From Loktanella sp. (GTDB lineage: Bacteria > Pseudomonadota > Alphaproteobacteria > Rhodobacterales > Rhodobacteraceae), in assembly GCA_017390475.1 (NCBI GenBank), contig JAFPBO010000030.1, positions 1 through 64,000 on the forward strand: 64,000 nt of DNA. The letters are read 5' to 3'. Below are positions 1 through 64,000 of the stretch, in pieces. The stretch's first letter is position 1, and every line of letters begins with the position of its first letter. The translations under genes and the position numbers were made by a program. The notes below the pieces were generated by a model, which saw only the letters and a list, made by a program, of their open reading frames with translations, searched no databases and was not told the origin of the DNA.

Positions 1-29
1 CGAGGGTTCGATTCCCTTCACCCGCTCCA
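1..29 (+). tRNA. tRNA-Gly, 3' end only
   Basis: The window opens inside a tRNA. A T-arm (stem GAGGG, loop TTCGATT, stem CCCTT) is followed by acceptor strand CACCCGC, discriminator T and an encoded CCA. The missing 5' strand would be GCGGGTG, which fits alphaproteobacterial tRNA-Gly(GCC). The anticodon lies outside the window, so the isotype is inferred from the acceptor and T-arm. Confidence 0.8.
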
Positions 30-59
30 AACTCTTCCCTCATAACGAAAGAGGCCTCC

Positions 60-410
60 ATGCCCGAAATCACCCGCCACCACACCAACGCCCGGATGAG
101 CCAGTTGGTCGTCCACAACGGCATCGCCTATCTTGCTGGCCAGGTCGGCACGCCGGGGGCCTCTGTTTCGGAACAGACTGCCGCGATCCTTGCGCAGATC
201 GATACCCTGCTGGAAGAAGCGGGAACGGATAAATCCAACCTGCTGACCGCGCAGATCTGGTTGTCGGATATCGGGACACAATTCGCCGACATGAATGCGG
301 TCTGGGATGCCTGGGTGCCCGAGGGCAAAGCCCCCGCCCGCTGGACGGGTGAGGCAAAGCTGGCGACACAGGATTACGACGTCGAAATCATCGTCACAGC
401 CGCGATCTAA
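60..410 (+). CDS. RidA family (YjgF/YER057c/UK114) protein
   Basis: 116 residues, the usual length for a one-domain RidA protein. RidA proteins form trimers that hydrolyse reactive enamines/imines released by PLP enzymes such as threonine dehydratase. The family features visible are an early GIAYLAGQVG strand, and PARWTGEAKLA with the conserved Arg that binds the substrate carboxylate, followed by the VEIIVTA last strand. An AAGAGG Shine-Dalgarno-like stretch precedes the ATG. It sits 30 bases after tRNA-Gly and ends 3 bases from the convergent peptidase-like gene. The sequence resembles less studied RidA subgroups more than E. coli RidA, so the substrate is unknown. Confidence 0.9.
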   Translation: MPEITRHHTNARMSQLVVHNGIAYLAGQVGTPGASVSEQTAAILAQIDTLLEEAGTDKSNLLTAQIWLSDIGTQFADMNAVWDAWVPEGKAPARWTGEAKLATQDYDVEIIVTAAI

Positions 411-413
411 GCG

Positions 414-869
414 TCATAGCAACCAGAACAGCGACAGACCTGCGATGCCGATGGGCCAGCTCATCGGCAGAACGCCTTTCGCCAGCACCACCCAATCGCT
501 GCCTTCCACGGCAAACCGCTTGCGGATTTGCAGGATCAGGAAACTGCCCAGAAACATCGCGGCCACGAAGATGCCAAAGGTCACAAGGGCTTGATCCAGC
601 GGCACGAACAGCGCCAGCCCGGTCAGCAGTTTGACCGCACCCGCGCCGAAACCGGCAAGCGCGAACAACACCAGCCCGATCACCAGCACCACAGCCGCGC
701 CAATCAGTTGCGGGCCGAATACCTGCGGATCAGGCGAGGTGACCAGCACCAGCATGAACAGCACAAAGGGCATCAAGGTCAGCAGATTGGGGATTTTCCC
801 GGTCCGCAATTCGATCAACATCGCGGCGATCAGGATCACCGACATCACGATGGGGACATAGGGCAGCAT
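414..869 (-). CDS. prepilin peptidase-like (A24) membrane protein without catalytic aspartates
   Basis: 151 residues, with the start taken at the ATG just before the first membrane helix and 2 bases after the pgi stop. It is almost entirely hydrophobic, with about five membrane helices. The alignment landmarks of the CpaA/TadV type (family A24) are visible: IELRTGKIPN after helix 1 and GFGAGAVKLL in the middle. A24 proteases need an Asp after helix 1 and the Asp of GxGD. Here these are Glu20 and Ala78. Both codons were read directly (GAA and GCG). The protein is therefore probably not an active peptidase. It is the last gene of the zwf-pgl-pgi unit, with no pilus genes in view. Confidence 0.75.
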   Translation of the reverse strand: MLPYVPIVMSVILIAAMLIELRTGKIPNLLTLMPFVLFMLVLVTSPDPQVFGPQLIGAAVVLVIGLVLFALAGFGAGAVKLLTGLALFVPLDQALVTFGIFVAAMFLGSFLILQIRKRFAVEGSDWVVLAKGVLPMSWPIGIAGLSLFWLL

Positions 870-871
870 CG

Positions 872-2473
872 TCAGACCCCGTTCTGCCGCAGGAACCCGA
901 CAAGCGCGGCGGTCGAGGCATCCTTGCCCTCCGCCCCCGTGCTGCCTTCGACGACGGGTTGCAGCGCGGTGGCCAGTTCCTTGCCCAGTTCCACCCCCCA
1001 TTGATCATAGGAATTGAGGCCCAGAACCACGCCTTCGACAAAGACCCGATGTTCATAAAGCGCGATGATCTGGCCCAGAACGAAAGGTGTCAGTTGCGGA
1101 TAGGCGATGGTGACAGAAGGCCGGTTGCCGGTGAAGACCCGGTGCCGTGCCTGCCGGTCCAATTCTTCGCCGGTGAATTTATCGGCGATCTTGGCGCGGG
1201 CTTCATCCAGTGACCGACCGCGCATCAACGCCTCGGATTGCGCAAGGCAATTGGCGACCAGCAATTGGTGCTGGTGGTGCAGGTCATCTTCATGACCGCG
1301 CGCGGCGACCAGAAACTCGCAAGGGACCACGCCGGTGCCCTGGTGGATCAATTGATAGAACGCATGCTGCCCGTTGGTGCCCGGTTCGCCCCAGACGACA
1401 GGGCCGCTCGCGACCGGCAGATCGCTGCCGTCCATGGCGACGCCTTTGCCGTTACTCTCCATCTCCAGTTGTTGAAGATAGGCTGGTAAGCGGCTGAGGT
1501 TATTATCATAAGGCAGCACTGCTCGCGTCGGGTATCCGCAGATCTGGTTGTGCCAGATTCCGACAACAGCCAGCAGCGCAGGCAGGTTTTCGTACCAGTC
1601 AGCGGCGCGGAAATGCACATCCATCGCCTGTGCGCCACGCAGAAAGGCGCGGAACGCATCCGGGCCAATCGCGATCATCAGCGACAGCCCGATAGGTCCC
1701 CAGAGCGAATAGCGCCCGCCGACCCAATCCGCGAAGCCGAAAATGCGGGCGGGGTCGATGCCGAAGGCAGCGGTCTTGTCGGCGGCGGTGGACAGTGCCG
1801 CAAATTGTGCGCCGGTGTCACTGACAGATTGCGCCATCCACGCCTGCGCGGTGCGGGCGTTGGTCATCGTCTCGATCGTGGTAAAGGTTTTTGACGCCAC
1901 GATCACCAGCGTCGTCGCCGGATCGCAGTGCCGCAAGACCCCTGCAATATCCGCCGGGTCCACGTTGCTGACGAAATGGCAGCGCGGGCCGTCGTGATAG
2001 GGGGCCAGCGCGCGGGCGGCCATCGCCGGGCCAAGGTCGGACCCGCCGATGCCGATATTCACGACGTCGGTGATCTTGCCGCCCTGCCCTTTGTACGCCC
2101 CATCCCGCACAGCACTGGCGAAATCCGCCATCCGGTCCAGCGTGTCCAGCACGGCGGGCATGACATCGCTGCCGTCCACAAGTACCGGCCCACCGTCAAG
2201 ATTGCGCAACGCAGTATGCAACACGGCGCGGCCTTCGGTGTCATTGATCGGCGCACCGGTGAACATTGCGTCACGTTTCGCGGCCACGCCGGTCTGATCC
2301 AGCAGGTCGAACAGCAAGCCACGGGCATCGGCATCGATATTGGTTTTGGCGTAATCCAGCCGCATGTCGCCCGCTGTCGCGCTGAAATCAGCGGCGCGGG
2401 CAGCATCCAACAGCGTTTCAAACCGCCGGTCGGCGGTGGCGGCGTGATGCGCGCGAAGTTTGTTCCAGACCAT
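872..2473 (-). CDS. pgi: glucose-6-phosphate isomerase
   Basis: 533 residues. Interconverts glucose 6-phosphate and fructose 6-phosphate in the cytoplasm. The first PGI signature is at [16 protein letters not shown] and the C-terminal signature at [16 protein letters not shown]; the Lys in the latter is a conserved active-site residue. [11 protein letters not shown] in the N-terminal half binds the phosphate. It begins directly after the pgl stop, so it is translated from the zwf-pgl-pgi message. In bacteria using the Entner-Doudoroff route, Pgi typically returns fructose 6-phosphate to glucose 6-phosphate for another pass, which suits this arrangement. Confidence 0.97.
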
Positions 2474-3145
2474 TTATGCCTCCGCCCAATGCACTGTTGT
2501 ATTTTTCAGAACTGCGGAAACCGGGGCTTCTTCAACGCTCAGCTCTTGCGCATGATCCAGTGCGAGGCGCTTTTGTTCACCGATGATCACGATATGGCGG
2601 TTCATCGCGCCGTTCAGCACTTTCGCAGACAGGGTAATACGCGGCTCCGGCGCACCCGGCGCGCGCATCGCAACCAGCAGGTCATCGCCGTTCAGCGCGC
2701 GGTCCAATTGATCCGCACCCGGAAAGATAGACGCCGTATGCATGTCCGCGCCCATCCCCAGCAAGACCACCGACAAAGGCAGGCAGGATTCCAGCCCTTC
2801 GGTCAATGCGTCCAGTTTGTCCTCTGGCATGGCAGCATCGGCATAAAGCGGGATCAGCCGCGCCTCAGCCGCGCGATCCACCAGCAACCGCTGACGCAGC
2901 AGCGCGGTATTGGACCTGTCCGAGCTTTCGGGGACCCAGCGTTCATCGGTCAGCATCACATCGACGCGGGACCAGTCCAGATCGACGGAACACAGATTGT
3001 CGAACACCGGCCCCGGTGTGGTGCCGCCCGGCACGGCAAGCGAGGCGCGATCATGGCCCAGCAGCGCCTGTTTCAACTGGCTGGCCAGAATATCGGCCAG
3101 CCGCATCATCATCATCTCGCTATCGGGATATTCGATCAGTTCCAT
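2474..3145 (-). CDS. pgl: 6-phosphogluconolactonase
   Basis: 223 residues. Hydrolyses 6-phosphoglucono-delta-lactone to 6-phosphogluconate, the step after Zwf. Family marks are LAVPGGTTPGPVFDNL near residue 40, the VDVMLTDERWVP segment, and LLGMGADMHTASIFPG, equivalent to the usual GxGxDGHTASxFP. In the usual motif the residues before His are Asp-Gly; here they are Asp-Met. The start ATG is 4 bases after the zwf stop and the stop abuts the pgi ATG, so all three are one operon. Confidence 0.94.
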   Translation of the reverse strand: MELIEYPDSEMMMMRLADILASQLKQALLGHDRASLAVPGGTTPGPVFDNLCSVDLDWSRVDVMLTDERWVPESSDRSNTALLRQRLLVDRAAEARLIPLYADAAMPEDKLDALTEGLESCLPLSVVLLGMGADMHTASIFPGADQLDRALNGDDLLVAMRAPGAPEPRITLSAKVLNGAMNRHIVIIGEQKRLALDHAQELSVEEAPVSAVLKNTTVHWAEA

Positions 3146-3149
3146 CAGT

Positions 3150-4604
3150 CTAGCCTTTGATTTCGCGCCATTTGCGCCCGTCGCGGTGCAGCAGCATCAT
3201 TGCATCTTCCGGTCCTGTGGACCCGGAATCGTACAGCTTTGGTACATCATTCCGCGCTTCCCAGCCATGAATGATCGGGTCGGTCCAGCGCCATGCCGCC
3301 TCGACCTCGTCGCCGCGCATGAACAAAGTCTGATTGCCGCGGATCACATCCATGATCAGGCGCTCATAGGCATCTGTCACCTCTTCGGAATCGTCACCCA
3401 AAGCATCGGCAAAAGTCATGTCCAGCGGCACGTCGATCAAACGCATGCCACCCGGACCGGGCTCCTTGATCGTGACCTGCAGATCCATACCTTCATTCGG
3501 TTGCAGGCGGATCGACAGAATATTGCGATGACGCGCGGTATCACCTTCGAAAATTGTATGGCCAAGGTCCTTGAACACCACCGCAATCTCGGATGAGCGG
3601 GCTTTCATGCGCTTGCCAGTGCGCAGATAGAATGGCACACCTGCCCACCGCCAATTGGCGATATGGCATTTCAGCGCGATAAAGCTTTCGGTAAAGCTGC
3701 GGGGATTTTCAGCATCCTCGCGATAGCTGGGACCATCGGCGCCGGTATCATATTGGCCGCGCACGATATGGTGGTTTTCGACCGGTTGCAGCGCGCGGAT
3801 GACCTTGAGCTTTTCATCGCGCACCTCATCCGCGCCAAAGCGGCTGGGCGGTTCCATCGCGATCAGGCACAACAGCTGCATCAGGTGGTTCTGCACCATA
3901 TCGCGCATCGCACCGGATTTATCGTAATAGGACCCACGCCCGCCGACACCCACGGTTTCAGCAACGGTGATCTGGATATGATCGACGTAGTGGTTGTTCC
4001 ACAAAGGTTCGAACAACACATTGCCGAACCGGACGGCCATCAGGTTCTGCACGGTTTCCTTGCCCAGATAATGGTCGATCCGGTAAATCTGATCTTCGTT
4101 GAAATGGGCGGCCAGCACCGCATTCAGCGCGCGGGCGGTCTGCAGATCACGACCAAAGGGTTTTTCCACAACGATCCGGCTGTTTGCTGTCGCGATCTTG
4201 TGCAGATGCAGCCGTTCGGCCAGATCGCCGAACAGCGCAGGTGCCACCGAGAAGTAAAATGCCTGCACGACATCGGCGCGGATCTTTTGCGCCAGTTCGG
4301 ACCAGCCGCCTTCGCCTTTGGCATCAATCGCGACATAATCCAGCGCGGCCAGAAAACCGGTCAGACTGCGGGAATCCTGCGATTCTTCACCCCCGAATTC
4401 GGCAATCGCCTCGCTGATCATCTGGCGATAGGCATCTGCATCCATGTCAGACCTGGCCGCACCAATGATCCGCGCGCCCTGCGGCATCTGGCCGGACTGG
4501 AACCGGCGGAACAGACCGGGCAGGATCTTGCGCCGGGCGAGATCGCCGGTGCCGCCGAAAATCACCAGATCGAAGGTTTCAACAGGGATGACACGAGAAA
4601 CCAT
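3150..4604 (-). CDS. zwf: glucose-6-phosphate 1-dehydrogenase
   Basis: 484 residues, full length. Oxidises glucose 6-phosphate to 6-phosphogluconolactone with NAD(P). The coenzyme fingerprint is FGGTGDLARRKILPGL at residues 16-31. The active-site signature RIDHYLGKETVQNL, with the substrate-binding Lys and catalytic His, lies near residue 175. It is first in the zwf-pgl-pgi unit. A perfect palindrome, CGTTAGCGCTAACG, lies 27-40 bases upstream of the ATG and probably controls the operon. Edd and Eda, which would complete the Entner-Doudoroff route, are not in the window. Confidence 0.97.
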   Translation of the reverse strand: MVSRVIPVETFDLVIFGGTGDLARRKILPGLFRRFQSGQMPQGARIIGAARSDMDADAYRQMISEAIAEFGGEESQDSRSLTGFLAALDYVAIDAKGEGGWSELAQKIRADVVQAFYFSVAPALFGDLAERLHLHKIATANSRIVVEKPFGRDLQTARALNAVLAAHFNEDQIYRIDHYLGKETVQNLMAVRFGNVLFEPLWNNHYVDHIQITVAETVGVGGRGSYYDKSGAMRDMVQNHLMQLLCLIAMEPPSRFGADEVRDEKLKVIRALQPVENHHIVRGQYDTGADGPSYREDAENPRSFTESFIALKCHIANWRWAGVPFYLRTGKRMKARSSEIAVVFKDLGHTIFEGDTARHRNILSIRLQPNEGMDLQVTIKEPGPGGMRLIDVPLDMTFADALGDDSEEVTDAYERLIMDVIRGNQTLFMRGDEVEAAWRWTDPIIHGWEARNDVPKLYDSGSTGPEDAMMLLHRDGRKWREIKG

Positions 4605-4630
4605 GGCCTTGCTCCGCTTCTATGCAATTT

Positions 4631-4644
4631 CGTTAGCGCTAACG
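4631..4644. promoter_or_regulatory. LacI-type operator upstream of zwf (candidate CceR site)
   Basis: CGTTAGCGCTAACG is a perfect 14-base palindrome centred on CG, the usual form of a LacI-family operator. It lies 27-40 bases upstream of the zwf ATG in the only gap able to hold the operon promoter. In Rhodobacter sphaeroides the LacI-family regulator CceR controls Entner-Doudoroff and gluconeogenic genes, so CceR is the natural candidate. A near match sits in front of eno at 22850. The regulator assignment is inference. Confidence 0.65.
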
Positions 4645-4705
4645 TTCAGGTGGCTAAAGCACTTTCACAGCCCTGTCTACAGGCTTTGCACCGTGATTGC
4701 ACCTG

Positions 4706-6433
4706 TCAGGGGATGGGTTCGCCCTCGGAATCGATGACGGGAATATCGGTTCTTTCCTCGCGCTTGCCACCGCAAAGCAAGTCTGCAGCGCGGTCGGCGG
4801 CGTCCTGAAACGGCTCCAGCACCAGATCCGCACCGGCGGCCAGCAGCGCATCGGTTTCCGCGGCCTGATGCGATGTCACCGCGATTTTTCCGGCAAAGCC
4901 GCCGCTGCGGGTCAATTGTATCAGCGTCGTGCGGATATCCTCATGACTGAGGCCGGTGGGGTGGATTGGCACGGTGGACAGGACCCAGGCGGCATCCGGC
5001 AAGGGCAGTTCGGCCACGAACTCTGGATCGCTAGCATCACCGAATTCGGTATCCAGCCCCAATCCGCGCCAGCGCCGCACTGCGGTGGGGTTGAAATCCA
5101 CCCCCAGCACTGTGATTCCGCGCTTTTGCATGCGCAGCCCGATGGCGGTGCCGAACCGGCCGAGGCCAAAGATGATGACCTGATACCGGGCATTCTTTGG
5201 TGCATTGTCGCCTTGCTGGTCACGATGCGGGTTCTTGCGCTCGAACAGGCCAAGCCACGGTTCGAACAGCGCATATAACTGGTGCGAATAGGTGATCATA
5301 TAGGTCGAGGCGGCAATCGTCACCAGACCGACCATGGTCACCAGCCCCAGCGCATCTTCCTGCACATGACCGATGGACACGCCCATTGCGACAAAGATCA
5401 GCGAAAACTCACTGATCTGCGCCACGGTCAGCCCGGCCAGAAAACCGGTGCGCTTGCGGTATCCCAAGGCCCCCATGATCACCAGAACGATCAGCGGATT
5501 GCCGATCAGCACAAAGGCGGAAAAGATCACCGCGCCCCAGACATGCGTGCCGAGCAAGGACAGGTCAAGACCGGACCCCAACGCGATAAAGAAGAATAAC
5601 AGCAGGAAATCGCGCAACGGGGCCAGCCGCGCTGCAATCGTTTCGCGGTACGCGGTCGAGGCCAGCGCCACACCGGCAAGCAGCCCGCCGACCTCTTTGC
5701 CCAGGCCGGCGATATCGCCGAAGGCGGCAAAGACCGCCGCCATCGCGATGGCAAAGATCACCAGCAATTCCGGCGCATGCGCCAGCCGTTCGGTCAGCGG
5801 ATTGGCCACGTAGCGCACAAACAGCACCACGGCCCCGACCATTGCCAGCCCGGACAGCAGCACCATCGGCACCGACCCGCCGCCATGTCCGCCGCCCGCC
5901 GCACCGATTCCGATGGCCGACAGCACGATCATCGCCAGCACCACGACCAGATCCTGCACGATCAGGAAACCAAGCGCGATCTGGCCATGCAGACTGTCAA
6001 TCTCACGCTTGTCGGACAACAGTTTGACGATGATGATGGTCGATGAAAAGGTCAGTGCAATCGCGACATACAGGCTGGTCACCGCCCCCAGCCCAAGCGC
6101 CAGCCCGATCAGATAGCCAAAGACCGAGGTAAAGGCGACCTGCCCCAACCCGGTCAGCAAGGACACCATGCCCAGCGACCGGATCAGTTTCACATCCAGC
6201 TTGATCCCGACCAGAAACAGCAGCACCGCAATGCCCAGCTCTGACAGCAGATCAATCACCTGCGTATCAGCGCGCACCAGATCCAGCGCCGAGGGCCCCA
6301 CCAGCAGCCCCACCGCGATAAAGCTGACGATGAGCGGCTGACGCAGCAGCATCCCGACAAACCCGACCCCGGCGGCAAGCATCAACAGCAGGGCAATTTC
6401 ACCAAAAGGCGATGGGGTCAGCATATCCAACAT
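4706..6433 (-). CDS. monovalent cation:proton antiporter, CPA2/KefB type with TrkA-N domain
   Basis: 575 residues. Residues 1-390 form about twelve membrane helices of the Na+/H+ exchanger fold (CPA2), starting FGEIALLLMLAAGVGFVG. Residues 405-530 are an RCK/TrkA-N nucleotide-binding domain opening with VIIFGLGRFGTAIGLRM. This is the build of KefB/KefC-like potassium efflux systems, in which the cytosolic domain gates transport. The K+ assignment follows the family; Na+ is possible. No KefF/KefG partner is adjacent. A second ATG three codons in is possible; the first is kept because AAGGAAG lies about 11 bases before it. The gene reads into the zwf control region. Confidence 0.88.
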   Translation of the reverse strand: MLDMLTPSPFGEIALLLMLAAGVGFVGMLLRQPLIVSFIAVGLLVGPSALDLVRADTQVIDLLSELGIAVLLFLVGIKLDVKLIRSLGMVSLLTGLGQVAFTSVFGYLIGLALGLGAVTSLYVAIALTFSSTIIIVKLLSDKREIDSLHGQIALGFLIVQDLVVVLAMIVLSAIGIGAAGGGHGGGSVPMVLLSGLAMVGAVVLFVRYVANPLTERLAHAPELLVIFAIAMAAVFAAFGDIAGLGKEVGGLLAGVALASTAYRETIAARLAPLRDFLLLFFFIALGSGLDLSLLGTHVWGAVIFSAFVLIGNPLIVLVIMGALGYRKRTGFLAGLTVAQISEFSLIFVAMGVSIGHVQEDALGLVTMVGLVTIAASTYMITYSHQLYALFEPWLGLFERKNPHRDQQGDNAPKNARYQVIIFGLGRFGTAIGLRMQKRGITVLGVDFNPTAVRRWRGLGLDTEFGDASDPEFVAELPLPDAAWVLSTVPIHPTGLSHEDIRTTLIQLTRSGGFAGKIAVTSHQAAETDALLAAGADLVLEPFQDAADRAADLLCGGKREERTDIPVIDSEGEPIP

Positions 6434-6604
6434 CAGGCCAGCTTCCTTTTTGTCCTGCGATGGTTATGGCAGACAGAGGATGGCGGGGCCAGACAGGTTG
6501 GTGGCAATCTAGCCGCCGCAGACGGCGACGTGAACGCAAATAGCTGACTGAACAGGACAATGGTCCGGGTATGGTCTGACTTTCGTCAGTCCAGCATCCA
6601 AATC

Positions 6605-7198
6605 CTAAGCTTCCAGCTCTGCATCCCAATACAAATAATCCAGCCAGCTTTCATGCAAATGGTTCGGCGGGAATTTCCGTCCGACATTGTGCAATTGCGC
6701 GGGCACCGGGCGGCGCGGCGGTTTACGCAGCGACATGCCCGACTGGCGCAGGGACTTTGACCCTTTCTTGAGGTTGCAGGACGAACAGGCCGCCACCACA
6801 TTTTCCCAGCTTGTCACACCCCCCGCCGCGCGCGGCACGACATGATCAAAGGTCAGATCGCCCTTGGCACCGCAATATTGGCAGCAAAATTCATCGCGCA
6901 GGAACAGGTTGAACCGGGTAAAAGCGACCTGCCGCTGCGGGGTCACGTAATCCTTGAGCACGACAACTGACGGGATGCGGATCACCGTGGACGGGCTGCG
7001 CACGGTTTCTTCATATTCGCTGACGATCACGACGCGGTCGAGCCATGCCGCCTTGATCGCTTCCTGCCAGGGCCAGAGCGACAGAGGGTAATAAGACAAG
7101 GGCCGATAATCCGCATTCAGTACCAAAGCGGGAAAATGTTTGAGCGATCCCGGCGCGCGCACGAAATCATTGCGAAACTCTGTCTGCGTCATATCCAT
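6605..7198 (-). CDS. HNH endonuclease family protein
   Basis: 197 residues from the chosen ATG. GTG at 7207 and ATG at 7192 are alternatives; there is no strong ribosome site to decide. The C-terminal half carries the HNH core: CQYCG, then TFDHVVPRAAGG, then CSSCNLKKGSKSL. This gives two CxxC zinc ligand pairs flanking the DH metal-binding segment. The N-terminal half (LVLNADYRPLSYYPLSLWPW) is typical of stand-alone chromosomal HNH proteins widespread in alphaproteobacteria whose role is unknown. No methylase or phage gene is adjacent, so restriction or homing activity is not supported by context. Confidence 0.85.
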   Translation of the reverse strand: MDMTQTEFRNDFVRAPGSLKHFPALVLNADYRPLSYYPLSLWPWQEAIKAAWLDRVVIVSEYEETVRSPSTVIRIPSVVVLKDYVTPQRQVAFTRFNLFLRDEFCCQYCGAKGDLTFDHVVPRAAGGVTSWENVVAACSSCNLKKGSKSLRQSGMSLRKPPRRPVPAQLHNVGRKFPPNHLHESWLDYLYWDAELEA

Positions 7199-7258
7199 AT
7201 CCCACACATCCGGTGCGGAAGCCCTGAAAGACAGCGTTTCCGCTTACCCGTTGAATAG

Positions 7259-7286
7259 ACTATATCTCGCGTCAGATTTGTGACAA
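7259..7286 (-). promoter_or_regulatory. candidate sigma-70 promoter of the HNH gene
   Basis: On the minus strand TTGTCA (7286-7281) and TATAGT (7264-7259) are 16 bases apart, close to consensus, about 60 bases before the HNH start. The -35 lies within one of two direct repeats, TTTGTGACAA (7277-7286) and TTTGTGTCAA (7296-7305), which could bind a regulator. Confidence 0.45.
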
Positions 7287-7328
7287 GCCCCACAATTTGT
7301 GTCAAAAAAGCGCGGGGCCTGTCAGGGC

Positions 7329-7997
7329 CTATTCCATCCCGAACCGGTCCCGCATGAAGGCCAGCGCCACCTGCAACCCATCTGGTGCGATGCCATGGCC
7401 GGTGCCTTTCATCACATGGGCGTAAACTTCGGTCCAGCCTGCCTGTTGCAGGGTTTCCGCCGCCTGCGCCAATGATTGCGGCGGCACCACATCATCCTGA
7501 TCGCCATGAACCAACAGCACCGGCGGGCGGCATTGCGCGTCATCGACCAATTGTTCAGGCAGCAGCAACCGCCCGGAAAAGGCAACAATCCCCGCGACAG
7601 CATCCTCGCGCCGTGGCAGCACATGCAGCGCCATCATTGTGCCCTGGCTGAAGCCCAGCACCATCACCTGTTCAGGCAGCAGATCCTCATCCACCATCAC
7701 CCCGTCAATGAACGCATCCAGATCAGCGGCGGCATTCTGCAACCCGGCATTGCTTTCTTCCTCGCTAGACCCGTCGATCCAGGGGATGGGAAACCATTGA
7801 TAACCCATCGGCGCGCCCGCACAGGCCTCTGGCGCGTCGGGGGCAATGAACAACGTATCCGGCATGTGATCCGCCAAAGGATCAGCCAGCCCGATCAGAT
7901 CGGCGCCATTCGCGCCATAGCCATGCAGAAAGATCACGCAGGATCGCGTCTCGCCCGATTGCGGTTCGCGCCGCTGCGCCTGAAGTGCCCGTGTCAT
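7329..7997 (-). CDS. alpha/beta hydrolase, phospholipase/carboxylesterase family
   Basis: 222 residues. The catalytic triad of the esterase family is readable: Ser in GFSQGTMMAL, Asp in HGDQDDVVPP, and His in GTGHGIAPDG. FLHGYGANGADLIG near residue 25 supplies the oxyanion loop. There is no signal peptide, so the enzyme is cytoplasmic. Relatives act on small carboxylesters or acyl-thioesters; the substrate here cannot be told. Its ATG overlaps the stop of the DNA glycosylase gene (ATGA), so the two are co-translated. Confidence 0.9.
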   Translation of the reverse strand: MTRALQAQRREPQSGETRSCVIFLHGYGANGADLIGLADPLADHMPDTLFIAPDAPEACAGAPMGYQWFPIPWIDGSSEEESNAGLQNAAADLDAFIDGVMVDEDLLPEQVMVLGFSQGTMMALHVLPRREDAVAGIVAFSGRLLLPEQLVDDAQCRPPVLLVHGDQDDVVPPQSLAQAAETLQQAGWTEVYAHVMKGTGHGIAPDGLQVALAFMRDRFGME

Positions 7998-8617
7998 CTG
8001 ATCCCTTCCCGTTGCTTGTCATAAGCGTAATAGGCCCACATCACCCGCGCCGCAACCGACCGCCACGGTGCCCAGGGTTCGGCCATCGCGCGCAAAGCCT
8101 TGTCCTTGGGCCGTTCGGGCAGGTCAAAGATCAGCCGTGCCGCCTCTTGCAAGGCCAGATCGCCCGGCGCAAAGACATCGGCACGCCCGAGCGAGAACAT
8201 CGCGTAAATCTCTGCCGTCCAGACACCGATGCCGGTGACGGCGGTCAGCCTTGTGATCACCTCATCCGTAGGCAGCGCATGCAACCCCGGATAATCCAGA
8301 TCAGCCTGCGCCAGCGACTTGGCATAGCGCGCCTTCTGCCCGCTCAGCCCCAAGGCGCGCAATTCCTCGGGCGTGGCCAGCGCCACCAACGCGGGGTCGG
8401 TCATCCCCGCGATTTCCAGCCGCCCCATGATCGCATTGGCCGAGGCAACACTGACCTGCTGACTAACGATCGCATTAAGCAGCGCACCAAACCCATCCGA
8501 TTTCAAGCGCAAGGGAATATCCGGCAGATCGGGCAGGACCCGGGCAAAACGCGGCTCGATGCGCGCCAAATGCGCCGCCCCTTCGGCAAGACATGCCTCC
8601 GACGTGATCACCCGCAT
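7994..8617 (-). CDS. DNA-3-methyladenine glycosylase, AlkA/HhH-GPD family
   Basis: 207 residues from the ATG that opens MRVITSEACL; longer in-frame starts run back into cobK. Helix-hairpin-helix at LTAVTGIGVWTAEIYAMF is followed by FAPGDLAL, whose Asp is the catalytic residue of AlkA-type enzymes. IVSQQVSVASA is the conserved start of the glycosylase core. It removes alkylated bases from DNA. It is shorter than E. coli AlkA, lacking the N-terminal TBP-like domain. The start overlaps the cobK end by 10 bases, so it rides on the cobalamin transcript. Confidence 0.9.
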   Translation of the reverse strand: MRVITSEACLAEGAAHLARIEPRFARVLPDLPDIPLRLKSDGFGALLNAIVSQQVSVASANAIMGRLEIAGMTDPALVALATPEELRALGLSGQKARYAKSLAQADLDYPGLHALPTDEVITRLTAVTGIGVWTAEIYAMFSLGRADVFAPGDLALQEAARLIFDLPERPKDKALRAMAEPWAPWRSVAARVMWAYYAYDKQREGIR

Positions 8618-9333
8618 TGCGCCACCCAATCCAAGGCTGCCTGCACATTGTCCACGCGTTGCCAATCGCCCAGCGCAGGCCGCGCCAGCATCAGCACCGG
8701 AATGCCCAGATTACGGGCCGCAACCAATTTCGTCGCACTCGCCTGCCCGCCCGCATTCTTGACCACCAGCCAATCAACGCCCAGCCGCCGGAACAAGGCC
8801 GTTTCATCCGCCACCGAAAACGGCGGACGCCCCACCAAATATTCCCCGCCCGCAAAGGGAAACGGCCCATCAGGCGGATCAATCTGCCGACAGATCACCC
8901 GCCGCCCGGCGAGATTGGAAAACCCCGGCAGGCTCTGCCGCCCAGTCCCCAGAAACACCGTGGCACCCATGGGGATATGCGCGGCGGCATCGGCTTCCGT
9001 GGCAATCTCGGTCCAATGGTCGCCCTCCTCGGGCAGCCATGCAGGCCGCAAGACCTGACAAAACGGCAACCCCAATTCAGCGCAAACTGCCGCCGACCGC
9101 GCGGTGATCCTTGCGGCATAAGGATGAGTCGCGTCGAGCACGGCATGAATCCCGGCCTCCGCCAGAAAGTCACGAAACCCCGCCTCACCGCCAAATCCAC
9201 CCTGCCGCACCGGCACCGCCAAAGGCTCCGGGTCCCGCGTCACGCCTGCAAGCGAGGCAATCACATCGCGCCCATGCAAAGCCTGCGCAATCACCCGCGC
9301 CTCGCCTGTCCCGGCCAGCAGCAGCAATGTCAT
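8608..9333 (-). CDS. cobK: precorrin-6A / cobalt-precorrin-6A reductase
   Basis: 241 residues. Reduces precorrin-6A with NADPH in corrin ring synthesis. It starts with the CobK/CbiJ nucleotide motif LLLLAGTGEARVIA. DATHPYAARIT near residue 67 and WLVVKNAGG near residue 188 are also family hallmarks. It overlaps cbiD by 4 bases (ATGA) upstream and the glycosylase gene downstream. Confidence 0.94.
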   Translation of the reverse strand: MTLLLLAGTGEARVIAQALHGRDVIASLAGVTRDPEPLAVPVRQGGFGGEAGFRDFLAEAGIHAVLDATHPYAARITARSAAVCAELGLPFCQVLRPAWLPEEGDHWTEIATEADAAAHIPMGATVFLGTGRQSLPGFSNLAGRRVICRQIDPPDGPFPFAGGEYLVGRPPFSVADETALFRRLGVDWLVVKNAGGQASATKLVAARNLGIPVLMLARPALGDWQRVDNVQAALDWVAQCG

Positions 9334-10373
9334 GCCCCCGCCCTCGCCAAGATCACCCCCCCGCGGTCGATCACCACAATATCGAACTGCATCCCGGCAA
9401 AACGCCCCTGCACCTGCGCCAACGCACGATCCGCCATCGTCTGCGCCAGCGGCGCTCCGGCGATCTGATACGCCTCCAACGCCGTATTCGCCCCGGCCAG
9501 CCTTGGGTCATCCATCATCTGCGCCATCGCAGCAAAATCCACCTGAGACCGCCCCGAATGCAAATCCATCGCCCCCTGCGCGAGCTTGGTGATCTTGCCG
9601 ATCCCGCCGCCGATGGTGACACGCGGCACCGGATGTTTCGCCAGATATTTCAGCATCCCCCCCGCGAAATCCCCCATATCCAGCATCGCATGATCCGGCA
9701 GGCCATAAAGCGCCTGCACGATGCGTTCAGAGGTCGCCCCGGTGCAGCCCGCCACATGTTCCACGCCACCGGCGCGCGCCACATCAATCCCGCGATGAAT
9801 GGACGCAATCCAGGCGGCACAGGAAAACGGCCGCACAATCCCGGTCGTGCCCAGAATAGACAGACCACCTTCAATCCCCAACCTTGGGTTCCAAGTCTTC
9901 AGCGCAATCTCCACCCCACCGGGCACCGAGATTTCAATCGTGACATCAGGCGTCTGCCCATAAAAGCCGGCCATTTCCACCACCACATCCGCCATCATCT
10001 GGCGCGGCACCGGATTGATCGCAGGCTCGCCCACCGCAATCGGCAGGCCCGGCTTGGTGACCATGCCGACACCTTCACCCGCCCGGAACACCACGCCACC
10101 GGGCGAGGCGGAAACCCGCACCACAATCAGAGCGCCATGGGTGACATCAGGATCATCGCCCGCATCCTTGGTGATGCCGACCTCAGCCCAGCCTTCGCCC
10201 GCCTCGCAAAAAGCCAGCGGAAAGCATGGCGTCTCACCTTTCGGCAAAGTGATCGTCACATCGCGCGGAAATGTCCCACCCCACAGCCGGACCAGCGCGG
10301 CATTGGTCGCTGCCGTCGCACAAGCGCCTGTGGTCCAGCCACGGCGCAATTCTGTCTGAGGTTTGCGTGTCAT
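9330..10373 (-). CDS. cbiD: cobalt-precorrin-5B C1-methyltransferase (CbiD type)
   Basis: 347 residues from the ATG opening MTRKPQTELRRG. CbiD starts RGWTTGACATAATNAAL, as here, and GVEHVAGCTGATSE is the conserved central segment. CbiD carries out the C1 methylation/deacylation step. Known members of this group that lack CobF are thought to use a CbiD-type enzyme instead. It is divergent from cobA with 97 bases between the starts, which must hold both promoters; no cobalamin riboswitch is recognisable there. Confidence 0.93.
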   Translation of the reverse strand: MTRKPQTELRRGWTTGACATAATNAALVRLWGGTFPRDVTITLPKGETPCFPLAFCEAGEGWAEVGITKDAGDDPDVTHGALIVVRVSASPGGVVFRAGEGVGMVTKPGLPIAVGEPAINPVPRQMMADVVVEMAGFYGQTPDVTIEISVPGGVEIALKTWNPRLGIEGGLSILGTTGIVRPFSCAAWIASIHRGIDVARAGGVEHVAGCTGATSERIVQALYGLPDHAMLDMGDFAGGMLKYLAKHPVPRVTIGGGIGKITKLAQGAMDLHSGRSQVDFAAMAQMMDDPRLAGANTALEAYQIAGAPLAQTMADRALAQVQGRFAGMQFDIVVIDRGGVILARAGA

Positions 10374-10470
10374 CAGCGCGACGATAGGCAGCGCGCGGCA
10401 TGACGGCAATCGGCAATCGCTTGTCGCATCCCCGCTTTCCAAACCCGGCTTTCAGCGGCATATACAAAGG

Positions 10471-11322
10471 ATGACGCATGACTTCCCACTTCCCGGCCAT
10501 GACTGGCCCATGCTGCAACCCGGCTGGGTCTGGCTCTGCGGGGCCGGTCCGGGCGATCCCGGCCTGCTGACGCTGCATGCGCTGAACGCTCTGCGGCAAG
10601 CCGATGTGGTGATCTACGACGCGCTGGTGCAAGAAGCGATCCTCGACTGGGCACCGCAGGCGGAACACATCTATGCGGGCAAGCGCGGCGGCAAACCATC
10701 CGCCAAGCAACGCGATATCTCGCTGCATCTGGTCGATCTTGCGCGCGCGGGCAAACGGGTTTTGCGCCTCAAAGGCGGCGATCCTTTCGTCTTTGGCCGT
10801 GGCGGTGAGGAAGCACAAACGCTGGTGCAACACAACATCCCGATCCGCATCATCCCCGGCATCAGCGCGGGCATCGGCGGGCTGGCCTATGCGGGCATCC
10901 CCGTCACCCACCGGGACGTCAACCAATCTGTGACCTTCGTGACCGGCCATGACCAATCCGGCAATACACCCGGATCGCTCGACTGGACGAGCATTTCCAA
11001 AGGGTCGCAGGTCATCGTGATCTATATGGGCATGAAACATATCGCCCAGATCGCCGCCCATCTGATCGCCGCCGGGCGCAGCCTGTCAGAACCCGCCGCC
11101 GTGGTTACCACCGCCACGACCAAGGACCAGCAGGTGCTGGAAACCACCCTCGGCACCATCGTCGAAGACATCGCCGCTGCGAACTTGGAGCCACCCGCGA
11201 TCATCTGCATCGGCAGGTCGGTGCTGATGCGGCAGGTCCTCGACTGGCAAGGCATGGCCGCAGGCGACGCCCCCCGTAACCTCGACCCGCTCGGGCGGGG
11301 ACGCAGCGCCGAATCCGCCTGA
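10471..11322 (+). CDS. cobA: uroporphyrinogen-III C-methyltransferase (SUMT)
   Basis: 283 residues. Uses SAM to methylate uroporphyrinogen III at C2 and C7, the entry to cobalamin and siroheme. Motifs: VWLCGAGPGDPGLLTLHA, the YAGKRGG loop, LRLKGGDPFVFGRGGEE, and PGISAGIGGLAYAGIPVTHR. There is no CysG dehydrogenase domain, so this is the one-domain CobA form. The start at MTHDFPLP is the best in-frame ATG, although AAAGG lies immediately before it; an internal ATG at 10510 is an alternative. The C-terminus runs a few residues beyond the usual end. Confidence 0.95.
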   Translation: MTHDFPLPGHDWPMLQPGWVWLCGAGPGDPGLLTLHALNALRQADVVIYDALVQEAILDWAPQAEHIYAGKRGGKPSAKQRDISLHLVDLARAGKRVLRLKGGDPFVFGRGGEEAQTLVQHNIPIRIIPGISAGIGGLAYAGIPVTHRDVNQSVTFVTGHDQSGNTPGSLDWTSISKGSQVIVIYMGMKHIAQIAAHLIAAGRSLSEPAAVVTTATTKDQQVLETTLGTIVEDIAAANLEPPAIICIGRSVLMRQVLDWQGMAAGDAPRNLDPLGRGRSAESA

Positions 11323-11328
11323 TGCCCG

Positions 11329-11375
11329 TCTTCTTTTTTCCAAAAATACTCCCGCCGGAGGCGTCCCGGAGGGAC
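11329..11375. repeat. dispersed gene-end repeat (TTTTTTCC...CCCGCCGGAGGC)
   Basis: Between cobA and cobB. A T-rich tract, TCTTCTTTTTTCC, is followed by AAAAATACTCCCGCCGGAGGC and a small hairpin, GTCCC-GGA-GGGAC. The hairpin contains the GGAGGG that serves as ribosome binding site for cobB. Related copies occur at 13911-13949 (inverted), 43605-43640, and a partial one at 21416-21434. Confidence 0.7.
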
Positions 11376-11377
11376 AT

Positions 11378-12652
11378 ATGCGTTTCCTGATCAGTGCCCC
11401 CGCCTCTGGCAGTGGCAAAACCACGGTGACGCTGGGACTGCTCCGTGCCTTCAGCCGGACACAGGATATTCACAGCGCCAAATCCGGCCCCGATTACATC
11501 GACCCCGCCTTCCATGCCGCAGCGACGGGTCAGGCTTGCGTGAACCTCGACGCCTGGGCAATGTCGCCTGCCCGGATCAGGGCACTGGCCGCAGGCCTCA
11601 CCCCGCTGATCGTGGAAGGTGCCATGGGCCTGTTCGACGGGGCCGCCCCGACAGGTAAAGGCTCCAGCGCCGATCTCGCACGTATCCTGAACCTGCCCGT
11701 GGTGCTGGTGATCGACGCAGGGCGCATGGCCGGATCAATCGGCGCGCTGGCGCAAGGGTTCATGCGCTATGACCCGCGCGTGAAAGTCACCGGCGTGATC
11801 TTGAACAATGTCGGCTCTGCCAAACACGAGGCGATGCTGCGTCACGCCCTGCCCGGTATCACGATCTATGGCAGCATCCCCCGGCACCCCGACCTGCAAC
11901 ACGGTGCGCGGCATCTGGGGCTGATACAGGCGCAGGAGCGGGACGATCTGGAGGATTTCCTGAACAATGCCGCCAATCTGATGTTGCAACATCTGGATAT
12001 GGACGCGCTGGCAAGGCTGGATGCAACGCCCCCGTCGCCTGGAATTCATTCCAGGCCACGCCCCCCCGCCCAGCATATCGCGATTGCCCGCGACACAGCC
12101 TTCGCCTTCACCTATCCGCATCTGCTGGATGATTGGCGCAGCGCCGGGGCGCAGATCAGCTTTTTCTCGCCTCTCGCCGATGATCCGGTGCCGGACGCCG
12201 ATCTGATCTACCTGCCCGGCGGTTATCCCGAGTTGCACGCAGGCCGGATCGCCGCCAATCAGCGATTCCTGATCAGTCTGCGTCAGTCGCAAGCCCTGAT
12301 CTACGGCGAATGCGGCGGCTATATGGTGCTGGGGGAAGGCTTGATCGACGCCGATGGCACGCGGCACCAGATGGCGGGATTGCTGGGGTTGGTGACCAGC
12401 TTTGCCAGTCGCAAGCGACATTTGGGCTATCGGCACCTACAGGCCAGCACAGGGCCTTTCACGGGTCACTGGACAGGGCATGAATTCCACTATGCCAGCA
12501 CGGTCAGCGCGCGGGGCGTTCCGCTTTTCACCGCCACCGACGCCAGCGGTACCGCATTGCCTCCAATGGGGCTGATCAACCAGCACGTGTCCGGGTCATT
12601 CGCGCATATAATCGACACAAGTCCCATTGCCACCACCAAAAAGCAGGCGTAG
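11378..12652 (+). CDS. cobB: cobyrinate a,c-diamide synthase
   Basis: 424 residues. ATP- and glutamine-dependent amidation of the corrin side chains a and c. The N-terminal dethiobiotin-synthetase-like domain starts with the P-loop SAPASGSGKTTVTLGL and has AKSGPDYIDPAFH. The C-terminal triad-type amidotransferase domain has the nucleophile Cys in YGECGGYMVLGEGL. The ribosome site GGAGGG lies 4 bases before the ATG. It is followed 10 bases later by an MFS gene on the same strand. Confidence 0.95.
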   Translation: MRFLISAPASGSGKTTVTLGLLRAFSRTQDIHSAKSGPDYIDPAFHAAATGQACVNLDAWAMSPARIRALAAGLTPLIVEGAMGLFDGAAPTGKGSSADLARILNLPVVLVIDAGRMAGSIGALAQGFMRYDPRVKVTGVILNNVGSAKHEAMLRHALPGITIYGSIPRHPDLQHGARHLGLIQAQERDDLEDFLNNAANLMLQHLDMDALARLDATPPSPGIHSRPRPPAQHIAIARDTAFAFTYPHLLDDWRSAGAQISFFSPLADDPVPDADLIYLPGGYPELHAGRIAANQRFLISLRQSQALIYGECGGYMVLGEGLIDADGTRHQMAGLLGLVTSFASRKRHLGYRHLQASTGPFTGHWTGHEFHYASTVSARGVPLFTATDASGTALPPMGLINQHVSGSFAHIIDTSPIATTKKQA

Positions 12653-12662
12653 CAATTCGGCG

Positions 12663-13880
12663 ATGACAATGATCGACGACAGTATCGCGAAACGCAATGT
12701 GACCGTCTTGGTGCTGGCGCAGGCTATCCTGGGTGCACAATTGCCGATGATGTTCGTCATCGGCGGGCTGGCGGGCAGTCAGTTGGCCAGCAATCCCTGC
12801 TTTGCCACGCTGCCAATCTCGATGATCGTTTTCGGCTCAATGACCACGGCCCCCTGGATCAGTCCCCTGATGCAGCGCAATGGGCGGCGCTTCGGCTTTG
12901 TGCTGGGCGCTTTCGGCGGCGGAATGGGGGCGCTGGTTTCGGCCTACGGGCTGTATACCGGGTCGTTTTTCATGCTGCTGGCCGGGTCCTACCTTAGCGG
13001 CATCTACATGTCTGCGCAGGGATTCTACCGCTTTGCCGCGACCGACACCGCGTCAGAGGCATTTCGCCCCAAGGCGATCTCTTTCGTCATGGCAGGCGGG
13101 CTTTTGTCCGCGGTGCTCGGGCCACAGATCAACAAGCTGGCGCAAGATGCCTTTGTCGTGCCTTTCCTCGGCAGCTATCTGGCCATCGTGGTTCTGAACC
13201 TTGTCGGCGTCGGGCTGTTCTTTTTCCTCAACCTGCCCAAGGGCAGCCGGTCGATGCCAAAAGTCACCGATGCCCCAACGGGCCGCAGCAAACGCGAATT
13301 GCTGCGCGATCCACGCATCATCGTCGCAATCATCTGCGGCATGGTATCTTATGCGCTGATGAACCTTGTGATGACCTCGACACCCTTGGCTGTGGTCGGC
13401 TGCGGCTTTACCACCAATAACGCCAATGACATCGTGTCGCTGCATGTGGTCGCAATGTTTGCGCCCTCGTTTTTCACCGGCCATCTGATTGCGCGGTTCG
13501 GGGTGGAAAAGATTATCGCCACCGGGCTGGTGATCCTCGCCATGGCAGGCGGGGTGGCAATTGCGGGGGTGGAGCTTGCGAATTTCTTTATCGCGCTCTT
13601 CCTGCTTGGTGTCGGCTGGAATTTCGGTTTCATCGGCGCAACCACCATGCTGGCAGGCGCTCACAGGCCCGAGGAACGTGGCCGGGTGCAGGGCCTGAAT
13701 GACATGCTGGTCTTCGGCATGGTGACAGTGGCGTCATTGGCCGGGGGCGGGTTGCTGAACTGCGCCGGTGGTACCACGGTCGAAGGCTGGAACGCCGTCA
13801 ACCTCGCCATGATCCCGTTTCTGGTGCTGGCGGGGGCCTCGTTGATCTGGTTGTCGCGGCAGCGCCGGGTCGCGGTCTAG
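12663..13880 (+). CDS. MFS transporter
   Basis: 405 residues with about twelve membrane helices and a central loop around residues 195-215 (GSRSMPKVTDAPTGRSKREL). NGRRFGFVLGAFGG fits the loop 2-3 region of the major facilitator superfamily. It starts 10 bases after cobB and ends at a hairpin-rich terminator region, so it is probably the last gene of the cobA-cobB transcript. A link to corrinoid or cobalt movement is possible from position only. The substrate is not identifiable from sequence. ATG 12669 is an alternative start. Confidence 0.85.
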   Translation: MTMIDDSIAKRNVTVLVLAQAILGAQLPMMFVIGGLAGSQLASNPCFATLPISMIVFGSMTTAPWISPLMQRNGRRFGFVLGAFGGGMGALVSAYGLYTGSFFMLLAGSYLSGIYMSAQGFYRFAATDTASEAFRPKAISFVMAGGLLSAVLGPQINKLAQDAFVVPFLGSYLAIVVLNLVGVGLFFFLNLPKGSRSMPKVTDAPTGRSKRELLRDPRIIVAIICGMVSYALMNLVMTSTPLAVVGCGFTTNNANDIVSLHVVAMFAPSFFTGHLIARFGVEKIIATGLVILAMAGGVAIAGVELANFFIALFLLGVGWNFGFIGATTMLAGAHRPEERGRVQGLNDMLVFGMVTVASLAGGGLLNCAGGTTVEGWNAVNLAMIPFLVLAGASLIWLSRQRRVAV

Positions 13881-13949
13881 TCAGGGGCTCTGCCCCTCGC
13901 CCGGACTGCGTCCGGTCTCACCCCGGAGTATTTTCAGAAAAAAGAAGAC
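13881..13949. terminator. bidirectional terminator region with inverted copy of the gene-end repeat
   Basis: Between convergent genes. Two hairpins, GGGGCTCTGCCCC and CCGGACTGCGTCCGG, are followed by CCCCGGAGTATTTTCAGAAAAAAGAAGAC. The latter is the inverted form of the repeat seen at 11329. Read on the minus strand it gives a T-rich stretch, as expected at a gene end. Confidence 0.6.
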
Positions 13950-13956
13950 ATGGGTC

Positions 13957-14724
13957 CTAAACCCACCAGCCGCGCAAGGCTGTATGCGTCAGGCGCAGGC
14001 TTTGGCGCAGCGAGGTCAGCTCCAGCCTGCCGTCCAGAACCGCTTGCGGTTCATGCTGCGCCTTGCGCAGGACCGGGCGCGCCGCATGGCCGATCAGCAA
14101 GGCCGCCCCGGCCCGTTGCCCGACCCGCCGCTTGCCAGCACCTGCCTGCGCCAGCCGATCCAAAGCACGGGCGGCAAGTGTCCTGATCCCGTCCGGCGTC
14201 GGGTCCGGCAGGGGCTGGCGTTGGCGGTCCAGCAGCACCGGCAAGGCCCGCAGCAAATTGGCGATACCAGTGGCATAGGCGAAATCGGCAACAACTGCAT
14301 CATCCTGTCCGCCCAGCAAACGCGCGGCGGTGATCATCGGCAGACCGGCGGTATCGTGAATGTAGGCGTCGAAATCCGCCTGATCAGTGAAAGGGTCGCT
14401 ATAGATATCCCAGCGCCGCGCCGCGATCATCGCGTCAAGATCTTTGGCCGCCTGCGCATCCAGCACCTTGGTCAACCCGTCCACGACCTCGTGCCGCCGC
14501 ACCTTGCCGCCCGTCGCAATTTCCTCCAACGCGTCGCGCCACCATTGCAGGCGCATTTCGGCGATCATCGGCTCTTTGGTGACCCAAGGCGCGCGAATGA
14601 CCTCGACGTTGAACGCATAAAGCGGGAACAAGACCTGACGCGCGGGCACAGGGGCCGCCATGATCGCGCGGAACCGTTCGGGGTCGGCCTTTTCGACCAA
14701 GGCGGCGCAGGCGGCAAAGCTCAT
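13957..14724 (-). CDS. squalene/phytoene synthase family protein (NDUFAF6-like)
   Basis: 255 residues. The opening LFPLYAFNVEVIRAPW and the RLQWWRDALEEI segment match the branch of the squalene/phytoene synthase family that includes the mitochondrial complex I assembly factor NDUFAF6. The two Asp-rich DxxxD motifs needed for prenyl transfer are not evident, so a synthase reaction is unlikely. No carotenoid or hopanoid gene is nearby. The ATG overlaps the cimA stop (ATGA). A role in respiratory complex assembly is inference from the eukaryotic relative. Confidence 0.8.
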   Translation of the reverse strand: MSFAACAALVEKADPERFRAIMAAPVPARQVLFPLYAFNVEVIRAPWVTKEPMIAEMRLQWWRDALEEIATGGKVRRHEVVDGLTKVLDAQAAKDLDAMIAARRWDIYSDPFTDQADFDAYIHDTAGLPMITAARLLGGQDDAVVADFAYATGIANLLRALPVLLDRQRQPLPDPTPDGIRTLAARALDRLAQAGAGKRRVGQRAGAALLIGHAARPVLRKAQHEPQAVLDGRLELTSLRQSLRLTHTALRGWWV

Positions 14725-16340
14725 GCCGTGGCACCGTCCCGGACCAGTTTCCAGTTGATCGCATCAATCAGCGCATCAAAGGACGCATCAACGATATTGG
14801 CGCTGACACCGACGGTGGACCAGCGGTTGCCTTGCCCGTCTTCGCTGTCGATGATGACGCGGGTCACGGCCTCGGTCCCGCCGCCGGTAATGCGGACCTT
14901 GAAATCCACCAGTTCGATATCGTCAATGATTGCCTGATAGGGTCCAAGATCCTTGGCCAAGGCCCGCGCCAGCGCGTTCACCGGGCCACGGTCGCTGCCA
15001 TCGGGGCCAAGGCTTTCGCTGACGTTGAGAAATTTCTGCCCCTGCACCTTGGTCACCACCACAGCCTCGGATATCGACACCATCTGGTTGCGCTTGTTAC
15101 GGCGGCGTTCGACGGTAACGCGGTAGCGTTTCACCTCAAAGAAATTCGGCAACAGCCCCAGTTCGGCGCGCGCCAGCATTTCGAAACTGGCTTGTGCGGT
15201 GTCATAGGCATAGCCCTGCGCCTCTTTTTCCTTGATCCGCTCGACAATCCGGGCAAGCGCGGGATCACCCGGTTCTACGATGATCTCCGCATCGGCCAGC
15301 CGCGCCCGCAGGTTGGATTGCCCCGCCTGATTGGACATCGGCACGATCCGCATGTTGCCCACCGCCGCCGGATCGACATGTTCATAGGTGCTCGGGTCCT
15401 TGGCAATCGCCGAGGCATGTAACCCCGACTTATGCGCAAAAGCCGAAGCGCCAACGTAGGGTGCTTGCTTCGCGGGCACCCGGTTGAGAATATCATCCAG
15501 CAACCGCGACGCCCGCCGCAATCCTGTCAGCGCCTGCGCTGTCACCCCAGTCTCGAACTGGCTGGCATAGGGTTCCTTCAACAACAGCGTCGGGATCAGC
15601 GTTGTCAGATTGGCATTGCCACAACGTTCACCCAGCCCATTCAGCGTGCCCTGGATCTGACGCACCCCGGCGCGCAGGGCCGCGAGCGACCCTGCCACGG
15701 CGTTTTCGGTGTCATTATGCGTGTGGATCGCCAGATGGGTGCCGGGTATGCCGCTGGCGATCACTTCGGTCACGATCTGGAAAATTTCATCCGGCAAAGT
15801 GCCGCCATTGGTGTCACACAGCACGATCCAGCGCGCACCTGCGTCATAGGCGGCGTGAATTGCCTCCAACGCATAGGCGGAGTTCGCCTTGTAGCCGTCA
15901 AAGAAATGTTCGGCATCAAACAGACCCTCGCGCCCCAGTTCCGTCAGATGGGCAAAACTGGCGCGGATGTTCTCCGTATTCTCCTCCAGCGCAATCCCCA
16001 GCGCGGTGGTCACATGAAAATCATGCGCCTTGCCCACCAGACAGACGGCAGAGGTGCCGGCATTGACCACGGCGGCAAGTACATCGTCATTCTCGGCTGA
16101 CCGGCCCAGACGTTTGGTCATCCCAAAGGCGGCGAATGTCGCCTTGGTCTGCGGTTGATTGGCAAAGAATTCCGTATCGGTCGGGTTGGCGCCCGGCCAG
16201 CCGCCTTCGATGTAATCCAGCCCCAGCCCGTCCAGCACAGCGGTGATCCTGTGCTTTTCCATGGCGGAAAATTGGACGCCCTGCGTCTGCGCCCCGTCGC
16301 GCAGAGTGGTGTCGTAGAGGTAAAGTCGTTCTTTGTTCAT
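14721..16340 (-). CDS. cimA: citramalate synthase
   Basis: 539 residues. Condenses acetyl-CoA and pyruvate to (R)-citramalate, the first step of the threonine-independent route to isoleucine. The N-terminal TIM barrel opens YDTTLRDGAQTQGVQ. IHTHNDTENAVA is the HxHND metal motif, and GLGERCGNANL follows. The C-terminal LeuA-type regulatory domain is present from about residue 405. The CimA-type KRYRVTVERRRNK segment separates it from LeuA. The ATG at 16340 is preferred over an in-frame TTG nine bases upstream. A pair of hairpins separates it from cysS. Confidence 0.93.
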   Translation of the reverse strand: MNKERLYLYDTTLRDGAQTQGVQFSAMEKHRITAVLDGLGLDYIEGGWPGANPTDTEFFANQPQTKATFAAFGMTKRLGRSAENDDVLAAVVNAGTSAVCLVGKAHDFHVTTALGIALEENTENIRASFAHLTELGREGLFDAEHFFDGYKANSAYALEAIHAAYDAGARWIVLCDTNGGTLPDEIFQIVTEVIASGIPGTHLAIHTHNDTENAVAGSLAALRAGVRQIQGTLNGLGERCGNANLTTLIPTLLLKEPYASQFETGVTAQALTGLRRASRLLDDILNRVPAKQAPYVGASAFAHKSGLHASAIAKDPSTYEHVDPAAVGNMRIVPMSNQAGQSNLRARLADAEIIVEPGDPALARIVERIKEKEAQGYAYDTAQASFEMLARAELGLLPNFFEVKRYRVTVERRRNKRNQMVSISEAVVVTKVQGQKFLNVSESLGPDGSDRGPVNALARALAKDLGPYQAIIDDIELVDFKVRITGGGTEAVTRVIIDSEDGQGNRWSTVGVSANIVDASFDALIDAINWKLVRDGATA

Positions 16341-16351
16341 CTGGCACAATC

Positions 16352-16411
16352 CAAAATTTTCGCCGAAAATTTTGAGCGCGGACCAAGAATTTTTGTCAAA
16401 AATTCTTGGTC
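16352..16411. terminator. double hairpin at the 3' end of cysS
   Basis: Two perfect inverted repeats in tandem. CAAAATTTTC (16352-16361) pairs with GAAAATTTTG (16365-16374). GACCAAGAATTTTTG (16381-16395) pairs with CAAAAATTCTTGGTC (16397-16411) around one base. The second stem includes part of the cysS stop codon. The pattern recurs after nrdJ (25350-25410). Either terminates cysS or sets the cysS/cimA ratio. Confidence 0.7.
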
Positions 16412-17843
16412 AGAGCCCACCCAGCTTTGCCGCGTCAAAATCCGGCCCCGGCGTCCATGACGCCTGCCCACCTACATCGGTCACCTGCACTCCGGCAGCG
16501 GTCAGAATATCGCGGACCTGATCGGCGCGGGCCCAATCCTTGGCGGCGCGGGCCTCTGCCCGTTCGGCCAACAAAGCATCGACGCGGGCGGCGACTGCGG
16601 GGGTGACACTTGGCCCGGCCTCTGCCCCGTCGAACAATGGGATCGCGGCCCAGTCGCGGATCAGGCCCAGCATCTCCAGCCCATGCGCGAAACCGGCAAG
16701 GGCAGAGGCGGTTTTGCCCTTGGACAGCACGTGCAACCGCGAAAGCGCACCCGATGTATTCAGGTCATTGGCCAGCACACCAAGGAATTCCTCGTCCGCC
16801 TGCCATTTGCCGTCCGCTTTCAGCGCCCGGATCAGATTGGGGCCGAAGCCGTGGCCATGCAGGATGCCATACCATTTGCGCAGAGTCAGGTCTGCCTCGG
16901 CGCGGCGTGCCTCTGTCCAGTCCATGGTCTTGCTGTAATGGGTGCCCAGCATGACCAGCCGGATCACCTCGCCCGGAATGCCCTGGTCCAGCAGGTCGCG
17001 GATGGTAAAGAAATTACCCAGGGATTTGGACATCTTCTTGCCCTCGACCTGCAGCATTTCGTTATGGACCCAATAGCGGGCGAATTCACCATGTGGATGG
17101 GCGCAGGCGCTTTGTGCGATCTCGTTTTCATGATGCGGGAATTGCAGGTCATTGCCGCCGCCGTGGATGTCGAAACTCTCACCCAGCAATTCATGCGCCA
17201 TGGCAGAGCATTCAATATGCCAGCCGGGACGCCCATAGCCCCAGGGGCTGTTCCAGCCTGGCACGCCGTCAGCAGAGGGTTTCCACAACACGAAATCCAT
17301 CGGGTTGCGTTTATATGGCGCCACCTCGACCCGCGCGCCGGCGATCATATCGTCGATGGACCGGCCAGAGAGTGCGCCGTATTCGGCGTAGCTTTCAACC
17401 GCAAACAGCACGTGACCTTCGGCTTCATAAGCATGATCCTTGGCGACCAGATCGCTGATCATGGCGATCATCTGGGCGATGTAATCGGTCGCGCGGGGTT
17501 CATGCGTCGGGCGCAACGCGCCGAGCGCATCCATATCATCATGATACCAGCCGATCGTTTCCGCCGTGATATCGCCAATCGCGCGGCCTGATTCCGCCGC
17601 CCGCGCGTTGATCTTGTCATCGACATCGGTGAAATTGCGGACATAGGTCACGTGTTTCGTGCCATAGACATGGCGCAGCAGCCGGAACAGCACATCAAAC
17701 ACCAGCGAAGGGCGCGCATTGCCCAGATGGGCGCGGTCATAGACCGTCGGCCCGCACAGATACATCCGGACATTGCGGGGATCGATTGGGGCAAAATCCT
17801 CGCGGTGGCGGGATTTGGTGTTGTGCAGCCGGATGATTGTCAT
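16410..17843 (-). CDS. cysS: cysteinyl-tRNA synthetase
   Basis: 477 residues, class I synthetase. [16 protein letters not shown] near residue 30 contains the HIGH equivalent HLGN and a zinc-ligand Cys. Further zinc ligands are in HIECSAMA and the [11 protein letters not shown] segment; the other ATP-binding motif is [11 protein letters not shown]. The C-terminal tRNA-binding helices ([18 protein letters not shown]) are present. A 14-codon Cys-rich reading frame lies 82 bases upstream (17925-17969). The stop codon is embedded in a long hairpin. Confidence 0.97.
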
Positions 17844-17924
17844 GTTGCCTCGCGCAGGGTTTCACCGCGGGGTTAACAAGTTCAGGTCCGATGGAAAACG
17901 TGAAAGAGCAGCCCGCGACAGATG

Positions 17925-17969
17925 TCAGCAGATAATAATGCAGCAGGAAATGGTGCAAATGCTCTTCAT
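17925..17969 (-). CDS. possible Cys-rich leader peptide of cysS
   Basis: ATG at 17969 opens MKSICTISCCIIIC, 14 codons with four TGC codons, then TGA. It ends 82 bases before cysS, and the preceding gene is closed by a strong terminator at 18005-18035, so this stretch is the cysS leader. A TATATT element is at 17995-17990. Downstream, CGCGGG can pair with CCCGCG and TTTCAC with GTGAAA. This looks like a Cys-sensing attenuator, but there is no clear Shine-Dalgarno sequence, so it may be chance. Confidence 0.35.
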   Translation of the reverse strand: MKSICTISCCIIIC

Positions 17970-18004
17970 GCTGCCGGGTTAGCCGTAAAAATATACCAAA
18001 GCAA

Positions 18005-18035
18005 CAAAAAAGGGCCTGCGTTTGCACGCAGGCCC
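18005..18035 (-). terminator. Rho-independent terminator of the outer-membrane protein gene
   Basis: Minus strand: GGGCCTGCG (18035-18027), loop TGCAAA, CGCAGGCCC (18020-18012), followed by six T. Nine perfect GC-rich pairs plus the T-tract, starting 24 bases after the stop codon. Confidence 0.92.
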
Positions 18036-18058
18036 CTCAATCGGATCAGATGATCAGA

Positions 18059-18709
18059 TTAGAACTGGAACGACACGCGAGCCGTAGCAGTTGTCGCACG
18101 CAGTGTGTTGTTGTTCAGGTTTTCTGCATCGCCTTCGTAGAACTTGTGCTGCAGAACTTCACCACCGACCAGAATGCTGTCGGAGAACTTGTATGCAACG
18201 CCCAGGCCGTAGAAGTCGCCATCGAGTTCCAGATCAGGTGTCGAGGTGTTGGCGCGAACCACACCACCGGTGACGTATGGCAGGAAAGAACCGGCATCAT
18301 AGCCAACGCGTGCTTTCACGCGCAGGATATCGTCCAGATCGCCATTGTTGTTGGCTGCGACTGGGCTCAGGCCCACGTTGTCGATGTTCGACAGGTCGTA
18401 GTCAACTTCTGCACCCAGAACGATCGAGCCCAGGTCATACATGTAACCAGCGTGCACACCGTAGATGGCGCCATCGACGTCATCTGGGTTTGGGTTCAGG
18501 CCGGTGATGTCGGCGTAACCAGCTTGTGCGCCCAGGTAGAAGCCGGACCAATCGGTGCCGCGCATCACTGGTGCTGGTGCTGGTGCGATTGGGGTTGGCG
18601 CAACTGTTTCGACAGGTGCGGCCAGACCGCCAGCAGAGGCCATGCCTGCGGCCAGTGCGAGAGGAGCTGCCAGCATGGCTGTGCGCGCGAATTTGAAAGT
18701 GTTTGTCAT
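18059..18709 (-). CDS. outer-membrane beta-barrel protein
   Basis: 216 residues from the ATG preceded by GGAG nine bases upstream. A signal peptide (FARTAMLAAPLALAAGMASA) is followed by a Pro/Ala-rich linker. An eight-strand barrel of the OmpA-like/porin-like beta-barrel family follows, from SGFYLGAQAGYA and ending TARVSFQF with the C-terminal Phe typical of outer-membrane proteins. There is no peptidoglycan-binding domain. Similar small barrels are abundant in Rhodobacteraceae; the function is unknown. It is a single gene with its own AT-rich upstream region and strong terminator, suggesting high expression. Read-through into it from anmK is possible. Confidence 0.88.
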   Translation of the reverse strand: MTNTFKFARTAMLAAPLALAAGMASAGGLAAPVETVAPTPIAPAPAPVMRGTDWSGFYLGAQAGYADITGLNPNPDDVDGAIYGVHAGYMYDLGSIVLGAEVDYDLSNIDNVGLSPVAANNNGDLDDILRVKARVGYDAGSFLPYVTGGVVRANTSTPDLELDGDFYGLGVAYKFSDSILVGGEVLQHKFYEGDAENLNNNTLRATTATARVSFQF

Positions 18710-18886
18710 TGTTATTCTCCGTTTCATCGGTTGTGATGTGCTGTGTATTTGGCAGCTTTTTCGCGGGGCACAACCGACCTCACAGGCCTGTGATCGAAAC
18801 GGGCATTTTTGCGTCCAAAAACGGGGGCTTAGGCCAATTTCCGCCCAGTTTTGTTATAAAAATATCACAGGTCAAAATTAAGTTTT

Positions 18887-20020
18887 TCACCGGGAACAAA
18901 CCCCGACCGAGTCGTGGCCTAAATCAGCCCCGGCAGCGGCGACTTGCCCCCCGCACACCGGATTCGGCACCCCCGTCGTGCCTGGGGCAGAGGTCGGCAA
19001 ACCACGCAGCACCCGCACCGCAAGATAGGCAAAAGCCTGCGCTTCGAGCATATCGCCATCCAGCCCCACCGCCTCGACCGGTGCAACCTTTGCTGTAACG
19101 GCAGCGGCCAGCGCCTGCATCACCATCGCGTTCTTGCGCCCGCCGCCAGTGACAAGCAGCCGGACAGGCGGTGCCGGACATTGCGCCAGCGCTGCGGTCA
19201 CCGACCAGACCACTGCCTGCGTCAGTGTCGCCAGCGCATCAGCATCGGACAGATGCGCAACGGCGCGCGTCAAACCGGCAAAATGGTCCCGGTCCAAAGA
19301 TTTCGGCGGCTGCTGCGCGAAATAGGGATCAGCCCGAAATGCCGCCAGAGCAGCGGTATCCACCTTCCCCTTTGCAGCAACCTGCCCTCCTTCATCATAT
19401 TGACGGCCAAAACGGGCCAGCATCGCATCATTGATCGGTGCATTGGCGGGCCCCGTATCAAAAGCCAGCAGCGCCCCACGATCCGCCGGATCCGCACGGG
19501 ACGGATCCACCCAGGTCAGATTACCAACCCCGCCCAGATTGACAAATGCCACCGGATCGCTGGCCCCGATCCATTTCGCCAGCGCGAAATGAAAGAACGG
19601 TGCCAAAGGCGCGCCCTGCCCACCCGCCGCCACATCAGCGCTGCGGAAATCCCAGACCACCGGATAATCCAGCACCGCGGCCAATCGCGTGCCATCGCCG
19701 CATTGATGGGTGCGCCCGCCCGCAGGATCATGCGCCAAAGTCTGGCCGTGAAACCCGGCCACCGCTATATTGGCGAAATCCTGCATCAGCGCGATATGCG
19801 CGGTCTCGACCACTCTGGCTGCAGCGCTGACATCATCCTGTTGCCACCGCCCCAGATGCGCCCGCAGCACTGCCTGTTCGTCCTGAGTATAGGCGCGATA
19901 GCCGACCGGCCCGAAATCAAAAATCTCGATGCCGTCGGTTTCGATCACCGCCGCATCGACCCCATCCAGCGACGTCCCCGACATCGTGCCCAATGCCGTC
20001 ACCGCAACCCCGTTCAACAT
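18887..20020 (-). CDS. anmK: anhydro-N-acetylmuramic acid kinase
   Basis: 377 residues. Phosphorylates and opens 1,6-anhydro-MurNAc during cell-wall recycling. Motifs: [18 protein letters not shown] at the start, [38 protein letters not shown], and [14 protein letters not shown] near the C-terminus, all characteristic of AnmK. Divergent from tyrS with 62 bases between starts. Confidence 0.95.
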
Positions 20021-20082
20021 CCGCTTTCCCTCTTGCCTCGCCCTGCTTATAGAGAGCTGCGTGCTACATTAGGAACAGAGTG

Positions 20083-21333
20083 ATGACTTACCACCCCAAA
20101 TCCGATTTCATGTCCGTGATGATGGAACGCGGCTATCTGGCCGATTGCACCGATTATCAGGGCCTTGATGATGCGTTGAGCCGGGGGGTGGTCACCACTT
20201 ATATCGGCTATGATGCGACGGCGAAATCCTTGCATGTCGGGCATCTGCTGAACATCATGATGCTGCGCTGGCTGCAAAAGACCGGGCACCGGCCCGTCAC
20301 TCTGATGGGCGGCGGCACCACCAAGGTGGGCGATCCCAGTTTCCGCGCCGATGAACGGCCTTTGCTGACACCCGATCAGATCAATGACAACATCACCGGC
20401 ATGGGGCAGGTTTTCGCCAAATACCTGACCTATGGTGACGGGCCGACCGATGCGCTGATGCTGAACAACGCCGAATGGCTGGATGGGCTGAACTACCTCG
20501 ATTTCCTGCGCGACATCGGGCGGCATTTTTCCGTCAACCGGATGCTTTCTTTTGAAAGCGTGAAATCGCGGCTGGACCGGGAACAATCTTTGTCCTTCCT
20601 CGAATTCAACTACATGATCCTGCAGGCCTATGATTTTCTGGAACTCAACCGGCGCTATGATTGCGTGTTGCAGATGGGCGGGTCCGATCAATGGGGCAAC
20701 ATCATCAACGGCATCGACCTGACGCGCCGGGTGCTGGACCATGAAATCTATGGCCTGACCTCACCCTTGCTGACCACCAGCGATGGGCGCAAGATGGGCA
20801 AATCCGCAGGCGGGGCGATCTGGCTGAACGGTGATATGCTGTCGCCTTATGAATTCTGGCAATTCTGGCGCAACACCACCGATGCCGATACCGGGCGGTT
20901 CCTGAAACTCTACACCGAATTGCCAGTCGATGAATGCAACCGTCTGGGTGCGCTGCAAGGATCCGCGATCAACGCCGCAAAGATCATCCTCGCCAATGAA
21001 GTCACCACATTGCTGCATGGGGCAGAGGCGGCTGCCGCGGCAGAGGCCACCGCGCGCGAGGTGTTTGAAAAAGGTGGCGTCGGTGATGATCTGCCGACCC
21101 TGACGTTGAGCGCGGCCGAGCTGGGCGACGGCATGTCCATCGTGCAGATCATCGTGCGCGCCGGTCTGGCCGGCACCGGGAAAGAGGCAAAACGCCTGAT
21201 CGCTGAAAACGGTGCCAGGCTGAACGATGACGCGCTCAGCGATGCCGGGCTGATCATCAGCGCCGATATGCTGGCGACCCCGATCAAACTCAGCGCCGGC
21301 AAAAAACGCCACGCGCTGGTGCAACTCGGTTGA
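20083..21333 (+). CDS. tyrS: tyrosyl-tRNA synthetase
   Basis: 416 residues, class [19 protein letters not shown] carries the HIGH equivalent. [16 protein letters not shown] binds substrate, and [10 protein letters not shown] is the KMSKS equivalent. The C-terminal S4-like domain (residues about 350-416) binds tRNA. A GTG one codon upstream is in frame, but the ATG with AGGAAC about 8 bases upstream is chosen. Two perfect hairpins follow the stop codon. Confidence 0.97.
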
Positions 21334-21337
21334 CCCT

Positions 21338-21411
21338 TTGCGCCAGCCTGCCCCGCTGGCGCAACACCCCCCATCTTCCGAGCCGGTGAAATCGCGCAAG
21401 CGCGATTTCAC
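21338..21411. terminator. two hairpins downstream of tyrS, with partial gene-end repeat
   Basis: TTGCGCCAGC (21338-21347) pairs with GCTGGCGCAA (21355-21364). GTGAAATCGCGC (21386-21397) pairs with GCGCGATTTCAC (21400-21411). Both are perfect. No T-tract follows, but a ATCCCCGCCGGAGGC segment related to the gene-end repeat does (about 21418-21432). The remaining gap to the Fur-type gene (to 21529) shows nothing else clear. Confidence 0.55.
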
Positions 21412-21529
21412 CTACATATCCCCGCCGGAGGCATCGTGCGTGGCAAAGCCACGTGCGACCCAGTCCAAACGCACTGGCCAGCGGCGGGCAGGACCGTTAA
21501 GACTAACCCAAGCAAAGACCGGGCCACCC

Positions 21530-21952
21530 ATGACTGACACGATCCTTTCCCGCTGCGAAGCGCAGGGCCTGCGCCTGACCGACCAGCGCCGGGTCATTGC
21601 CGCCGTGCTTGAAGACGCCATTGACCACCCCGATGTTGAAGAACTCTACAACCGCGCCTCGGCCGTCGATCCACGGATATCGCTCGCCACCGTCTACAGG
21701 ACCGTGAAATTGTTCGAGGAATCAGGTATCCTTGAAAAACACGAATTCGGCGATGGCCGCGCAAGATACGAAGCAGCAGACCGCGACCATCACGACCACC
21801 TGATTGATATGCACAGCGGCGAGGTGATCGAATTCGTCGATGCAGAGATAGAAGCATTGCAGGAACGGATCGCGGCCAAACTCGGCTACAGGCTGATGGG
21901 GCACCGGCTGGAACTCTACGGCCTGCCGCTGAAGAAAAGCAAGGATCATTAA
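21530..21952 (+). CDS. Fur/Mur family metal-dependent repressor
   Basis: 140 residues. The winged helix spans LRLTDQRRVIAAVL to ISLATVYRTVKLFEESG, the recognition helix of the Fur family. The metal-binding HHDHLIDMHSG lies near residue 87, followed by VIEFVDAEIEALQERIA. There is no C-terminal CxxC zinc site. This is usual for alphaproteobacterial Fur-type proteins, many of which act as the manganese regulator Mur. Iron versus manganese cannot be settled from sequence. The stop codon abuts the GTG start of the EamA gene, so the two are co-transcribed. Confidence 0.88.
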   Translation: MTDTILSRCEAQGLRLTDQRRVIAAVLEDAIDHPDVEELYNRASAVDPRISLATVYRTVKLFEESGILEKHEFGDGRARYEAADRDHHDHLIDMHSGEVIEFVDAEIEALQERIAAKLGYRLMGHRLELYGLPLKKSKDH

Positions 21953-24183
<2,231 letters not shown>

Positions 24184-24192
24184 GCGCAAGCC

Positions 24193-24834
24193 ATGACGGC
24201 CCGGGCGGATTTCGTGCGGGCGGTGGGCTCACGCTTGCTGCACTGCACAGCCCGCGCCAATCTGGGCGGCATCGCGACATATGGTCTGTTGCCGCCTGCC
24301 CTGCTGGCTCGACTCGCCGGTCAGGACCCACAAAGGCTCGCGCTGCGGCGCGACCGGCTGGTTCTGACCATGCCCGATGGCAGCACAGCGCAGTTGAACC
24401 ACCAACTGCCAATCTTGCATGGTCTTGCCGCTGCCAACCGGGTCGTGGACGGGCATGACGCGATCAGCTGGGCTTGCCAGCTTGACGAAAGGGTTTTCCT
24501 TTGGCCGCAGCGCAAAGGTGACGCCTTCATGAAAAGCGTCGAACGCGACAGCGACATTGCTTGTCTGTCTTTCGACACCGGTGCGGTTTTCGACCTTTGC
24601 GCAGACCGGCTTTGGCTTTCGCCTCTGAACAGTGGCAACTTCCGCCAAGGCGGTGCCCATGCGCGGCGCGGCGACTGGATTTACTGTCGCGCAAGCGACG
24701 GGATCACCGCGTTTCGCAACAATCGCCGTGATCGGGGGTTAGTCGCTGGGACAGATATCGTCGGTGAAGTTTCATTAACCGGCGATGGCTTGGCCGTTGC
24801 AGACCTTGCCGATTTGAAACCTGAAGGTCTCTGA
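24193..24834 (+). CDS. DUF7002-like protein of unknown function
   Basis: 213 residues. The sequence HCTARANLGGIATYGLLPP, then RVFLWPQRKGDAF and LWLSPLNSGNF, resembles the DUF7002 family. That family begins with a His-containing loop followed by a turn such as GLL, and ends in PINSG. The layout (an early HxT, a mid hydrophobic WP, a late N-S-G) recalls proteins with an ADP-ribosyltransferase-like fold such as RES/DarT-type, but no function is proven. It starts 33 bases after eno, within reach of the same transcript, and is followed 35 bases later by a cupin gene. Confidence 0.6.
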   Translation: MTARADFVRAVGSRLLHCTARANLGGIATYGLLPPALLARLAGQDPQRLALRRDRLVLTMPDGSTAQLNHQLPILHGLAAANRVVDGHDAISWACQLDERVFLWPQRKGDAFMKSVERDSDIACLSFDTGAVFDLCADRLWLSPLNSGNFRQGGAHARRGDWIYCRASDGITAFRNNRRDRGLVAGTDIVGEVSLTGDGLAVADLADLKPEGL

Positions 24835-24869
24835 AGAATGCTCGACAAAAACCTCCAGAATCGCATCCC

Positions 24870-25292
24870 ATGACCGCTGATGACATCATCGCCCACCTGC
24901 AACTGGTCCCCCATCCCGAGGGGGGCCATTACCGCCAGACATGGGTTGCCGAAAATGACGGCCGCCCGGTTGGGACCTGCATCTACTTCCTGCTCAAAGC
25001 CGGGGAGGCCAGCCACTGGCACCGCGTCGATGCGGTGGAAATCTGGCATTATTACGCCGGTGCCCCATTGATCCTGTCCATCGCCCCAGATGATGCGGGG
25101 CCTGCGGTGGACCATATCCTCGGGCCTGATCTGACGGCAGGGCAGTTTCCACAAGCCATCGTGCCAAAAGATCATTGGCAGGCCGCGCGCAGCACCGGCG
25201 ATTGGACGCTGGTCGGCTGTACTGTGTCACCCGGGTTTGATTTTTCAGGCTTTACGCTGGCCGCACCGGGGTTTGATATCCCGAAAGCTTAA
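24870..25292 (+). CDS. cupin, DUF985 family
   Basis: 140 residues, one-domain cupin. LQLVPHPEGGHYRQTW is the family opening. SHWHRVDAVEIWHYYAG carries the cupin metal-ligand pattern (two His and a Glu), and VGCTVSPGFDFSGFTLA the second conserved strand pair. Members have been called cupin_5; the reaction is unknown. It ends against the nrdJ terminator cluster. Confidence 0.85.
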   Translation: MTADDIIAHLQLVPHPEGGHYRQTWVAENDGRPVGTCIYFLLKAGEASHWHRVDAVEIWHYYAGAPLILSIAPDDAGPAVDHILGPDLTAGQFPQAIVPKDHWQAARSTGDWTLVGCTVSPGFDFSGFTLAAPGFDIPKA

Positions 25293-25300
25293 GCGACGCA

Positions 25301-25410
25301 GTCCCGGACTTGCTCCGGGACCTCATCACAACATACGCAAACCGGAAAAGACCAAGAAATTTCGTCCGAAATTTCTTGGTCCATCAAAGATTTTTCGGAC
25401 GAAAAATCTT
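25301..25410. terminator. three hairpins between convergent cupin and nrdJ genes
   Basis: GTCCCGGA (25301-25308) pairs with TCCGGGAC (25314-25321). GACCAAGAAATTTCG (25350-25364) pairs with CGAAATTTCTTGGTC (25367-25381). AAGATTTTTCG (25387-25397) pairs with CGAAAAATCTT (25400-25410). The last stem overlaps two bases of the nrdJ stop codon. The second and third resemble the pair after cysS. Confidence 0.75.
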
Positions 25411-28400
25411 AGCTACACCCGCTGGTCCCGCCACAGGTATTGCACTTCATACAGGTCCCGTTGCGCACCAGCGTGTAATTGCCACATTCGCCACAAGGAT
25501 CACCTTCGTAGCCCTGCATCTTGGCCTTGTCGCGGGCCGAGAGGCCCGTTGCGGTCTCGGCCACCACAGCCGTCAGCGTCGCGGTACCGCTGACCAAAGC
25601 CGCATTGCTGACCCCAGTTTGCAGCGCCATCAGATCCTGCGGCATCCGCTTGCGCAGATAGCCGGTCGAGGAGATCTGTTTCAGCACTTCCAGCGACCGC
25701 GATGCGGCGTTTTCGCTCGGCGTACGGACATTGGACACACCCTCCGCCTCGCCACGACCGATATCGTCGAAAGATGCGCCTTCGGGTTTCACATGCGCGA
25801 GGTCGGTGCGGTCGAGGTATGACACGGCCAGTTCACGGAAGATGTAATCAAGGATCGAGGTTGCATTCTTGATGCTGTCATTGCCCTGCACCATACCTGC
25901 GGGCTCAAACTTGGTGAAGGTGAAAGCATCCACAAATTCCTCCAGCGGCACGCCGTATTGCAGGCCGACCGACACGGCGATGGCGAAATTGTTCATCATC
26001 GCGCGGAAACCGGCACCCTCTTTATGCATGTCGATAAAGATTTCGCCCAATTGCCCGTCTTCATATTCGCCGGTGCGCAGATAGACTTTATGCCCGCCGA
26101 CGATGGCCTTTTGGGTATAGCCCTTACGCCGCTGTGGCATCTTTTCGCGTTCGCGGTTGCGCACTTCCTGAATGATGATCTTTTCGACGATCTTTTCGGC
26201 CAGCACGGCCGCCTTGTCATGGTGGTTGCCGCTTTCCAGCACTTCGCGCGCGTCATCATCATCTTCCACCAAGGCCGAGGCCAGAGGTTGCGAGAGTTTC
26301 GATCCGTCACGGTAAAGCGCATTAGCCTTCACCCCCAGCGACCAGCTGAGTTCATAGGCTTTCTGGCAATCCTCGATCGTCGCGTCATTGGGCATGTTGA
26401 TCGTCTTGGAAATCGCACCCGAGATAAAGCTTTGCGCCGCTGCCATCATGTAGATATGGCTGTCAACGCTCAGATAACGCTTGCCTTTCTTACCACAGGG
26501 GTTGGCGCAATCGAAGACGGAATAATGTTCTGCCTTCAGGAATGGCGCGCCTTCCAGCGTCATCGTGCCGCAAACGTGGTCATTCGCCGCCTCGATATCC
26601 TGCTTGGTATAGCCCAGATGGCGCAGCAGATCAAAGGTCGGGTCGTTCAGTTTCGCCTCTGGGATACCCAAAGTCTTGGTGCAGAAATCCTGCCCCAGCG
26701 TCCATTGGTTGAACACAAAGCGGATATCGAAGGCAGAGCGCAGCGCCCCTTCGACCTTGTCGAGTTCCGCCTGACCAAAACCGTGCCCAATCAGGCTGGT
26801 GTGGTTGATCGCAGGTGCCTGCCCCATGGACCCGTGACCCACGGCATAGGCGATGATTTCCTCGATCTGGGCCGGGCCATAGCCCAGCTTTTCCAGCGCC
26901 GCAGGGACAGATTGGTTGATAATCTTGAAATAGCCGCCACCGGCCAGTTTCTTGAACTTCACCAACGCGAAATCAGGTTCGATCCCCGTCGTGTCGCAAT
27001 CCATCACCAGACCGATGGTGCCGGTGGGGGCGATGACGGACACTTGTGCATTGCGATAGCCGTGCTTTTCACCAAGGCGCAACGCCTCGTTCCAGCTTTC
27101 GACGGCCAGTGCGACCAGACGGTCATCCGAGCAGTTTGTGTGGTCGAGTGGCACAGGTTTGACGTCCAGCGCTTCATAGCCGGAGGCCTTGCCCAAAGCG
27201 GCGTTGCGGTGGTTGCGGATCACCCGCAGCATGTGCTTTTCGTTCTTGGCATAACCGGGGAATGCCCCCAATTCACCCGCCATTTCGGCGGAAGTCGCAT
27301 AGGATACGCCGGTCATGATCGCGGTAAGCGCAGCACCCATGGCGCGGCCTTCGTCGCTGTCATAGCCAAAGCCCATATTCATCAGCAGGCCGCCGATATT
27401 GGCATAGCCCAGACCCAAGGTGCGGAAATCATAGGAGCGTTGCGCGATTTCCTTGGACGGGAACTGCGCCATCATCACGCTGATCTCCAGCGTCACGGTC
27501 CACAGACGGGTGGCATGCATGTAATCCTCAACCTGAAACTGCCCGTCCTTGTAGAAGGTCAGCAGGTTCATCGAGGCGAGGTTACAGGCCGTATCATCCA
27601 GGAACATATATTCCGAACAGGGGTTCGATCCGCGGATCGCGCCATCCTCTGGGCAAGTGTGCCATGCGTTGACGGTGTCATGATACTGAATGCCCGGATC
27701 GGCACAGGCCCAAGCGGCATGGCCCACCTGTTCCCACAGATCGCGGGCCTTGATGATCTTGGCGACCTCGCCATTGCGGCGGTTGATCAGTTTCCAATCT
27801 TCGTCGTTTTCCACGGCTTTCAGAAAGGCATCGGTGACGCGGATCGAATTGTTGGAATTCTGGCCAGAAACGGAGGAATAGGCTTCCGAATCCCAATCGG
27901 TGTCATAGGTCGGGAATTCGATGCTGGTGTGGCCCTGTTTGGCATAATCCAGCACGCGTTTGATATAGGTCTCGGGGATCGCGGAACGCTTCGCATCCTT
28001 GACGGCCTGCGCCAGTGTCTCGTTCGTCTTGGGGTCATAGGCGGCCTCGGACGATCCGTCCCACGCCTTGATCGCCGCGAAGATCGCGTTCAGATAGCGT
28101 TCATGCATCTTGGACCCGGCGACGATCGAGGCAACCTTTTGCTCCTCGATCACCTTCCAGTTGATGAATTCCTCGATATCGGGGTGATCCGCATCGACGA
28201 TCACCATCTTCGCCGCGCGCCGCGTGGTGCCGCCCGATTTGATCGCGCCAGCCGCACGGTCACCGATTTTCAGAAAACCCATCAGACCAGAGGATTTGCC
28301 ACCGCCGGAGAGTTTCTCACCCTCGCCACGCAAGGACGAAAAGTTGGTGCCGGTGCCGGAACCATATTTGAACAGCCGCGCCTCACGCACCCACAGGTCC

Positions 28401-29020
28401 ATGATCCCGCCTTCGTTCACCAGATCGTCAGCAACAGATTGGATGAAACACGCATGCGGCTGCGGGTGTTCGTAGGACGAAGCAGATTTCGTCAGCTCAC
28501 CTGTCTGGTAATCCACATAATAATGCCCCTGCGCCGGGCCATCGATGCCGTAAGCCCAATGCAGCCCGGTGTTGAACCATTGCGGGCTATTCGGGGCTGC
28601 GCGCTGGGTCGCCAGCATATAGCGCATCTCATCGAAATAGGCGCGCGCGTCTTCTTCGGTGGTGAAATAGCCACCCTTCCAACCCCAATAGGTCCATGCG
28701 CCCGCCAGCCGGTCGAACACTTGCTTGGCACTGGTTTCCCCGCCGAATGTGGCGTCCTTGGCTGGCACAGATTTCCACAGGAATGCCGGCACGCCCTTTT
28801 CCTTGACCTTTTTGACCGCCGAAGGGACGCCCGCCTTGCGGAAATATTTCTGCGCGATCACATCGGATGCGACCTGGCTCCAGCCTGCGGGGATTTCGCA
28901 ATCATCCAGCTTGAACACGATGGTGCCGTCCGGGTTGCGAATCTCTGACGTGGTGGTCTTGAAATCCAATGCCGCGTAAGCATCTGCGCCAGCGCTGGTA
29001 AAATTGCGTTCGATTTTCAT
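25409..29020 (-). CDS. nrdJ: adenosylcobalamin-dependent ribonucleotide reductase (class II)
   Basis: 1203 residues, the large form typical of alphaproteobacteria. Reduces ribonucleotides to deoxyribonucleotides with a thiyl radical made from adenosylcobalamin. The catalytic-site motif NPCSEYMF (radical Cys and Glu) lies near residue 470. The substrate loop [18 protein letters not shown] is around 230, and [19 protein letters not shown] around 670. The C-terminal tail [15 protein letters not shown] with following CxxC pairs is the thiol shuttle/zinc-type tail. No class I or III reductase is in the window. Dependence on B12 ties it to cobK-cbiD-cobA-cobB. An NrdR-like box lies about 175 bases upstream. 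Confidence 0.97.
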
Positions 29021-29192
29021 GTCTCTGCCCCTTTATCGGTGGCCGTCGTTGCGGCTCACTTTGGTAAGATCGTCGTCCGGCGACGACCATTATTGAGGAA
29101 AACAGATCCATGTCCGCTGACGGACAATCAGTCCAGCCGCGACAGCACGCCATCTGGCGCACTTTGGTTCGATTGATCTATTCCCCGCGCCG

Positions 29193-29208
29193 ACACTACA
29201 TCTTGTGT
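29193..29208. promoter_or_regulatory. NrdR-box-like element upstream of nrdJ
   Basis: ACACTACATCTTGTGT is an imperfect palindrome that fits the NrdR box pattern ACACWAYATMTWGTGT. NrdR represses ribonucleotide reductase genes and normally binds two boxes. No second good match was found one to two helical turns away on either side, so repression may be weak or the second site degenerate. Confidence 0.6.
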
Positions 29209-29698
29209 TGCATTTGCCAGCCCGCACAACTTGACGCATCCAGCCCTAGGGGGCAATTGATTTTTTAACCCAAAATACAGATTTACCTGGTTGACGATCC
29301 GTCGATGATCCCGCGCCGGGACCGTGCCGCGATTCACCCACCGCTTTGTCCACAGAACGGGCACAAAAGCTGTGCGCAATAATCCCTTTGCACGGACAGG
29401 TTTAGCGCGGAAACATGCCAGACCGGATGAAACGATCCCCAGCGGGTCGCCCGAATTTCCGGCAATCTGCGAAAATGGCGGGGGTGACACGGGTGCAACA
29501 CCGGTCGGCGGGATCGTGCCGCTGTTTGCCAGGGTGACGCGCTCTGCGGCACCGATTCTGTCGGGTTGATCGTGGGTGGTGTCATTGGCAGATCAACGGT
29601 AGCACCGGGCCGCTGAGCGGGACGAAAACAGTCGCCCAAACGCCTGAAGGCCCAGCCAAAGGCCGGACCAATCTACATCAGCATCTAGAGGATTTTTA
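29209..29698. other. 490-base stretch without a supported gene
   Basis: Between the nrdJ control region and tRNA-Pro. Short open frames occur on both strands, but none has a credible start, ribosome site or recognisable motif. A cobalamin-riboswitch-like fragment around 29480-29545 was examined and rejected. A small RNA cannot be excluded by eye. Confidence 0.5.
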
Positions 29699-29775
29699 TG
29701 GTCGGGGCGGAGAGATTCGAACTCCCGACCCTCTGTTCCCAAAACAGATGCGCTACCAGGCTGCGCTACGCCCCG
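29699..29775 (-). tRNA. tRNA-Pro (anticodon TGG)
   Basis: 77 bases with encoded CCA. Acceptor CGGGGCG/CGCCCCG, anticodon stem TCTGT/ACAGA enclosing TTTGGGA with anticodon TGG, T-loop TTCGAAT. It is complete and folds as a standard cloverleaf. Confidence 0.96.
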
Positions 29776-29819
29776 AACCATGGCGTGTCTTTAGCTGCCC
29801 CAAAATGATTTGAAAAGCC

Positions 29820-30299
29820 CTAAAGGTCACTCTTTTCGTCACAAGGCAAAATTGCTTCCGGACCAAAGCTGGGGTGCTGCATGACATCGCCCACGCTGAT
29901 CCCCAGACGTTGCGACATGCCGCCGTTGATCTCCAGCACCATCTGGACGCCGTCGCCGCCCGGGATCGGTGTCAGGTCACCGGGGACGGCATTTTCATGC
30001 AGATGCAGAATTTCACCCTCAGGACTGGCGAATAACATATCCAAAGGAATCAATGTGTTCTTCATCCAGAAGCTGACCGATTGCGGTTCTTCATAGATGA
30101 ACAACATGCCGGTCATGCGCGGCATGTCTTCGACAAACATCAGGCCCTGCGCGCGGGTCGCCGGGGTGTCGGCGATCGTCACCGTGAACCCCGCCTGCCC
30201 CCAATCACCGAAAATCGTGACACGATCATCGACACAGGCGGCCACCGCCATCTGCGTCGATGCCAGCGCCAGCCCAAACCCGATGATCATTGCTTTCAT
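29820..30299 (-). CDS. DUF192 family exported protein
   Basis: 159 residues from the ATG that overlaps the cold-shock stop codon (ATGA). A signal peptide (MKAMIIGFGLALASTQMAVA) is followed by a DUF192 domain: FTVTIADTPATRAQGLMF, MLFIYEEPQSVSFWMKNT and IPLDMLFA are its hallmarks. The domain is widespread in bacteria and archaea with no firmly assigned function. Translational coupling to a cold-shock-type protein is common in this group. Confidence 0.9.
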   Translation of the reverse strand: MKAMIIGFGLALASTQMAVAACVDDRVTIFGDWGQAGFTVTIADTPATRAQGLMFVEDMPRMTGMLFIYEEPQSVSFWMKNTLIPLDMLFASPEGEILHLHENAVPGDLTPIPGGDGVQMVLEINGGMSQRLGISVGDVMQHPSFGPEAILPCDEKSDL

Positions 30300-30823
30300 T
30301 TCACGGCACTTTCCCAACCAACAACATCGATCGCCATACGACCGCGTTCGCCGTCCACCAGACGCAGACCGACAGCCTCGCCCGATTGCAGATCCGACAG
30401 GCCGGACCGGCGCAGCACCTCGATATGAACAAACACATCTTCGGCTTTTCCGAACACGTTGGCAAACCCGAATCCCTTGGATTTGTCGAACCATTTGACG
30501 CGGGCCGGCTCCACCGGGCGGCTGGCGATATCGGCGGGTGTGAAATCCATCATATCCCGCAGCGGCAGGGCAGAATCGGTCTGGGGCGGTGTGATCGAAA
30601 TCACCTCCACCGCCTGCAACCCGCGCTGGGTATCCTGCACCATCAGATCAATCCGGGAACCGTCAACAACGGATCCCTGGCCAAAATTGCGTAACACGTT
30701 CGCGTGCAGCAGGATATCTGGGCCACCAAGCTCTGCAATCACAAAGCCAAAACCTTTGGTGGGATCAAACCATTTTACCAGGCCTTGCACACGCCGCAGA
30801 TAGGCGGTGTCTTCCGTTTCCAT
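30296..30823 (-). CDS. double cold-shock-domain protein
   Basis: 175 residues. Two complete cold-shock domains: residues about 13-75 with VKWFDPTKGFGFVIA and ILLHANVLR, and about 108-172 with VKWFDKSKGFGFANV and VFVHIEVLR. Each has the RNP1 (KGFGF) and RNP2 nucleic-acid-binding strands. Single-domain CspA proteins are near 70 residues, so this is the fused form seen in alphaproteobacteria. AAGGAAG lies eight bases before the ATG. The acidic start METEDTA supports the chosen site. Likely an RNA-binding regulator rather than a strictly cold-induced protein. Confidence 0.93.
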   Translation of the reverse strand: METEDTAYLRRVQGLVKWFDPTKGFGFVIAELGGPDILLHANVLRNFGQGSVVDGSRIDLMVQDTQRGLQAVEVISITPPQTDSALPLRDMMDFTPADIASRPVEPARVKWFDKSKGFGFANVFGKAEDVFVHIEVLRRSGLSDLQSGEAVGLRLVDGERGRMAIDVVGWESAVK

Positions 30824-30841
30824 TTGTTCTTCCTTTTGACG

Positions 30842-30870
30842 CAATATCTATCCCGCACTGCGCCTGTCAA
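30842..30870 (-). promoter_or_regulatory. candidate promoter of the cold-shock/DUF192 unit
   Basis: On the minus strand a perfect -35 TTGACA (30870-30865) is followed 17 bases later by ATATTG (30847-30842), with an overlapping TAGATA nearer. The -35 is strong and the -10 weak. It lies just before the ribosome site, so the leader would be short. Confidence 0.35.
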
Positions 30871-30934
30871 CTTTCCGCCACGAACATACCGTTTCAACAG
30901 GGGAACAACGGCACGCCCAAAAAAAGACAATAAC

Positions 30935-31540
30935 CTACGGATTTAGTCGGGTCACTGTCCAATCATCAAGTAACGTCTGCCGCGACCACCGAAAACGATC
31001 GTGCAGACGAAAAGCCCCATCCGACCAGAACTCTATCTCCAGTGGGGCTATACGGTAGCCCCCCCAATGGGCAGGGCGCGCCGGGTTTGTGCCATGCTGC
31101 GCCGTAACCTTTGCCACTTCGGCCATCAATGCCGCACGTGACGTCAAAGGCTGCGATTGGCGCGAGGCCCAGGCACCCAGCCGGCTTTTGAGCGAGCGCG
31201 ACTGATAATATGCGTCGGCAATCGGACCATCCTCTTTTGTCACAAGACCACGGACGCGGATCTGCCGCGCCAGCGACTTCCAATGCATGACAAACGCCGC
31301 CTTGCCTGTTGCCGAAATTTCAACAGCCTTGCGGCTTTCGTAATTGGTGTAAAAAACAAATGCAGCCGGTTCGATCTCCTTCAACAAAACCATCCTTACA
31401 TTCGGCAGCCCCGCTGCATCGACCGTAGCCAAGGCGATTGCATTGGCATCGGTTGCTTCTGATTCTTCTGCCGCCGATAGCCATTGCTGCGCGACGACAA
31501 AAGGGTCTTCACCCGCAAATATACCCGTACGATCAGACAT
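30935..31540 (-). CDS. pdxH: pyridoxine/pyridoxamine 5'-phosphate oxidase
   Basis: 201 residues from the ATG with AGGAGG ten bases upstream. FMN-dependent oxidation of PNP/PMP to pyridoxal 5'-phosphate. [24 protein letters not shown] is the FMN and substrate-binding run (residues about 50-75). [17 protein letters not shown] follows, and [11 protein letters not shown] with the C-terminal [10 protein letters not shown] signature. Divergent from fabI with 155 bases between starts. Confidence 0.95.
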
Positions 31541-31622
31541 TTCCTGATCCTCCTTGCGGTCACAAATCCAAAAACTAGGATTAATCGGCGACAGTAGCAA
31601 CCATTTTGACAGATTGTTCCCC

Positions 31623-31636
31623 AGATACAGGTATCT
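31623..31636. promoter_or_regulatory. inverted repeat in the pdxH-fabI divergent promoter region
   Basis: AGATAC-AG-GTATCT, six-base perfect arms, 60 bases before fabI and about 80 before pdxH. TTGACA at 31606-31611 lies 11 bases upstream on the plus strand. It is a plausible operator; no regulator can be named. Confidence 0.3.
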
Positions 31637-31695
31637 AGGCAACCCCCCGACGCCCGTGCTAGGGACGAGCAAAGTAATTACAAAGGTTGCAAGCA

Positions 31696-32502
<807 letters not shown>

Positions 32503-32506
32503 CGCA

Positions 32507-33010
32507 ATGACCGACCGTTTGCCGCATGAAAAAGGCTTTCACATTTCCTGGGATCAGATCCACCGCGACAGCCGGGCCTTGGCCTGGCGTCTGGACGGGC
32601 AAGGCCCCGATGATGGCGGCTGGCGCGCCGTCGTCGCGATCACCCGCGGCGGCATGGCCCCGGCAATGATCGTGGCGCGCGAACTGGATATCCGCACCGT
32701 CGATACGATCAGCGTGAAAAGCTACGACCATCAGGATCAGGCCGAAGCCCGCGTGCTCAAAGCGCCCGATGCCGCATTGATGGGCGACGGCACCGGCATT
32801 CTGATCGTCGATGATCTGGTCGACAGCGGCAAAACCCTGGAACTGGTGCGCAGCCTTTACCCCAAGGCGCATTTCGCCACCGTCTACGCCAAACCCAAAG
32901 GCCGCCCGCAGGTCCAGACCTTCATTACCGAAGTGTCGCAGGACACATGGATCTTTTTCCCTTGGGACATGGCGCTGCAATATGTCGAACCTTATCGCGG
33001 CAAGGACTGA
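32507..33010 (+). CDS. gpt: xanthine-guanine phosphoribosyltransferase
   Basis: 167 residues, type I phosphoribosyltransferase. The PRPP-binding signature is [17 protein letters not shown] near residue 100. [20 protein letters not shown] is the second binding loop. The C-terminal [18 protein letters not shown] fits Gpt: an aromatic after the PRPP site stacks on the purine. It salvages guanine and xanthine. It starts 4 bases after the fabI stop. Confidence 0.92.
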
Positions 33011-33055
33011 CACAACCGGAAAACTAGTTTCTTGGCTCAATCATCTGGACAGATC

Positions 33056-34231
33056 ATGACCCGATCCCGCACCGCCGCCACCTTTTCACCCCCGGTGATG
33101 GAGGCGCGGCGCTGGCTTGACGGCGTGACCCATCCGGCAGACCGCCCGCTGATCAACGTCAGTCAGGCCGCCCCGGTCGCGGCACCGCCCCTGGCCCTGC
33201 GCGAGGCTTTGGCCAGCATCGTGATGCAGGACACCGAGGCGCATCTTTACGGCCCCGTTCTGGGTCTGCCCGCGCTGCGGCAGGAGATCGCGCAGCAATG
33301 GTCGCATTCCTATGGCGGCAAGGTCCAGCCCGAACAAGTAGGCATCACCTCTGGCTGCAATCAGGCCTTCGCCGCCGCCATCGCCGCCCTTTGCGATGAA
33401 GATGACGAGGTGATCCTGCCGGTCCCCTATTATTTCAACCATCGCATGTGGCTGGATATGTCGGGCGTCACCACAATACCGCTGATCTGCGGCGCGAATA
33501 TGATCCCCGATGCCGCACAGGCGGCCAATCTGATCACGCCGCGCACGCGCGCCATCGTGCTGGTCAGCCCGAACAACCCCTGCGGCGTGGAATATCCGGC
33601 CAGCACCTTGCGGGCCTTTATGGACGTCGCCCGTGCGCATGATATCGCGCTGATCGTCGATGAAACCTACCGCGATTTCGACAGCCGCACCGGCGCTGCG
33701 CATGACCTGTTCAGCGATCCGGCCTGGGATGACACGCTGATTCAGCTTTATTCCTTTTCCAAAGCCTACCGGCTGACCGGCCACCGGGTCGGTGCGGTGC
33801 TGACCAATCCCACACTGATGGCGGAAATCGAGAAATTCCTTGATACCGTCGCGATCTGCCCCAACCAGATCGGGCAGCGCGCCGCCCTTTGGGGGATGCA
33901 GAACCTCGGCCAGTGGCTGGCAGGTGAACGCGATGAAATCCTCGACCGGCGTGCGGCGATCAGTGATCATTTCCCGGCGCTTGCGGCAAAGGGCTGGAAA
34001 CTGCTCGGCGTCGGGGCCTATTTTGCCTATCTGGAACATCCATTCGCGATCTCATCGGCGGATCTGGCGCAACAGCTTGTCACCGATGCCGGCATTCTTT
34101 TGCTGCCCGGCACCATGTTCATGCCTGCTGATCTGCCCGGCGGCGAAAGCCAGCTGCGCATCGCCTTTGCGAATATCGACCGCGCGGGGATCGCAACCCT
34201 GTTCGACCGGCTGGCAAAGGTGCATGTCTGA
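33056..34231 (+). CDS. class I/II aminotransferase
   Basis: 391 residues, PLP-dependent fold type I. VSPNNPCGVEYP is the conserved Asn segment, IVDETYRDFD the Asp that pairs with PLP nitrogen, and YSFSKAYRLTGHRVGA holds the PLP Lys. The C-terminal Arg for the substrate carboxylate is in ESQLRIAFAN. The ATG at 33056 is preferred to an upstream in-frame TTG. Substrate specificity (aspartate, aromatic, or N-succinyl-diaminopimelate type) cannot be read from the sequence. The neighbours do not settle it. Confidence 0.88.
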   Translation: MTRSRTAATFSPPVMEARRWLDGVTHPADRPLINVSQAAPVAAPPLALREALASIVMQDTEAHLYGPVLGLPALRQEIAQQWSHSYGGKVQPEQVGITSGCNQAFAAAIAALCDEDDEVILPVPYYFNHRMWLDMSGVTTIPLICGANMIPDAAQAANLITPRTRAIVLVSPNNPCGVEYPASTLRAFMDVARAHDIALIVDETYRDFDSRTGAAHDLFSDPAWDDTLIQLYSFSKAYRLTGHRVGAVLTNPTLMAEIEKFLDTVAICPNQIGQRAALWGMQNLGQWLAGERDEILDRRAAISDHFPALAAKGWKLLGVGAYFAYLEHPFAISSADLAQQLVTDAGILLLPGTMFMPADLPGGESQLRIAFANIDRAGIATLFDRLAKVHV

Positions 34232-34292
34232 CCCTTGCACCCAAGGGCGCAGACCCCTATTCAGACGCGACACTCAGGGCGGAGCGGACCAG

Positions 34293-36134
34293 ATGGCACA
34301 AAAGAAAAAATCACGCATTGGCGCATGGATTATCGTCGGGGTGATCCTTGTCGGGCTGGCAGGCTTCGGCTCTGGCGGGCTTTCGGGCAATATCCGCAAC
34401 CTGGGCAAGGTCGGCGACAAGGATGTGACCGTCGCGTCCTATCAGCGCGCGCTCGATGACCAGATCCGCAGCCTGTCGGCACAATTCGGATCGCAGATTT
34501 CCTTTCAGCAAGCGCAGGCCTTTGGCATCGACCGGCAAGCGCTGAGCCAGGTGATCCTGACACGCACATTGGATAACGAAGCCGTGCGCATGGGCATTTC
34601 TGCCGGGGATGTGGCGGTCTTTGACCGGATTCGCGCCATTCAGGCGTTTCAGGGTGCCGGCGGGTTCAACCGCGACACCTATCGTCTGGTGCTGCAACAA
34701 TCCGGCCAAAGCGAATCCCAGTTCGAGTCGGAAATCCGCGAAGATCTGGCGCGCACCCTGCTGCAGGCCGCTGTCGTCGGCGGTGTGCCGACCCCGACGG
34801 CCCCGGCAGAGGCGCTGCTGGGCTATGTCAGCGAAGCCCGCGATCTGACACTGGCGCGTGTCGATGCCACAGTGCTGACCGCCCCGGTGCCAGGTGCCAC
34901 CGACGAAGATGTCGCCGCCTTTTATGATGACAATGCCGATCTTTTCATGCTGCCTGAAGCGCGGGAAATCACCTATGTCTGGATGACCCCCGCGATGATC
35001 CAGGACCAGATGGATGTCACCGATGCCGCCATCGCGGCCCTTTACGAACAGCGCATCGCCGAATTCGTACAGCCCGAACGGCGTCTGCTGGAACGCCTGA
35101 TCTTTACCGATCCGGCCAATGCACAGGCCGCTTTTGACCGGCTGGATGCGAATGAAATCACCTTTGACGCGCTGGTTGCCGAACGCGGGCTGGCGCTGGC
35201 GGATATCGATCTGGGCGATCTGGGCCGCGACGACCTGCCCGAAGACACGGCAGAGGCTGTGTTCAGCGCCGCCCCCGGCACCGTTGTCGGCCCGTTCCCG
35301 ACGCCTTTGGGCGCTGCATTGTTCCGGGTCAATGCTGTGCTCAGCGCGCAGGAAGTCACCGTTGAAGACGCCAGCGACGATCTGCGCGCCGAACTTGCCG
35401 CAGAGGCCGCGCGCGAAGTGATCAATCAGGAATATGATCGGATTACCGACCTGCTCGCCGGTGGGGCCTCGCTCGAAGAGCTTGCCGAACGCACCGATCT
35501 GATGTTGGGCACGATCAGCTGGACCCCCGATGTGACCGAAGGCATCGCCGCCTACGAAACCTTCCGCGACGCGGCAGAGGCTGCAGTGCAGGGCGGCGCA
35601 TCCCGGCTGGAGGTGATGTCCGATGGTGGCGTCTTTGCCCTGCGTCTGGACGAGGTGACCCCGGCACAGGTCCCGCCGCTGGAAGATATCCGCGATCAGG
35701 TCTCCGAGGCCTGGCAATTGCAGGCGCAGCAAGAGGCAGTTCTTGCCCGTGCTGCGGAAATCGCGACCGAGATCAGTACCGACACCGATTTTGAAACCCT
35801 GGGCCTGACCCCAAGGGCCGAAACCGGCCTGACCCGCCGCAGCTTTGTCGAGGCGACACCAGAAGGTTTCAATGAAGTGATCTTTGCCATGACTCCCGGC
35901 GAGGCCCGCGTGGTGGATGCTGGCGAGTCTGCGCTGATCGTCCGGCTGGACCGCATCGCCGATGCCGACCCCACCGCCACCGATCAAGAGGCGCAGCGCC
36001 GCGCCATCGGTGACAGCATTTCTGCCGGGATCGCGCAGGACCTGTTCGATGCCTATGCGGCATCGGTGCAGCAAAACACCCGGATCAATATCAATCAGGC
36101 CACCGTCGATTCGGTCAACGCCCAGCTTCAATAG
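34293..36134 (+). CDS. ppiD: PpiD-type periplasmic folding factor (SurA_N/parvulin family)
   Basis: 613 residues. One N-terminal membrane helix (AWIIVGVILVGLAGFGSGG) anchors the protein facing the periplasm. SurA_N-like segments around residues 40-150 (VGDKDVTVASYQRALDDQ) are followed by a parvulin-like domain around 240-360 and a long C-terminal region. The parvulin part is degenerate, as in other PpiD proteins, so chaperone rather than isomerase activity is likely. It begins 61 bases after the aminotransferase and ends 7 bases before trpE, so trpE shares its transcript. Confidence 0.85.
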   Translation: MAQKKKSRIGAWIIVGVILVGLAGFGSGGLSGNIRNLGKVGDKDVTVASYQRALDDQIRSLSAQFGSQISFQQAQAFGIDRQALSQVILTRTLDNEAVRMGISAGDVAVFDRIRAIQAFQGAGGFNRDTYRLVLQQSGQSESQFESEIREDLARTLLQAAVVGGVPTPTAPAEALLGYVSEARDLTLARVDATVLTAPVPGATDEDVAAFYDDNADLFMLPEAREITYVWMTPAMIQDQMDVTDAAIAALYEQRIAEFVQPERRLLERLIFTDPANAQAAFDRLDANEITFDALVAERGLALADIDLGDLGRDDLPEDTAEAVFSAAPGTVVGPFPTPLGAALFRVNAVLSAQEVTVEDASDDLRAELAAEAAREVINQEYDRITDLLAGGASLEELAERTDLMLGTISWTPDVTEGIAAYETFRDAAEAAVQGGASRLEVMSDGGVFALRLDEVTPAQVPPLEDIRDQVSEAWQLQAQQEAVLARAAEIATEISTDTDFETLGLTPRAETGLTRRSFVEATPEGFNEVIFAMTPGEARVVDAGESALIVRLDRIADADPTATDQEAQRRAIGDSISAGIAQDLFDAYAASVQQNTRININQATVDSVNAQLQ

Positions 36135-36141
36135 GTGCGCC

Positions 36142-37650
36142 ATGGCATTATTGCCCGATTATGACAGCTTTGCCCGCCGCTATGATGCGGGCGAAAACCA
36201 GATCGTCTATACCCGCATCGCTGCTGATCTGGACACACCCGTGTCGCTGATGCTGAAACTGACCGAGGCGGGCAGCAATGCTTTCATCCTCGAAAGCGTC
36301 ACGGGGGGCGAAATCCGGGGCCGCTATTCGATGATCGGCATGAACCCCGATCTGATCTGGGAATGTCGCGGCACCACATCCCGCGTCAATCGCGCCGCGC
36401 GCTATGATGCCGATGCCTGGGAGGATATGCCGGGCGATCCTTTGGCCGCGCTGCGCGCAATCATCGCCGAATCGCGCATTGATCTGCCTGCTGATCTGCC
36501 CGCCGCCTCTGCCGGGCTGTTTGGCTATCTGGGTTATGACATGATCCGGCTGGTCGAACATCTGCCCGATGTGAACCCCGATCCTCTGGGTCTGCCCGAT
36601 GCGGTGATGCTGCGCCCGTCTGTCGTGGCCGTGCTGGACGGGGTCAAAGGTGACGTGATTCTGGTGGCCCCGGCCTATGTCCGGTCCGGCCTGTCGGCCA
36701 AGGCTGCCTATGCACAGGCGGCAGAGCGGGTGATGGACGCACAACGCGCGCTGGACCGCTCCCTGCCCCAGCATAGCCGCGCCTTGGCTGATCCGGCAGA
36801 TGTCGCGCCGCCAGTGTCCAATTTCAGCCATAGCGGCTATCTGGAGGCGGTGGAAAAGGCCAAGGACTATATCCGGGCCGGTGATATCTTTCAGGTGGTC
36901 CCGTCGCAACGCTGGACGCAGGAGTTTCGCGAGCCGCCCTTCGCGCTCTACCGCTCGCTCCGTCGCACCAACCCGTCGCCATTCATGTTCTTCTTCAACT
37001 TTGGCGGTTTTCAGGTGATCGGTGCCAGCCCCGAAATCCTTGTCCGCGTCTTTGGCAAAGAGGTCACAATCCGCCCCATCGCCGGGACCCGCCCGCGTGG
37101 GGCGACACCTGCACAGGATGACGCGAATGAGGCGGATCTGCTCGCCGATCAGAAAGAGCTTGCCGAACATCTGATGCTGCTTGATCTGGGCCGCAATGAT
37201 ACCGGCAAGGTGTCAAAAATCGGCACCGTCCGCCCGACCGAACAATTCATCGTCGAACGCTACAGCCACGTGATGCATATCGTATCCAACGTCGTGGGCG
37301 AACTGGCCGATGATCAGGACGCCCTATCCGCCTTTTTTGCAGGCATGCCCGCAGGCACCGTATCCGGCGCGCCCAAGGTCCGCGCGATGCAGATTATCGA
37401 TGAGCTGGAGCCTGAAAAGCGTGGCGTCTACGGCGGCGGTTGCGGCTATTTCAGCGCCAATGGCGATATGGATATGTGCATCGCCCTGCGCACGGCGGTG
37501 TTGCAGGACGAAAAGCTCTATATTCAGGCCGGTGGCGGCGTCGTCTATGACAGCGACCCAGAGGCGGAATATCAGGAAACCGTGCATAAATCCAACGCCA
37601 TCCGTAAGGCGGCGGCGGATGCGCGGATGTTTCAGGGCGGCGGTAACTGA
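36142..37650 (+). CDS. trpE: anthranilate synthase component I
   Basis: 502 residues. Converts chorismate to anthranilate with ammonia from TrpG. The N-terminal regulatory part holds AFILESVTGG, the LLES-type tryptophan feedback motif. The chorismate-binding core includes GASPEILVRV, PIAGTRPRG, LLDLGRNDTGKVSK and AGTVSGAPKVRAM. No attenuator or Trp-rich leader is present because the gene follows ppiD by 7 bases. The 3' end overlaps the convergent YibQ-type gene by 19 bases. Confidence 0.96.
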   Translation: MALLPDYDSFARRYDAGENQIVYTRIAADLDTPVSLMLKLTEAGSNAFILESVTGGEIRGRYSMIGMNPDLIWECRGTTSRVNRAARYDADAWEDMPGDPLAALRAIIAESRIDLPADLPAASAGLFGYLGYDMIRLVEHLPDVNPDPLGLPDAVMLRPSVVAVLDGVKGDVILVAPAYVRSGLSAKAAYAQAAERVMDAQRALDRSLPQHSRALADPADVAPPVSNFSHSGYLEAVEKAKDYIRAGDIFQVVPSQRWTQEFREPPFALYRSLRRTNPSPFMFFFNFGGFQVIGASPEILVRVFGKEVTIRPIAGTRPRGATPAQDDANEADLLADQKELAEHLMLLDLGRNDTGKVSKIGTVRPTEQFIVERYSHVMHIVSNVVGELADDQDALSAFFAGMPAGTVSGAPKVRAMQIIDELEPEKRGVYGGGCGYFSANGDMDMCIALRTAVLQDEKLYIQAGGGVVYDSDPEAEYQETVHKSNAIRKAAADARMFQGGGN

Positions 37651-38774
37651 GCGATCAGCACCGCCGAGACCGGCACCAGTGACAGCTGCCCCGGATCGCT
37701 GCGGTTGGCCCAGTTGCGCAGCGCGGCCAATGTATCGGGCGTGATCCGGGCCAGCAGCACCGCCTCGCCGGTCTGACGGGCGCGGAATGCCACCTGCGCC
37801 AGCCCGCGTTCGATCGCTGCTTGCGTTTCATCATTGCTATCGACGTCGCGGGTGATCTGCGTCATCGGCACATCGCCGGGTTCTGCCGGACGCATCATCG
37901 CACCCAGTCCGCGCGGCACAGTGACAAACCCGCGCCCTTCTGCGCCGATCACCTGCATCATCTGATCCGCGACAGCGCCGGGCCCCGCCTCTGGCCCGGT
38001 GCCATCAGAAAAGACGGCAATCGCCTCTGGCACCAGATCAAAGGCGCGTTGATAGGTGTTTTCCACATCCGACGGCTGCGCACCTGCGGGCAAAGCAGCT
38101 TGCAGCATCACCTCGATCCCCGCATCACGATAGGCGCGCATCCGCGCGGTGACATCGGGGGCAGCGGCATTCAGCACCACGCTTGGCACAAAGGGCAGAT
38201 CGCCCAACAGCGCAGGCGCATCCGGCAGCGTCGGATCATCCAGCAAAACCACCGCCAGCAGCGGCAGATCGGCCGCATAATCGAAATCCGCCGCATAGCG
38301 GATCAGCGGCATTGCCAGCGCAAGCTCTGGCAGCTCTGGCTCGGTCACCGGCAGGGCGGCACCGGGGCGATTAACGCGAACATTGGCCCCCGCCGCAGGC
38401 GCAGGCAAACGGTCATCGGCTGGCGTGGTCACAGCGGGCGGCGGGTCAGGCAGCACCGGCGCTGTGGCCTCTGACTCTGACGACTCACGCGGCGGTTCCA
38501 ATGGCCCAGGCTCCGGCGCGGGCGTCGCTGGCACATCCGGGACGGTCACATCCGGCGGATCAGGCCTGATCACCACATCCGCGTCCGGCATGGTGGGAAC
38601 CGGCGGCGGCTGGGTCTGCACGGGCGCAGGCACAACCTGCACCGGGGCCACAGCATCGCCTACAGGCGGCACCGGCTGATCGACGACCGGCGGGTCCGCG
38701 ACCAAGGATGCTACCAAAAGCCCCGCAGCGCCCAGCACAAAGGCCATCGCAGAGCCTGCCAAAAATGATCGCAT
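37632..38774 (-). CDS. divergent polysaccharide deacetylase family (YibQ-like) protein
   Basis: 380 residues. An N-terminal signal anchor (AGSAMAFVLGAAGLLVASLVA) is followed by a Pro/Ala/Val-rich low-complexity linker (residues about 30-140). A C-terminal YibQ-type domain follows: PLLAVVLLDDPTLPDAP, VPSVVLNAAAPDVTARM, YRDAGIEVMLQAALPAG and SDGTGPEAGPGA. Active polysaccharide deacetylases carry Asp-Asp and HxxxH metal ligands. Here the segments are shifted (LNAA rather than a catalytic pair), as in this divergent family. It is embedded antisense between trpE and trpG, a layout that separates the trp genes into two units. Confidence 0.8.
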   Translation of the reverse strand: MRSFLAGSAMAFVLGAAGLLVASLVADPPVVDQPVPPVGDAVAPVQVVPAPVQTQPPPVPTMPDADVVIRPDPPDVTVPDVPATPAPEPGPLEPPRESSESEATAPVLPDPPPAVTTPADDRLPAPAAGANVRVNRPGAALPVTEPELPELALAMPLIRYAADFDYAADLPLLAVVLLDDPTLPDAPALLGDLPFVPSVVLNAAAPDVTARMRAYRDAGIEVMLQAALPAGAQPSDVENTYQRAFDLVPEAIAVFSDGTGPEAGPGAVADQMMQVIGAEGRGFVTVPRGLGAMMRPAEPGDVPMTQITRDVDSNDETQAAIERGLAQVAFRARQTGEAVLLARITPDTLAALRNWANRSDPGQLSLVPVSAVLIAQLPPP

Positions 38775-38918
38775 CTCACCTGCCACTATTTGTCCTGTCG
38801 CTGTGCTCCGCCGGTCAGGTCTTGACGCTGCCCTGCCAGTCGGCCCATGTATGGCTGCACTTATACCGTCAGCTTTGCCACCGGCGGTAGCCCCATTTCC
38901 ACGATGCCGGGACAAACC

Positions 38919-39500
38919 ATGCTGCTTTTGATCGATAATTATGACAGTTTCACCTATAACCTCGTCCATTATCTGGGCGAGCTGGGGGCCGATGTCCTGG
39001 TCCGCCGCAACGACGCGCTTGATGTGCAGCAGGCGATGGCGCTGAATCCATCAGCGATCGTGCTATCCCCCGGCCCCTGCGATCCGGCGCAAGCAGGCAT
39101 CTGCCTGCCCTTGGTCCATGCCGCTGCCGAAACCGGGATGCCGCTGCTGGGTGTCTGCCTCGGCCATCAGGCGATTGGCGAGGCCTTCGGCGGCGAAGTC
39201 ATCCGCTGCCATGAAATCGTCCACGGCAAGATGGGCCAGATGCAGCACAACGGTCAGGGCCTTTTCGCCGGTCTGCCCAGCCCCTTTGCCGCGACCCGCT
39301 ATCATTCGCTGGTGGTGGACCGCGCCACCCTGCCCGATTGTCTGGACATCACCGCCGATCTGGAAGACGGCACCATCATGGGCCTGCAACATAAAACCCT
39401 GCCGATCCACGGTGTGCAATTCCACCCCGAAAGCATCCGCTCCGAACATGGGCACGCTTTGCTGCGCAATTTCCTCGACCTCGCAAAGGTGCCCGCATGA
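38919..39500 (+). CDS. trpG: anthranilate synthase component II (glutamine amidotransferase)
   Basis: 193 residues. [15 protein letters not shown] opens the class I amidotransferase. The nucleophile Cys is in [17 protein letters not shown], and the His-Glu pair is in GVQFHPESI near residue 168. The start is taken at MLLLIDNYD; an in-frame ATG 15 bases upstream is possible. First gene of the trpG-trpD-ung-trpC-moaC-moeA operon, with 144 bases upstream shared with the divergent YibQ-type gene. Confidence 0.95.
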
Positions 39501-40510
39501 GCGACGCAATGAAACCCCTGATCTTCGCCGCCTCCGAGGGACCATTGTCCCGTTCGCAAGCTGAAGAGGCGTTCGGCTACCTTTTCGCCGGTGAAGCGAC
39601 CCCCGCGCAGATCGGCGGCCTTCTGATGGCGCTGCGCGCGCGCGGCGAGGCTGTGTCAGAATATGCCGCCGCCGCCGCCGTGATGCGCGCCCATTGCGTG
39701 CCGGTGAAAGCACCCGAAGGGGCGATGGATATCGTCGGCACCGGCGGTGACGGCAAACACACGCTGAACATCTCGACCGCCACCGCCTTTGTCGTCGCGG
39801 GCGCAGGTGTGCCGGTCGCGAAACATGGCAACCGCAACCTGTCATCGAAATCCGGCACCGCAGATGTGCAAAGCGCCTTGGGTATCAACGTCAACGTCAC
39901 CCCCGATGTAGTGGAACGCGCGATTGCCGAGGCCGGGATCGGTTTCATGATGGCCCCCCTGCACCATCCCGCGATGCGTCATGTCGGGCCGGTGCGGCTA
40001 GAACTTGGATGCAAAACGATCTTCAACATTCTGGGACCATTGACAAATCCCGCAGGTGTGAAACGGCAATTGACAGGGGCCTTCGCCATCGACCTGATCC
40101 ACCCGATGGCCGAAACCCTACAACAGCTGGGCAGTGAAAAAGCATGGCTCGTCCACGGCAGCGACGGGACGGATGAAATCACGATCTGTGGGACGACCTC
40201 CGTCGCCGTGCTGGAAAATGGCAAAATCACATCGCGCCAGATCCACCCCGAGGATGCAGGCCTGCAGGAACACCCCTTCCGCGACATCATCGGCGGCACG
40301 CCCGAAGACAACGCCGTGGCCCTGCGCGGGTTGCTCGACGGCGCACCCGGCGCTTACCGCGACGCCGTGCTGTTCAACGCCGCCGCCGCCTTGGTCGTAG
40401 CCGACAAGGCCGCATCCTTGACCGAAGGCGTGGAAATCGCCCGCGACAGCATCGACAGCGGCAAGGCGAAAGAGGCCCTCGCCGCCCTCGTCCGGATCAC
40501 GCAAGGCTGA
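39497..40510 (+). CDS. trpD: anthranilate phosphoribosyltransferase
   Basis: 337 residues. Transfers phosphoribosyl from PRPP to anthranilate. The glycine-rich PRPP loop [15 protein letters not shown] is near residue 80. [20 protein letters not shown] follows, and the anthranilate-binding [12 protein letters not shown] is around residue 155. The start overlaps trpG by four bases; the last base of its stop codon is the first base of the ung ATG. Confidence 0.96.
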
Positions 40511-41151
40511 TGTTCGATCTAACCCGTCTGGGCGCATGGGGTGATCTGCCGTTCTTTACCGACGATCTGCCCCGGATCACGGGCCAGCTCGACCCAGATA
40601 TCCTGCCGCCACCCGCGCTGACCTTCACGGCATTGGAACGCTGCCAGCCGGATGCGACGAAAGTGGTGATCCTCGGCCAGGACCCCTATCACACCGATAA
40701 CAAGGCCGACGGTCTGGCCTTTTCGATCAACCCCAGTTTCACTGGAAATCTGGCCAGCCTTGGCAATATCTTCAAGGAAATCCAATCAGATACCGGCCAA
40801 ACCAGAACCAAGACCAACCTGCACGACTGGGCCGACCAAGGCGTATTGCTGCTCAACACCGCGCTCTCTGTCGCGCCCGGACAGGCAGGCGCACATGCCA
40901 AACTCGGCTGGTCCAAACTGGTCGGGCAAGTCCTCGCCCGGCTCGACCAAGCGCCGCGCGCCTTCATCCTCTGGGGTGCCCATGCGCAGAAATACGCGCC
41001 TGACCTCGCGCCGCATCACCTGATCCTGACCTCGGCCCATCCATCGCCCTTGTCCGCACACCGGGGCTTTTTCGGGTCACGGCCATTTTCAAAGGTCAAC
41101 CAATGGCTTATGGATCGTGGCGAAACTCCAATAAACTGGGCGGACACATGA
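40510..41151 (+). CDS. ung: uracil-DNA glycosylase
   Basis: 213 residues, family 1 UDG. The catalytic Asp motif is [19 protein letters not shown] and the second catalytic segment is [18 protein letters not shown] with the conserved His. [17 protein letters not shown] is the uracil-recognition strand. It removes uracil from DNA. It is inserted between trpD and trpC with overlaps at both ends (TGATG and ATGA), so repair and tryptophan genes share a transcript. Confidence 0.96.
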
Positions 41152-41957
41152 CTGATATCCTCGCCAAGATCAAAGCCTACAAGCTGGAAGATGTGGCACA
41201 ACGCAAAGCCGCCCTGCCGCAGGCCGATGTCGAGGCACAAGCCCGCGCCGCCGCCCCCGTGCGCGGTTTCGCCGATGCCTTGGCCGATGCCAGCCGCGAA
41301 GGTTACGGCCTGATCGCCGAGATCAAGAAAGCCAGCCCGTCCAAAGGGTTGATCCGCGAAGATTTCGACCCCGCAGCCCTTGCGCAAGCCTATGAACAAG
41401 GCGGTGCCACCTGCCTGTCGGTCCTGACCGACGGCCCGTCCTTCCAAGGCGACGACAGCTATCTGGCGCTGGCCCGCGACGCCTGCGCCCTGCCCGCGCT
41501 GCGCAAGGATTTCCTCTATGATCCGTGGCAAGTCGCGGAATCCCGCGCGCTGGGGGCCGATTGCATCCTGATCATCATGGCCTCTGTCAGCGATGCACAG
41601 GCGCAGGAACTGGAACAGGCCGCGATCCAATGGAACATGGATGTGCTGATCGAGGTGCATGACCAAGACGAACTCGACCGCGCAATCCTGCTGCAATCGC
41701 CGCTGATCGGGATCAACAACCGCAATCTCAAGACATTCGAGGTGACGCTGGACACCACCCGCAAACTCTCGAAACTCGTCCCTGAGGATCGCCGCGTCGT
41801 CTGCGAAAGCGGCCTCTTCACTCCCGAAGACCTTGCCGATATGGCCCGCTACGGCATCCGCGCCTTCCTGATCGGGGAAAGCCTGATGCGGCAGGATGAT
41901 GTCGCCAGCGCCACCGCCCGCCTGCTCGCCAACCCGGCGACCGGAGGCGTGATGTGA
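41148..41957 (+). CDS. trpC: indole-3-glycerol phosphate synthase
   Basis: 269 residues, TIM barrel. The signature is [19 protein letters not shown] near residue 58. [12 protein letters not shown] has the catalytic Lys, [13 protein letters not shown] the substrate loop, and [11 protein letters not shown] the phosphate loop. There is no TrpF domain, and trpF is not in the window. It overlaps ung (ATGA) upstream and moaC downstream. Confidence 0.96.
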
Positions 41958-42430
41958 CCGGGCTGACGCATTTCGACGCCGAGGGTCAGGCGCATATGGT
42001 CGATGTCTCGGACAAGGCCGTCACCGACCGCATCGCCGTGGCCGAGGCGCATATCGTGATGTCCGACGCGACCCTCGCGCTGATCACCGAAGGCCGCGCC
42101 AAAAAAGGCGACGTGCTGGGCATCGCCCGGATCGCGGGGATCATGGGGGCAAAGAAAACCGCCGAGCTCATCCCGCTCTGCCACCCTTTGCCGATCACCA
42201 AGGTGAGCGTGGAGCTGACCCCCGACCCCGCCCTGCCCGGCATCCGCATCAGCGCCACGGTGAAAACCAGCGGCCAGACCGGGGTCGAGATGGAGGCGTT
42301 AACGGCGGCCAGCACCGCCGCGCTGACAATCTACGACATGGTCAAAGCGGTGCAGAAAGACATGGTCATCGGCGGGCTGCGGGTGACGCTGAAGGATGGC
42401 GGCAAAACCGGACGGTTTGAAAACCCATGA
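41954..42430 (+). CDS. moaC: cyclic pyranopterin monophosphate synthase
   Basis: 158 residues, GTG start overlapping the trpC stop (GTGA) with GGAGG seven bases upstream. Makes cPMP in the first stage of molybdenum/tungsten cofactor synthesis. Motifs: [20 protein letters not shown], and [20 protein letters not shown] with the catalytic residues, then KAVQKDM. MoaA is not present in the window. Confidence 0.96.
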
Positions 42431-43599
42431 TCAGCGTCGATGACGCCCTTGCCAAACTCTTCGCGCTGGTCGCACCGCTCCCTGCCGAGACGGTCACGTT
42501 GCGCGCCGCCGCTGGCCGGGTGCTGTCCCGCGATATCAGCGCAAGGCGCGATCAGCCGCCCTTTGCCGCCTCTGCCATGGATGGCTATGCGATCAAGGCC
42601 GCGGATTACGCCCAAGGCACCCACCTCCAAGTCATCGGCGAATCTGCCGCAGGCCACGGCTGGCACGGCACATTGTCCGCAGGTCAGGCCGTCCGCATCT
42701 TCACCGGCGCGCCACTGCCGGACGGGGCCAATCACGTCGTCATTCAGGAAAACGTCCAACGTGATGGCGAAAATATCACCATCACCGACACGACAGACCA
42801 AGGCGCAAACATCCGCCCCGCAGGCGGCGATTTCCGCATCGGCGACCAGATCACAGCCCCCCGCCTGCTGACCCCCGCCGATATCGCGCTGCTGGCGGCG
42901 ATGAATATCGCGCAGGTCCCGGTCACGCGCAAACCCGTGGTGGCGATCATCGCGACGGGCGACGAACTGGTCCAACCGGGCGACACACCCGGCCCGGATC
43001 AGATCATCGCCTCCAACAGCTACGGCCTTGCTGCCTTGATCACGGCGCAGGGTGGCACCGCACGCCTGCTGCCCATCGCACGTGACACGATCCCGTCACT
43101 GGAACAGGCCTTCACCCTCGCACAGGATGCCGATCTGATCATCACCATCGGCGGTGCCTCGGTCGGCGATCACGATCTGGTCGGACAAGTGGCGGCGTCG
43201 TTGGGGATGGATCGCAGTTTCTACAAAATCGCCATGCGGCCCGGCAAACCGCTGATGGCGGGCAAACTCGGGCGCTCTGCGATGATCGGCCTGCCCGGCA
43301 ACCCGGTCTCGGCCATGGTCTGCGGCCATGTCTTCGTGCTGCCGGTGCTGCGCAAAATGCTCGGCCTCGGCACCGCCGTCGCCGCCACGCAAAACGCCCG
43401 CCTGACCCATGATACCCAGGCTAACGGACCACGCGCCCATTACATGCGCGCCAGATATGATGCGCAAGGCGTCACGATCTTCGACAGGCAGGACAGCAGC
43501 CTGCTTAGCATTCTGGCGCAGGCAAACTGCCTCGCGCTGCGTCCGCCACATGACCCGGCACAACCCGCAGGCGATATGGTGCAGATCATCCCGCTCTGA
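42427..43599 (+). CDS. moeA: molybdopterin molybdotransferase
   Basis: 390 residues. Inserts molybdate (or tungstate) into adenylylated molybdopterin. [18 protein letters not shown] and [17 protein letters not shown] mark the N-terminal part. The MoaB/Mog-like central domain has [14 protein letters not shown] and [12 protein letters not shown], then [13 protein letters not shown] and [11 protein letters not shown]. The start overlaps moaC (ATGA). It is the last gene before the formate dehydrogenase region, which needs this cofactor. Confidence 0.96.
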
Positions 43600-43604
43600 C
43601 AGCT

Positions 43605-43640
43605 TCTTATTTCTAAAAGTACTCCCGCCGGAGGCCTATC
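43605..43640. repeat. dispersed gene-end repeat after moeA
   Basis: CTTCTTATTTCTAAAAGTAC followed by TCCCGCCGGAGGC, a copy of the element at 11329 with several T-tract changes. It lies between convergent moeA and the cytochrome gene. A hairpin-rich GC stretch follows to 43685. Confidence 0.65.
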
Positions 43641-43685
43641 CCGCTTGCGCAGCAAACGCCGGCATCAGGGAAAAGCCCTGCCGCC

Positions 43686-44957
43686 TCAGTCAATCGCCGC
43701 TGTGGCACGCGCCAGAAAGGCGACCAGCGCGGCGCGGTCGGCTTCGGCGCTGATCCGCTGTTCCGGCATCCGTGATCCGGGGGTATAGGCCTCGGGGCCA
43801 TATTTGAACAGATCGGCGACGCTCTGTTCATCCCAGATAATATCCATGTCGCGCAGGGCGGCAGAATAATCATAACCTGGTTGTGCCGCAATCGGACGGC
43901 CCAGCACACCGTGCAGACTGGGCCCGGCCCGGCTGTCATCATCCGGTGTCAGCGCGTGGCATACAGCGCAGCTTTGCCAGATTTCGGCACCACGGCTGCC
44001 ATCATCATAATCGGCGGTCACCACCCCGGCATGATCGCCCAAGGGTGTGGCATCTTCCAGCGACCAGCGCCGGATCAGCCCATCGGCACCTGCGGTAAAG
44101 ACCTGGGTCGGGGTCAGCGTCAGGCCCCAGACCGGCCCGCTGGCGGCAGTAAACATATGGCGTTGCGCCAGATCGCCCGCCGCCAGCAGCCAGACCGTGC
44201 CGTCAATCGCCGCAGTGGCAATATCAGCAGAGGTCGCGGCAACCGCCACAAGCGGACGGTCGGTCAGAAACCGTTCCGGCAGCAGATCGCCATTTTGGGC
44301 ATAAAGCCGCAAGGCCCCTTCGGCAAAGATCACGGCAATCCGGTCACCGCTGACCGCCAGCCCGTTCGGCAGATCCGGCAGGTCACGGCGGAATTGCAGA
44401 TCGAGCCCGCCTGTCCAGCGCGCCAGCCGCAGATCCCCCCCAACCGTGACAAGATCACCGCCGGGCAGAAAGCCCAGTCCCACCACACGGTCGGTATGGG
44501 CCTGCATTTCGGTCGTGGTGCGGGTCGCGAGATCAAGCAGCACGACCTGTCCATCCCAGAACCCGGCCGCCACGGCACTGCCGTCAGGCGCCACATCCAA
44601 AGAGGCGATCGGCGATTGCCCAGGCATCGTGGCAAACTCCGGCGCGCGCCCCTGCGCTTGCCACAGCGCCAGCCGCCCATCCTGCCCGGCGGTCACAAAG
44701 CCACCCGCAGGCAGCAGCCTGACCGCCGTCACATTGCCATCATGAAAACGGGTGACGTTACGCGCTGCGGCCGTGTCCAGATCCCACAGGATCGCGCGGG
44801 TATCAAACCCGCCCGACACCAACAGCCCGTCACGCGCATCCAATGCGCCGACCGGCCCGCCATGCCCCGCCAGATCCTGCGCTTGGACCGGCAGCGCCAG
44901 CGCAGTCGCCAGCGCCAGCCAGCCGAGCCTTGGCCCTATGACCGGCCCCGCATTCAA
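43686..44957 (-). CDS. WD40 beta-propeller fused to cytochrome c
   Basis: 423 residues. A signal peptide (LGWLALATALALPVQAQ) is followed by a propeller of seven WD40-like repeats (residues about 28-310, e.g. ALDARDGLLVSGGFDTRAIL). The C-terminal class I cytochrome c domain has haem site C330-A-V-C-H334 and axial Met397 in PGSRMPEQR. It is periplasmic. The only in-frame start before the signal peptide is TTG at 44957, which overlaps the stop of the upstream peptide gene (TTGA), so it depends on translational coupling. Position at the end of the FDH operon suggests an electron carrier or docking partner for FDH. Confidence 0.88.
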   Translation of the reverse strand: MNAGPVIGPRLGWLALATALALPVQAQDLAGHGGPVGALDARDGLLVSGGFDTRAILWDLDTAAARNVTRFHDGNVTAVRLLPAGGFVTAGQDGRLALWQAQGRAPEFATMPGQSPIASLDVAPDGSAVAAGFWDGQVVLLDLATRTTTEMQAHTDRVVGLGFLPGGDLVTVGGDLRLARWTGGLDLQFRRDLPDLPNGLAVSGDRIAVIFAEGALRLYAQNGDLLPERFLTDRPLVAVAATSADIATAAIDGTVWLLAAGDLAQRHMFTAASGPVWGLTLTPTQVFTAGADGLIRRWSLEDATPLGDHAGVVTADYDDGSRGAEIWQSCAVCHALTPDDDSRAGPSLHGVLGRPIAAQPGYDYSAALRDMDIIWDEQSVADLFKYGPEAYTPGSRMPEQRISAEADRAALVAFLARATAAID

Positions 44958-45109
44958 TTGCCGATAAGGTTCGAGCCAGGGTTATCGACCCTGGCACCGT
45001 CACTTGTATAGGCCGCATAGGACGGCTGCTGGAATGTCGTGTTCAACACGAATGACGCGCCAACGGCGGCCACGACGGCGAAAATAACGGCGAACAAAAA
45101 GGCTTTCAT
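44954..45109 (-). CDS. 51-residue single-pass membrane peptide
   Basis: ATG at 45109 with AGGAGA seven bases upstream, 12 bases after mrp. Residues 3-21 are hydrophobic (AFLFAVIFAVVAAVGASF), followed by a polar tail (TSDGARVDNPGSNLIGN). It could be a lone helix or a cleavable signal with a short exported tail. It ends TGA, overlapping the TTG start of the cytochrome gene. No family is recognised. It may couple translation of the next gene or be a small subunit of the FDH complex. Confidence 0.7.
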   Translation of the reverse strand: MKAFLFAVIFAVVAAVGASFVLNTTFQQPSYAAYTSDGARVDNPGSNLIGN

Positions 45110-45121
45110 CTGTTTCTCCTC

Positions 45122-46213
45122 TCAGCTGCGGACCGGGCGCTGGCCCGGCTCCGCAGTATTCAACCCGTCCAGGATCGCACGGGCAATCTGCTTGTAAATC
45201 TGGCCCAAAGGCCCATCCGGCGCGCGCGCCGTGATTGGTTGCCCGGCATCAGAGGCCGCGCGCAACGCCATGGTCAGCGGGACACCACCCAGAAACGGCA
45301 CCGCCAGCCGTGCGGCCTCGGCCTCTGCGCCGCCCTGACCAAAGATCGCATGGCTGCTGCCGCAATCGGGGCAGATGAAATGCGACATGTTTTCGATCAG
45401 GCCAAGGATCGGCACATCGACCTTGCGGAACATCGCGATACCACGGCGGGCATCGATCAACGATAAATCCTGCGGCGTCGATACGATCACCGCCCCCGAA
45501 AGCTGCGTGCCCTGCGCCAGCGCCAGCTGCGCATCACCCGTGCCGGGCGGCATATCGACCAACAGCAGATCCAGCGCACCCCATTCCACATCGGCCATCA
45601 TCTGGGTGATCGCCGACATCACCATCGGGCCACGCCAGACCATCGCGGTTTCGGCATCGACCAGCATGCCCATCGACATCGCCTTGATCCCATAGGCCTG
45701 CATCGGCTTGAGCTTGCGACCCGCACCCATGCCCGGTTTGCCATGCAATCCCAGCAAGGTCGGCAAGGAAGGGCCATAGATATCGGCATCCAATATACCC
45801 ACCGTCAACCCCAGCCCGCGTAGCGCCAGCGCCAGATTGACCGTGGTGGTGGATTTGCCAACCCCCCCTTTGCCAGAGGCGACGGCGATCACATGCCCGA
45901 TCCCCGCCAGCGGATCGGCTTTGCCCGCAGGCTCTGCCACCAGTTTCGGCGGCGCACCGCGTTCTGCGGTCAACACGACAAAGACCGAGGTCACCCCGGG
46001 CAATCCGCGCAACTGCGCGTCCAGATCGTCACGCAGCGGGCCGAATGCCTGCGCCTCATCGGCGCTGACGCTGATCGACAAGCTGACCCGCCCGCCCTGC
46101 ACATTCAGCCCCGCAACCCGCCCGGACGTGCCAAGCCCCTGCCCGTCCGGCAGGACAGCAGCATCCAGCACGGCACGAATGGCGTCATCCAGATTGCGGT
46201 CGGCTGTGGACAT
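45122..46213 (-). CDS. mrp: Mrp/ApbC-type iron-sulfur cluster carrier
   Basis: 363 residues. An N-terminal MIP18/DUF59-like domain (residues 1-90) is followed by the P-loop GKGGVGKSTTTVNLAL near residue 113. DIYGPSLPTLLG, DMPPGTGDAQLALAQG and the cluster-binding ICPDCGSSHAIFG (CxxC) follow. Mrp/ApbC proteins hold a bridging [4Fe-4S] cluster in a homodimer and pass it to targets. The ATG at 46213 is chosen over a GTG nine bases upstream. Its place inside the FDH operon, where many cluster-binding proteins are made, supports dedicated cluster loading. Confidence 0.93.
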   Translation of the reverse strand: MSTADRNLDDAIRAVLDAAVLPDGQGLGTSGRVAGLNVQGGRVSLSISVSADEAQAFGPLRDDLDAQLRGLPGVTSVFVVLTAERGAPPKLVAEPAGKADPLAGIGHVIAVASGKGGVGKSTTTVNLALALRGLGLTVGILDADIYGPSLPTLLGLHGKPGMGAGRKLKPMQAYGIKAMSMGMLVDAETAMVWRGPMVMSAITQMMADVEWGALDLLLVDMPPGTGDAQLALAQGTQLSGAVIVSTPQDLSLIDARRGIAMFRKVDVPILGLIENMSHFICPDCGSSHAIFGQGGAEAEAARLAVPFLGGVPLTMALRAASDAGQPITARAPDGPLGQIYKQIARAILDGLNTAEPGQRPVRS

Positions 46214-46240
46214 TTTTCTCACTTGCGCCTGAAACGAAGA

Positions 46241-46264
46241 CCCAGCCTCTGTGGTGAAGCTGGG
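46241..46264 (-). terminator. weak hairpin after the FDH cytochrome b subunit gene
   Basis: CCCAGC (46241-46246) pairs with GCTGGG (46259-46264) around a 12-base loop, in the 78-base gap before mrp. On the minus strand only a weak T-run follows. It probably attenuates rather than ends transcription. Confidence 0.3.
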
Positions 46265-46291
46265 CCCAAATTACTCTCGTCGGTGCCGGTT

Positions 46292-47293
46292 TTATTCGGC
46301 CGGCGTAGAAGCCCGCGCTGTGCCCGATGTCTTGGCTTTCACCTCGACCTCTTCCACCCAAAGCGCGTGATGCTCTTTGGCCCAGTTCTCATCCACTTCG
46401 CCAGAACCCATCGCGTCGAACGCGCCTTCCATACCGACCGAACCGATATAGATATGGGCAATGATGATCGCCGACAGAACCGCCGCAGCAAGGGCGTGAA
46501 TGGTCTGGAAGAACTGCCAGTCAGCAGCGGCGCCTGCCTCTGCCGGGAACAGCAGCATGACACCGGTGAACGACAAGGCCACGCCCCCCAGGATCACCGA
46601 CCAGAACACCACCTTTTGACCGGCGTTGAATTTCTTCGCGGGCGGATGCACGCCTTTCTTGAGCAGGCCACCACCCTGTTTGATCCAGGCCAGATCGACC
46701 TTGTCGGGGATATTGTCGATCACCCACAGGATCAGGATCAACGCCAGCGCCACCATGAAAGGCCAGGCCAGATAATTATGCGCCAGCTTGCCAAAGGCGG
46801 TCAGACTGCCAAAGGCATTTTCGCCGATGATCGGCAGGATCACGGTTTTGCCGATGACCAAATTCAGCCCGGTCAACGCCAGAATGATAAAGGTCGAGGC
46901 CAGGGTCCAATGCGCGAACCGGTCCAAAGAGTTGAACCGCAGGATCTTGCGGCCCGACATCCCCGCCTCAACCCGGATACGGCCACGGATGACGTAAAAC
47001 AGCGTCAACAGCACAACCATCCCGACAATCGCAACGATGAATACAAAGTTGAGCGTCGTGCCCTGCAGCGCTGCCCAGGCCTTGTTGTCAGGTTTGATCA
47101 GATTGGCTGCATTCTGATCGGGAATGCTGGTCCGGCCAGCGACAGCATTGCCATCTGCGCCCAAAGCCTCGAACATCGAGTCTTCATTGACCGATTGCGC
47201 CGTCGGATTGACCTGCGCCTGCGCATCCATCGTGGTCAATGACAGAAAACCGACGGCCAGAAGGGCAATCATCATTCGTGAAAGAATTTGCAT
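46292..47293 (-). CDS. formate dehydrogenase cytochrome b (gamma) subunit
   Basis: 333 residues. A signal-like helix at the start is followed by a periplasmic stretch (residues 25-75) and four membrane helices. His ligands for two b haems are seen in RFAHWTLAS, KLAHNYLAWP, TIHALAAAVL and IIIAHIYIGSVG. The start at 47293 gives six-base spacing from AAAGGGG; the ATG at 47299 directly abuts it. It passes electrons from the Fe-S subunit to quinone. The gene starts 11 bases after the Fe-S subunit gene. Confidence 0.93.
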   Translation of the reverse strand: MQILSRMMIALLAVGFLSLTTMDAQAQVNPTAQSVNEDSMFEALGADGNAVAGRTSIPDQNAANLIKPDNKAWAALQGTTLNFVFIVAIVGMVVLLTLFYVIRGRIRVEAGMSGRKILRFNSLDRFAHWTLASTFIILALTGLNLVIGKTVILPIIGENAFGSLTAFGKLAHNYLAWPFMVALALILILWVIDNIPDKVDLAWIKQGGGLLKKGVHPPAKKFNAGQKVVFWSVILGGVALSFTGVMLLFPAEAGAAADWQFFQTIHALAAAVLSAIIIAHIYIGSVGMEGAFDAMGSGEVDENWAKEHHALWVEEVEVKAKTSGTARASTPAE

Positions 47294-47304
47294 GATCATC
47301 CCCT

Positions 47305-47901
47305 TTATACCGTAACCGTTTCGCCATAGGCGGTGCGCCAGCCCCAGGCGCCCGATCCATAGCCCCGCGTGACGACACGTTCGCGGTAGATATCGGCGAT
47401 GATGTCGCCATCACCCGCCAGCAGCGCCTTGGTCGAACACATTTCCGCACATAGCGGCAGCTTGCCTTCGGCCAGCCGGTTCGCGCCATATTTGACATAT
47501 TCGGCCTGGCTCATGTCCTCTTCGGGGCCACCCGAACAATAGGTGCATTTGTCCATCTTGCCGCGGGTACCGAAATTGGCAGTCTGCGGATATTGCGGCG
47601 CACCGAACGGACAAGCATAGCTGCAATAGCCGCAGCCGATGCAGGTATCCTTGTTGTGCAACACCACGGCATCATCCGTGGTGTAAAAGCAATTGACCGG
47701 ACAGACCGCCGCGCAGGGCGCATCGGTGCAATGCATACAGGCCATCGACACCGACCGTTCCCCCGGCAGACCATCGTTCAGCGTCACAACGCGCCGCCGG
47801 TTGATGCCCCAAGGAACCTCGTGTTCGTTCTTGCAAGCCGTCACGCAGGCGTTGCATTCGATACAGCGGTCCGCGTCGCATAGAAATTTCATGCGTGCCA
47901 T
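47305..47901 (-). CDS. formate dehydrogenase iron-sulfur (beta) subunit
   Basis: 198 residues. Four [4Fe-4S] sites: Cys13-16-19-23 (CIECNACVTAC), Cys55-58-63-67, Cys87-90-93-97 (CIGCGYCSYAC), and Cys119-122 with Cys151-155. There is no C-terminal membrane helix, unlike E. coli FdnH. Anchoring would therefore rely on the cytochrome b subunit. It transfers electrons from the catalytic subunit to haem. Starts 13 bases after the alpha-subunit stop. Confidence 0.95.
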   Translation of the reverse strand: MARMKFLCDADRCIECNACVTACKNEHEVPWGINRRRVVTLNDGLPGERSVSMACMHCTDAPCAAVCPVNCFYTTDDAVVLHNKDTCIGCGYCSYACPFGAPQYPQTANFGTRGKMDKCTYCSGGPEEDMSQAEYVKYGANRLAEGKLPLCAEMCSTKALLAGDGDIIADIYRERVVTRGYGSGAWGWRTAYGETVTV

Positions 47902-47914
47902 AATCTTTTCTCCC

Positions 47915-50884
47915 TTATGCCGCTGCGATCTGGCAAAGCGTCACTTTGCCTTCATGCATGCCCGTCACCGGATCATAGCCATAGCTGGTAATGACATTGA
48001 CCGATTCACCCAAAACAATCGGATCGGTGCCAGCGGGGTAATTCCCGCGCTGGTCCTCGCCTTCGAACCAACCGGCAAAGTGGAACGGCATAAAGGCAAG
48101 CCCTGCGTTCACCCGTTCCGTCACCAGCGCCTTGACCCGCGCTTTTGATCCACCCTCTGGGCCATAGACCCAGACCCAGCCGCCATCGGCAATCCCGCGC
48201 GCCGTCGCATCGGCGGGATTGATCTCGACGAACATATCCTGCTGCAATTCGGCAAGCCATGGGTTGGACCGGGTCTCTTCGCCGCCACCTTCATATTCGA
48301 CCAGACGGCCGGATGTGAGGATGATCGGGAAGTCCTGCGCCACATTGCGGTCAACCGCGCTTTGCTGCACCGCTTTACCGATATTGGGCATACGCTGCTG
48401 CCACCGGTCCTCGTTGGTGGGATATTCGGCAACCAGTTCCGGGCGGGCCGAATAGATCGGTTCGCGGTGGACCGGGATCGGGTCCGGCAGGTTCCACGCC
48501 ACGGCGCGGGCCTTGCCATTGCCGTAGGGCACGCAACCATGTTCGATCGCCACCCGCTGGATGCCGCCCGACAGGTCGGTTGACCAGCTGACGCCATCGA
48601 CCGCATCTTCCACGCCGCCGCCGATATCCTCCATCACGGCAAGCTCCGCCGCTGTCAGATCGCTGTCCCAGCCCAGCTGCTTCAGCAGGCCCAGGGTGAA
48701 CTCCGGATAGCCATCCTGAATCTCCGACCCAGGGTTAAAGCTACCCTCGGCCAACAGGGTTTCCCCGTCCCGTTCCAGGCCAAAGCGGGGGCGGAACGTG
48801 CCGCCGCCGTCTCTGACAGCTACATTGGTGTTATACAGAATATGGCTGCCCGGATGCCGTAGTTCCGGCGTGCCCCAGCAAGGCCATGGCAGACCGTAAA
48901 AATCACCCCTGATCTCTTCTGGTGCATCGGGTTTCGCACGCAGTGTCACCAGATCGAAATGCTGCTGATTGGCCATATGGGCCTTCAGCCGTTCCGGGCT
49001 CTGACCGGTATAGCCGGTGGACCAGCCGCCGCGGTTGATCTCGCGCATGATTGATTCAGGGGTCGGCTCCATGCCGAATTTGCCCTGCACCAGTTCAAAA
49101 TTCTTGACCATCTCATCGGCAAAACCCAGCCGCTGCGCCAAAGCATAAATCACGGCATAATCATTGTCGGATTCAAAGATCGGATCGACGACCTTTTCCC
49201 CCCATTGGATCGACCGGTTCGATGCGGTGCGCGACCCGGAACATTCAAACTGGGTACAGATCGGCAGCAGATAGGTATTGTCGGTTCTCGAATGCAGCGC
49301 GGCAAATGTCGTCGGATGCGGATCCGCGACCACCAGCAGATCCAGCGCATCCATGCCACGCCTTGCGTCCTGCATCCGTGGCACGGTGTTGCCGCCATGG
49401 CCAAAGACGACCATCGCCTTGATATTGTCTTTCTGGTCGATCTCTTCGCTGTCAATGGTCACGGCATCAAACCAGCGGGTTGATGTGATCCCCGGAATGG
49501 TCATGTTTTCCGCGGGCGTGCGCGCATCGCGACCACCCTTGGCCGGGACCGCATCGAAACGGTCGACGAAATAATCATAGGGCACGTCCCAGACCCGGGC
49601 CCAATGCCGCCAGGCACCTTCGCCCAGACCATAATAGCAAGGCAGGTTCCCCACATCGAGACCGAAATCCGTGGCACCCTGCACGTTGCAGTGACCGCGG
49701 AAGATATTGGCGCCATTGCCTTCACTGCCGACATTGCCCGTCGCCAGCAGCAGCAGGTTATAGGCCCGCACATTGGCGGTGCCGACCGTATGCTGCGTGC
49801 CGCCCATACACCAGATGAATGTGGCCGGACGTTCCTTGGCAAAAGTCTCTGCCGCGCGTTTCAGCGTATCGCCGTCAATGCCGGAAATGCGTTCCACCAC
49901 ATCCGGGGTGTAATCCTTGACGACTTCGCGGACCTGATCCATGCCGTAAACGCGCTGTGCCAGATATTCGGTATCTTCCCAGCCGTTTTCAAAAATATGA
50001 TACAGCATGCCGTTGATCACGGCGATATCGGTGCCCGGACGGAACCGGATATATTCGGTGGCATGCGCCGCTGTCCGGGTGAACCGCGGGTCCAGCACGA
50101 TCACATTGGCGCGCTGTGTTTCCTTGCCTTCCAGGATATGCTGCAACGACACCGGATGTGCCTCTGCGGCATTCGACCCCATGACGATCACGGTCTTGGA
50201 ATTGCGGATGTCATTATAGCTGTTGGTCATCGCACCATAGCCCCAGGTGTTCGCCACCCCGGCCACGGTTGTCGAATGGCAAATACGCGCCTGATGGTCG
50301 ACGTTGTTGGTGCCCCAGAATGCCGCCAGCTTGCGGAACAGATAGGACCCTTCATTGCTGAACTTTGCAGAGCCCAGCAGATAGACGGAATCAGCACCGG
50401 ACGTTTCGCGGATATCGCCCATCTTGGCAGCAATTTCGTCCAGCGCCTGTTCCCAGGTGATCCGCTGCCATTCACCGCCGACCTTTTTCATCGGGTATTT
50501 CAGGCGGCGGTCACCATGCACGACCTCGCGCACCGATGCGCCTTTGGCACAATGGGTGCCGCGGTTGATCGGGCTGTTATAGGCAGGTTCCTGACCGACC
50601 CAGACACCATTCTGCACCTCGGCAAGCACGGTACAACCGACCGAACAATGGGTACACATGTTCTTTTTGATTTCGATAGGCTGCGCCATATCGGTAAAAC
50701 CGGCAGCCTCGACGCGCTGGGTCAGGCCAGCGCCCATTGTGGCAACGGCGGCCAGCCCCCCGATACTCAGCCCCGAGGCGCGCAGAAAGCTGCGGCGGTC
50801 CATTGGTTTCGCGGACATGCCTGCCGCCATCTGCGACAAACGGCCCGCGGTCGCTGTCTCGCGTGATCTGCGTTTTACCAGCAT
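47915..50884 (-). CDS. formate dehydrogenase catalytic (alpha) subunit, Cys form
   Basis: 989 residues. The Tat signal is DRRSFLRASG at residues 29-38 after a long basic N-terminus; a start at residue 28 is the alternative. The [4Fe-4S] ligands are Cys77, 80, 84 and 112. The metal ligand is Cys202 in ARICHSTTVAGVANTWG, where E. coli FdnG has selenocysteine; no in-frame UGA is present. The bis-pterin binding domains and a C-terminal aspartate-decarboxylase-like barrel follow. Mo versus W cannot be told from sequence, but an adjacent tungstate transporter favours W. The ATG shares a base with the upstream TGA. Confidence 0.96.
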   Translation of the reverse strand: MLVKRRSRETATAGRLSQMAAGMSAKPMDRRSFLRASGLSIGGLAAVATMGAGLTQRVEAAGFTDMAQPIEIKKNMCTHCSVGCTVLAEVQNGVWVGQEPAYNSPINRGTHCAKGASVREVVHGDRRLKYPMKKVGGEWQRITWEQALDEIAAKMGDIRETSGADSVYLLGSAKFSNEGSYLFRKLAAFWGTNNVDHQARICHSTTVAGVANTWGYGAMTNSYNDIRNSKTVIVMGSNAAEAHPVSLQHILEGKETQRANVIVLDPRFTRTAAHATEYIRFRPGTDIAVINGMLYHIFENGWEDTEYLAQRVYGMDQVREVVKDYTPDVVERISGIDGDTLKRAAETFAKERPATFIWCMGGTQHTVGTANVRAYNLLLLATGNVGSEGNGANIFRGHCNVQGATDFGLDVGNLPCYYGLGEGAWRHWARVWDVPYDYFVDRFDAVPAKGGRDARTPAENMTIPGITSTRWFDAVTIDSEEIDQKDNIKAMVVFGHGGNTVPRMQDARRGMDALDLLVVADPHPTTFAALHSRTDNTYLLPICTQFECSGSRTASNRSIQWGEKVVDPIFESDNDYAVIYALAQRLGFADEMVKNFELVQGKFGMEPTPESIMREINRGGWSTGYTGQSPERLKAHMANQQHFDLVTLRAKPDAPEEIRGDFYGLPWPCWGTPELRHPGSHILYNTNVAVRDGGGTFRPRFGLERDGETLLAEGSFNPGSEIQDGYPEFTLGLLKQLGWDSDLTAAELAVMEDIGGGVEDAVDGVSWSTDLSGGIQRVAIEHGCVPYGNGKARAVAWNLPDPIPVHREPIYSARPELVAEYPTNEDRWQQRMPNIGKAVQQSAVDRNVAQDFPIILTSGRLVEYEGGGEETRSNPWLAELQQDMFVEINPADATARGIADGGWVWVYGPEGGSKARVKALVTERVNAGLAFMPFHFAGWFEGEDQRGNYPAGTDPIVLGESVNVITSYGYDPVTGMHEGKVTLCQIAAA

Positions 50885-51099
50885 CAGTTATCCCCCCGCA
50901 CATAGTAACGATTTGTTCTGTAAAAATTCTCGACATGTTCGGTCAGCTGATAGCGCGCGCGGGTGCGTTCCTCGCCCGATTGCTGCGCAAAGGCTGGCCG
51001 CGCTGTCCCGGTGGTCAGCACCGCCGCAGAGGCCGCACCCGTGGCGGCCACGCCAAAAAACGACCGCCGGCTCAGTGGGTTGTGTTTGTCATGTGCCAT
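50884..51099 (-). CDS. Tat-signal small protein of FDH regions
   Basis: 71 residues. A twin-arginine signal, LSRRSFFGVAATGAASAAVL, is followed by TGTARPAFA and a 30-residue polar tail (RARYQLTEHVENFYRTNRYY). Such proteins are found next to Tat-exported formate dehydrogenases and have no fixed function. GGGAGAAG precedes the ATG. It is translationally coupled to the alpha subunit (TGATG), suggesting stoichiometric co-export or a subunit role. Confidence 0.85.
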   Translation of the reverse strand: MAHDKHNPLSRRSFFGVAATGAASAAVLTTGTARPAFAQQSGEERTRARYQLTEHVENFYRTNRYYVRGDN

Positions 51100-51166
51100 C
51101 TGCTTCTCCCAATTGGCAGGAAATGGGCCGCCTCCTGCGCCATCGCCTGATTTCTGTTCATACTAC

Positions 51167-51772
51167 TCAAGCGGCGAGCTGAAACGCCCGCGCTTCGATA
51201 TCTGTCAACAACCTGCCGATTTCGGCCACTGGCCGGTAAAACCGCGCGCTTGGCGCGACAGCCAGATCATCGAAAAACTGCGCCGCCCAAGGCGCGATAT
51301 GTTTGCTGAAAAACGCGGCCTGTGCCTGCGCATTAACCGCAATGTCACCCGCGATCATATCGGCCATCACCGACAGCAGCAGTGCCATATGATCTTCGGG
51401 GTCATGCCGGTTGACCGCGCGCGCCACGCCAAGCTGCGCCAGATCGTCGCGCAACACCGCCAAAGGCCGTTCGTTCAGAAAACCGGTCAGATAAAAGCTG
51501 GCATAGGGCAGCAATTCGCCACGGCCGACCCCGACGAAAAGTTCAAAATATTCGCGTTGCACCGCCTGCGGATCAGCAGTTTTCGCCGCCGTCGCCAGCG
51601 CGCCATAGGCCTGACCCATAGGGGTGTCATCGCCTTGCAACCCGGCGATCTGCGTCAACACAGCCTTGTCAGGCGCTGTGGACAACACATGCGACAGGAA
51701 ACGGTATTGCTCTGCGCGTGCCGCTTCGACTGGATGGATTGCTCGCCCGGTGACGGGCTGGCTGTCTGTCAT
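51167..51772 (-). CDS. TorD/DmsD-family chaperone for FDH
   Basis: 201 residues, all-helical. YFELFVGVGRGELLPYASFYLTGF is the family core (around residue 85), with VNRHDPEDHMALLLSVMADM after it. These chaperones bind the Tat signal of the molybdoenzyme and hold it until cofactor is inserted. It starts the structural FDH operon, with AAGGGT upstream and an inverted repeat 23 bases before the ATG. The following gene is the Tat small protein. Confidence 0.9.
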   Translation of the reverse strand: MTDSQPVTGRAIHPVEAARAEQYRFLSHVLSTAPDKAVLTQIAGLQGDDTPMGQAYGALATAAKTADPQAVQREYFELFVGVGRGELLPYASFYLTGFLNERPLAVLRDDLAQLGVARAVNRHDPEDHMALLLSVMADMIAGDIAVNAQAQAAFFSKHIAPWAAQFFDDLAVAPSARFYRPVAEIGRLLTDIEARAFQLAA

Positions 51773-51794
51773 TGTCGTGTTACCCTTGCTCACT

Positions 51795-51812
51795 GCTGTA
51801 ACGTTGTACAGC
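51795..51812. promoter_or_regulatory. inverted repeat in the FDH operon leader
   Basis: GCTGTA-ACGTTG-TACAGC, perfect six-base arms with a six-base spacer, 23 bases before the TorD-type gene in a 122-base gap. It could be the operator that separates FDH structural genes from the upstream accessory genes. No regulator gene is nearby. Confidence 0.4.
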
Positions 51813-51894
51813 GGCTGCCTAAATCTTAGTCGCCAAGCATCTGAGTGTCCAGCATTTTGATCGCGCTTCACCCCGTCCGGCACCGGTTTCCGGC

Positions 51895-52557
51895 CTATCC
51901 GGGCAAGGCCCCGCCATGCCGTCTGCGCCCCGTCGCAGGCGCGTGATCTGACCCCTCTGCCAGGTCCTGCGACGCCGCCCCTTGCGGGTCCGCCGGTTCT
52001 GCCGCGCTCTCGGGCAGCGGCGGATCGGTCAGCGCCTGATCATGCTGCGACGCAGCAACAGCGACGTCAGCGGGCATCGCTTCGGGGTCATCCGGCATGG
52101 TATCCGGGGCTTCCTGCGATGCTGCAGCGCGGCGCGGCGCGAACAATTCGCGCAGCATTTTCGCCGAACGCTCGGCCGATGGCGCGGCCCCGTCGCCGGG
52201 CACACCGCCGGGCGTGTTCCAGTCCCAAGCATAATCCACCGCCGGATCGGCATGGTCACGGATACCCGGTACCAACATCCATTTGCGGCGCAAGGCCGCG
52301 TTGCGCAGCGCCTGCGGCACACCATGTTGCAGGAACGGACGGATATCGGTCTGCGGTGTCAACTCTTCCAGCGATGGCAGCGCGGCCAGCGCTTCTGCGG
52401 TGATCGATTCGTCTTCGGTTACCTCCACAGCCTCGGCCTCTGCGTCAGCCTCTGGCGCGGCAGGCAGCGGGTCCGGCGCGATCTGGTCATCCGGGGCCAG
52501 CTTGCGTCTGGACCACCGGCTGAGGAAAGGGGCTTTGTCATCAGGACCTTGCGGCAT
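51895..52557 (-). CDS. DUF3306 protein
   Basis: 220 residues. The conserved part is FLSRWSRRKLAP near the start, then PSLEELTPQTDIRPFLQHGV and LRNAALRRKWMLVPGIRDHA (residues 60-115). Acidic and Ala-rich disordered linkers flank this core, and the C-terminus is unstructured. There is no signal peptide or Cys motif. It appears to be a cytoplasmic helper; DUF3305 and DUF3306 are usually adjacent near formate dehydrogenase genes. Function unknown. Starts 3 bases after the DUF3305 stop. Confidence 0.8.
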   Translation of the reverse strand: MPQGPDDKAPFLSRWSRRKLAPDDQIAPDPLPAAPEADAEAEAVEVTEDESITAEALAALPSLEELTPQTDIRPFLQHGVPQALRNAALRRKWMLVPGIRDHADPAVDYAWDWNTPGGVPGDGAAPSAERSAKMLRELFAPRRAAASQEAPDTMPDDPEAMPADVAVAASQHDQALTDPPLPESAAEPADPQGAASQDLAEGSDHAPATGRRRHGGALPG

Positions 52558-52560
52558 GGT

Positions 52561-53091
52561 TTACCTCTTGCGCTGGGGCTGCACCCATTTATCCGCCTCC
52601 TGCAATACACGCGGCGCGCGGGCCGCCATCGCATTGGGATCGACTGGCAGACGTTTGCGTTTCTTGAACGGCATATCGACATGATGCGCAGCGATGAAAC
52701 CGGCGATATGGTCGACCAGGACCGGCGGCATCGGCACTGCCTCGACCCGCAGTTCCAGATCAGAGGCATAGCCCTCCCCCTCATAGGGGTCGGCGGTCAC
52801 GGCGATGACCTGCGCGGTTTCGGGGTCCTGACCGCGCAGCGCCACCCAGACCGACGGGCGGCCAGAGGTCAGGTTATCGCGGTGATGCGACGTATCGCCG
52901 GAATACAGCACCAGATCACGGCCGCCCAGATACCAGGTCTCGACCCCGTTTTCCGCAAACAACAGGCTGTTGGCCGCCGCCTGCGGTTCCTGGGCCAGCA
53001 CGGCGCAGGGGCGCAATTCGCCTTTGCCCCATTTTGTTACCGGCGGTCGCCGGACCGCCAGAACAGAGATGCGCAATGTGTCTTGTGGCAT
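52561..53091 (-). CDS. DUF3305 protein
   Basis: 176 residues. The conserved body (ISVLAVRRPPVTKWGKGEL, then PSVWVALRGQDPETAQVIAV and ADPYEGEGY) is a compact beta-rich fold. The tail (KKRKRLPVDPNAMAARAPRV) is basic. No catalytic motif is recognisable. It follows DUF6352 by 10 bases in the same operon. Role unknown; genomic company suggests FDH assembly. Confidence 0.8.
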   Translation of the reverse strand: MPQDTLRISVLAVRRPPVTKWGKGELRPCAVLAQEPQAAANSLLFAENGVETWYLGGRDLVLYSGDTSHHRDNLTSGRPSVWVALRGQDPETAQVIAVTADPYEGEGYASDLELRVEAVPMPPVLVDHIAGFIAAHHVDMPFKKRKRLPVDPNAMAARAPRVLQEADKWVQPQRKR

Positions 53092-53101
53092 GGCACGATC
53101 C

Positions 53102-54091
53102 TCAATGCAGCGCCGGTTCTGCCAAAGGCAGGCCGGTCAGCAGGTTTTGCGGTTTGATCCGCACGGCACCGTCGGCACCAAGACCCAGAAACAGCCAGAT
53201 CGGCTGGCCGCGGAAATCCGGGCGCAGCCGCTGGTCATCGGTGATGTCCAGCCGGAACAGCCCCACCAGCGTCGCCGGTGCCGGGTCATTATGCCACAAA
53301 GCATTGCCGATGGCAGTCCCCACCGGATCAAGCCCGACATACCATTGCAGATCAATGCCTTCGGCGCGGGTTTCGGCACTCACCCGGCAATCCAGCCCCA
53401 GCATATGGCGCAGAAAGGCGGCAATCGCCACTGCCATACCCTGCCGCGCTGCCGGGTCACCACCGAAATTCAACACCATGCTATGCGCGTCAGACCGCGA
53501 CCAATAGGTCCAGTCATTCGCAGCCCCCAGCACGTCCAGCCCGGCAACCCCCCCCGACAGCATGGCGGTCAGCGGCGAATAATGCATTTCCTGTTCCAAA
53601 ACCTGCACCAGTTCCTCGTCCGCCAGAAACAGCTGATCGTTTTCAATATGGCTGCGCTGCGGGCGAAAGAAACATTCCGCCGCGCGCAGCACATAAGGGT
53701 CGTCGCAGCCATCCAGCGCATTGCGCAGGATCAGCTGCACCATCTGGCTCATGAACAAGGCAGGCACCATGACACCGTCGCGGACGATCTGGGCATAGCC
53801 CGCCTCGATCGTGCCCGCCGCCAGCAACCGGTCCCGTAAAGAGATCAGAAACCGCCAGTTTTCCTCGGCGTCAGGGTCCTGCAACGCGATCAGTTCCAGT
53901 TCTGACACTTTCGCCCGTGGCTGCGCCACCAGCCGGGCATGCAGGTTGCGTTCGGCGGCACAGGCCTCTGCCGGGGGCAGGATTTCGGGCCGCGCCAACC
54001 AGGCGAGGATCAGTTCATCAGTGACCTGCATCCGGCCAGATTGGTCCAGCCGCGTCAGATGGTGGCCAGAGGCAACCCAGAATTCCGGCAT
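53102..54091 (-). CDS. DUF6352 protein
   Basis: 329 residues. FWVASGHHLTRLDQSGRMQV at the N-terminus and YWSRSDAHSMVLNFGGDPAA in the middle are the striking conserved runs. The middle domain is helical, LFMSQMVQLILRNAL. There is no Cys-rich or P-loop motif. It ends in a structured LDITDDQRLRPDFRGQPIWL segment. Coupled to DUF6505 upstream (TGATG overlap). Function unknown. HH near the start and the DAH segment could be metal ligands, which is conjecture. Confidence 0.78.
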   Translation of the reverse strand: MPEFWVASGHHLTRLDQSGRMQVTDELILAWLARPEILPPAEACAAERNLHARLVAQPRAKVSELELIALQDPDAEENWRFLISLRDRLLAAGTIEAGYAQIVRDGVMVPALFMSQMVQLILRNALDGCDDPYVLRAAECFFRPQRSHIENDQLFLADEELVQVLEQEMHYSPLTAMLSGGVAGLDVLGAANDWTYWSRSDAHSMVLNFGGDPAARQGMAVAIAAFLRHMLGLDCRVSAETRAEGIDLQWYVGLDPVGTAIGNALWHNDPAPATLVGLFRLDITDDQRLRPDFRGQPIWLFLGLGADGAVRIKPQNLLTGLPLAEPALH

Positions 54092-54636
54092 CAGTCTTTT
54101 CCTCGCAACGCGAAAAGATCGACATGATCATCGACCTCTTCGACAAAATGAAATGCACGGTCATGGCCCTGCAGATGGCTGCCGGAAAAAGCAGTCGCAT
54201 CGCGGGGTTTGAGCGTGCGGAACTGTTCGACAATCGCGTCGCCATCGAAACGGCGGTGCAACGCGACCAAGGTGTTCAGCGGATGCTGCTGACACAGGCT
54301 TTCGCACAAGGCAACCTCTTCTTCGGCGGCTGGCAGGGCGGCGGCGAGTGACGGTGCGCCCAGTTGGGTGACCAATTGCCGCGCCAGTGCCGTCACCATC
54401 GCCGCGCGCTCATCCGCCCCGGCCTGCTGCACCGTGACCAACGTGGAATGGCCAAAACTGTCCACGCCCAGAAACCCTGACCGAAAGGCGATCGCCTCTT
54501 TGCGCGACAGACTGTCCGCCGCGCGACCCCAGAACAAAAAGGTGCCGGGCACCGCCCATTCCCCGGGTTCTGCCGCATGGCTGAACACCACCTTGTCAGA
54601 ACCATCAAGCCTGATCGTGCGCGGCAGACGGGTCAC
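54091..54636 (-). CDS. DUF6505 protein
   Basis: 181 residues. TIRLDGSDKVVFSHAAEPGE and WAVPGTFLFWG form the N-terminal conserved part. RSGFLGVDSFGHSTLVTV follows; the C-terminal part is helical and acidic. No known catalytic motif. Overlaps the ligase-like gene by four bases and DUF6352 by one. Probably a partner of DUF6352; function unknown. Confidence 0.78.
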   Translation of the reverse strand: MTRLPRTIRLDGSDKVVFSHAAEPGEWAVPGTFLFWGRAADSLSRKEAIAFRSGFLGVDSFGHSTLVTVQQAGADERAAMVTALARQLVTQLGAPSLAAALPAAEEEVALCESLCQQHPLNTLVALHRRFDGDAIVEQFRTLKPRDATAFSGSHLQGHDRAFHFVEEVDDHVDLFALRGKD

Positions 54637-55355
54637 AATTTCGGCCCCTGCGGCCCGCGCCAGCCCGACCCGTTCAGCGCCTCCAGCAAGGGTGCAGACC
54701 GTTTCGCGGCCCCTGCCGGTGTGATCTCAACCAGTTGATCACCCTCCAGCCGGCGCACACCGCGCAACAGCGGCGGATCGATGCGCATCAGATAACGGTT
54801 GGTCACCGCATCCAGCCCGTCATGCGCCCAGCGATCAAAATACAACATCATATAGCTGGCAAAAGTCGCGATAATATCCTCTGACGCATCAAACGTCTCT
54901 TCCGTCAACGAGGTGGACTCAGGAAACCGGCCCGGATCAGGCAGATGATCGCGATCCGCGATAAGCTCTGCGGCGAAGACCAGCCAGTCGGGCACGTCGT
55001 CCGGCCCGGTGCCGGGCGCGATGGCAAAACGGCCACCGCCCAGCCGCGCCTTGTCATAGCGCAATTCATCCGGCCAGACCAGACGCACACTGCGTTCCGG
55101 CGGGCAATGCGCGGCCAGCGCATCGGCCAGCGCCACCATGCCCAGCGGAAAGGCCATCTGCGCCTCGGCCAGCTTTTGCTCGGGTTCCAGCACCACGGCA
55201 AAGGCCAGCAGATCCGGCCCCGCGTGACAGATCAGCGTGCCCGCGCCATGCTCTGGCGCCAGCGCTACGGCCTGCGCCAGTACATCCGGCCCGGTCGCCG
55301 GATGCAGCCGGAACGGCGGCGGCAACAGGATCTGACCCAGCTTCGTGGTTTGCAT
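54633..55355 (-). CDS. biotin/lipoate ligase-fold protein (DUF4444-type), probably non-catalytic
   Basis: 240 residues. TLICHAGPDLLAFAVVLEPE and VRLVWPDELRYDKARLGGGR match the middle of the biotin/lipoate protein ligase fold: WPDEL corresponds to the WPND segment and a Lys follows. The N-terminal adenylate loop GRGRRGRxW is absent, and the region EHGAGTLICHA replaces it. Ligation activity is thus doubtful. The C-terminal DUF4444-like part is present (VTNRYLMRIDPPLLRGVRRL). The start at 55355 has GGAGG at ideal spacing. It heads the accessory operon, divergent from the polyferredoxin. Confidence 0.75.
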   Translation of the reverse strand: MQTTKLGQILLPPPFRLHPATGPDVLAQAVALAPEHGAGTLICHAGPDLLAFAVVLEPEQKLAEAQMAFPLGMVALADALAAHCPPERSVRLVWPDELRYDKARLGGGRFAIAPGTGPDDVPDWLVFAAELIADRDHLPDPGRFPESTSLTEETFDASEDIIATFASYMMLYFDRWAHDGLDAVTNRYLMRIDPPLLRGVRRLEGDQLVEITPAGAAKRSAPLLEALNGSGWRGPQGPKL

Positions 55356-55462
55356 GAAATCCTCCATTTCCCCCCAATCACTTACGTATGATGTCGCTAC
55401 ACTTTATAACCAAAGCAGACTAGAAGGGCAGTCACCCAGTAGCCAGAGGCGAGAAAAAGCGC

Positions 55463-57415
55463 ATGCTCAAGCAAAATGCAACCCGTATGATCTGTAATTG
55501 CGAAGCGACGATGCCCGCAGAGGCGCAGGCGCTCGGCGGGTTCGGGCGCACGGCCGATCAGCTTTGCCGTGCCCAGCTTGAACATTTCCGCACCGCATTG
55601 GGCGAATTTGCCGATATCACCGTGGCCTGCACCCAGGAAGCGCCGCTGTTCACCGAAGTTGCCGAGGATATGGGCTATTCCGGCCAGCTTCGGTTTGCCA
55701 ATATCCGCGAAACCGCAGGCTGGTCACAGGATGCCCGCGCCTCAGGTCCCAAGATGGCGGCCCTGCTCGCGATGGCGGAACGCGATGCCACATCCTTTGA
55801 CGTGGTCAGCCTTGAAAGCAACGGCGTGGCGCTGATCCTCGGGCGCGATCAGGCCGCGCTTGATCTGGCGCAGAACCTTGCAGATACCCTTGATATCACC
55901 GTGCTGCTGACCCCCGGTGCCGATGTCGCACCACCACGCCAGACCACATGGCCAGTGCTGCAAGGCCGGATCCGGCAGGCGCAGGGCCATCTGGGTGCCT
56001 TTGAACTGACGGTTGATGATTACGCCGCCCCCGCGCCCTCGTCACGGGCGCGGCTGGAATTTCCCCATGGCCGCAACGGGGCGGTGTCGCATTGCGACCT
56101 GCTGATCGACCTGACCGGCGGCACACCCCTATTTCATGAAACCCGCCCCGGCTATTTCCGCGCCGATCCACGTGATCCGGTGGCGCTGGCGAAACTGGCG
56201 GCGCAGGCCGGGCAGATGGTCGGCACGTTCGACAAGCCGAAATACATCAATTTCACCGCCGAGCTTTGCGCCCATAGCCGTAACAAGCTGACCGGCTGCA
56301 CCCGCTGTCTGGACCTGTGCCCCACCGGGGCGATCACCCCGGCAGGCGACAGCGTGGCAATCGACCCCGATATCTGCGCCGGCTGCGGCCAATGCGCCGC
56401 CGCCTGCCCCACCGGTGCCGCCGCCTATGCGCTGCCTGTGGTCGATAATATCGCCGACCGGCTGCGCGCCGGGCTGCAGGCCTGGTTTGATGCAGGCGGC
56501 AGCGCGGCCCCGGTGCTGCTGCTGCATGACGCCGACCATGGCACGCCGCTGATCGACGCCTGCGCGCGGTTCGGGCGCGGCCTGCCTGCGCATGTGATCC
56601 CCTTGCAGATCAACACCGCCGCCCAGATCGGACCAGAGATCATGGCCGCAGCCCTCGCCTATGGCGCAGGCGGTGTGCGGGTCCTGTCCCCGGCGCGGCC
56701 CGCACATCCGCTGGACGGTCTGGCCGAAACGCTGGTGCTGATGGATGCCATCTGCGCCGAAACCGGGCTTGGCGCGGGGGTTTGCAGCCTTCTGGCGCTG
56801 GATGATCCCGATGATCTGGAAACCGCGCTCTGGCAGCCTGCACCCAAGGCGCGCGCCACGCGGTCAGGCTTTCTGCCCCCCGATGACAAGCGCGGGCTGC
56901 TGGTGCTGGCGGTGGATGAACTCAACCGCAACGCCCCGCAACCGGCCCAGGTGATTGCCCTGCCCGACAATGCCCCCTTCGGCGCGGTCGTGCTGGATAC
57001 CGATGCCTGCACACTCTGTCTGGCCTGCGTCGGGGCCTGCCCGACCGGTGCCCTGTCGGATAATCCCGATCTGCCGATGCTGCGCTTTACCGAAAGCGCC
57101 TGTGTGCAGTGCGGGCTCTGCGCCGCGACCTGCCCCGAAACCGCGATCAGCCTGTCAGCGCAGATCGACTTTGCCGCCTGGGCAGCCCCCAAACGCGTGC
57201 TGAAAGAAGAACAGCCCTTTGCCTGCACATCCTGCGGCAAATTGTTCGGCACCAGATCCAGCATCGACCGGGTGCTGCAAAAACTCGACGGCCATTGGAT
57301 GTTCACGGGGGCCGAGGGTGCCGACCGCCGCCGCCTGCTGACCATGTGCGACGATTGCCGCACCCGCGAAGTGGTGATCGCAGGCTTCGACCCACACGAA
57401 AAAGCCGAGGTCTGA
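55463..57415 (+). CDS. polyferredoxin with MvhD-like domain and C-terminal CxxC pairs
   Basis: 650 residues, cytoplasmic. The N-terminal 250 residues are of unknown fold. Iron-sulfur motifs follow: Cys279-282-286 (one Cys short of a standard set; Cys269 could substitute), Cys305-308-311-315, Cys516-519-522-526 and Cys547-550-553-557. Between them, residues 350-440 (VLLLHDADHGTPLIDACARF, then AYGAGGVRVL) resemble the MvhD/hydrogenase delta-subunit fold. C588-591 and C629-632 form a zinc-ribbon-like pair. It is divergent from the accessory operon. It probably moves electrons in FDH maturation or to an unknown acceptor. Confidence 0.85.
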   Translation: MLKQNATRMICNCEATMPAEAQALGGFGRTADQLCRAQLEHFRTALGEFADITVACTQEAPLFTEVAEDMGYSGQLRFANIRETAGWSQDARASGPKMAALLAMAERDATSFDVVSLESNGVALILGRDQAALDLAQNLADTLDITVLLTPGADVAPPRQTTWPVLQGRIRQAQGHLGAFELTVDDYAAPAPSSRARLEFPHGRNGAVSHCDLLIDLTGGTPLFHETRPGYFRADPRDPVALAKLAAQAGQMVGTFDKPKYINFTAELCAHSRNKLTGCTRCLDLCPTGAITPAGDSVAIDPDICAGCGQCAAACPTGAAAYALPVVDNIADRLRAGLQAWFDAGGSAAPVLLLHDADHGTPLIDACARFGRGLPAHVIPLQINTAAQIGPEIMAAALAYGAGGVRVLSPARPAHPLDGLAETLVLMDAICAETGLGAGVCSLLALDDPDDLETALWQPAPKARATRSGFLPPDDKRGLLVLAVDELNRNAPQPAQVIALPDNAPFGAVVLDTDACTLCLACVGACPTGALSDNPDLPMLRFTESACVQCGLCAATCPETAISLSAQIDFAAWAAPKRVLKEEQPFACTSCGKLFGTRSSIDRVLQKLDGHWMFTGAEGADRRRLLTMCDDCRTREVVIAGFDPHEKAEV

Positions 57416-57579
57416 CACGATCTGCTGCCGGTTCAGCCTGCACGGCGCAGAATGCGCTGTGTCATGGCGGGCCGGTGGCGCAAAAAGGGCTATCCGAATG
57501 GCAAGCGGTGAAAGACAGCAAAGCGCCCAAAGTGCAGAATTCTGCGCAAAGCCCGAATGTCGAAGGTCCGATCATGCGA
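57416..57579. other. intergenic stretch with a 12-base palindrome
   Basis: 164 bases between convergent genes. GCAGAATTCTGC at 57534-57545 is a perfect palindrome. A preceding run of A/G-rich sequence hints at decayed coding or mobile DNA, but nothing can be identified. Confidence 0.35.
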
Positions 57580-58209
57580 CTAACGCTGCAGTTGAAAATC
57601 CTTACTCGCTAGCAATGCCGCTGCGCCGATCATCAGTGCGCCACAAATCTTGTTCACCACGCCGAAGGAAAACCGCTTGAGTGCCGTGGCCGCCCGCACG
57701 CCCAGCCACCCCCAGAGCAGCAGGATAGCCCCATCGACCGCCAGATATGTCACGCCGAGAATGAACAGCTGAGGCAGCACGGGCATCGTCGGGTCGATGA
57801 ACTGGGGAAAGAGCGCACCAAAAAAGACGACGGCAAATGGGTTTGCCATGGATGTCACAAAGCCTTGGCGGAACAAGCGGAACGACTGACCAGATGTGTC
57901 GCCTGTAACGTCATCCGCTTTTTCCTTCGAAAGAATGAGCTGAACGCCAATCCAGACCAGATAAGCGACCCCAAGCCATTTGATCCAGATGAACGCGCTT
58001 GCAGAGGTCGCGATGATCGCGGCAAGCCCGAAAGCCGCCCCGGTCATTTGTAAGCTGTTGGCTGTAAGATCTCCGGCGATGGTATAGGCGCTGCGTCTCA
58101 GCCCGTGCCTGACGCTGTTCGATATGATCAGAAGCTGGCTGGTATCAGGGGGCGTTGCGAAAAACACGGCAACTGCGGCCAAATAGATCAAATAGGTTTC
58201 CAAAGGCAT
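57580..58209 (-). CDS. LysE/RhtB family exporter
   Basis: 209 residues with about six membrane helices. The opening YLIYLAAVAVFFATPPDTSQL and the SNSVRHGLRRSAYTIAGDL loop fit the LysE family. The family exports amino acids or homoserine lactones. A central hydrophilic loop (LSKEKADDVTGDTSGQSF) separates the halves. Base composition is a little lower in GC than its neighbours. No link to FDH is evident. Confidence 0.85.
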   Translation of the reverse strand: MPLETYLIYLAAVAVFFATPPDTSQLLIISNSVRHGLRRSAYTIAGDLTANSLQMTGAAFGLAAIIATSASAFIWIKWLGVAYLVWIGVQLILSKEKADDVTGDTSGQSFRLFRQGFVTSMANPFAVVFFGALFPQFIDPTMPVLPQLFILGVTYLAVDGAILLLWGWLGVRAATALKRFSFGVVNKICGALMIGAAALLASKDFQLQR

Positions 58210-58366
58210 TGTCGTGTTCTTTCGATGGTCATGAGGCAATCTATGGCCTTCGCGCCAATCTGGTCAAACCCTCATCGCTGCCATTCGTAACCGGGCACTG
58301 AACAGCCAAAAGTCCCACAACCCCGACACCCCGCCATCACAGACCCATCCCGTCCCCCGCTCACCA

Positions 58367-59182
58367 TCAATCCCCTGTCGCCGGGCTTTCGTCCTGCGCG
58401 TTGAAGGTGAACATCTTTTCGCCCGCCACGGTGAACCCGTCGATCAGCCCGGCGGCTGTGGGCGAGACCAGCCAGGCCTCGACCCGCGCTGCGGTATCTG
58501 CGCGCACATGAGGATGGCGCGCGGCGCTGATCGGCAGATAGGCATATTGGTTGAACAGCGCAGAATCCCCGGCAAACAACAGCGCCAGCCCGGCTTTGTT
58601 GCCAAAACTGGCCCAGGTGGCCCGGTCGCTCAGCACATAGGCCTGCATCCCGGCGGCGGTATTCAGCGCCGCCCCCATGCCCGCCCCGACGGACCGGTAC
58701 CAGCCACCGGCAGGCACGATCCCCGCCGCCTGCCACAGGTCCAGTTCGCGCTGATGCGTGCCGCTGCTGTCGCCGCGGCTGACGAAAGGCTGCTCTGCCG
58801 CCGCCATTGCCTGAAACGCGGCCACCGCCGTTGCTGCCGTGGCAATCCCGGCAGGGTCAGCCTCCGGGCCGATGATGACGAAATCATTGTACATGATCTC
58901 GCGCCGGTGGCTGGCGTGACCGGCGGCGATCAAAGCCTCTTCACCGTCGCGCGCATGCGCCAGCACCGCATCGACATCGCCTGCTTCACCCAGACGCAGC
59001 GCCTGCCCGGTGCCCACGACCAGCAATTGCACTACAATACCGGTTTCATCGTGCAATGCGGGCAGCAGCACATCGGCCAGCCCGGAATTCTGAAACGATG
59101 TGGTCACCGCCATGCGCAGGGTATCGGCCCGCAAAGGACCCGCCGCCAGCCAGATGAACAGCGCTGCAACCAAAAGCCTCAT
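58367..59182 (-). CDS. tupA: tungstate ABC transporter, substrate-binding protein
   Basis: 271 residues. Signal peptide LLVAALFIWLAAGPLRA. The oxyanion-binding motif TTSFQNSGLADVLLPALHDE is at the mature N-terminus. GTGQALRLGEAGDVDAVLAHA follows, and FVSRGDSSGTHQRELDLW is the second anion loop. These fit the TupA type rather than ModA or WtpA. It binds tungstate (and more weakly molybdate) in the periplasm. It overlaps tupC by four bases. Confidence 0.88.
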   Translation of the reverse strand: MRLLVAALFIWLAAGPLRADTLRMAVTTSFQNSGLADVLLPALHDETGIVVQLLVVGTGQALRLGEAGDVDAVLAHARDGEEALIAAGHASHRREIMYNDFVIIGPEADPAGIATAATAVAAFQAMAAAEQPFVSRGDSSGTHQRELDLWQAAGIVPAGGWYRSVGAGMGAALNTAAGMQAYVLSDRATWASFGNKAGLALLFAGDSALFNQYAYLPISAARHPHVRADTAARVEAWLVSPTAAGLIDGFTVAGEKMFTFNAQDESPATGD

Positions 59183-59901
59183 AGCACGAGGTCCCCCCGT
59201 AGAAACGCCGCAGCCTGTGCTGATCCCGGCGCGGCAAAGAAATCGGCCGCCGCTGTCGCTTCCAGCAGCATGCCATCATGCAGAAAGATCACCTCGCTGG
59301 CCAGCCGTCGCGCCTGCCCCAGATCATGGGTCGACATCACCACCCTGGTGCCCGCTGCGGCGGCATCATGCAGGATCGCTTCGATTTCCTGCGTGGCGCG
59401 GCCATCCAGATTGGCGCAGGGCTCGTCCAGAAACAACACCTGCGGTTCGGTGACCAAAGCCCGCGCCAGCGCCAGTTTCTGTTTCTCGCCCCCCGACAAC
59501 ACCATGGCCGGGCGCGCCAAAGCCGCACCCAACCCGACACGCTGCGCCCAATCTTCTGCCGCTGCGCGCGCCGCGGCCCGGCGCATGCCGCGCAGGATCA
59601 GCGGATAAGCGATACAGTCGCGCACATTGCGCCGCATCATGATCGGCGCCTGAAACACGAAAGACTGCGCCCGCCGCGCCTGTTCCAGATCGACGGCCCA
59701 GCCGATCTGCCCTTCCGAAATCCGCTCGATCCCGTGCAGGACACGCAGCAAAGTGGTTTTGCCGCTGCCATTCGGCCCGACGACGATACTGATGCCAGCG
59801 CCTTGCAGTTCCCACGTCACCGGCCCCAGCAGGCGCTTGCCGCGCCGCCGCACGCTGACCTGTTGCAAGGTCAGCGGCAGGATGGCACCCGCGCTCACCA
59901 C
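59179..59901 (-). CDS. tupC: tungstate ABC transporter, ATP-binding protein
   Basis: 240 residues. Walker A GPNGSGKTTLLRVLHG near residue 42, signature LSGGEKQKLALARAL near 136, Walker B VLFLDEPCANLD near 156, and the H-loop VVMSTHDLG. It drives uptake with TupA and TupB. Overlaps tupB by 7 bases and tupA by 4. There is no C-terminal Mop/TOBE domain, which separates it from ModC. Confidence 0.93.
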   Translation of the reverse strand: MVSAGAILPLTLQQVSVRRRGKRLLGPVTWELQGAGISIVVGPNGSGKTTLLRVLHGIERISEGQIGWAVDLEQARRAQSFVFQAPIMMRRNVRDCIAYPLILRGMRRAAARAAAEDWAQRVGLGAALARPAMVLSGGEKQKLALARALVTEPQVLFLDEPCANLDGRATQEIEAILHDAAAAGTRVVMSTHDLGQARRLASEVIFLHDGMLLEATAAADFFAAPGSAQAAAFLRGDLVL

Positions 59902-60599
59902 CGGCTGCCCTGTTCGGTGCGCGACAGGATATGAATCCCCAGATTGACGGCAATCGCCAGCCCGATCAGGATAAAGCCGAGTGCCAGCGCCAGCGCAAAA
60001 TCGCCGCGCCCGGTTTCCAGCGCGATGGCGGTGGTCAGCACCCGGGTGACATTGTCGATATTGCCGCCGACGATCATGATCGCACCAACCTCGCCGATGC
60101 CGCGACCAAAGCCCGCCAGCTGCGCCGTCAGCAGCGCCCGGCGGCCATCCCAGACCAGCGTCGCGATCCGTTGCCAGCGCGACGCATGCAGCGAGATCAG
60201 CAGATCATGGTAATCGGCCCAAAGCTCGCGCATGGCCTGATGCGCGATCGAGGCGACCAGCGGCGTGATGATCACGACCTGCGCGATAATCATCGCCGTC
60301 GGCGTGAACAACAGCCCCAGCACCCCGAACGGCCCGGCCCGCGACAGCAGCAGATAGACGATCAGGCCCACCACCACCGGCGGCAGCCCCATCAGCGCAT
60401 TGAGCACCGCAATGACATAGCGCCGCCCGGCAAACCGGGTGATCGCAAGCCAGGCACCCAGCGGCAGCCCGATGACAGAGGCGATCACCGTCGCCGTCAG
60501 CGTCACAAACAGCGACCGGGTCGTGATCGCGACCAATTCAGGATCAAGCGCAATGGTCAGCCGCGCGGCCATCACAATGCCTTGCACGATATCATTCAT
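59895..60599 (-). CDS. tupB: tungstate ABC transporter, permease
   Basis: 234 residues with about five or six membrane helices. The conserved loop with GIGEVGAIMIVGGNID near residue 165 matches the EAA region of TupB/ModB permeases. LNALMGLPPVVVGLIVYLLLS lies earlier. First gene of tupB-tupC-tupA; no molybdate/tungstate riboswitch is visible in the 229 bases upstream. Confidence 0.9.
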   Translation of the reverse strand: MNDIVQGIVMAARLTIALDPELVAITTRSLFVTLTATVIASVIGLPLGAWLAITRFAGRRYVIAVLNALMGLPPVVVGLIVYLLLSRAGPFGVLGLLFTPTAMIIAQVVIITPLVASIAHQAMRELWADYHDLLISLHASRWQRIATLVWDGRRALLTAQLAGFGRGIGEVGAIMIVGGNIDNVTRVLTTAIALETGRGDFALALALGFILIGLAIAVNLGIHILSRTEQGSRW

Positions 60600-60828
60600 A
60601 ACAATGCCACGCCGGATGACGCACCGGGTTCACGCCCCACCACCGGCACAGGCCGCCCGCAGCAGGGATATTCATCATCCCGACGCGTTATCAGCATTCA
60701 TGCGCCAACGACAAGCCTGTCGGGCGAAGGGGGGTGGTGGGCAGCGCCACAGCGTTCTGGCTTCTTCGGTTCAGAAACAAAGCGAAGAGGTGTTCATCTC
60801 GTTGAGGGCAGAATCCACCCTGGAACCG

Positions 60829-62184
60829 TCAGGGAGTCTCAAACGTATTCAGCCAATCATCAAATATCCGCTTTGGACAATTTCGAGGACTTCTAAAATC
60901 GCCAAAAGGATCAAACTGCTTCTTGATTTGATCTATGTCATCGACTTGAGCAGTGCCATTCGATGCTATCAGTGTCCACATGCGATACAGATAATACGTA
61001 GGATAATGAAAGTCCTCGTTAGCTGATTTTCGATCAATGATATTAGGTCTTGCATCAAGATAGGCGACCAATTCCTCATCGGAAAGGTTTGCCGCAACCA
61101 TTTTATCGAAGACATCTCTACGAACCACTCGCGCGATGATCATGCTGGCAGCAATAGACACCCATCCCGAGAGTGTTTCACGCTTGATAGCCTCGTTAGG
61201 CAAGATGGCGACACCTCCAAGTATCTTGCCAACATCACGGATCGACACTGCATTGCGGCGCAGGATCCCCGGTAGCTGACGTTCGACTATTTCTTCAATA
61301 AACCTTTCGGGAAGCCCCATCGCCTTTGCAGTATATTCTGCGTAAGCAAGGACCGCAGATACTTCGTTATGTCGGCTGCCAGTACGATCAGGTAGAGTGA
61401 GCGTCAAACTGATAAATTTCTGCAAATAGGCGGTGGCATCAATCTCTTGGCCATACCTCGCTTTCACGCTGTTTTCCAAAGCGATCAGGTTCACTCCCAG
61501 AACAAAATGAACCATCGGAACAGAAAAGAAGTGCTTGATAACTTCGAGAACTTCGAGAGCATAGTCAGGCCTGCACCGATCAAGTTCATCAATCACGATC
61601 ACCAAAGGTGTTGGGTCGGCACCCTTAGGTCCTGCAATGAGTTCCGCCAATGCATCTCGGAAAGCCTTCATCGCCTTCTGCCGCCCCTCTTCGCGTTGCC
61701 AGAAATCATCAACCGCTTTCTGAGCCTCGGTGTTTGCAGCATCAACAAAGGCGTCACCAAGTTCATTCAGTGCTTCTTTTGCACCAAAGGTGACGACGTT
61801 GGCACCGATCTTTACTAACGGTTTAATGAAGCTCGTCGCGACCTTTTTCAGCTGTTGCATTTTCGGCTGATCTTGATGTGGAACCCGTTCAGCCAGGGCC
61901 GCGACCAAGGCGACCAACGGGTCAGAGAGATAGTCATTGGCGAAGGCGTCAAAATAGAGCGTCAGTGCTTTCCCGCTATTTTGCTTAGCATGCGCGCCAA
62001 CCCACCTCTGCAAGAAATATGACTTGCCCGTTCCCCAACGCCCATCAAGGGCGATAACTAGCGGATCCTCAATTCGATCAAGCAAAGCGGACAATGACTT
62101 GCTGACCTTTTTGCGATCAAGAATGTCGCTATCAAAAACGGTATCGTAGAGTTTGACCTCTGCCTCGGGGGGGAGAAAACGCAT
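60829..62184 (-). CDS. KAP-family P-loop NTPase
   Basis: 451 residues. Walker A is ALDGRWGTGKSYFLQRW at residues 45-61. Walker B is LVIVIDELDRCRPDYALEVL at 194-213, with the KAP-type DRCRP after it. GVNLIALENSVKARYG is the next conserved segment. No strong membrane helices sit between the Walker motifs, unlike classic KAP ATPases. Base composition is clearly more AT-rich than the flanks, and codon use differs, indicating transfer. KAP NTPases occur in anti-phage systems, but no partner gene is present. A TATAAT lies 32-37 bases before the ATG and a large inverted repeat just behind it. Confidence 0.85.
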   Translation of the reverse strand: MRFLPPEAEVKLYDTVFDSDILDRKKVSKSLSALLDRIEDPLVIALDGRWGTGKSYFLQRWVGAHAKQNSGKALTLYFDAFANDYLSDPLVALVAALAERVPHQDQPKMQQLKKVATSFIKPLVKIGANVVTFGAKEALNELGDAFVDAANTEAQKAVDDFWQREEGRQKAMKAFRDALAELIAGPKGADPTPLVIVIDELDRCRPDYALEVLEVIKHFFSVPMVHFVLGVNLIALENSVKARYGQEIDATAYLQKFISLTLTLPDRTGSRHNEVSAVLAYAEYTAKAMGLPERFIEEIVERQLPGILRRNAVSIRDVGKILGGVAILPNEAIKRETLSGWVSIAASMIIARVVRRDVFDKMVAANLSDEELVAYLDARPNIIDRKSANEDFHYPTYYLYRMWTLIASNGTAQVDDIDQIKKQFDPFGDFRSPRNCPKRIFDDWLNTFETP

Positions 62185-62215
62185 TTTGGACCTATAAGTT
62201 GTTAAGATACTTAGA

Positions 62216-62263
62216 ATTATAGCGCATATAAAATGAATAAACTGAGAATATCTCATTTATTCA
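62216..62263 (-). promoter_or_regulatory. KAP gene promoter with inverted-repeat operator
   Basis: Minus strand -10 TATAAT is at 62221-62216. Behind it, TGAATAAA-C-TGAGA (62234-62247) pairs with TCTCA-TTTATTCA (62251-62263), with one bulged C and loop ATA. The repeat covers the -35 region, as a repressor operator would. No repressor gene adjoins. Confidence 0.5.
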
Positions 62264-62395
62264 CATACCGAACAGTGTTTTTCCTAGTCGTCTGTTCGGG
62301 CCAGCACTCACCGCCTCACCCCCGCCCCCCTGTTGCCTTTTCGCCATCATCTGCCGACAATCACCGCCGGAACTCGCTTTTGCCGTGTGCGCCCC

Positions 62396-62424
62396 TTGAC
62401 CGGTGCCACCCACAGCGCTAATCA
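62396..62424 (+). promoter_or_regulatory. promoter of the ABC exporter unit
   Basis: TTGACC (62396-62401) and TAATCA (62419-62424) are 17 bases apart. Transcription would start near 62431, just before the AGGAGG of the leader peptide. Confidence 0.5.
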
Positions 62425-62458
62425 GCCCGCAATGACACCGCTTGCCAGGAGGACGCAT

Positions 62459-62518
62459 ATGACTATCGCTGATCGCTTCCTCCGCGGACGCAACCGTATT
62501 GGTGCGCCCCGCATCTGA
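62459..62518 (+). CDS. 19-residue leader peptide candidate upstream of the ABC exporter
   Basis: ATG at 62459 opens MTIADRFLRGRNRIGAPRI, then TGA. A perfect AGGAGG lies six bases upstream (62447-62452), stronger than for most genes in the window. Five of 19 residues are Arg. A promoter lies just upstream, and two stable hairpins (62519-62548, 62559-62576) lie between it and the exporter, which itself has no visible ribosome site. Translation-dependent control of the exporter is the likely meaning. It could also be a small functional protein. Confidence 0.5.
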   Translation: MTIADRFLRGRNRIGAPRI

Positions 62519-62576
62519 CACGCAGCGGCGGTTCCCGCCCTTTGCGTGCTGGTCATTCGGGTCCTGAAACGGACCC
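62519..62576 (+). promoter_or_regulatory. two leader hairpins before the ABC exporter
   Basis: CACGCA-GC-GGCGG pairs with CCGCC-CTT-TGCGTG (62519-62548). GGGTCC pairs with GGACCC (62559-62576). The first starts one base after the leader stop codon, so a stalled ribosome on the leader would alter its folding. No long T-run follows, so the mechanism may be translational rather than terminator-based. Confidence 0.45.
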
Positions 62577-62626
62577 TCCCATTACATTTCTTCGCAAGGC
62601 ACAGCACCAAAGTCTGTGAAATTGTC

Positions 62627-64000
62627 ATGCTTCTTCATCCCAAAAACGGCGCGTTCACCCGCGTCTTTGCGTTCACTTTCCGGCTCTGGTTCCGGCGGCC
62701 CGGCACCATTGCGATGATCCTGACCTTGGTCCTGATCTCGACCGCCGCCGATATCGCGGTGCCGGTGATCACCGGCCGTCTGGTCGATGCCGTGGCCGGC
62801 GGACAGGCACCATGGGCGGCCTTTGCCGCGCTTCTGGCAGCAGGGGCGCTGTCGGTCGCGGCCAAAATCCTCAGCTATGTCTGCATCATCGACCTGACCA
62901 TCCCGACCATGCGCGACGCAGAGGCAGAGGCTTTCGCCCATGTCCAGCGTCTGCCTGCGGATTGGCATGCCAATGCCTTTGCCGGGTCCACCGTGCGCAA
63001 GATCACGCGCGGGGCCTGGGCGCTGGATGACATGGGCGATCTGCTGTTGCTGGCCTTGCTGCCTTCGGCGCTGATCCTGTTGGGCACCATCGGCACCCTG
63101 TCCCTGTTCCGCTGGGAGGTCGGGCTGGTCGCCGGTCTGGGCGCTGCGGCCTTTCTGGCAGTCTCGCTCTGGCTGACGCTGTATTGGGTGGCCCCGGCTG
63201 CCCGGCTGGCCAATGCGCAGGATAGCCGGGTGTCGGGGGCTTTGGCCGATGCCATCACATCGAACAGCGTGGTGCGGGCCCATGCCGGTGAACGGCGCGA
63301 AGACGCGCGGCTGGACAAGGTGTTGGCCAAATGGGCCAACCGGACCCGGCGCACCTGGCGGCGCGGCACCTGGTCGGGTCTGGCGCAGGATATGACGATC
63401 TGGAGCTTGCGGGCCGCGGTTCTGGGCGGCGCGCTGATCGCCTATACCCGTGGTCTGGCCGATGCGGGCGAGATTGCCTTTGTCGTCTCGGCGCTGGGTA
63501 TGCTCGACGGCTATCTGCGGCAGATGGGCAATCACGTGCGTAACCTGCAACAGGCGGTGAATGATGCCGAAGAACTGGTTGAGATGATGAAGGTCCCGCA
63601 GGAACAATCCATCGCTGGCGCGGGCGCCACTGCCCTGCCCCCACAAGCGGCAGCGCTGGCCTTTCATCATGTCGATTACGGCTATCATGGCGCGGCAACC
63701 CCGCTGTTCACCGATCTGCAGGTCTCGATCCCCAAGGGACAGAAAGTCGGGCTGGTCGGGCGGTCCGGGTCGGGCAAATCAACCTTCGTCAAGCTGATCC
63801 AGCGGATCCATGAGATCAACGGCGGCACGATCACGCTCGATGGCATCGATATCGCGCAGGTGCCTTTGCATATCCTGCGCCAGCATATCGCGATCGTGCC
63901 GCAGGAACCGGTGCTGTTCCACCGTTCGCTGGCCGATAACATCGCCTATGCCCGGCCCAATGCGACGATGGATGATATCCGTCAGGCAGCAGCGCGGGCC
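62627..64000 (+). CDS. ABC exporter, fused membrane and ATPase domains (3' end beyond window)
   Basis: At least 458 residues; the window ends inside the gene. Membrane domain of about six helices (residues 20-315: AMILTLVLISTAADIAVPVI, then LPADWHANAF). The nucleotide-binding domain follows: Walker A GLVGRSGSGKSTFVKLIQRI, and Q-loop VPQEPVLFHRSLADNIAYA. The signature and Walker B lie beyond the end. This is the MsbA/multidrug half-transporter layout; the substrate is unknown. There is no Shine-Dalgarno sequence before its ATG. Confidence 0.88.
   Translation, partial: MLLHPKNGAFTRVFAFTFRLWFRRPGTIAMILTLVLISTAADIAVPVITGRLVDAVAGGQAPWAAFAALLAAGALSVAAKILSYVCIIDLTIPTMRDAEAEAFAHVQRLPADWHANAFAGSTVRKITRGAWALDDMGDLLLLALLPSALILLGTIGTLSLFRWEVGLVAGLGAAAFLAVSLWLTLYWVAPAARLANAQDSRVSGALADAITSNSVVRAHAGERREDARLDKVLAKWANRTRRTWRRGTWSGLAQDMTIWSLRAAVLGGALIAYTRGLADAGEIAFVVSALGMLDGYLRQMGNHVRNLQQAVNDAEELVEMMKVPQEQSIAGAGATALPPQAAALAFHHVDYGYHGAATPLFTDLQVSIPKGQKVGLVGRSGSGKSTFVKLIQRIHEINGGTITLDGIDIAQVPLHILRQHIAIVPQEPVLFHRSLADNIAYARPNATMDDIRQAAARA

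Follow-up and report, generated by a model that had tools for sequence, protein, structure and literature searches.

The gene cluster described here probably encodes a dedicated maturation set for a periplasmic formate dehydrogenase (FDH) of the FDH3 type, resembling SoFdhAB and working without FdhE, a reading to which we assign a probability of roughly 60%. The cluster lies in a 64,000-nucleotide stretch of Loktanella sp. (contig JAFPBO010000030.1), hereafter the window. The association is real and specific: the type of FDH is known, and the accessory helper set is its unstudied part.

The enzyme and its gene cluster

By sequence comparison, the window enzyme is of a known type, a Cys-type, membrane-linked FDH3 predicted to be periplasmic. 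The alpha subunit FdhA (47915..50884, minus strand) aligns over nearly its full length with SoFdhA of Shewanella oneidensis (residues 25-988 to 17-948 of 9vap_A, 1229.7 bits), and the FDH3 beta subunit FdhB (47305..47901, minus strand; NF038355, 338.5 bits against a cut-off of 240) matches 9vap_B at E 4.9e-99. Both belong to the same enzyme family as SoFdhAB (PDB 9VAP), a Cys-W formate dehydrogenase; the metal of the window enzyme may be tungsten, as there, or molybdenum, since its sequence fits either. The gamma subunit (46292..47299, minus strand) is a membrane cytochrome b (TIGR01583, 151.6 bits, above the cut-off of 115.85). FdhA contains an RRSFL Tat motif and, within RICHS, C202, the expected metal ligand in this family. 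A paper on SoFdhAB (PMC13397495) uses none of the terms 'accessory protein', 'FdhE' and 'polyferredoxin' in the first 300,000 of its 334,378 characters.

The initial annotation placed thirteen genes on the minus strand and one divergent gene here, and its positions hold, the count of thirteen being reached only when the FdhX-like protein and a 51-aa hydrophobic protein are included. In the direction of the operon, the minus-strand genes begin with a ligase-fold protein (54633..55367; PF16917, 187.1 bits against a Pfam cut-off of 27), a DUF6505 protein (54091..54636; PF20115, 192.5 bits) and a DUF6352 protein (53102..54091; Pfam/NCBIfam match), followed by two core members, the DUF3305 protein (52561..53091; PF11749, 116.8 bits) and the DUF3306 protein (51895..52557; PF11748, 58.8 bits). 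Next are a TorD/DmsD-like, FdhM-like chaperone (51167..51772; PF02613, 104.3 bits against 22.2), whose reading frame opens with a GTG at 51883 and for which the ATG at 51772 is the likelier start, and an FdhX-like small Tat protein of 71 aa with an RRSFF motif (50884..51099; TIGR02811, 45.8 bits, cut-off 48.45). Beyond the FDH subunits lie an ApbC/Mrp-type Fe-S carrier ATPase (45122..46222; PF10609, 328.7 bits; NF008669, 314.5 bits, below the cut-off of 348), the 51-aa protein with its single hydrophobic segment (44954..45109; reading frame and hydropathy), which had no match in the family profile searches, and a secreted-looking WD40 and cytochrome c protein (43686..44957; PF00400, PF00034) with a CAVCH heme motif. 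Relatives of the 51-aa protein adjoin fdhC at some other loci (e.g. L047, L048). The third core member, a polyferredoxin of 650 residues with four Fer4 stretches, is encoded divergently on the plus strand (55463..57415), and the molybdenum cofactor genes moaC and moeA (41954..43599, plus strand) converge on the end of the FDH operon.

The tight spacing claimed for these genes was reproduced, with overlaps of 4 bases between the ligase-fold and DUF6505 genes and of 1 base between DUF6505 and DUF6352, and gaps of 10 bases between DUF6352 and DUF3305 and of 3 bases between DUF3305 and DUF3306. With gene starts picked by script, overlaps of 1-4 bases recur among same-strand pairs of a de-duplicated set of named loci for ligase-fold-DUF6505 (42/55), DUF6505-DUF6352 (40/51) and DUF3305-DUF3306 (43/58). 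The order ligase-fold, DUF6505, DUF6352, DUF3305, DUF3306, chaperone, FdhX, FdhA, FdhB, FdhC is unbroken in 42 of the 57 named loci that span 20 kb or more; the comparison loci, the best 80 out of 580 that were confirmed, are therefore biased toward relatives of the window type.

Co-occurrence of the helper genes with FDH3

FDH3 and the genes for DUF3305, DUF3306 and the polyferredoxin strictly go together in the sampled genomes. The sample comprised 219 genomes of the phylum, drawn once, of which 179 had a completeness of 90% or more and a contamination of no more than 5%; all 26 FDH3-positive genomes fall among these 179. The three families and the FDH3 beta subunit (above cut-off) occur in an identical set of 26 of the 219 genomes. 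DUF6505 (17 genomes), the high-scoring ligase-fold type (16) and DUF6352 (12) were likewise found only within these 26. High scoring here means more than 160 bits, which excludes a hit of 95.9 bits in genome G016; lower PF16917 matches, present in 132 of the 219 genomes at E <= 0.001, were counted as ordinary ligases by score. Within the window's class (15 such genomes), the ligase-fold gene is present in 13, DUF6505 in 14 and DUF6352 in 10. A second FDH3 locus in genome G200 has no polyferredoxin in view, and that genome holds a single copy.

The initial annotation had named wide occurrence of the DUF genes without FDH as the observation that would speak against its reading. No such spread was seen; DUF3305, DUF3306 and the polyferredoxin are confined to exactly the 26 genomes with FDH3, and the genes are rightly read as an accessory set dedicated to it. 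It is conceivable, at very long odds, that a horizontally moved cluster is merely co-inherited and that the helpers serve other molybdoenzymes or none in particular. The FdhA tree does point to horizontal movement of the cluster, but DUF3305, DUF3306, DUF6352, DUF6505 and the polyferredoxin were never found without FDH3 in the 219 genomes, and some are kept with it even at a distance, DUF6352 at least 180 kb away in three genomes (G016, G019 and G202) and the polyferredoxin 38 kb away in G016. This explanation is already disfavoured. Also, genome families f1, f2, f8, f27, f35 and f50 each mix FDH3-positive and FDH3-negative members. Co-occurrence alone cannot separate a maturation role from a regulatory or structural one.

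FdhD, FdhE and the comparison with E. coli

The initial annotation saw neither fdhD nor fdhE, which is correct for the window but not, in the case of fdhD, for the genome, in which a single copy (243.8 bits) stands in an fdhD-mobA-mobB group on another contig (C3). FdhE (PF04216) had no match in the window genome or in any of the 26 FDH3 genomes; it was present in 12 of 32 FDH3-negative comparison genomes hand-picked from 193. FdhD was found in 26/26 FDH3 genomes and also in 28/32 of the comparison genomes, so its presence is not FDH3-specific. At 6 of 27 loci, fdhD starts less than 1.3 kb from DUF3305. The FDH3 genomes thus share FdhD with the maturation of FDH-N/O in E. coli by FdhD and FdhE, whereas in place of FdhE they carry the set of DUF3305, DUF3306, polyferredoxin and TorD-like chaperone.

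FdhE is described in PMC10609526 as a likely proofreader before export. The helpers could accordingly replace it in Tat proofreading and assembly, in pre-export quality control that leaves cofactor loading untouched, and both the absence of FdhE from the FDH3 genomes and the TorD-like nature of the chaperone agree with this. We consider so restricted a role unlikely, as it gives no obvious need for a polyferredoxin or an Fe-S carrier ATPase.

Cell location and the polyferredoxin

Among the window proteins, a motif scan found Tat motifs in FdhA and FdhX, and hydropathy gave no signal or clear membrane segment for the helpers, which look cytoplasmic. The Tat motif of FdhA and its cytochrome b partner place the active site in the periplasm. 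Because the helpers appear cytoplasmic and FdhA carries a Tat signal, maturation fits better than the new electron acceptor also proposed in the initial annotation; judged by hydropathy and motifs, such an acceptor is unlikely for the DUF proteins and the polyferredoxin, which lack an export signal in contrast to FdhA. The candidate for a secreted redox protein of the cluster is instead the WD40-cytochrome c protein.

The polyferredoxin runs from an N-terminus resembling HdrA (8rvu, 5odc) through ferredoxin modules to a HycF-like C-terminus. Three of its four CX2CX2CX3C motifs are complete. With a profile of residues 1-262, all three distinct sequences matched at E <= 0.01 were HdrA, the best at E 1.2e-6 over the whole sequence and 1.3e-4 for the best stretch. 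The glycine-rich motif of HdrA binds FAD. In alignments read by eye it is not kept, the window protein having GRDQAALDL against GGGVAGIQA in the HdrA row. The profile of residues 518-644 matches residues 31-161 of the formate hydrogenlyase (FHL) subunit HycF (7z0s_F) at E 1.4e-14, and the C-terminal cysteine pairs (C588, C591, C629 and C632) are invariant across 17 rows. The middle segment has no credible relative among solved structures.

The two end parts and the four Fer4 stretches would suit an electron wire, in which the polyferredoxin and the DUF proteins form a cytoplasmic electron-transfer complex and couple the oxidation of formate, or the reduction of CO2, to a new partner in the cytoplasm, as HdrA- and HycF-like proteins do elsewhere. 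The missing FAD motif, and an active site located away from proteins without export signal, make this improbable.

The ligase-fold and DUF proteins

The name 'ligase-fold' is justified by the PF16917 match, but probably not as a label for an active enzyme. Biotin and lipoate protein ligases have a catalytic lysine after a WPN(D) motif. This lysine is absent from all 78 ligase-fold sequences from FDH loci and present in the PF16917 protein of G016 (95.9 bits), which is encoded far from FDH; the ligase-fold protein is probably a pseudo-enzyme. The closest solved chain to its family (3bfm, E 8.4e-29) is a 'biotin protein ligase-like protein of unknown function'.

Of 45 DUF6505 members, 29 show weak similarity to DUF7715, the best at E 1.5e-5. 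The AlphaFold2 model of DUF3305 (pLDDT 91.2) has no clear PDB match (best Foldseek E 0.43), nor has the confident model of DUF6352, and structure comparison gave no functional hint for either fold. DUF3306 consists of short conserved motifs separated by poorly conserved linkers, with RRHGGALP at the C-terminus. A MobA-DUF3305 fusion, as named in an NCBIfam model, would link DUF3305 to cofactor synthesis; none of the 149 genomes searched from the window's family passed the cut-off of that model.

The initial annotation called the pathway undescribed, which goes too far for DUF3305 and DUF3306. In 2015, Bay et al. (PMC4464133) had already placed this pair upstream of the fdh genes in 60% of dmsD-fdhGHI operons. 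They termed them 'putative membrane proteins', whereas the window pair has no hydrophobic segment. The names DUF6352 and DUF6505 are absent from that paper, and a functional study of these helper genes was not found among the open-licence PMC papers examined.

Proposed maturation and its significance

In the maturation reading, the enzyme would probably be assembled and loaded by the helpers while still in the cytoplasm, ahead of export. Apo-FdhA would be held through its Tat signal by the TorD-like chaperone, and FdhD, encoded elsewhere in the genome, would bring the sulfurated W/Mo-bisMGD. The DUF3305/DUF3306 pair could be the platform on which FdhD, the chaperone and apo-FdhA(B) meet, with the short motifs of DUF3306 tethering the partners. 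The polyferredoxin may supply electrons or Fe-S clusters during loading, and ApbC, where present, may add clusters. The ligase-fold/DUF6505 pair and DUF6352 would be add-ons in most versions of the window's class, the ligase fold serving to bind and not to catalyse. Once loaded, the FDH would be exported and pass its electrons to quinone via the cytochrome b. More tentatively, and with less confidence than in the maturation role as such, the set may be an FdhE-free loading machine for SoFdhAB-type (Cys, W/Mo) FDHs. Apo-FdhA on the DUF3305/DUF3306 platform would then receive electrons or Fe-S clusters from an HdrA-derived polyferredoxin that has no FAD motif, and the DUF6352 and DUF3305 folds would be ones unseen before.

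Related systems offer partial parallels. According to PMC4148689, FdhM, of the TorD family, is needed for FDH activity in Campylobacter jejuni; there, too, a TorD-family gene lies beside FDH genes, FdhM (Cj1514) and the window chaperone being compared here at the level of the family, but the window chaperone sits with DUF3305/DUF3306 and the polyferredoxin. Similarly, MeFDH1 of Methylorubrum extorquens is matured by MoeA1, MobB and FdhD (PMC13197769), so that molybdenum cofactor genes and FdhD likewise feed an FDH, albeit a different one; the terms FdhE and FDH3 are absent from that text. In Cupriavidus necator, PMC11540253 reports no significant fitness effect of transposon mutations in fdw, fdh and fdo, with fdoHI not quantified. 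This result would count against the maturation reading if those FDHs are FDH3.

Because the co-occurrence is strict, single-gene tests are direct. If FDH3 needs the helpers, this would explain how such periplasmic FDHs are matured where FdhE is lacking, and the helper set would fill a gap in the production of these CO2-reducing enzymes in foreign hosts.

Enzyme and gene layout

The enzyme encoded by the FDH operon (43686-57415) is, as judged from sequence comparison, of a known kind, namely the FDH3 / SoFdhAB family. FdhB scored 338.5 bits with the FDH3 beta model (cut-off 240) and also matched 9vap_B, FdhA matched 9vap_A with 1229.7 bits over residues 25-988, and FdhC exceeded the cut-off of the FDH gamma model. 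9VAP is SoFdhAB, the Cys-W enzyme of S. oneidensis (PMC13397495).

The positions and families of fourteen genes in the initial annotation were both borne out by gene calls and family profile matches, and so were the overlaps that it read as coupled translation. The spacings across the five DUF and ligase-fold genes are -4, -1, +10 and +3 bases, and among de-duplicated named loci (the best 80 of 580) overlaps of 1-4 bases recur in same-strand pairs of ligase-DUF6505 (42/55), DUF6505-DUF6352 (40/51) and DUF3305-DUF3306 (43/58). The whole series ligase-DUF6505-DUF6352-DUF3305-DUF3306-chaperone-FdhX-FdhA-FdhB-FdhC is preserved in 42 of the 57 named loci that span ≥20 kb, from the same best 80 of 580. 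A moaC-moeA pair (41954-43599, + strand) is convergent with the operon; in several Methylobacterium loci, three moeA-like matches adjoin the cluster. At 43686-44957 (- strand), a secreted-looking fusion of a WD40 beta-propeller and a cytochrome c domain (CAVCH motif) is a candidate periplasmic electron partner, with relatives close to polyferredoxin/FDH genes in 46 of the 80 named loci (best 80 of 580).

Co-occurrence across genomes

The sample comprised 219 genomes from the same phylum as the window (Pseudomonadota, judged from named relatives). FDH3 beta over the cut-off, DUF3305, DUF3306 and the polyferredoxin (E ≤ 1e-30) were each detected in 26 of the 219, and the four genome sets are identical. 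The chance of a random 26-genome set equalling a given set is 2.7e-34, which is overstated because the genomes are related; six families (f1, f2, f8, f27, f35 and f50) contain genomes both with and without FDH3. At E ≤ 0.001 the beta model found some match in 210 genomes, those under the cut-off being other ferredoxin-type proteins by score. DUF6505 (17 genomes), DUF6352 (12) and high-scoring ligase-fold proteins (16) all fall within the 26 FDH3 genomes. Thus the DUF genes, tied to FDH in the initial annotation, did not prove widespread without it, DUF3305 and DUF3306 being confined to these 26 of 219 genomes.

An FDH gene was absent from view in two of 57 long named loci (L107 and L112; best 80 of 580), and FDH3 beta was found elsewhere in both genomes and in three other queried genomes (5/5). 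DUF6352 is present though distant from FDH3 in three genomes (G016, G019 and G202). In G016 (loci L005, L029, L030 and L122), the polyferredoxin, DUF6505 and DUF6352 are dispersed along the contig, with ~7 kb between the polyferredoxin and fdhD plus a MobA-like gene. Genome G200 carries two FDH3 loci, two DUF3305, two DUF3306 and a single polyferredoxin; its second locus (L024) has DUF3305/DUF3306 and the chaperone, with no polyferredoxin or DUF6352 in view, and may represent a minimal set.

FdhD was present in 26/26 FDH3 genomes versus 28/32 comparison genomes, and FdhE in 0/26 versus 12/32 (one-sided Fisher 2.5e-4, with a hand-picked comparison set). Therefore, the FDH3 type retains FdhD and lacks FdhE. 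The distance between FdhD and DUF3305 is at most 20 kb in 11/27 loci and under 1.3 kb in 6/27, and in the window's genome fdhD comes first in an fdhD-mobA-mobB group. FdhE is reported to be required only for periplasmic FDHs and to be a likely proofreader (PMC10609526).

Helper proteins

Only HdrA chains matched the 262-residue N-terminal profile of the polyferredoxin at E ≤ 0.01 (best 1.2e-6; independent E 1.1e-6 for this stretch in the whole-length profile), and the C-terminal part matched HycF (E 1.4e-14). HdrA carries a glycine-rich FAD motif, whereas the polyferredoxin family lacks it at the aligned site. In three aligned rows outside the class (L010, L015 and L020), most of the N-terminal stretch or a large share of it is missing. 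The structure nearest to the ligase-fold protein, 3bfm, is likewise of unknown function. The protein is probably a binding protein, since all 78 sequences from these loci (best 80 of 580) lack the lysine that follows the WP motif.

DUF3305 and DUF6352 gave confident predicted models; against the PDB, no match was found for the former and no clear match for the latter. DUF3305 residues 142, 144, 145 and 147, invariant in 44/44 sequences, are positioned where a less confident tail starts. In DUF3306, poorly conserved linkers connect short conserved motifs, and most window-type sequences end in RRHG(G/S)A, with different tails elsewhere (e.g. RMRF-like). DUF6505 (54091-54636, - strand) is weakly similar to DUF7715 in 29/45 members (best E 1.5e-5), possibly a distant relative outside the FDH system. 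Hydropathy revealed no clear signal or membrane segment in the window's helpers, with single borderline windows (1.61-1.62) in the ligase-fold protein and the polyferredoxin, and a motif scan of the window's proteins located twin-arginine motifs in FdhA and FdhX.

Operon history and proposed role

In a 50-row FdhA tree, the window groups with Yoonia, Paracoccus bogoriensis and Roseibacterium, nested in a larger group that also takes in Hyphomicrobiales (e.g. Bosea). A congener (G099) falls in a different clade, in a 7-row subclade with DUF6352 in 0/7. Such placements suggest horizontal transfer of the operon among family members, and the clade difference between the window's operon (43686-57415) and that of its congener also suggests horizontal replacement. 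On this tree, the distribution of DUF6352 calls for at least four gains or losses.

We consider cytoplasmic maturation of FDH3 the probable role of the helper set (probability about 0.6). The analysis shows the strict partnership in the sample, the predicted compartments, and the presence of FdhD with the absence of FdhE. DUF3305/DUF3306 would form a platform, the polyferredoxin would supply electrons or Fe-S, and the ligase fold may have a binding role. FDH activity in C. jejuni is reported to depend on FdhM, a member of the TorD family (PMC4148689). The initial annotation proposed an undescribed pathway that either loads FDH or passes its electrons to a new acceptor. The strict partnership upholds the accessory set, while the Tat signal that FdhA carries makes a cytoplasmic electron wire less probable. 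'Undescribed' holds only in part: the open-licence PMC papers searched yielded no functional work on the five families, and in 60% of dmsD-fdhGHI operons Bay et al. (2015; PMC4464133) noted DUF3305/DUF3306 on the upstream side. The accessory set, real, specific and partly noticed before, is new as a variant of FDH maturation.
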